The translations under genes were made by a program, and so were the position numbers. From an uncultured Ruminococcus sp. (GTDB lineage: Bacteria; Bacillota; Clostridia; Oscillospirales; Ruminococcaceae), in assembly GCA_946612185.1 (NCBI GenBank), contig CAMOEP010000004.1:1-20650 (forward strand): a DNA stretch of 20,650 bases, read 5' to 3'. Numbering within the stretch: the first letter of the stretch is position 1; each line of letters begins with the position of its first letter. Under the pieces are notes generated by a model, which was not told where the DNA came from, searched no databases, and worked only from the letters and a program-made list of their open reading frames with translations. This document shows positions 1-20,650 of this stretch, piece by piece.

Positions 1-1
1 A

Positions 2-1207
2 AAGAGCGAGTGCTTCGGCGCACAGCTTTCAGATACCGAGCGTGAGATGACAGCGGAACTTATGAGCCGCATGGACTTTATCCGTGATATCCTCACCGGC
101 AGGAAGAATACAGCGGATATGTTCGCAGACGATGTGCTTTCTCCTGAGAAGATGTCCATGACCGAGACAGGCGTAACTTCCAGCATCAGCATCATAGCAC
201 AGAAGATAAACGACCTCTTTAAGCAGACCGGAAAGTGCGTGAATGTGGCAGTATTCGGTGCGAGAACAGGTGTACTTGCAAAGTCTCTCCTTGAAAAGAC
301 AAAGGGCGCAGAAACTTCCCTTACCCTTATAGATTCTACAGAATTTTTCTTACAGCAGGCTAAGAGCAATCTTGCCGGTGAGAACTGCCGTTTCGAGACT
401 ATCAAGGAATTCGTTCCGGACGAACTCAGAAACGCATATGACGTGGTTATCGCCGTAAACGAACTCCACACAAGAGAGGACGTTCCCCAGGGAATCTTCA
501 TCATCAGGGAACTGATAAACGAAAACGGCACAGCTTTCGTAACCGACCTGAACGAATTCCCGCCGATATCCAGAATAACCGCAGCACTTATCGAGAATGC
601 TTTCGAGAACTTTACTTCCGAGAACCGTCCGAAGCCCAATGACCCAACTGTTCCGGCAGATAAAATGGCGGACTACTTCGCACAGGCAGGATTCAGGAGC
701 GTAAAGTGGCAGGGACTTGAAAATTCACTGTTCTTCCTGCTTGAAGCTAACGGAAAGAACTCAGTAAAGCCCGTGTCCGTAAGCGAAATCCGTGATTACC
801 TCAGCCAGCAGATGCCGGAGTATATGGTACCTGAGAAGCTTATTTTCCTGGACAGAATTCCCATGACCAAAAACGGCAAGGCGGACAGAGTACGCATCGA
901 GGAACTTGTATCCGAGGAGGAAGTAACCGACCTGATACCGCCCAGGACTGAGACTGAGAAGAAGATAGCAGCTTTCTGGAAGGATATCCTGGGACTGAAA
1001 GAAGTCGGCATAAACCAGAGCTTTTTCAAGGCAGGCGGAGACAGTCTCCTTGCCACACATCTTCTCACGCTGGTCAAGAAAGAGTACGACCTTGACCTGT
1101 CACTGAAAGAGATGTACGACGACCCCACACTTGAATCCATAGCAGCATCAATTGACGAAAAGCTTGCGGAAAGCGCAGACGACGATACCGAATTCGGTGA
1201 GATATAA
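2..1207 (+). CDS. Nonribosomal peptide synthetase, C-terminal part (5' end outside window): embedded methyltransferase-like domain, A-domain tail, carrier domain
   Basis: The frame is open to the left edge, so the ATG at 47 is internal; 401 residues are visible. Residues 1 to about 250 resemble the methyltransferase-like domain inserted into adenylation domains of siderophore synthetases such as PchE/PchF and HMWP2: a Rossmann-type start with FGARTG (residues 85-90), then YDVVIAVNELHT, which matches the usual 'vNvLHAT' stretch. The adenylation domain then resumes (EIRDYLSQQMPEYMVP, then IPMTKNGKADR with the A10 lysine near 293). A peptidyl carrier domain follows with FFKAGGDSLLATHL; the phosphopantetheine serine is near 348. 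The protein ends in an acidic tail with no thioesterase, reductase or condensation domain after the carrier. The SAM-binding glycine motif is degenerate (see findings). The FAAL gene starts 15 bp downstream, so the two are probably co-transcribed. Substrate specificity cannot be read because the A-domain core lies upstream. Confidence 0.9.
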   Translation, partial: KSECFGAQLSDTEREMTAELMSRMDFIRDILTGRKNTADMFADDVLSPEKMSMTETGVTSSISIIAQKINDLFKQTGKCVNVAVFGARTGVLAKSLLEKTKGAETSLTLIDSTEFFLQQAKSNLAGENCRFETIKEFVPDELRNAYDVVIAVNELHTREDVPQGIFIIRELINENGTAFVTDLNEFPPISRITAALIENAFENFTSENRPKPNDPTVPADKMADYFAQAGFRSVKWQGLENSLFFLLEANGKNSVKPVSVSEIRDYLSQQMPEYMVPEKLIFLDRIPMTKNGKADRVRIEELVSEEEVTDLIPPRTETEKKIAAFWKDILGLKEVGINQSFFKAGGDSLLATHLLTLVKKEYDLDLSLKEMYDDPTLESIAASIDEKLAESADDDTEFGEI

Positions 1208-1222
1208 CAGAAAGGAACTAAA

Positions 1223-3316
1223 ATGAACGAAACAAAAAACCTGACAATTGCTGGACTACTCGCAGACAGAGCTGAGAAAACCCCCGATGATACAGCATTT
1301 ATCTATGTGGACGAAAATGGTTCAGAAAGCTATACTTTCAAGGCATTTTACGAAAAGGCAGCAATTTTCGCATCATTCCTCAAAAGCAGAGGAGTAAGCA
1401 GAAACGACCGCTGCGTACTGGTATTCAGACAGAACATCGAGGTGATGTACGCATTTTTCGCCTGCAATATCCTGGGAGCGTCAGCAGTACCGCTGGAATT
1501 CCCTGACAAGGACAGCGACATCGAAAAGCTTGCCAGGATAGTGGAGAAGTGCGCAGCGGTTTGCGTACTCACAAACGATAGCGAAAGGGAGCAGGTAAGC
1601 CGTATATCAGCCGAAAATCTGGGCGGAGCGGCAGTATACTCCCCGGAGCAGTCAAAGGGCTTTGAGATGACCGGGGATATTGTTAAGGGCAATATGCCGG
1701 TGCTTCAGTACACTTCCGGTTCGACAAGCGAGCCGAAGGGCGTAATGGTAACTGAGGAGTCGCTCCTTAATAACCTGAAACAGATACAGTCCAAGCTTCA
1801 TCTTGACAGCAGCAGCCGTTGGGTAAGCTGGATACCCTATCATCACGATATGGGACTTATCGCCGGACTTCTTACAAGTGCCTATTCCGGCTGTGCTGAC
1901 GTATTCATGACACCTCAGCTTTTCAAGAAGAACCCCATGAAGTGGCTGGAGGCAGTAAGCGAATTCGGCGGAACTCATACCGTAGCCCCTAACTTTGCCT
2001 TCGAGCTTATGAACGGACTTCTCACCAAAGACCTTGAAGCCGGAAACCCCAGGAATATCTCCCTTGCGTCAGTAAAGGGTATGCTCAGCGGTTCAGAGCC
2101 GATAAGGTTCAATACTTTCCTGAAATTCATCGAGATAAGCGGAAAGTACGGCATGAAGGACGATATCATCAGAACCGGCTACGGACTGGCTGAGTCCACG
2201 CTGGTAGTAAGCCTTAACGACCTTGACAGTCCTATCGGCTGGCTGAAACTGAATAAAAAGGCACTTGCGTCGAATATAGTTGAGATAGCCGGCAGAGGCA
2301 GACTTTGCGGAAGCACCGAAAAGGCTGACGAGAATAACGAGGACTATACCTACCTGGTTGGAAATGGTACTACAGTAGACGATAACAAGGTAATGGTGCT
2401 TGATTCCGACGGCGAGGAACTTCCTCCCCTGAAAATAGGCGAAGTTTGCATTTCTGGCCCGACTCTTGCCCAGGGTTATCTGGATAACCCGGAAGCTACC
2501 AATGAGGTATTCGTAAAGACCGCATCAGGCGAAACGATACTCCATTCAGGCGATGCCGGATTCTGGGGCGAGGACGGTGAACTTTACATCACCGGCAGAT
2601 TCAAGGACATGATAGTTATCCACGGCGAGAACTACTTCCCCGCAGACATCGAGGAAGTTTCCGCAAAGAGTGACCCTGCGCTGAGTTATGGCGCTTGCGC
2701 TTTTTCCGGTTCTGACGAGGACGAGGACAGCCTTGTTATCGTGCAGGAGGTATCCGATGAAGCGGTAGAAAGCGCAGATTTCAGCGATATTGCTGAGAAG
2801 ATAAGAAACGCCGTACTTGCGTCATTCTCACTGGTAGTAAAGGCAGTCGTACTTGTAAGGGCGGAGAGTATCCCCCGTACAGAAAGCAGAAAGATACAGC
2901 ATAAAAAGACCCGTACACTGTTCCTGAAAAATGCGCTTGAAAAGGTGCTTTACCAGACTGAGAACCAGGCTGAAACTGACCTGAGCGAGGTAAAGATCGA
3001 GAGCGAGGACGATCTGAAGAAAGTCATCACAGAGGGACTTGCTGCCTATCTGGGACTTTCTCCGGATAAGATCGACCTGACAATGCCGTTTATGCAGATG
3101 GGAATAAATTCCGAGCTGTCGGTAAAAATGGTCAACAAGATCAATACGATCCCGCAGATAGAACTTGCCATTGCAGATATATTCAACTACAACACCGTAG
3201 AGAAGTTCGCATCATACATATACAGCCGTTTCTTCGCAGCAGACACCGCTGCAGAAGACCTTGACAGCATGGACGAGAACGAACTTGCAGACCTTCTGGC
3301 TGCTGAACTTAACTGA
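1223..3316 (+). CDS. Fatty-acyl-AMP ligase (FAAL)-like protein with C-terminal acyl/peptidyl carrier domain
   Basis: Predicted to adenylate a carboxylic acid, probably a fatty acid, and load it on a carrier domain as the starter of the peptide. The 697 residues show FAAL hallmarks: LQYTSGSTSEPKGVMVT (161-177, P-loop-like A3 motif), WIPYHHDMGLI (203-213), VAPNFAFEL (254-262), GYGLAEST (319-326), and a long insert-containing stretch before VGNGTTVDDNKVMVLD (379-394) as in FAALs rather than acyl-CoA ligases. The C-terminal lobe has GRFKDMIVIHGENYFPADIEE (458-478) and TESRKIQ with a lysine near 557. A carrier domain occupies about 595-670, with MGINS placing the phosphopantetheine serine at 630. 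The acidic tail ending ELADLLAAELN is typical of assembly-line carrier proteins. The start has AAAGGA 6 nt upstream. An aryl-acid ligase is the main alternative, but the motifs favour FAAL. Confidence 0.88.
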   Translation: MNETKNLTIAGLLADRAEKTPDDTAFIYVDENGSESYTFKAFYEKAAIFASFLKSRGVSRNDRCVLVFRQNIEVMYAFFACNILGASAVPLEFPDKDSDIEKLARIVEKCAAVCVLTNDSEREQVSRISAENLGGAAVYSPEQSKGFEMTGDIVKGNMPVLQYTSGSTSEPKGVMVTEESLLNNLKQIQSKLHLDSSSRWVSWIPYHHDMGLIAGLLTSAYSGCADVFMTPQLFKKNPMKWLEAVSEFGGTHTVAPNFAFELMNGLLTKDLEAGNPRNISLASVKGMLSGSEPIRFNTFLKFIEISGKYGMKDDIIRTGYGLAESTLVVSLNDLDSPIGWLKLNKKALASNIVEIAGRGRLCGSTEKADENNEDYTYLVGNGTTVDDNKVMVLDSDGEELPPLKIGEVCISGPTLAQGYLDNPEATNEVFVKTASGETILHSGDAGFWGEDGELYITGRFKDMIVIHGENYFPADIEEVSAKSDPALSYGACAFSGSDEDEDSLVIVQEVSDEAVESADFSDIAEKIRNAVLASFSLVVKAVVLVRAESIPRTESRKIQHKKTRTLFLKNALEKVLYQTENQAETDLSEVKIESEDDLKKVITEGLAAYLGLSPDKIDLTMPFMQMGINSELSVKMVNKINTIPQIELAIADIFNYNTVEKFASYIYSRFFAADTAAEDLDSMDENELADLLAAELN

Positions 3317-3328
3317 TAAGAATACTCC

Positions 3329-3361
3329 AAAAAGACCTGCTCTGGAAACGGAGCAGGTTTT
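3329..3361 (+). terminator. Rho-independent terminator after NRPS/FAAL genes
   Basis: Stem ACCTGCTC (3335-3342) with GAGCAGGT (3351-3358), extendable by one T-G pair, 6-8 nt loop, flanked by five A and a short T run (3358-3361). It begins 13 bp after the FAAL stop and separates the biosynthetic genes from the transport operon. The short T run makes partial read-through plausible. Confidence 0.8.
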
Positions 3362-3393
3362 AATGGCGCATATTCATTAACCAAATGGCGCAT
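3362..3393 (+). promoter_or_regulatory. Direct repeats upstream of -35: candidate AraC-family activator site
   Basis: Two identical copies of AATGGCGCAT (3362-3371 and 3384-3393) start 22 bp apart, about two helical turns. A weaker third copy, TGGTGCTT (3405-3412), touches the -35. Tandem direct half-sites on one face of the helix just upstream of -35 are the usual layout for AraC-family activators, and an AraC-family gene lies in the operon. The assignment to that protein is inference. Confidence 0.5.
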
Positions 3394-3410
3394 TTGTGTC
3401 TTTTTGGTGC

Positions 3411-3439
3411 TTGAAATTGTGTAGTTATTAGGTTATAAT
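3411..3439 (+). promoter_or_regulatory. Promoter of the ECF/ABC transport operon
   Basis: TTGAAA (3411-3416), a 17-bp spacer, and TATAAT (3434-3439): an essentially consensus housekeeping promoter. Transcription would start near 3446, leaving a leader of about 40 nt before the S-component start. A promoter this strong would be expected to need repression, which fits the dyads overlapping it. Confidence 0.85.
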
Positions 3440-3460
3440 AACTAAGGTTGCAGCAACTAA
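3422..3460. promoter_or_regulatory. Tandem dyad operator over -10 and +1 (DtxR/IdeR-like half-site)
   Basis: TAGTTATT (3422-3429) and AATAACTA (3437-3444) form a perfect 8-bp inverted repeat spanning the -10. Two adjacent 15-bp units are imperfect direct repeats, GGTTATAATAACTAA (3431-3445) and GGTTGCAGCAACTAA (3446-3460); each is itself a dyad of GGTT and AACT(AA) half-sites. The left half TTAGGTTA (3428-3435) equals the half-site of the known DtxR/IdeR consensus TTAGGTTAGSCTAACCTAA; the right half is shifted by one base. A metal-responsive repressor binding here would block RNA polymerase. The repressor gene itself is not in the window. Confidence 0.6.
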
Positions 3461-3485
3461 CAAAAATAAAATTATGGAGGATAAT

Positions 3486-4094
3486 ATGAACGTTCAGAAA
3501 ACATCGACCGGTAAAATGAATGGAAAGGAGCTGATAACAGTCGGCATCTTTTCGGCTATCTATTTCGCCATAAACCTTGTCTTTATGGTCGCAGGCGGAA
3601 TACACCCTATCATCTGGCTTATGATGCCCGCATTCATCGCACTTTGCACAGGCGTGCCATATATGCTTCTTTGTGCTAAAGTGCCGAAAACCGGTGCAAT
3701 AACCCTTATGGGACTTATCACAGGTCTTATTTACTTCGCAACAGGAACATTTACTATCGTGATACTTCTCACATTCCTTGCTGCCTGCATCATAGCAGAG
3801 ATCATCAGAAAAGCCACAGGCTACAAAAGTACGGTGGGAAACCTTTTCTCCTACGTTGTTTTCTCCGTGGGAATGATAGGTTCGCCCCTCCCCATATGGC
3901 TTTTCAGAAACGACTTTCTCACCCAGATAAGGGAGCAGGGAATGGGCGAGCATTATGTACAAGTGCTTGACGGACTGGCAACCGGCAAGATGCTTGTGAT
4001 AATGATACTCCTCACAATAATATGTGCATTTGTCGGTTCGGGACTTTCAAAGATAATGTTCCGCAAGCACTTTGAAAAGGCAGGAATGGTGTAA
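3486..4094 (+). CDS. ECF transporter S component, MptD/Trep_Strep-like
   Basis: Predicted substrate-binding membrane subunit of an energy-coupling-factor importer. At 202 residues it has about five to six hydrophobic segments (roughly 18-36, 40-63, 68-87, 88-107, 115-140, 168-188) and a positively charged end (RKHFEKAGMV), the usual length and shape of S components. It resembles the family labelled MptD or Trep_Strep, whose substrates are mostly undefined. The start at 3486 was chosen because GGAGG (3476-3480) lies 5 nt upstream; the in-frame ATG at 3474 overlaps that ribosome binding site. It is the first gene of the operon and its stop overlaps the next start (TAATG), implying coupled translation with EcfT. 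Family recognition is from overall pattern, not alignment. Confidence 0.78.
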   Translation: MNVQKTSTGKMNGKELITVGIFSAIYFAINLVFMVAGGIHPIIWLMMPAFIALCTGVPYMLLCAKVPKTGAITLMGLITGLIYFATGTFTIVILLTFLAACIIAEIIRKATGYKSTVGNLFSYVVFSVGMIGSPLPIWLFRNDFLTQIREQGMGEHYVQVLDGLATGKMLVIMILLTIICAFVGSGLSKIMFRKHFEKAGMV

Positions 4095-4753
4095 TGCTGA
4101 AGCTTGACCCAAGAACCTGTCTGATACTTCTGGTCATCGCAAATGTGGTAATATTCATACAGAACAGTGCGGTTATCGAAATAGTGTGGATAGGGCTTCT
4201 GCTCGTGCTTTTGTGCATATGCGGCGCAGCCCGTTCAGCGGCAAAGCTTGCGGGAGTATTCGCTGGCTGCATGATACTCCAGTACATCATCTTCCCCATT
4301 GCACCGAAAGCGATAGTGAGCATATTCTTCATATTCATATCCTACGCAAGAAAAGCAATGCCCTGTCTTATCGTGGGTACGCTTATCATGAAGACCGTTT
4401 CCGTCCGGGAACTTACCGCAGCACTTTTGAAATGGAAAGTACCATACAGTTTCATAATATCCCTTTCAGTTTCCATACGCTACTTCCCGGCGATAAAGGA
4501 GGAGATAGGGTATATCCGTGATGCTATGAAGCTTCGCAATATAAAGTTTGCGGACAAATTCGAGTGCATGATAGTTCCCATAATGATGTCGGCAGCAGCC
4601 ACATCGGACGAACTTTCAGCCGCAGCAGTCACCAGAGGTATCGAGAATCCCTGTGAAAAGACCAGTATAATCGACATAAAGTACGGCATTGCCGACTATA
4701 TCTGTATAGCTGCCGGAATACTGTTCACAGTGCTTGCGGTGGTTATCCGCTGA
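4094..4753 (+). CDS. ECF transporter transmembrane (T) component
   Basis: Membrane scaffold that couples the ATPases to the S component. The 219-residue protein is hydrophobic, with segments near 8-22, 28-44, 50-68, 72-85, 90-100 and 200-218, and a cytoplasmic section carrying the two EcfT coupling motifs: RDAMKLRNI (142-150) and AAAVTRGIENP (176-186), the counterparts of the paired Ala-Arg-X motifs that dock on EcfA. SIRYFPAIKEEI (127-138) before the first motif is also family-typical. The start overlaps the S-component stop by one base, and EcfA begins 11 bp after its stop, so the three genes encode a complete dedicated ECF module. Confidence 0.88.
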   Translation: MLKLDPRTCLILLVIANVVIFIQNSAVIEIVWIGLLLVLLCICGAARSAAKLAGVFAGCMILQYIIFPIAPKAIVSIFFIFISYARKAMPCLIVGTLIMKTVSVRELTAALLKWKVPYSFIISLSVSIRYFPAIKEEIGYIRDAMKLRNIKFADKFECMIVPIMMSAAATSDELSAAAVTRGIENPCEKTSIIDIKYGIADYICIAAGILFTVLAVVIR

Positions 4754-4764
4754 GGAGGACGGCA

Positions 4765-6165
4765 ATGATAGAGATAAAGGACACAAGCTTTGATTACGTC
4801 AAGGGTCAGAATACTCTTGACCATGTTAACATCAATATCGGAAAAGGAGAGTGCGTACTCCTGTGCGGCGAAAGCGGCTGCGGCAAGACTACAGTCACCA
4901 AGCTGATAAACGGGCTGATACCGCACTTTGAAGAAAACGGAGAACTCAGAGGAAAAGTCACCGTGGCAGGGCTTGACACCGCAAAAGCGGAACTTTATCA
5001 GCTTAGCTGTCATGTGGGTTCGGTTTTCCAGAATCCCAAGTCCCAGTTTTTCCATACCGATGCGGAGAGCGAGATAGTGTTCGGACTGGAAAATTCCGGC
5101 ACTGACCCGGCAATTATCCGTCAGCGTCTTGATGATACCGTCAGGGAACTCGGCATAAGCTCAATGCTTGGACGGAGCGTATTCTCAATGTCCGGCGGCG
5201 AGAAGCAGATGCTTGCGTTTGCGTCGGTATACGCAATGGGAGCGGATATATTCGTTCTCGACGAGCCGACAGCGAACCTGGACGAAGGTGCGATACAGCT
5301 TCTTGCACGGCTTATCCGCAAGTGCAAGACCGACGGCAAGACGGTAGTTATCGCAGAGCATAGGCTATACTTCCTTATGGAGCTTATCGACCGGGCGATA
5401 TATATGGAAAAGGGCAGGGTAGTCCGGGAGTTCACACGGGAGCAGTTCTCGGCACTCACTGACAGCGAGCGCATCTCAATGGGACTGCGGACGCTGACTA
5501 AAACGGCGCTTATCCCACGGATAGATCACGGTCAGCAGAATGTCCCGAAAGGACTGGAAGTCCGGGGACTTAGCTTCCGCTACGGCAAGCAGAAGGTTTT
5601 CACCGGGCTTGACCTGAACGCCGGATACGGCGAGATAATCGGCATAATCGGCAAAAACGGCGCAGGAAAAAGTACCCTCAGCCGATGCCTGTGCGGACTT
5701 ATCAAGGAAAGCGACGGCGAGATACTTCTTGACGGCAAGCGGCTGAAAGACCGTGCAAGGCGGAAGGAAAGCTTCCTTGTGATGCAGGACGTTAACCACC
5801 AGCTATTCTCTGACAGTGTGACAAACGAGTGCCATATGTCCTCGGAGGACGTTAGCGAGGAAAGGGCAGACCATATCCTCTCCCTTCTTGACCTGGCTGA
5901 CTTCAAGGATAAGCACCCTATGGCACTTTCCGGCGGTCAGAAACAGCGTCTTGCAGTAGCTACGGCGATACTGTCCGGGAAAAAGATACTGGTATTTGAC
6001 GAGCCTTCCAGCGGACTTGACTACAGAAGAATGGAATCCGTCAGCAGTATGCTGAAAAAGATAGCCGCAGATGACCGCATAATCATCGTCGTGTCACACG
6101 ACTATGAACTGCTCAACAACATCTGCGACAGGTGCTTCTGCGTGACAGGAGAAAAGGATCAGTAA
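4765..6165 (+). CDS. Fused ECF transporter ATPase (two ABC domains in one chain)
   Basis: Energises the ECF module. The 466-residue chain has two complete ABC ATPase domains in place of separate EcfA1 and EcfA2. Domain 1: Walker A GESGCGKT (35-42), Q-loop Gln 89, signature SMSGGEKQM (141-149), Walker B FVLDEPT (163-169), H-loop His 199. Domain 2: Walker A GKNGAGKS (296-303), signature ALSGGQKQR (387-395), Walker B ILVFDEPSSGLD (408-419), H-loop His 445. All catalytic positions are present in both halves, so both sites could hydrolyse ATP. GGAGG (4754-4758) lies 6 nt before the start. Fused EcfA chains of this size are common in Firmicutes with MptD-type S components. Confidence 0.92.
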   Translation: MIEIKDTSFDYVKGQNTLDHVNINIGKGECVLLCGESGCGKTTVTKLINGLIPHFEENGELRGKVTVAGLDTAKAELYQLSCHVGSVFQNPKSQFFHTDAESEIVFGLENSGTDPAIIRQRLDDTVRELGISSMLGRSVFSMSGGEKQMLAFASVYAMGADIFVLDEPTANLDEGAIQLLARLIRKCKTDGKTVVIAEHRLYFLMELIDRAIYMEKGRVVREFTREQFSALTDSERISMGLRTLTKTALIPRIDHGQQNVPKGLEVRGLSFRYGKQKVFTGLDLNAGYGEIIGIIGKNGAGKSTLSRCLCGLIKESDGEILLDGKRLKDRARRKESFLVMQDVNHQLFSDSVTNECHMSSEDVSEERADHILSLLDLADFKDKHPMALSGGQKQRLAVATAILSGKKILVFDEPSSGLDYRRMESVSSMLKKIAADDRIIIVVSHDYELLNNICDRCFCVTGEKDQ

Positions 6166-6166
6166 A

Positions 6167-7153
6167 ATGACGTTTGACCTGAAAAATATGTACTTCGGCA
6201 ACGACGTGACCGACGTGTTCGAGAAGGACGGATGCAAGATAATGCGCCTTGCTACTGAGGCAGGCGAGGGTATCATGACCGTCTATGACGTTCTTGACGG
6301 GGTATACATCATGTACAATAATTTCCACATGGAAAGCTGCCGGTCGGACTTTGTACCCGGCGACAATGTACTTTGCATCGACCACTGCCGTGAAGGCAGG
6401 ATAGAAACGGGGGTATCTGATAATGCCTGCTGTTGTCTGTCCGCAGGTGAACTGAGGATAGACAATGGTATGCACAATCACGGCTTGTCACGTTTCCCCC
6501 TGAATCATTACTACGGGCTTTCGATAGCCTTTGAACTTGACAAGGCGCAGGCAGCACTTGACAGCTTCATCAGGGAGTTCCGGGTAAAGCTGTCGGACAT
6601 CTCCCGGAAGTACTGTGCCGAAAAGACATCGTATGTCATCTCCTCCTCGCCTGAGATAACCCACATTTTCTCAGAGCTTTACAATGTGCCGTCGAAGATA
6701 AAGCGGGACTACTGCCGGATAAAGGTGCTGGAACTGCTTCTTTACCTTGACGCACTGGAGATAGACAGATACAAGACGGAAAAACCATATTTCTACAAAG
6801 GTCAGATAGAGAAGATACACGCAATACACGAACTTATGGTATCTGACCTGACACGTTCATACACGATAGAGGAACTGTCCCGGAAATTCGACATTGCTCC
6901 CACATCGCTGAAGAAGTGTTTCAGCAGCGTCTACGGCAGCCCCATATTCTCCTACATGAAGAATTACCGGCTTGACCGTGCGGCATCGCTTCTTAAAACA
7001 GAGCCTTCCATGAAGGTGGCGGATATAGCAATGGCAGTAGGCTACGAGAGTGCAAGCAAGTTCTCAATGGCATTCCGCAAGGAAATGGGCAGAAATCCTC
7101 TTGATTACCGTAAATACGCAATTCAGACTGAGGTGAATCCAAATGAAGAATGA
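6167..7153 (+). CDS. AraC-family transcriptional regulator (YbtA/PchR-like context)
   Basis: Likely activator of this operon and perhaps of the NRPS genes. Of 328 residues, the N-terminal about 210 are a ligand-sensing region containing the stretch CIDHCREGRIE (70-80) and FPLNHYYGLSI (110-120), both typical of AraC proteins in siderophore loci. The C-terminal DNA-binding domain has two helix-turn-helix motifs, near 232-254 (TIEELSRKFDIAPTSLKKCF) and 283-305 (KVADIAMAVGYESASKFSMAF), ending GRNPLDYRK. The sensor region is unusually rich in Cys/His (C70, H73, C74, C88-C90, H103, H105). The start is 1 bp after the EcfA stop with AAAGG 9 nt upstream; the end overlaps the next gene by 11 bp. YbtA (yersiniabactin) and PchR (pyochelin) are the known functional models; the actual ligand is unknown. 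Confidence 0.87.
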   Translation: MTFDLKNMYFGNDVTDVFEKDGCKIMRLATEAGEGIMTVYDVLDGVYIMYNNFHMESCRSDFVPGDNVLCIDHCREGRIETGVSDNACCCLSAGELRIDNGMHNHGLSRFPLNHYYGLSIAFELDKAQAALDSFIREFRVKLSDISRKYCAEKTSYVISSSPEITHIFSELYNVPSKIKRDYCRIKVLELLLYLDALEIDRYKTEKPYFYKGQIEKIHAIHELMVSDLTRSYTIEELSRKFDIAPTSLKKCFSSVYGSPIFSYMKNYRLDRAASLLKTEPSMKVADIAMAVGYESASKFSMAFRKEMGRNPLDYRKYAIQTEVNPNEE

Positions 7154-8933
7154 AAAAAACTGGTTTGGCTTGATGCTTGGATACGCCGAGGGCAGTAAGT
7201 CCACACTTATCGGCTCGGTAGTATTATCCATAATAAGTGTTACCAGTGGTATATTCCCGTACTACTGTATGTACAGGATAATCGACGCATTCGTACAGGG
7301 AAATGTAACAAAGAGCTATGTAATGGGCTGGTGTCTGGCGGCACTTATCGCCTTTGCTCTGAACGTGCTGGGCTTTGGTCTTTCCACAGGACTTTCTCAT
7401 CTTGCAGCATTCGAGGTACTTGCCGGACTGAGAAAGCGTGTGGCAGACCGCTTCATGCACGCTCCTCTTGGAACAGTACAGAACCATTCTATCGGTGAGA
7501 TAAAGAACATCATCGTAGACAAGATAGACAACATCGAGCCGCCCCTTGCACATATGGTACCTGAGGGAGCAGGACATATCGTAGTGCCTGTCGTGAGCAT
7601 TATCTCCCTTTGCATCATCGACTGGCGGCTTGCCCTTGCGTCACTGGTAACATTCCCTGTAGCTATCGTTTGCATGGGACTCACCTTCAAGATAAGCGGC
7701 GAGAACTTCGACATCTACAACCGTTCAAATGCGCAGATGAACAGTACTATCGTTGAGTACATCGAGGGTATCGAGGTCATCAAGGCATTCGGCAGAGCGG
7801 GTGTATCCTATGAGAAGTACGCAGGTGCGATAAATGACTATAAGAAGTTCGTTATCAAGTGGCTCAGCTCCACATGGGTAACAATGAAGCTTGCCTTTGC
7901 GCTTTTCCCCTCCACAATGGTGGGAATCCTTCCTGTAGCGCTGGCACTTTGCAACGGCGGAAAGATAAGTGCCGCAGAAGCAGCGCTGGCAGTAATGCTC
8001 TCACTGTCAATGGTAGGTTCACTGGCAAAGCTGGAGGTATTCTCCGAGAATATGCGTCAGCTTAAAAATACCGTAAACGAACTCCAGACATACCTTGAAA
8101 TGGAGGAGCTTCCTGAGCCTGCAAACAAGGCATCTGTAAGCAGCTATGATGTGAAGATAAGCGGCATCAGATTCTCCTACACAGGCGATGAGAAGGACGA
8201 AGTACTCCACGGTGTAGACCTTGACCTTCCCCAGGGCAGCTTTACCGCAGTCGTAGGCCCGTCAGGAGGCGGTAAGTCCACTGTAGCAAAGCTTCTGGCG
8301 AGATTCTGGGACGTATCCTCCGGAAGTATCACTATCGGCGGCGTGAACGTAAAGAATATGCCCCTTTCACAGCTTGCAGACATGGTAAGCTTCGTGGCAC
8401 AGGATAACTTCCTTTTCAGAACATCTATCCTTGAAAATATCCGTCTGGGAAATCCTTCCGCAACTGACGAGGAGGTTATCGAAGCAGCCCGTGCAGCCCA
8501 GTGTGAGGACTTCATCAAGAAACTGCCCCAGGGCTATGATACACCAGCCGGTGAAGCAGGTAAGCGGCTTTCCGGCGGTGAGAAGCAGCGTATCGCTATC
8601 GCCCGAATGATACTGAAAAATTCACCTATCGTAATACTCGACGAGGCAACAGCCTTCACCGACCCCGAAAACGAGGACAAGATACAGCAGAGTATCGCAG
8701 CACTCACCAAGGGCAAGACCCTGCTCGTTATCGCCCACAGACTTTCGACTATCCGCAGCGCTGACAATATCGTACTTCTGAAAAAGGGACAGATAATCGC
8801 ATCTGGTACTCAGGAGGAAATGCTTGAAAACAGCCCGCTTTACAAGTCCATGTGGCTGACACATATCGGTGCGAAGAACTGGTCAGTTTCATCGTCCGAG
8901 AAGGAGGGTAATAACAATGTTCAGAACGCTTAA
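7143..8933 (+). CDS. ABC half-transporter (membrane + ATPase), YbtP/YbtQ/IrtAB-like, first subunit
   Basis: Type IV ABC half-transporter of 596 residues: membrane domain about 1-310 with six predicted helices, ATPase domain about 335-575. ATPase motifs: Walker A GPSGGGKS (372-379), Q-loop Gln 420, signature RLSGGEKQR (475-483), Walker B IVILDEAT (496-503), H-loop His 532. The D-loop text ATAFTDPENE is the variant found in metallophore importers with an exporter fold (YbtPQ, IrtAB), where 'ATAFADPENE' is common, rather than the usual ATSALD of exporters. It overlaps the AraC gene by 11 bp and the second half-transporter by 17 bp, so the two halves probably form a heterodimer. AGGTGA lies 6 nt upstream of the start. 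Export of the peptide is the main alternative to import. Confidence 0.88.
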   Translation: MKNEKNWFGLMLGYAEGSKSTLIGSVVLSIISVTSGIFPYYCMYRIIDAFVQGNVTKSYVMGWCLAALIAFALNVLGFGLSTGLSHLAAFEVLAGLRKRVADRFMHAPLGTVQNHSIGEIKNIIVDKIDNIEPPLAHMVPEGAGHIVVPVVSIISLCIIDWRLALASLVTFPVAIVCMGLTFKISGENFDIYNRSNAQMNSTIVEYIEGIEVIKAFGRAGVSYEKYAGAINDYKKFVIKWLSSTWVTMKLAFALFPSTMVGILPVALALCNGGKISAAEAALAVMLSLSMVGSLAKLEVFSENMRQLKNTVNELQTYLEMEELPEPANKASVSSYDVKISGIRFSYTGDEKDEVLHGVDLDLPQGSFTAVVGPSGGGKSTVAKLLARFWDVSSGSITIGGVNVKNMPLSQLADMVSFVAQDNFLFRTSILENIRLGNPSATDEEVIEAARAAQCEDFIKKLPQGYDTPAGEAGKRLSGGEKQRIAIARMILKNSPIVILDEATAFTDPENEDKIQQSIAALTKGKTLLVIAHRLSTIRSADNIVLLKKGQIIASGTQEEMLENSPLYKSMWLTHIGAKNWSVSSSEKEGNNNVQNA

Positions 8934-10665
8934 ACGTATAATCGACTGGTGCGGAGATTTCAAGAAAAATCTCTATATCGGATTTGTATTTTCATTCTTC
9001 TCCCACTGGTTCGCAGCAATGCCGGTAATGGTGGCAGCGTACACCATAAATATGCTGGTGGAAAAGGAGAAGAACGGTACAGATTTCGATAAGAAGTGGA
9101 TATGGATAAGCCTTGTGGTACTTATCGCACTGGTACTTCTCCGCTTCCTTTTCGACTACATCAAGGCAAGATTCCACGAAACTATCAGCTATGAGCTTGT
9201 AGCCCGTGACAGAATAGCCGTAGGTGACGCACTCAAGCGAGTATCCCTGGGTTACTTCCAGCAGAAGAATACCGGTAGTATCCTCTCCTCAATAACCACC
9301 GGTCTTAATACCCTTGAAAATATGGGTATCAGAATGACAGATACCTTTATCGGCGGCTATCTGAACTTCGTGGTAATATTACTTTGCCTGCTGTTTGTAA
9401 AGCCTGCCATAGCACTTATTGCAATTGCGGCAGCAGCACTTTCATTCGTGTTCCTGCTGATGATATCCCACTACAGTACAAAGAATGCACCTGTTGAAAC
9501 TGAGTCGAACAAAGACCTTACCGGCGCAGCACTGGAGTACGCAAGAGGACTTTCAGTAGTAAAGTCATTCGGACAGGGCGGCGCATCAATGTCAGCAATG
9601 GATAAGGCTATCATCGACAGCAAGAATATCCACCTGAAAGTTGAGTGGGGATTCATTCCCTCCAACTGCCTCCACCTTTTCGCTCTCAAATGCGGAACAG
9701 TATGCATCGCCCTTGCGTCCTGCCTGTTCTGCATGGCAGGAAAACTTGACTTCTCCTATATGCTCATGTTCATATTCTTCTCCTTCGGAATATTTGCAAG
9801 CCTTGAGCCTATCAGTGACAGCGCACATATTCTTGGCGTTATCTCCGATGCATTTGACCAGCTTGACGCACTGAAAGAGGACAACATGATCGACAAGGAC
9901 GGCAAGGACATTCCACTTGACCACTTTGATATCAGCTTCAAGAACGTTGAATTCGGCTACGATACCAGAAAGATACTGAAAAACGTAAGCTTTGACATTC
10001 CCGAAAAGACAAGTACTGCTATCGTAGGCCCGTCCGGTTCAGGTAAGACTACAATATGCAGTCTGCTTGCAAGATTCTACGATGTAAACAGCGGAAGCAT
10101 CACCGTAGGCGGCAACGACATCAGAACCATGACCTGCGACAGCCTGCTGAAAAACATCTCAATGGTTTTCCAGAACGTGTACCTGTTCAATGATACTATC
10201 AGGAACAATATCAAGTTCGGAAACCCCAACGCAACCGAGGAGGATATGATATCCGCAGCGAAAAAGGCGTGCTGCCACGACTTCATCATGGCGCTGCCTG
10301 AGGGATACGATACAGTTATCGGTGAAGGCGGCGGAACGCTTTCCGGCGGTGAGAAGCAGAGAATATCCATTGCCAGAGCGATACTGAAGGATTCGCCTAT
10401 CATCATTCTTGACGAAGCGACCGCAAGTATCGACCCTGAGAACGAGCATCTTATCCAGAACGCTATCTCAGAGCTGACCCACGGCAAGACCATTATCACC
10501 ATCGCTCACCGACTTGCAACTATCGAAAATGCCGACCAGATACTCGTTATCGAGGACGGCAAACTTATCCAGAAGGGTACTCATAAGGAACTTATGAAGC
10601 AGGAAGGCGTTTACCGCAGATTCATCGGTATCCGCCAGCACGCTGAAAACTGGAGCATCAACTGA
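8917..10665 (+). CDS. ABC half-transporter (membrane + ATPase), YbtP/YbtQ/IrtAB-like, second subunit
   Basis: Partner of the preceding half-transporter. The start at 8917 (MFRTLKRIIDW) is supported by AAGGAGG (8901-8907) 9 nt upstream and by alignment with its sister; an in-frame start at 8869 would add 16 basic residues inside the upstream gene and is not favoured. The 582 residues comprise a membrane domain (about 1-310) and an ATPase domain (about 335-575): Walker A GPSGSGKT (371-378), Q-loop Gln 419, signature TLSGGEKQR (474-482), Walker B IIILDEAT (495-502), H-loop His 531. The D-loop ATASIDPENE again carries the DPENE feature. Both ATP sites look catalytically complete. A strong terminator follows 14 bp after the stop, so this is the last gene of the operon. 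Confidence 0.88.
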   Translation: MFRTLKRIIDWCGDFKKNLYIGFVFSFFSHWFAAMPVMVAAYTINMLVEKEKNGTDFDKKWIWISLVVLIALVLLRFLFDYIKARFHETISYELVARDRIAVGDALKRVSLGYFQQKNTGSILSSITTGLNTLENMGIRMTDTFIGGYLNFVVILLCLLFVKPAIALIAIAAAALSFVFLLMISHYSTKNAPVETESNKDLTGAALEYARGLSVVKSFGQGGASMSAMDKAIIDSKNIHLKVEWGFIPSNCLHLFALKCGTVCIALASCLFCMAGKLDFSYMLMFIFFSFGIFASLEPISDSAHILGVISDAFDQLDALKEDNMIDKDGKDIPLDHFDISFKNVEFGYDTRKILKNVSFDIPEKTSTAIVGPSGSGKTTICSLLARFYDVNSGSITVGGNDIRTMTCDSLLKNISMVFQNVYLFNDTIRNNIKFGNPNATEEDMISAAKKACCHDFIMALPEGYDTVIGEGGGTLSGGEKQRISIARAILKDSPIIILDEATASIDPENEHLIQNAISELTHGKTIITIAHRLATIENADQILVIEDGKLIQKGTHKELMKQEGVYRRFIGIRQHAENWSIN

Positions 10666-10679
10666 TACACTTAAAAAAC

Positions 10680-10724
10680 GACCTGCTGTGCATTTCAAAA
10701 CGGTGCGCAGCAGGTCATTTTTAT
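10680..10724 (+). terminator. Rho-independent terminator of the transport operon
   Basis: GACCTGCTG plus TGCA (10680-10692) pairs with TGCG plus CAGCAGGTC (10704-10716), a 13-bp stem with one wobble and an 11-nt loop, followed by ATTTTTAT. It is preceded by a run of six A, so it may also act weakly on the opposite strand. Confidence 0.9.
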
Positions 10725-10740
10725 AGATTGTGCAGCGATG

Positions 10741-10780
10741 AAAAAACCTGCCCGATACAATTTACCAGGGCAGGTCTTTT
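10741..10780 (-). terminator. Terminator of the GH5 cellulase gene (possibly bidirectional)
   Basis: ACCTGCCC (10746-10753) and GGGCAGGT (10768-10775) form a perfect 8-bp stem. On the - strand the stem is followed by six T (complement of 10741-10746); on the + strand it is followed by TCTTTT. It sits 33 bp past the stop of the cellulase gene and back to back with the + strand operon terminator. Confidence 0.85.
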
Positions 10781-10812
10781 GGGAAGTATGGTAGAGATGG
10801 GAAATTAGCTTA

Positions 10813-12156
10813 TTAGTGGGAAAGAGCAACAAGTCCACGAAGTTCAGCAAAGTCGAAAACGGTGATCTTGCCGTCCTGATCGACATCGCAAAGCTGGGGA
10901 TCATCAATGCTTCCGCAGCCTAAGAGGTACTTGGAGAGAACCACCAGATCAGCGGAATTTATGGTATTATCGCCGTTAACATCGCCTGCTGCGGGAACAG
11001 GGGGGAGCGACTCAGCAGGGCGGTACTTGTCACGCAGAGCGATGAACTGGTCGTGGAGGGTCTGGTCGGTCATTTTACCGGACTTGCGGTCGTAGTGCAG
11101 GTCAGTGGTGTCCCAGAGGACAGGGCAGATGCCGTCCCTTGAAAGTGCAGCCTCGCAGACAGAGGACAGGTACTTCTGGACAGACTCCAGCTCCTTGCCC
11201 TTGCGGGGACAGCCGTACTCACCGATTATCACCGGCACTCCCTTGCTTGAATATGTATTTGCAAGCATATCGAAGTAGCGGTTCAGTTCAGCAATATCCG
11301 AATCAGTGCCCCAGGTGGTGCGGTTCTTAGCCCAGCTTGCGTCCTCCTCAAGGATAGCGAAAGGCGAAGGTGTATAATAGTGAACTGACAGCGCACATCT
11401 TCCGGCAGGGTCATCAGGCATCACAAAGCGGGAATCACAAGTCTTGGTGATGTCGGTGTTGTAGCCGGAGATAAGCAGGTGACGCTGCTCATTATTACCG
11501 CCGGAATTTCTTACGATATTGACGAAAGTCTGGTTTACTTCATTGGTGTAGGTGTAGCACTGGTTCTCGTCAACTTTCCAGTTGCCCAGTTCCTCGTTCT
11601 GTGCCTCGAACATCAGCTTGTCGCCGTAGTCCTTGAATTCCTCGCTGATCTGCTGCCAGATAGCGGAGTACTTCTTCATCACCTCGTCGTGCTGAGAGGG
11701 GAGGTTTTCCAGCCAGCCGCCGTCCCAGTGGAGGTTCACGATAACGTACATACCGTCGTCAAGCGCCCAGTCGATGACCTGGCGGACACGGGCTTTGTAA
11801 GCGTCGCTGATGGTATAATTACCGTCGCTGCTCATAAGGTTCGACCACGCCACGGGAACACGCAGAACGCCGAATCCTTCGTCTGCATAGCCCTTTATAG
11901 TTCCTTCGGTAATGGTGGGGCTGCCCCAGGCAGTTTCGTAGGAGTTAGGAGTACCGTCGCCCCACTGAGCGATCCAGTCGCCGCAGGACTCAAAGGTATT
12001 ACCCAGGTTGATTCCGATACCCATATCCTTAACGATATCCATAGTTGACATATTGCGCATAGTACCGCCATTTGCGGCGTTTGCAGCCACAGGAGCAGGC
12101 ATCGCTGCTGTGCAGAGTGCAGCGGCTGCAAATGCGGCTAAAAGTTTACTGTTCAT
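10813..12156 (-). CDS. Secreted GH5 endoglucanase with C-terminal type I dockerin
   Basis: Predicted to cleave beta-1,4-glucan (cellulose or related glucan or xyloglucan) outside the cell. The 447 residues are: signal peptide (about 1-28, hydrophobic core then AANA), GH5 catalytic domain (about 35-378), a short Pro-rich linker (SLPPVP) and a dockerin (391-443). Catalytic residues are recognisable: acid/base Glu 188 in EAQNE, nucleophile Glu 313 in IIGEYG, supported by IGINLGNT (47-54), RVPVAW (99-104), NLHWDGGW (141-148) and HYYTP (259-263). The overall pattern suggests subfamily GH5_4. The dockerin has two calcium-loop repeats, GDVNGDNTINSADL (391-404) and CDVDQDGKITVFDF (423-436), so the enzyme should bind a cohesin of a cellulosome or cell-surface scaffold. 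GGGAGG lies 8 nt before the start, and the gene has its own promoter and terminator. Confidence 0.94.
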   Translation of the reverse strand: MNSKLLAAFAAAALCTAAMPAPVAANAANGGTMRNMSTMDIVKDMGIGINLGNTFESCGDWIAQWGDGTPNSYETAWGSPTITEGTIKGYADEGFGVLRVPVAWSNLMSSDGNYTISDAYKARVRQVIDWALDDGMYVIVNLHWDGGWLENLPSQHDEVMKKYSAIWQQISEEFKDYGDKLMFEAQNEELGNWKVDENQCYTYTNEVNQTFVNIVRNSGGNNEQRHLLISGYNTDITKTCDSRFVMPDDPAGRCALSVHYYTPSPFAILEEDASWAKNRTTWGTDSDIAELNRYFDMLANTYSSKGVPVIIGEYGCPRKGKELESVQKYLSSVCEAALSRDGICPVLWDTTDLHYDRKSGKMTDQTLHDQFIALRDKYRPAESLPPVPAAGDVNGDNTINSADLVVLSKYLLGCGSIDDPQLCDVDQDGKITVFDFAELRGLVALSH

Positions 12157-12200
12157 ATCTGATTCCTCCCTTAAAGGACGTTTCCTTTTTCACTGAAAAC

Positions 12201-12229
12201 ATTATAGCAGATGCGGAAGGTATTTTCAA
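12201..12229 (-). promoter_or_regulatory. Promoter of the GH5 cellulase gene
   Basis: Reading the - strand: TTGAAA (12229-12224), 17-bp spacer, TATAAT (12206-12201). The start codon is about 45 bp further on. Farther upstream a short inverted repeat, GTACA (12250-12254) and TGTAC (12265-12269), could be part of its control. Confidence 0.85.
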
Positions 12230-12289
12230 TAATTAAAAGTATCGGATTTGTACACTTTATGAGATGTACGCAAAGAGGTATATCAGATA

Positions 12290-12318
12290 ATTGCATAATA
12301 AGGTTCATTATATGCAAT
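12290..12318. promoter_or_regulatory. Inverted-repeat operator candidate between divergent cellulase and regulator promoters
   Basis: ATTGCATA (12290-12297) and TATGCAAT (12311-12318) are perfect 8-bp inverted arms with centres 21 bp apart, two helical turns. The site ends 7 bp before the -35 of the regulator gene and about 60 bp upstream of the cellulase -35, a position from which one factor could control both genes. The neighbouring LacI/AraC hybrid regulator is the natural candidate, by inference. Confidence 0.5.
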
Positions 12319-12325
12319 AAAACTC

Positions 12326-12354
12326 TTGAAAATCAGTGAGGGATATGTTACAAT
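12326..12354 (+). promoter_or_regulatory. Promoter of the LacI/AraC hybrid regulator gene
   Basis: TTGAAA (12326-12331), 17-bp spacer, TACAAT (12349-12354), one mismatch from consensus in the -10. Transcription would begin near 12361, only about 10 nt before the ATG at 12371. The -10 overlaps the in-frame ATG at 12353, so if this promoter is used that earlier ATG cannot be the start. Confidence 0.65.
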
Positions 12355-12370
12355 GAAATGGGGTGATGAT

Positions 12371-14095
12371 ATGAAAAAACCATTGATAGGCGTGATAATG
12401 TCTGACTGCTGCCGGGAAGCCTCTGCGCAGATGCTACAGGGCATGATATCACAGGCGTTTCTCTGCAAGTGTAATATAATAGTTATAGGCACATTCGGTG
12501 AACCCGGCTACCGTCCGCCGATCGAGAACCGGATCACTGATCTTATCGCATCAGGCGGATTTGACGGCTTTATCTATGACCGGAACTACTTCGCCGGGAC
12601 TATCGAGGAACAGCCTATCGACCGGGCACTGACGAGTACCGGCAGACCGGTAATGACCCTTGACAGCGGCGAACATAGGTATTTCAGCAATACCGTATCC
12701 CACGACTTTGAGGCGTTCAGCCGCCTTGCGGAGCATCTCATGACCGACCACGGCTACCGGCGGATATACTGCCTCACCGGTCAGGAGGGGACTATCCCGG
12801 CGGAGGAGCGTCTGCAAGCGTATGTGGACGCAATGAAGCGCCATAAACTGCCATTTGAGCCGTCCTGGTGCATATACGGAGACTTCTGGAAGAACTCCGC
12901 CTTTTCACTGGCACAAAGGCTTCTTTCCGGGGAACTTCCCATGCCGGAGGCGGTGATGTGCGGAAATGACACAATGGCAGACGTGCTTATTTCGGCGCTG
13001 GAAAATGGGGGAGTTCACGTTCCGGAACAGGTTGCAGTCACCGGCTATGACGGCAACTATTTCGGGGAACTTTCCGGGCAGATGATAACCACCTGGAAGA
13101 AGTCCGACGAGGAACTTGGTGCGCAGGCGCTCCACCGGCTATACAGCATCATTACCGGAAAGTACGGCAAGCGGCTGAGAGTACGTTCTGACGGGCTGCG
13201 AAAGGGCTGCACCTGCGGCTGCCGGAGTATACCGAGAGAGAGTTCGCTGCTTCGGCGGAGGAATCGTATGCAGGAGCGCTATTCTGCGCAGTTTTCCGGG
13301 TGTGATATGCTGCCGGCACTTATGGCATCGGACGACCTGTGTCAGCTTCTTGTGAACCTGAGCCGGTACACCTACCTGAACTACCGCTGGGCAAGACTGA
13401 GAATATTCCTGACGGACGAGTGCATCAAGGCAATGGAGGGAGATTCCGCTGACCTGAGTTATGCGCCGGGAAAGCGTGTGCGTGAAATGGCGTGGTTCGA
13501 CCACGACCGCAAGGACAGGCTGAACCCACGTCCACTGAGGGCGGAGGGAATACCGGAGCGACTTAGCGAGAATATGAGTTTCCCCACGGCTTACTACATC
13601 TCACACCTTAGCTGCGGCGAGGACTTTTTCGGATATATCGCCATTTCTTTCGGCAAAGCGCCCATTACCTACGGCAGGTACTACATACCCTTCGTCCAGA
13701 ACATCAGCGCTGCATTGGAGCATTTGAAGTGGAAGTCACGGACGGTAGGGCGGCGGACGGATACCGCAGAACTGACCGCATTTTACATACTCATGAGCGA
13801 GATACGCCAGAACATGAAAAATGCCCCGGAACGGCAGTTCACTATAGACACACTTGCGGCGAAAGCAAGCGTTAGCCGGAGTTATTTTCAGAGAATGTAC
13901 AAGCGGTATTTTGGGGTGTCGCCAATGGCTGAACTGACGGAAATGCGCATAGAAAAAGCGAAAGGGCTGCTTCGTGGGACGGATAAGCCGGTGAACGCAG
14001 TAGCGGAGGAATGCGGCTATGAGAGTTACACCAGTTTTGTGCGTCAGTTCCGGAGCAAAGAGGGCATGACCCCATCAGCCTACCGATCAAGCTGA
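12371..14095 (+). CDS. Hybrid regulator: LacI-type sugar-binding domain, middle sensor-like domain, AraC DNA-binding domain
   Basis: Probable sugar-responsive regulator of the adjacent dockerin genes. The 574 residues have no signal peptide or membrane segment, so it is cytoplasmic. Residues about 3-280 form a periplasmic-binding-protein/LacI-type ligand domain, recognised by CGNDTMADVLISALENGG (197-214) followed by VPEQVAVTGYDG (217-228). A middle region (about 300-460) has a GAF-like feel (YRWARLRIFLTDE, FFGYIAISFG) but no confident family. The C-terminus (about 487-572) is an AraC domain with two helix-turn-helices: TIDTLAAKASVSRSYFQRMY (491-510) and NAVAEECGYESYTSFVRQF (542-560), ending GMTPSAYR. 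Start choice: 12371, preceded by GGTGAT and fitting the promoter; ATG 12353 (GAGGGA 9 nt upstream) is the alternative. The last two codons and stop lie at the edge of an inverted-repeat element. Confidence 0.85.
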   Translation: MKKPLIGVIMSDCCREASAQMLQGMISQAFLCKCNIIVIGTFGEPGYRPPIENRITDLIASGGFDGFIYDRNYFAGTIEEQPIDRALTSTGRPVMTLDSGEHRYFSNTVSHDFEAFSRLAEHLMTDHGYRRIYCLTGQEGTIPAEERLQAYVDAMKRHKLPFEPSWCIYGDFWKNSAFSLAQRLLSGELPMPEAVMCGNDTMADVLISALENGGVHVPEQVAVTGYDGNYFGELSGQMITTWKKSDEELGAQALHRLYSIITGKYGKRLRVRSDGLRKGCTCGCRSIPRESSLLRRRNRMQERYSAQFSGCDMLPALMASDDLCQLLVNLSRYTYLNYRWARLRIFLTDECIKAMEGDSADLSYAPGKRVREMAWFDHDRKDRLNPRPLRAEGIPERLSENMSFPTAYYISHLSCGEDFFGYIAISFGKAPITYGRYYIPFVQNISAALEHLKWKSRTVGRRTDTAELTAFYILMSEIRQNMKNAPERQFTIDTLAAKASVSRSYFQRMYKRYFGVSPMAELTEMRIEKAKGLLRGTDKPVNAVAEECGYESYTSFVRQFRSKEGMTPSAYRSS

Positions 14096-14482
14096 GCCAG
14101 CTTGACCGCACCCACGTTGTCGCTTGCCTGACGGCTCGCTTGCATTTGTAGAACATAACATTTTGCCGTCGCTCAACCGTGTTTTCAATGGTACTAAGTT
14201 CTATTCAATAACTTCGGTAAACTTCCAGTTTTTTAGTTCTACCGGAGAAATCCGTACTGATCGCCTGCTATGAAAAAACGGCACTATTGCGCCGTTCAGC
14301 CGTGTTTTGCCTGGTACAAAGTTCTCCGATAGAATTACAAAGTATCACATTTTCGTAATTCTAAATCAGAACTTAGTACCATTGAAAAGCGGGTTGAGCG
14401 ACGGCAAAAGTACCGTTTCTTAAATAGTAAGCAAGCGTAAGCGAGCGTCAACGTGATATGTGGTCAAGCTGACGCAGCTTGG
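14087..14482. repeat. 396-bp imperfect inverted-repeat (palindromic) element between convergent genes
   Basis: This non-coding stretch folds as one long nested hairpin. Outer arms (14087-14107 and 14462-14482) match at 18 of 21 positions, and each contains a small palindrome, CAAGCTG-3 nt-CAGCTTG. CACGTTG (14113-14119) pairs with CAACGTG (14449-14455). The core arms (14161-14202 and 14368-14409) match at 39 of 42 positions, the three differences forming one block. Further in, TTCTACCGGAGAA pairs with TTCTCCGATAGAA (one mismatch), and a central hairpin AACGGC (14277-14282) / GCCGTT (14291-14296) closes it. No transposase gene or clear target-site duplication is visible. The stop codons of both flanking genes lie inside its outer arms, so it also ends both transcripts or proteins. 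It could be a MITE or a large intergenic repeat acting as a two-way terminator. Confidence 0.85.
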
Positions 14483-16920
14483 GAATCGAGAAGCTGTACT
14501 TCGTAGGCATCTTTTGAATCAACTACTCCGTCGCCGTTTACATCAGCATTAGCAAGCGCATCGCTGTCCAGCGGGTAACGCTGAGAATTGGCGGAATATT
14601 GAAGAATAAGCATGATGTCTGATATGCTTATACTTCCGTTAAGGTCTGCATCTCCTACGACCTTGCTGACGGAATTTCCCACTATTTCCACCAAATTAGC
14701 TACCTCCACATTCTCAGATGAGCCGTTTGGCGCAGTTATTATAACACTATATTTTCCCAGAGAATCGGCGTTCGCCTTTTCGATAGTGTACTCCGGCATA
14801 GCTGCTCCAACGATCGGTTCGCCGTCCTTGCACCACTGGAAAGAAACGTTCCTTGCAGGTGTAAAGACGTGGAGCATCTGGTCAGCACCGGGTGAAAGCC
14901 TGATATCGCCGCCGGCGGTGTAGGTTCGCAGAGATTTTGGGATAACTGCGGTACTTGCCGTAATATCGCCCATAAGCTTCCAGTCGTTTCCACTGTCCTG
15001 GAGGAATACACGCAAGGAGGAAATAGCGTCGCCTGGAGCAAATCCCCAAAGTTCACCAAGAGGTATGCGGAATTCCACGGTGCTTCCCTCCCACTTGCAC
15101 TGACAGCCGGAGCGGTCGTCGTGGTTGAAGTAAACGAAACCGTTTGAAGCGTAGTATATCCAGAAATATTCGTCCTCACGCTGGGGATTTTTTAGCTGTA
15201 GATTGTAAACCGGTGCAGCAGCGCCAGCGGGCATGGTCGAGCGGACATAAATGTACTCGTCATCTGCACGCAGAGACAGGTCAGCACCGTCCTTTGACGC
15301 AATAACGTCATCTTCCGACCATTCACCGGGGAAAGAGTCCTTGCCGTCAACTATTATCTGGCTGTTCATGGTGAAGTAGTCGCTGCTTCCCTCCGCTGAA
15401 CCAACTTCCCGGAAGAAGTTGTCAGCGGTATGAACGTCAGCCTCGGAAACGGTGACAGTTCCCAGGTAATTTGCGCCCAGTGCGGAGGAGTAAACGTCGT
15501 TATTGGCAAACTGCACCGAGCGCTTGCTCACGTCGCCAACTCCGTTATTTCCCATGGAAAGTTTGAGGTAGATGTTCCAGTCTCCGGGAGCGATACTGCC
15601 GGGAAGCTGTAGGTCGAGTTCCTCCTCATTTCTGGAGCAGGAGCGCCAGTTATTGCAGTTTATGTCCACGGGAGCGGCGATATAAGTGCCGTCCTTTTCG
15701 AGTATCGCTTGGGCGTTGACCTTTGGGATAGGGTTGGCAAATCCGGTATTTTCAGTGGTGAACTTCACCTTTACCTGTCCGCCCTGTACCGCATTTGCAG
15801 TCAGGTCACTGTCTCTGAGGACGAAGCGGTAGCCCAGATGATCACGAATGAACTGGAACACGTTCTGCCCGTAGTAAGCGGAGTTATCCACGCCGGGAAC
15901 GTCACAGCTCCCGCCAAAGGTGTAGTCCTTGTAAAGCTGGAAGATGTTGCTGTTTATGTAGCTGAGATGAGTCTTGTACATTTCAGGGACGGCGTTTTCC
16001 GGGAGATAGGTGTCGAATTTCTGCGCCCATTCCAGATTTCCGGAGAACTCGCCGCCGAAGTAGGTGTCAGTGGTGACGTAGTTTAGCCAGTCGGTTTCCG
16101 CCTGACGGTTTGCGTAAGTGCCGAGGTCGGAGTCGCTGCCCATGTAGCCGTCGTTGTAAAGTCCCACACGCTTTGAGAGATAGCGAAGGGCTGCGGTGTC
16201 ATTGTCGGAATCGGCGTTGTCGAAGTTGCCAAGCTGAGAGCGCTCGATACCAGCCCAGGCAGCAAAGGTATCGGGAGTGCGCACAGTTACGGGAACGGTT
16301 GCCGGAACGCAGTCCAGCATGGCATCAAGCAGCTTAGCCTTGTAGTCAGGGGTGGTATACTTTCCGCCGTGCTGCTCGCCCCATTTTCCCACGAAGCCAG
16401 ACTCCACAAACGCCAGTATATCGGCGTTATCGTCAAGGATATGGCTATTCTTTATCTGGGAAATGTGGCTGAGTACCTGTTCAAAAGATGTAGGTTCGGG
16501 GTCGTCGTGACCATTGGCATCATAGCGGAATCTGAAGGCGACCATACAGCCGTTATTCCGGGCATTGTCAAGAGTTCTCAGCCAGGAATTGAAGAAAGTT
16601 TCGTCAAGGTCGAAGTCAGTGCCGGGGGTGTAATTGCCGCTTTCGTCGGTCGTGCCGTTCATGCCGGAGGAGAAAGCGCCGATATCCACGAAGAAAAGGA
16701 CGATATCACCCTTTGGGTCGAGGACTGGTGTATCACCGGGCTTGCAGTTGACCCATACGGTAGAAGTGTAGCCGCAGGCAGGCTGCGAGAGTGTGCCAAC
16801 GTATTCTGAGTAGTCGATACCGCTGTCGGCAAGGGGAGCAGTTTCCGCAGAAGCCGGCAGTACCGGGAGCGTTGAAGCAGCCGTCAGCAGCGACAGCGCC
16901 GTGCAGAGTATCTTTTTCAT
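14464..16920 (-). CDS. Secreted DUF4874/DUF4832 protein with CBM9-like, Ig-like and dockerin modules
   Basis: Likely cellulosome-associated carbohydrate-active protein of unproven activity. The start at 16920 is set by AGGAGG 5 nt upstream; an upstream in-frame start would lie before the signal peptide and over the promoter. Modules in the 818 residues: signal peptide (1 to about 26, ASA); DUF4874 barrel-like region (about 40-225) with FFVDIGAF, AFRFRYDANG and FVESGFVGKWGEQHGG; DUF4832 (about 240-490) with GLYNDGYMGSDSDLGTY (253-269) and FGGEFSG (288-294); a CBM9-like beta domain (about 505-665) with IIVDGKDSFPGEW and ADDEYIYVRS; an Ig-like domain (about 672-745) with VSFQWCKDGEPIVGA and LGKYSVII; and a dockerin (755-811) with GDADLNGSISISDI and ADVNGDGVVDSKDA. 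Conserved acids (E173, E182, D257, E291) are catalytic candidates. The final residues and stop are encoded by the inverted-repeat element. Confidence 0.85.
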   Translation of the reverse strand: MKKILCTALSLLTAASTLPVLPASAETAPLADSGIDYSEYVGTLSQPACGYTSTVWVNCKPGDTPVLDPKGDIVLFFVDIGAFSSGMNGTTDESGNYTPGTDFDLDETFFNSWLRTLDNARNNGCMVAFRFRYDANGHDDPEPTSFEQVLSHISQIKNSHILDDNADILAFVESGFVGKWGEQHGGKYTTPDYKAKLLDAMLDCVPATVPVTVRTPDTFAAWAGIERSQLGNFDNADSDNDTAALRYLSKRVGLYNDGYMGSDSDLGTYANRQAETDWLNYVTTDTYFGGEFSGNLEWAQKFDTYLPENAVPEMYKTHLSYINSNIFQLYKDYTFGGSCDVPGVDNSAYYGQNVFQFIRDHLGYRFVLRDSDLTANAVQGGQVKVKFTTENTGFANPIPKVNAQAILEKDGTYIAAPVDINCNNWRSCSRNEEELDLQLPGSIAPGDWNIYLKLSMGNNGVGDVSKRSVQFANNDVYSSALGANYLGTVTVSEADVHTADNFFREVGSAEGSSDYFTMNSQIIVDGKDSFPGEWSEDDVIASKDGADLSLRADDEYIYVRSTMPAGAAAPVYNLQLKNPQREDEYFWIYYASNGFVYFNHDDRSGCQCKWEGSTVEFRIPLGELWGFAPGDAISSLRVFLQDSGNDWKLMGDITASTAVIPKSLRTYTAGGDIRLSPGADQMLHVFTPARNVSFQWCKDGEPIVGAAMPEYTIEKANADSLGKYSVIITAPNGSSENVEVANLVEIVGNSVSKVVGDADLNGSISISDIMLILQYSANSQRYPLDSDALANADVNGDGVVDSKDAYEVQLLDSQAASA

Positions 16921-16962
16921 ATAGACCTCCTTTTTTGGCAGATGCAGATAATGTATAGTAGT

Positions 16963-16991
16963 ATTATAACTTATTTGCAGGAAGATTTCAA
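16963..16991 (-). promoter_or_regulatory. Promoter of the DUF4874/DUF4832 gene
   Basis: On the - strand: TTGAAA (16991-16986), 17-bp spacer, TATAAT (16968-16963), about 43 bp before the start codon. The 12 bases AAACTCTTGAAA at and upstream of this -35 (16997-16986) are identical to those at the regulator promoter (12320-12331). Confidence 0.85.
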
Positions 16992-17042
16992 GAGTTTGCA
17001 CGATATTTTGTTACAATACACCAAGGTGTAAACATTGCCCAT

Positions 17043-17092
17043 AAAAATACCCCGGAACGGTCTGGGAGTTACCGCTTCGGGGCAGTATTTTT
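17043..17092 (-). terminator. Terminator of the ATPase/FtsX permease operon (symmetrical)
   Basis: AAAAATAC (17043-17050) pairs with GTATTTTT (17085-17092), continuing inward through a CCCG/CGGG stem with a small bulge and an inner CGGT/ACCG pair. On the - strand the hairpin ends in TTTTTAT. It lies 17 bp past the permease stop; the A/T symmetry lets it work in both directions. Confidence 0.82.
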
Positions 17093-17109
17093 GCGCATTG
17101 AAAAGGCGA

Positions 17110-19404
17110 TCATTCCATACCTTTCAGCACTTCCACCATATCAATGCGCTTGATGCGGCGGGAGAAAAGGAAGCTTACCAGGACGGACACAGCCATAACG
17201 AAAATGGCGGCGATAAGGAACGTAGAGGGCGCAATATAGCAGGGCCAGTCGATTGCGTCGCCGTTTGAGTCCATCATAGCCTGAAGCGGCACACGTCCCA
17301 GAGGCAGACCGCAGATAACTCCGACGATAGACAGCCAGAGATTCTGGGTGGAAAGAAGTCTGCGGATAGCGCTGCTTCTGAATCCGAGAACTTTCAGTGT
17401 AGCGAACTCTTTCTCTCGCTCGTTGAACGACAGATTCCCCGAATTATAGAGAACTATCACGATAAGCAGAACGGAGAATATCACCATGAAGTAAACCAGC
17501 AGGTTCATTATCTCCATCATTTTATCGAAAGCGGCGATAAGGTCTTTCATGCTGTGAACTGCTGAAACATAGTTCCTGTCAGCGGCATTGTCGCAGTTTT
17601 CCTTAGACACGAGCATTACCGGGCGGAAGGTTTCGCCGGCAGCCTCGAAGTCCTCCCGGAGCATAGTTATACCGGTGATATTTGGGTGACGGGAGATAAG
17701 ACCTATCTTGCTCTCATTCCACTTGCTTCCGGAGGCGGTTTTCCAGTAAACCATATCACCTACAGAAAGTCCAAGTTTTTTTGCCTGTTTCATAGTTAGA
17801 GCCACTGTTCCCTCCGGAATAGGCGTGGTATTCAGTTCCGTGTCGGACACGCAGTAAAGTCCCTCGCTCTCGGTAACGGCTAATTTGCAGCTTATGATGC
17901 CGTCGGAGGTAGGGTGGTCTTTGGCGGCGATAGACACAGCACTCATTGCTACAAGTTCGCCGGAGGTATCGTTTTTTAGTTCCTCCGCCTGTTCCGGCGA
18001 GCAGCTATCGCTGAGTATCACCTGATACTCATAGTTCTGGATATCGTGGAAATACCAGTCACGAACGTAGTCAACGGTATCATACGCACCCAGCCCCAGT
18101 TCCATTATCATCATACCCATGCAAGTGCCGAAAATTCCCATGAACGCACGCATTTTGGAGCGTGAGATGTCACGGAGGTTATATCTTGCATTGAAGCTGA
18201 GTTTATCCCAGAAGGGGAGTTTCTCGAAAATGCAGGGCTTTGCGGTTTTTGCGGCAGCAGGGCGGAGCGCCTCCGATGGGTGTATCTTTAGTATCTGCTT
18301 GCAGCTAAGGTATGAAGTGGAGGTGCATATCAGTACCAGCACCGCCGCAACGATGATACTCTTGTAGCTGAAACCGGGCTGCCAGCCGGGAATGGTGTAG
18401 AACTGGCTGAACATATCCACCATAAGTTTACCGAAAGTGAATATACCCAGAACTATACCCAAAGCGCAGCCGATTACGGACAGGAAGAAGCTGTAGCTGA
18501 GGTAGTGGGTAAGTATCTTGCTTTTCTTCATACCCAGAGCGTTGAGCGTACCGATCTGAGTGCGCTGCTGAGCGATCATGCGCTTCATTGTGGTGATGAT
18601 TACCAGCAGGGCGATAGCCACGAACACGAACGAGAAGATGTATGAAAAGCTGTCATGCTGGGAAAGTTCGTCGGAAAGCTGATACCAGCCACGGATGCTG
18701 TTTCTGTCCGCAAGGTAGGCGTAGTCATTGTCCAGTGCCGTGGCGATGCTGTCCTCATAGCTGAGTGACTTGCCGTCGCAGGTGAATATTATTTCGTTGC
18801 TGATGCGCATTTCCTCCGGGAGGACTTTTGCGGATAAATAGGCAAAGCCGATATTATGGAAATCGGAATCGGTATCCGTAGAAGCGCAGGCGAATTCGTA
18901 TTCCGGAGTGACGATAAGACCCTTGACTTCTTTCTCAATGTCAAGCCCCATAACATGAACGGTGAACTTGTCGCCCACCTTGATATCCCATGTCTCGGCA
19001 AAGCGGCTGAACAGCCACAATCCGTCCGGGTCATCGGGGTCGAAGTCAGCACCGGCGACAGTCTGTGGGATAGTCACCTGGGCGCAGTCCTGGAAATAGC
19101 AGTACATCTCAGCGGTGTTGAATTTCTCATCAGCTTTTCCGAGAACCTCCGTCCTGAGCTGAGCTTTATTGATGCCGTTGATATCCTTGATTTTCCGAAG
19201 CTGATCGTCACCGAAACCTGCGCCGTATATCCAGCCGTCAGCGAAAGCACAGTCTCTTTCAAAGGTTTCCCTTGCCTTATTTCCGCCCACCACATTTGCC
19301 TGAAAGCCGGTATAGCACCACATAGCGATAAGCGACAGGAGCATGATCGAGAAGAACTGAGCGAAGTTTGCCTTGATGTCTCTGAGCATTTTTCTTCTGA
19401 GCAT
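17110..19404 (-). CDS. FtsX/MacB-family ABC transporter permease
   Basis: Membrane subunit working with the adjacent ATPase. The 764 residues have an N-terminal membrane helix (about 14-33), a large extracytoplasmic domain (about 35-250), three helices in the first FtsX domain (about 252-272, 302-322, 348-366), a fourth separating helix (about 420-438), a second extracytoplasmic domain (about 445-630), and a second FtsX three-helix bundle (about 632-653, 688-705, 725-747). Each FtsX domain has its coupling text: TQIGTLNALGMKKSKI (282-297) and KEFATLKVLGFRSSAI (665-680). GAGGTG lies 6 nt upstream of the start; the gene begins 10 bp after the ATPase stop. Such pairs act in peptide or lipoprotein handling, antimicrobial resistance or cell-envelope signalling; the substrate cannot be read here. 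Confidence 0.9.
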   Translation of the reverse strand: MLRRKMLRDIKANFAQFFSIMLLSLIAMWCYTGFQANVVGGNKARETFERDCAFADGWIYGAGFGDDQLRKIKDINGINKAQLRTEVLGKADEKFNTAEMYCYFQDCAQVTIPQTVAGADFDPDDPDGLWLFSRFAETWDIKVGDKFTVHVMGLDIEKEVKGLIVTPEYEFACASTDTDSDFHNIGFAYLSAKVLPEEMRISNEIIFTCDGKSLSYEDSIATALDNDYAYLADRNSIRGWYQLSDELSQHDSFSYIFSFVFVAIALLVIITTMKRMIAQQRTQIGTLNALGMKKSKILTHYLSYSFFLSVIGCALGIVLGIFTFGKLMVDMFSQFYTIPGWQPGFSYKSIIVAAVLVLICTSTSYLSCKQILKIHPSEALRPAAAKTAKPCIFEKLPFWDKLSFNARYNLRDISRSKMRAFMGIFGTCMGMMIMELGLGAYDTVDYVRDWYFHDIQNYEYQVILSDSCSPEQAEELKNDTSGELVAMSAVSIAAKDHPTSDGIISCKLAVTESEGLYCVSDTELNTTPIPEGTVALTMKQAKKLGLSVGDMVYWKTASGSKWNESKIGLISRHPNITGITMLREDFEAAGETFRPVMLVSKENCDNAADRNYVSAVHSMKDLIAAFDKMMEIMNLLVYFMVIFSVLLIVIVLYNSGNLSFNEREKEFATLKVLGFRSSAIRRLLSTQNLWLSIVGVICGLPLGRVPLQAMMDSNGDAIDWPCYIAPSTFLIAAIFVMAVSVLVSFLFSRRIKRIDMVEVLKGME

Positions 19405-19414
19405 TTACGTCACC

Positions 19415-20116
19415 TCACCATTCTATATCATTTGCAGACAGGGGAGTGTCATTGGTTTTAATGGACTTTATCTTACCGTTTCTCATATGTATAATACGGT
19501 TAGCGCACTTTGCAATGTCCGCATTGTGGGTAACGAGAATGACGGTATTACCGTTTTCTGTAGAAAGCTTCTGGAGCAGGTCGATAACTATCTTACCTGT
19601 TTCCGAGTCCAGCGCACCGGTAGGCTCGTCGCCCAGGATGATTTTAGGGTCTTTGGCGAGGGCTCGTGCGATAGAAACTCTCTGCTGCTGACCGCCTGAC
19701 ATCTGGGTGGGAAACTTATTTTTCTGGTCGGCAAGTCCCACACGTTCCAGCATATCGTCTGGGCTGAGTGCGGACTTTTTGATATCCTTGACCAGAGCAA
19801 CGTTTTCATAAGCGGTAAGACCGGGCAAAAGGTTGTAGAACTGGAAAATGAAGCCGATAGTATCGCCCCGGTAATCTGAAAGCTGGCGGTCGTTGTAGGA
19901 GGAGATCTCCTTGCCGTCCACGAAAACCTTACCCTCGGTAGGAACGTCCATACCGCCCAGCATATTGAGAACAGTTGACTTTCCAGCGCCGGACTGACCG
20001 AGTATCACGACGAATTCACCCTGTTCGATAGTGAAGCTGACGTGATCCACCGCCACCTGTTTTCCCTCGCCTTTACCGTAGATCTTAACTACGTCCTTGA
20101 ATTCTACTGCTGGCAT
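19415..20116 (-). CDS. ABC transporter ATPase, MacB/LolD type
   Basis: Energises the FtsX-type permease encoded next to it. The 233 residues have Walker A GQSGAGKS (40-47), Q-loop Gln 92, signature MSGGQQQR (139-146), Walker B IILGDEPTGALD (159-170) and H-loop His 197. DEPTGALDS and the FQFYNLLPGLTAYENV stretch after the Q-loop are characteristic of the MacB/LolD branch that partners with FtsX-fold permeases. The start at 20116 (MPAVEF) has AGGAGG 7 nt upstream; an upstream in-frame ATG at 20152 has no ribosome binding site and lies in the leader. It is the first gene of a two-gene operon with its own promoter. Confidence 0.94.
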   Translation of the reverse strand: MPAVEFKDVVKIYGKGEGKQVAVDHVSFTIEQGEFVVILGQSGAGKSTVLNMLGGMDVPTEGKVFVDGKEISSYNDRQLSDYRGDTIGFIFQFYNLLPGLTAYENVALVKDIKKSALSPDDMLERVGLADQKNKFPTQMSGGQQQRVSIARALAKDPKIILGDEPTGALDSETGKIVIDLLQKLSTENGNTVILVTHNADIAKCANRIIHMRNGKIKSIKTNDTPLSANDIEW

Positions 20117-20163
20117 TATAGTACCTCCTGTTTTAGATGTTAGTATTTGCAAACTATATTAAT

Positions 20164-20192
20164 ATTATAGCATATGCTAACAAATAATTCAA
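20164..20192 (-). promoter_or_regulatory. Promoter of the ATPase/permease operon
   Basis: On the - strand: TTGAAT (20192-20187), 17-bp spacer, TATAAT (20169-20164), about 48 bp upstream of the ATPase start. Confidence 0.82.
20168..20179. promoter_or_regulatory. 12-bp perfect palindrome in promoter spacer: repressor operator candidate
   Basis: TAGCATATGCTA is a perfect palindrome placed between -35 and -10 and overlapping the -10 by two bases. A related, looser dyad (TAGT ... ACTA around 20140-20155) lies in the leader. This placement suits a small dimeric repressor (PadR, MarR or GntR type are common for such ABC pairs), but no such gene is in the window. Confidence 0.45.
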
Positions 20193-20204
20193 GGCATAAA
20201 AGCG

Positions 20205-20230
20205 AAAAAGCCGCCCAAGAGTGGACGGCT
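20205..20230 (-). terminator. Rho-independent terminator on the - strand
   Basis: On the - strand AGCCGTCC (20230-20223) pairs with GGGCGGCT (20216-20209) with a 6-nt loop and one wobble, followed by five T. It would terminate the gene whose 3' remnant lies at 20365-20514, and it insulates the ATPase/permease promoter. Confidence 0.82.
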
Positions 20231-20364
20231 TAAATGTGTTATTTTTGTACTAAATGGTCAGCCAATTTGTCTGAAAATTGGAACAAACGGCAGTATACTG
20301 CGAAAAAACAGTATCCCGTTCAGACGCTTTCTTCGGCAAGAAAATGCGAACTGACAGTATATAT

Positions 20365-20514
20365 TTACCTCTCAAACTTAAACAGCTTAGCAGTAATGGA
20401 ATGGTTCAGCATGGCGAGTGCGATGCCGGCGACGATGACCACGGGCAAAGTCCAGGCAGGGCTGCAATTCATCAGTGTATCAGCATATCCGCTGGGCATT
20501 TCCTCCACGGAACA
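20365..20514 (-). pseudogene. 3' remnant of a membrane-protein gene (possibly an ECF S component), cut by a repeat element
   Basis: The last 49 codons read as protein-like: PSGYADTLMNCSPAWTLP, a hydrophobic helix (VVIVAGIALAMLN), then a basic end (SITAKLFKFER) and TAA. The layout recalls the C-terminus of MptD-type ECF S components such as the one at 3486-4094 (Tyr, Leu, a final helix, then a basic tail), but this is a weak resemblance. The frame runs straight into the repeat element starting at 20516, and no start codon with a properly spaced ribosome binding site is present (GGAGG is only 2 nt from the one suitable ATG). Between the stop and the terminator (20231-20364) I see only small hairpins, for example ATACTG/CAGTAT near 20296-20313. 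Confidence 0.45.
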
Positions 20515-20515
20515 C

Positions 20516-20650
20516 TTAAGGCAACACCGCACAAAGACCGCCTGACGGCTTTGCAGCGCATATACTTGCATATTTTCCGGCATCTTGCACATAAATTTTT
20601 TGACATACGTCAGTATGCCTGCGAAATTTATGCACAATCTGCCGAAAAAT
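20516..20650. repeat. Hairpin-rich repeat element, MITE-like, continuing beyond the window
   Basis: Left boundary set by the change of character at TTAAGGCAACACCGCACAAA (20516-20535). Inside, arms 20572-20598 and 20624-20650 form a long imperfect inverted repeat: CGGCATCTTGCACATAAATTT (20578-20598) against AAATTTATGCACAATCTGCC and one more G (20624-20644), about 17 of 21 positions paired. A central hairpin CATAC (20604-20608) / GTATG (20613-20617) closes it. There is no coding potential of its own. A small mobile element or dispersed repeat fits best; the right end and any target duplication are outside the window. Confidence 0.6.

Follow-up and report, generated by a model that had tools for sequence, protein, structure and literature searches.

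A locus at the start of a 20,650-nucleotide stretch of DNA (the window) from an uncultured bacterium of the group of Ruminococcus flavefaciens combines an NRPS, a fatty-acyl-AMP ligase fused to an acyl carrier protein (FAAL-ACP) and two kinds of transporter. What does it make, for which metal, and which transporter brings the product back? An earlier sequence-only reading proposed an acyl-capped metallophore, with zinc, copper or nickel as likely as iron. Analysis of the window, of a further contig from the same genome and of related genomes points to a thiazoline-type chelator, most likely for iron.

Locus organization and assembly continuity

All eight genes named by the sequence-only reading are present at positions 2–10665, with open frames and a single orientation (Table 1): an NRPS whose MT-like domain sits within its A domain, FAAL-ACP, an ECF S component, EcfT, a fused EcfA, an AraC-family regulator and two ABC half-transporters in which DPENE follows the Walker B motif. 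The window begins at a contig end, and contig C16 of the same genome continues the line across a gap of about 18 residues, or some 50 bases, as judged by the contiguous relative G097. The end of C16 and the start of the window correspond to residues 1–533 and 556–952 of one 952-residue G097 protein. Gene order in G097 is the same, with protein identities of about 69–88%; its FAAL and EcfA genes are each split into two frames or pieces, so the system there may be decaying, or the assembly may contain errors.

A chance or artefactual arrangement was ruled out because the gene order recurs in G097; order and sequence also recur, more distantly, in Butyrivibrio, Pseudobutyrivibrio, R. flavefaciens FD-1 and Paenibacillus. 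The window offers no support for a mobile element: the right flank comprises dockerin-bearing GH5 and DUF4832 genes. A near-mode search returned no plasmid relatives of the window, and an Rfam scan of it gave no RNA element at gathering scores. A possible second S component at 20365–20649 matched Trep_Strep with 20.8 bits, below the cut-off of 28.7, and pairwise comparison was unconvincing. A search of the source genome for SacDH found no such gene, consistent with an incomplete assembly, which also lacks the biosynthetic promoter. Two other contigs of this genome, C174 (A-domain codes unlike cysteine) and C47, carry NRPS genes.

Table 1 Features of the locus, with positions in the window unless another contig is named
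Feature	Position	Strand	Basis or remark
Stand-alone A-(MT-like)-PCP NRPS, C-terminal part	2..1207	+	Pfam AMP-binding_C, Methyltransf_12, PP-binding; open at contig end
N-terminal 533 residues of A-(MT-like)-PCP protein	L022:14661-16261, end of contig C16		Synteny with G097
FAAL-ACP, proposed starter loader	1223..3316	+	Pfam
Terminator-like inverted repeat between FAAL gene and transport genes	3335..3358	.	Scan gives minus-strand reading only; on the plus strand, four or five T after the stem
AATGGCGCAT as a pair of direct repeats whose starts lie 22 bp apart; proposed AraC operator	3362..3393	+	
Promoter-like TTGAAA-17-TATAAT ahead of transport genes	3411..3439	+	11/12 consensus positions
ATTAGGTTATAATAAC, 2-mismatch copy of GTTAG-N6-CTAAC over the -10 element	3427..3442	+	Best match in promoter scan
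GGTTGCAGCAACTAAC, another 2-mismatch copy of GTTAG-N6-CTAAC	3446..3461	+	Read by eye
ECF S component, MptD/Trep_Strep	3474..4094	+	PF09605 and TIGR02185 above cut-off
EcfT, CbiQ-like transmembrane coupling protein	4094..4753	+	PF02361
EcfA-EcfA' fused double ATPase	4765..6165	+	Two ABC_tran stretches
AraC-family regulator	6167..7153	+	HTH_18
ABC half-transporter 1 (ABC1), exporter fold	7143..8933	+	Pfam; transmembrane part closest (solved structures) to chain A of 6p6i/8vsi, then IrtA, YbtQ
ABC half-transporter 2 (ABC2), exporter fold	8869..10665	+	Pfam; transmembrane part closest to IrtB
Terminator-like hairpin behind last gene	10680..10716	+	Terminator scan

Biosynthetic line

The window, C16 and G097 together give the line KS-AT-ACP-Cy-A-PCP-Cy, A-(MT-like)-PCP, Cy-A-PCP-TE and FAAL-ACP, with a type II thioesterase, a phosphopantetheinyl transferase and an Irp3-type reductase. 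This upstream extension, which the sequence-only reading had proposed, brought in the Cy domains, both kinds of thioesterase, the transferase and the reductase, and the earlier assignment to metallophore synthetases of the yersiniabactin, pyochelin and equibactin kind is supported by the Cy domains, the cysteine-type A domains and the reductase. Both Cy domains of the 2552-residue protein, with the DxxxxDxxS motifs DFMIADAAS and DCMLLDGWS, have heterocyclisation domains as their best solved matches (Irp2, EpoB and bacillamide synthetase). In the terminal module the motif reads EFLIADWTS, with E replacing the first D, a change shared with Paenibacillus. The three A domains have the cysteine-type codes DLYNMSLIW, DLYNISMIW and DLYNMSLIW (that of the A-(MT-like)-PCP protein being DLYNMSLIW), where we take the cysteine code to be DLYNLSLIW. 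Cysteine-type codes were also read in 13 of 13 further domains, 12 from FAAL loci and one from G089, and in the three of G097. The Irp3/YbtU-type thiazolinyl reductase scores above the PF21390 cut-off in both G097 and the C16 fragment. The MT-like domain may be epimerase-like or inactive, since GARTG replaces the expected SAM-binding motif I; G(A/V)RTG is kept in the window and four aligned relatives.

FAAL-ACP is closest in sequence to FAALs and carries a carrier protein. Fatty acyl-AMP ligases are among its best NCBIfam families, all below curated cut-offs, and FAALs such as FadD32 are among the solved structures closest in sequence. A scan of genes in the window, in C16 and in G097:C164 from the hydrolase gene onward showed it as the sole stand-alone ligase and found no aryl-acid AMP ligase. 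Judged by its domains, the line is a thiazoline line of the yersiniabactin, pyochelin and equibactin type, with a fatty-acyl-AMP ligase as its predicted starter.

Transport genes

The S, T and A components of an ECF importer, presumably of group I, are encoded together. The S component scored 127.1 bits against TIGR02185 (cut-off 76.45) and probably starts at the ATG at 3486, behind GGAGG. The transmembrane part of ABC1 matched chain A of 6p6i/8vsi, whose partner chain is named YbtQ, with 72.9 bits, and that of ABC2, which probably starts at the ATG at 8917, matched IrtB with 38.8 bits. Over whole chains, P-gp-like two-half chains ranked top for both proteins, the best half-transporters being YbtPQ for ABC1 and MsbA for ABC2. 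The gene content bears out the earlier proposal that an acyl starter ligase is linked with two transport systems, an ECF unit and a YbtPQ/IrtAB-like pair. The likeness of that pair to YbtPQ and IrtAB stands for the transmembrane parts, but the importer role read from it does not necessarily follow: in the account of equibactin the ECF unit is the importer, and the ABC pair EqbKL looked more exporter-like (PMC3672683).

Promoter and operators

A single operon is valid for the six transport and regulator genes only, because the FAAL gene is set off from them by 157 bp that contain a terminator-like stem and a sigma-70-like promoter. Of the two AATGGCGCAT repeats, G097 keeps the second with one difference, and the first is not evident there. 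The transport promoter of the window has no exact GTTAG-N6-CTAAC, only two-mismatch copies that chance could give; a match such as ATTAGGTTATAATAAC is expected by chance in about 7% of such promoters (1.83/27). At the place of GGTTGCAGCAACTAAC, G097 has GGTAGCAGCTACTAAC, with one mismatch. The Fur box is GATAATGATAATCATTATC; none was found within three mismatches in the window.

In relatives, GTTAG-N6-CTAAC lies ahead of many FAAL and transport operons and also of feoA and feoB. The pattern came from a G097 site; the equibactin EqbA operator, of which it is the core, was read afterwards. Within one mismatch it was present in 17 of 27 promoters against 0.13 expected, a figure from 300 first-order Markov resamplings rather than exact shuffles, and the count covers promoters where the palindrome was spotted, since it was first noticed in these sequences. 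One slice (L150) held only 61 bases, and another (L139) missed the exact site G054:C41:13462. A more independent test, across eight genomes all picked from cassette-bearing ones, gave 53 exact sites genome-wide versus 4 for the reversed pattern. Twenty-five of these 53 sites were fetched and 20 neighbouring proteins scanned. The sites precede feoB, feoA, two ZIP genes and a Shr-like gene; most of the 20 proteins are not clearly of iron genes: six have no family, and the rest comprise pairs of enolases and of ABC ATPases, a transporter of the formate/nitrite type, a hexapeptide-repeat protein, a GLUG protein and an oxidoreductase encoded next to a ZIP gene. In the source genome, a ZIP gene and a Shr-like gene are among those with exact palindromes close by, and the feo-linked sites are those of relatives. 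Because the operator is common to feoA and feoB in relatives, it points to iron more than to zinc, copper or nickel, although the copies in the window are weak; the earlier view that these metals are as likely as iron was not supported.

Distribution of the cassette

A scan of genome contigs for FAAL gave at least 80 loci, the first six of which (L024–L029) were looked into. FAAL loci with ECF and/or YbtPQ/IrtAB-type genes nearby occur in Butyrivibrio, Pseudobutyrivibrio, R. flavefaciens and Paenibacillus. All six transport genes lie near a FAAL-thiazoline locus in the window, in G097 (EcfA gene in two frames) and in R. flavefaciens FD-1 (ABC2-like gene in pieces). In Butyrivibrio and Pseudobutyrivibrio the ECF S-T-AA genes stand immediately before SacDH-Irp3-NRPS, collinear with the biosynthetic genes, and exact palindromes precede both EcfS and SacDH. 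Paenibacillus has the ABC pair and an AraC-type gene (57-bit match) near its FAAL locus; EcfS was not found there. The transport genes are thus kept near NRPS genes in the loci of relatives, as the sequence-only reading would have it.

Among 125 genomes of the genus, 39 have an ABC1 relative, 30 an NRPS query match and 19 both (odds ratio 6.5, Fisher p = 3e-5, confounded by relatedness); the S component is present in 28 and FAAL in only 3. Since 20 of the 39 ABC1-bearing genomes are without an NRPS match, the cassette is not tied to self-made ligands. Twenty cassettes were fetched from the 34 EcfS places listed. In 16 the fetched stretch gave no match of the NRPS-like, accessory or adenylating-enzyme kinds, and L142 has only a distant match of this sort, at 23%. 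Among the places listed there are at least 11 instances of a cassette ABC1 and NRPS matches on a shared contig; in 9 of these the distance is within 29 kb.

Comparison with known systems

In siderophores of the micacocidin type, FAAL primes the pentyl-phenol ring, feeding a PKS with ketoreductase that forms an aromatic cap. Here FAAL is present, and Pfam scans of C16 and G097 found no ketoreductase between the AT (to 861) and the ACP (from about 922); because of this difference from micacocidin, a non-aromatic cap is predicted. As described, micacocidin and massiliachelin (PMC6604713) resemble the locus in having a FAAL, a PKS and cysteine modules that contain MT as well as MT-like epimerisation domains, leading to a thiazoline/thiazolidine siderophore, and differ in a ketoreductase in the domain list and a pentyl-phenol ring in the product. 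Cyanochelin B (PMC12628792), likewise described as an acylated thiazoline siderophore, built by a FAAL, a PKS and a cysteine module that contains cyclisation and methyltransferase domains, is cyanobacterial, with one thiazoline and two beta-hydroxyaspartates as its main ligands. FAAL-primed thiazoline siderophores thus exist, and to call the acyl starter ligase undescribed in such systems was an overstatement.

An ECF unit, two ABC genes and a thiazoline NRPS also stand together in the accounts of two further systems, in one of them with an AraC gene. Equibactin (eqbA-N, Streptococcus equi ICESe2; PMC3672683, PMC8754150) shares a yersiniabactin-similar NRPS, thiazoline reductase, saccharopine-dehydrogenase-like and alpha/beta-hydrolase genes, type II thioesterase, phosphopantetheinyl transferase, ECF S-T-AA, a YbtPQ-like pair and the operator core. 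It differs in a salicylate-AMP ligase starter instead of FAAL-ACP, its own DtxR-like EqbA gene, the apparent lack of an AraC gene among those listed for it, a single A domain in EqbE and its conjugative element carrier. The 023_CTn1 cluster of Clostridioides difficile RT023, also an anaerobe (PMC6814731), unites the thiazoline NRPS with ABC, ABC, AraC, ABC ATPase, Ecf and membrane protein genes, and has thiazolinyl reductase and saccharopine dehydrogenase neighbours; it lies on a transposable island, is described as closest to equibactin, and has no FAAL in that description. The mptABCDEF genes of M. avium subsp. paratuberculosis (PMC4298942), likened here by description rather than sequence, comprise IrtAB-like mptABC and mptDEF (cobalt-type permease and ATPase annotation), adjoin a siderophore synthesis cluster and share the family name MptD with the S component of the window; they are zinc-responsive, and no FAAL-thiazoline line is described for them.

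Proposed function and alternatives

On the gene content, domain order, cysteine codes, linkage and operator enrichment in relatives, we consider it likely that a thiazoline-type metallophore, most probably an iron carrier, is made by the locus, secreted and taken up again. The order of action is a prediction, and so are the product structure, the metal, the direction of transport by the ABC pair and DNA binding by the two regulators. FAAL-ACP would activate a carboxylic acid and load its own carrier domain, and KS-AT-ACP would add one malonyl-type unit. Three cysteine modules (Cy-A-PCP; Cy with the A-(MT-like)-PCP protein in trans; Cy-A-PCP) would convert up to three cysteines to thiazolines, one ring would be reduced to a thiazolidine by the Irp3-type reductase, and the C-terminal thioesterase would free an acyl-capped, yersiniabactin-like chelator. 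Secreted, this would come back as a metal complex. Its likeliest importer, on the model of EqbHIJ, is the ECF unit (S, T, AA); the YbtPQ/IrtAB-like pair could be a second importer or could export the ligand, the role suggested for EqbKL. Sensing of the ligand in its loaded form is probably the task of the AraC protein, which would turn on the transport genes through the tandem repeats upstream of -35, and a DtxR-family repressor would, when iron is plentiful, turn off biosynthesis and transport through GTTAG-N6-CTAAC sites; contig C78 of the source genome encodes a DtxR-family protein.

Other readings take up parts of the same evidence. That a foreign ligand or a vitamin is the substrate of the cassette, which lies behind the NRPS by coincidence, would agree with the wider spread of the S component and ABC1 than of FAAL in the genus, with the 16 fetched cassettes devoid of biosynthetic matches and with an S-component family to which NCBIfam assigns no substrate; the shared contigs, the collinearity in Butyrivibrio and Pseudobutyrivibrio and the exact palindromes there before EcfS and SacDH make it quite unlikely. 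We give very little credence to an acyl-thiazoline antibiotic or signal, for which the transporters would provide self-protection and signal uptake in place of metal gain. Lipopeptides commonly have FAAL starters. The related gut cluster bil yields antibacterial thiazoles, called shunt products, with no significant metal binding in preliminary tests, as reported in PMC11934131; against this stand the palindromes common to feo genes in relatives' promoters, the Irp3-type reductase, the ECF and IrtAB/YbtPQ-type genes and the equibactin uptake data (PMC3672683).

The same chelator and cassette could instead serve the acquisition of zinc (or manganese or copper), as has been proposed for related systems. 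In M. avium subsp. paratuberculosis mptABC is described as regulated by zinc, not iron, and mptDEF as among the zinc-starvation responsive genes (PMC4298942); yersiniabactin can, by one account, serve as a zincophore (PMC8636617); Zn2+ as well as Fe2+ is reported to enhance EqbA binding; and two palindrome sites lie ahead of ZIP transporters. The palindrome also precedes feoB and feoA, genes of ferrous-iron carriers, in relatives, and deletion of eqbHIJ in S. equi is described as abolishing most of the equibactin-dependent iron gain and lowering 55Fe accumulation (PMC3672683), so we regard zinc as unlikely and retain an iron-directed thiazoline metallophore as the preferred reading.

Implications

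In the locus and its relatives, anaerobes offer a biosynthetic line that is nearly complete, together with a candidate importer, sensor and iron-type operator. Sulfur-ring metal chelators have hardly been studied in such habitats, where the locus probably collects iron. One of the relatives is a named isolate, Butyrivibrio hungatei XBD2006, where the product, its metal and its transport are accessible to direct tests. The locus also makes testable a question raised by equibactin: which transporter acts as importer and which as exporter. Ligand sharing, in turn, could be tested on the many genomes that have the cassette but no NRPS match. With somewhat less than even confidence, we suggest an undescribed family of acyl-primed poly-thiazoline iron carriers in Ruminococcus, Butyrivibrio and Pseudobutyrivibrio anaerobes, under a feo-linked DtxR-type regulon, together with a six-gene uptake cassette kept by many ruminococci without the biosynthesis genes. 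If this is true, the carrier would be shared among, or pirated by, bacteria of a habitat in which siderophores were considered superfluous because ferrous iron is soluble.

Organization of the locus

The window is an entire contig (C4) of assembly G000, which comprises 433 contigs (73.7% complete), from a host that we take to be a Ruminococcus-like anaerobe. The sequence-only reading had proposed a metallophore-like NRPS and fatty-acyl-AMP ligase (FAAL) locus with an ECF importer and a YbtPQ-like pair, and its gene list agrees with family scans of the eight plus-strand genes. Downstream lie a dockerin-bearing GH5 gene, a LacI/AraC-like regulator, a DUF4832-dockerin gene and an FtsX-ABC pair, which look unrelated to the locus.

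The whole locus is present on a single 101-kb contig of G097, a genome of the same genus. The order there is alpha/beta hydrolase, saccharopine-dehydrogenase-like protein (SacDH), Irp3-type reductase, TubC-Cy-A-PCP-TE (1547 aa), KS-AT-ACP-Cy-A-PCP-TubC-Cy (2554 aa), type II thioesterase, phosphopantetheinyl transferase, PP-loop-like protein (373-aa ORF), A-MT-PCP (952 aa), FAAL (interrupted by an in-frame TAG), EcfS, EcfT, EcfAA (split over two overlapping frames), AraC, the half-transporters ABC1 and ABC2, and a TetR gene. A second contig of the window's own genome, C16, carries G097's genes from within Irp3 as far as A-MT-PCP, which breaks off after residue 533. The window takes up this protein at approximately residue 552, leaving a gap of about 18 residues; with no overlap between them, the two contigs are joined by synteny. 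C16 and G097 thereby supply the NRPS modules, thioesterases and phosphopantetheinyl transferase that had been looked for upstream.

C16 has no PP-loop gene ahead of A-MT-PCP, whose gene overlaps that of the phosphopantetheinyl transferase. The PP-loop proteins of G097 and Pseudobutyrivibrio carry N-terminal cysteines and share 74% identity over 250 residues, beyond which the G097 ORF diverges. PP-loop ATPase-like enzymes of this type form amides or thioamides, so some relatives with the gene may make a modified ligand.

Coordinates of features in the window and related loci (palindrome, GTTAG-N6-CTAAC)
Source	Coordinates	Strand	Feature
Window	2–10665	plus	Eight genes of the locus
Window	17110–20152	minus	ABC ATPase and FtsX-type permease
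Own genome, L021 (G000:C174)	179–5545		Second NRPS: thioesterase and A-PCP-C-A, different A-domain codes
G097, L024	5892–7013		PP-loop (SGGKDS) ATPase-like gene ahead of A-MT-PCP
Pseudobutyrivibrio, L026	6093–7145		PP-loop (SGGKDS) ATPase-like gene ahead of A-MT-PCP
G097, L024	9992–14891		Broken FAAL and two-frame EcfAA (decay or assembly errors)
Butyrivibrio, L025	12092–14126		Glyoxalase-like and Cys/Met-metabolism PLP enzyme genes downstream of FAAL
Butyrivibrio hungatei, L215	1153–19536		Three EcfS, two ABC1-ABC2 pairs and five exact palindromes, at most 20 kb upstream of the FAAL locus
R. flavefaciens FD-1, L029	6482–7664		ABC1/ABC2-like gene fragments adjoining intact AraC and ABC1
R. flavefaciens FD-1, L019	8448–10278		ABC1/ABC2-like gene fragments adjoining intact AraC and ABC1

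Predicted chemistry

The best solved-structure matches of both Cy domains of the own 2552-aa protein are heterocyclisation domains, and no ketoreductase was found in the KS-AT-ACP part. The cysteine A-domain code is DLYNLSLIW; the three own codes read DLYNMSLIW, DLYNISMIW and DLYNMSLIW. They belong to a set of A domains that is cysteine-type throughout (13 of 13, one from a non-FAAL locus of genome G089), and G097's three are likewise cysteine-type. A C domain is absent from the A-MT-PCP protein, and the last domain of the 2552-aa protein is a Cy that no A-PCP follows, so the two would pair in trans. Where GxGxG would be expected, the MT-like domain of the window and of four relatives reads G(A/V)RTG. 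The terminal module contains a short insert, for which the family scan gave no methyltransferase match. MT-like epimerisation domains of the PchE type are a precedent (accessible text of PMC6604713).

Family and structure matches identify the predicted starter as FAAL-ACP. The glyoxalase-like and PLP enzyme genes of Butyrivibrio possibly serve precursor supply or resistance; Pseudobutyrivibrio has similar-sized ORFs at the matching position.

Transporters

EcfS is a member of the MptD family. With the transmembrane part only, ABC1 is nearest to chain A of the YbtPQ entries 6p6i/8vsi, followed by IrtA and YbtQ, and ABC2 is nearest to IrtB. Whole-chain comparison places two-half P-gp-like chains at the top for both; among half-transporters, YbtPQ ranks first for ABC1 and MsbA for ABC2. 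According to the accessible text of PMC3672683, S. equi lost most of its equibactin-dependent iron gain when eqbHIJ (the ECF unit) was deleted but not when eqbKL was, and its authors propose a possible role of EqbK/L in efflux.

Control signals

In the window's transport promoter, tandem AATGGCGCAT repeats, 22 bp apart, lie immediately upstream of TTGAAA-17-TATAAT. The operator core of EqbA in equibactin is GTTAG-N6-CTAAC. This palindrome directly precedes EcfS in 12 of 27 promoters exactly, in 17 with at most one mismatch and in 19 with at most two (resampled-sequence expectation 0.003, 0.13 and 1.83); the other eight have three or more mismatches. The window's transport promoter has two-mismatch copies only, for which the chance rate is about 7% of such slices, and the own biosynthetic promoter is missing from the assembly. 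Exact palindromes precede EcfS and SacDH in Butyrivibrio and Pseudobutyrivibrio; others precede EcfS and an A-PCP gene in FD-1, and SacDH in G097.

Across eight genomes the palindrome occurs 53 times, versus four for the reversed pattern. Twenty-five of the 53 sites were fetched and 20 adjoining proteins scanned. Sites precede feoB (G097), feoA (G013, two sites), ZIP genes (G000, G097), a Shr-like gene (G000) and a DUF2325 gene. For most of the scanned neighbours a role in iron is not evident (two enolases, a formate/nitrite-type transporter, two ABC ATPases and others, six without family); in G007 (L200), an ABC ATPase gene lies 15 bp downstream of a palindrome. A DtxR-family gene is present in the own genome, and the pattern is read as a predicted DtxR-type iron regulon.

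Distribution and relatives

Among 125 genus genomes, 3 were positive for FAAL (cut-off 1e-40), 28 for EcfS (1e-20), 39 for ABC1 (1e-105) and 30 for Cy-A-PCP-Cy (1e-80), the last possibly including ordinary NRPS. Nineteen genomes have both ABC1 and NRPS (odds ratio 6.5, Fisher p = 3e-5, kinship ignored); among the matches listed, the two share one contig in at least 11 cases, nine within 29 kb. For 20 of 34 EcfS places the cassette was inspected: genes of the ABC1/ABC2 kind adjoin EcfS in 18, and for three cassettes (L134, L150, L152) the sequence fetched includes a match to NRPS or accessory biosynthesis genes; the L142 cassette has a distant AMP-ligase match.

The search for the gene set elsewhere recovered NRPS, FAAL and ECF genes in G097, Butyrivibrio and Pseudobutyrivibrio. 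The order in B. hungatei and Pseudobutyrivibrio is EcfS-T-AA, SacDH, Irp3, NRPS genes and, last, A-MT-PCP and FAAL. Further upstream, Butyrivibrio has two ABC pairs in addition to more EcfS genes, which suggests that it may handle several ligands. In Paenibacillus arenosi, an AraC-type gene (57-bit match) and an ABC1-ABC2 pair adjoin the NRPS, and EcfS had no match in the genome at 1e-6. G128, the genome of short locus L028, carries EcfS-T-AA on a separate short contig with palindromes at both ends. The ABC2-like gene of FD-1 is split in two pieces.

Relation to known systems

ECF units with equibactin-like NRPS are already known from equibactin, the C. difficile RT023 island and the S. lugdunensis NRPS (accessible text of PMC12709192). 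The acyl starter combination had been said to look undescribed, which overstates its novelty: FAAL with thiazoline is known in siderophores (micacocidin/massiliachelin and cyanochelin B, in the accessible portions of their sources). No FAAL-thiazoline-ECF combination was found in titles and abstract openings of the open-licence literature, among the matches listed, on siderophore NRPS of Ruminococcus or Butyrivibrio and on FAAL with thiazoline siderophores. The locus is genuine, close to complete and conserved, and is of the thiazoline metallophore type; within the equibactin/yersiniabactin kind it is set apart by its FAAL-ACP starter, and the metal that it serves is most likely iron.
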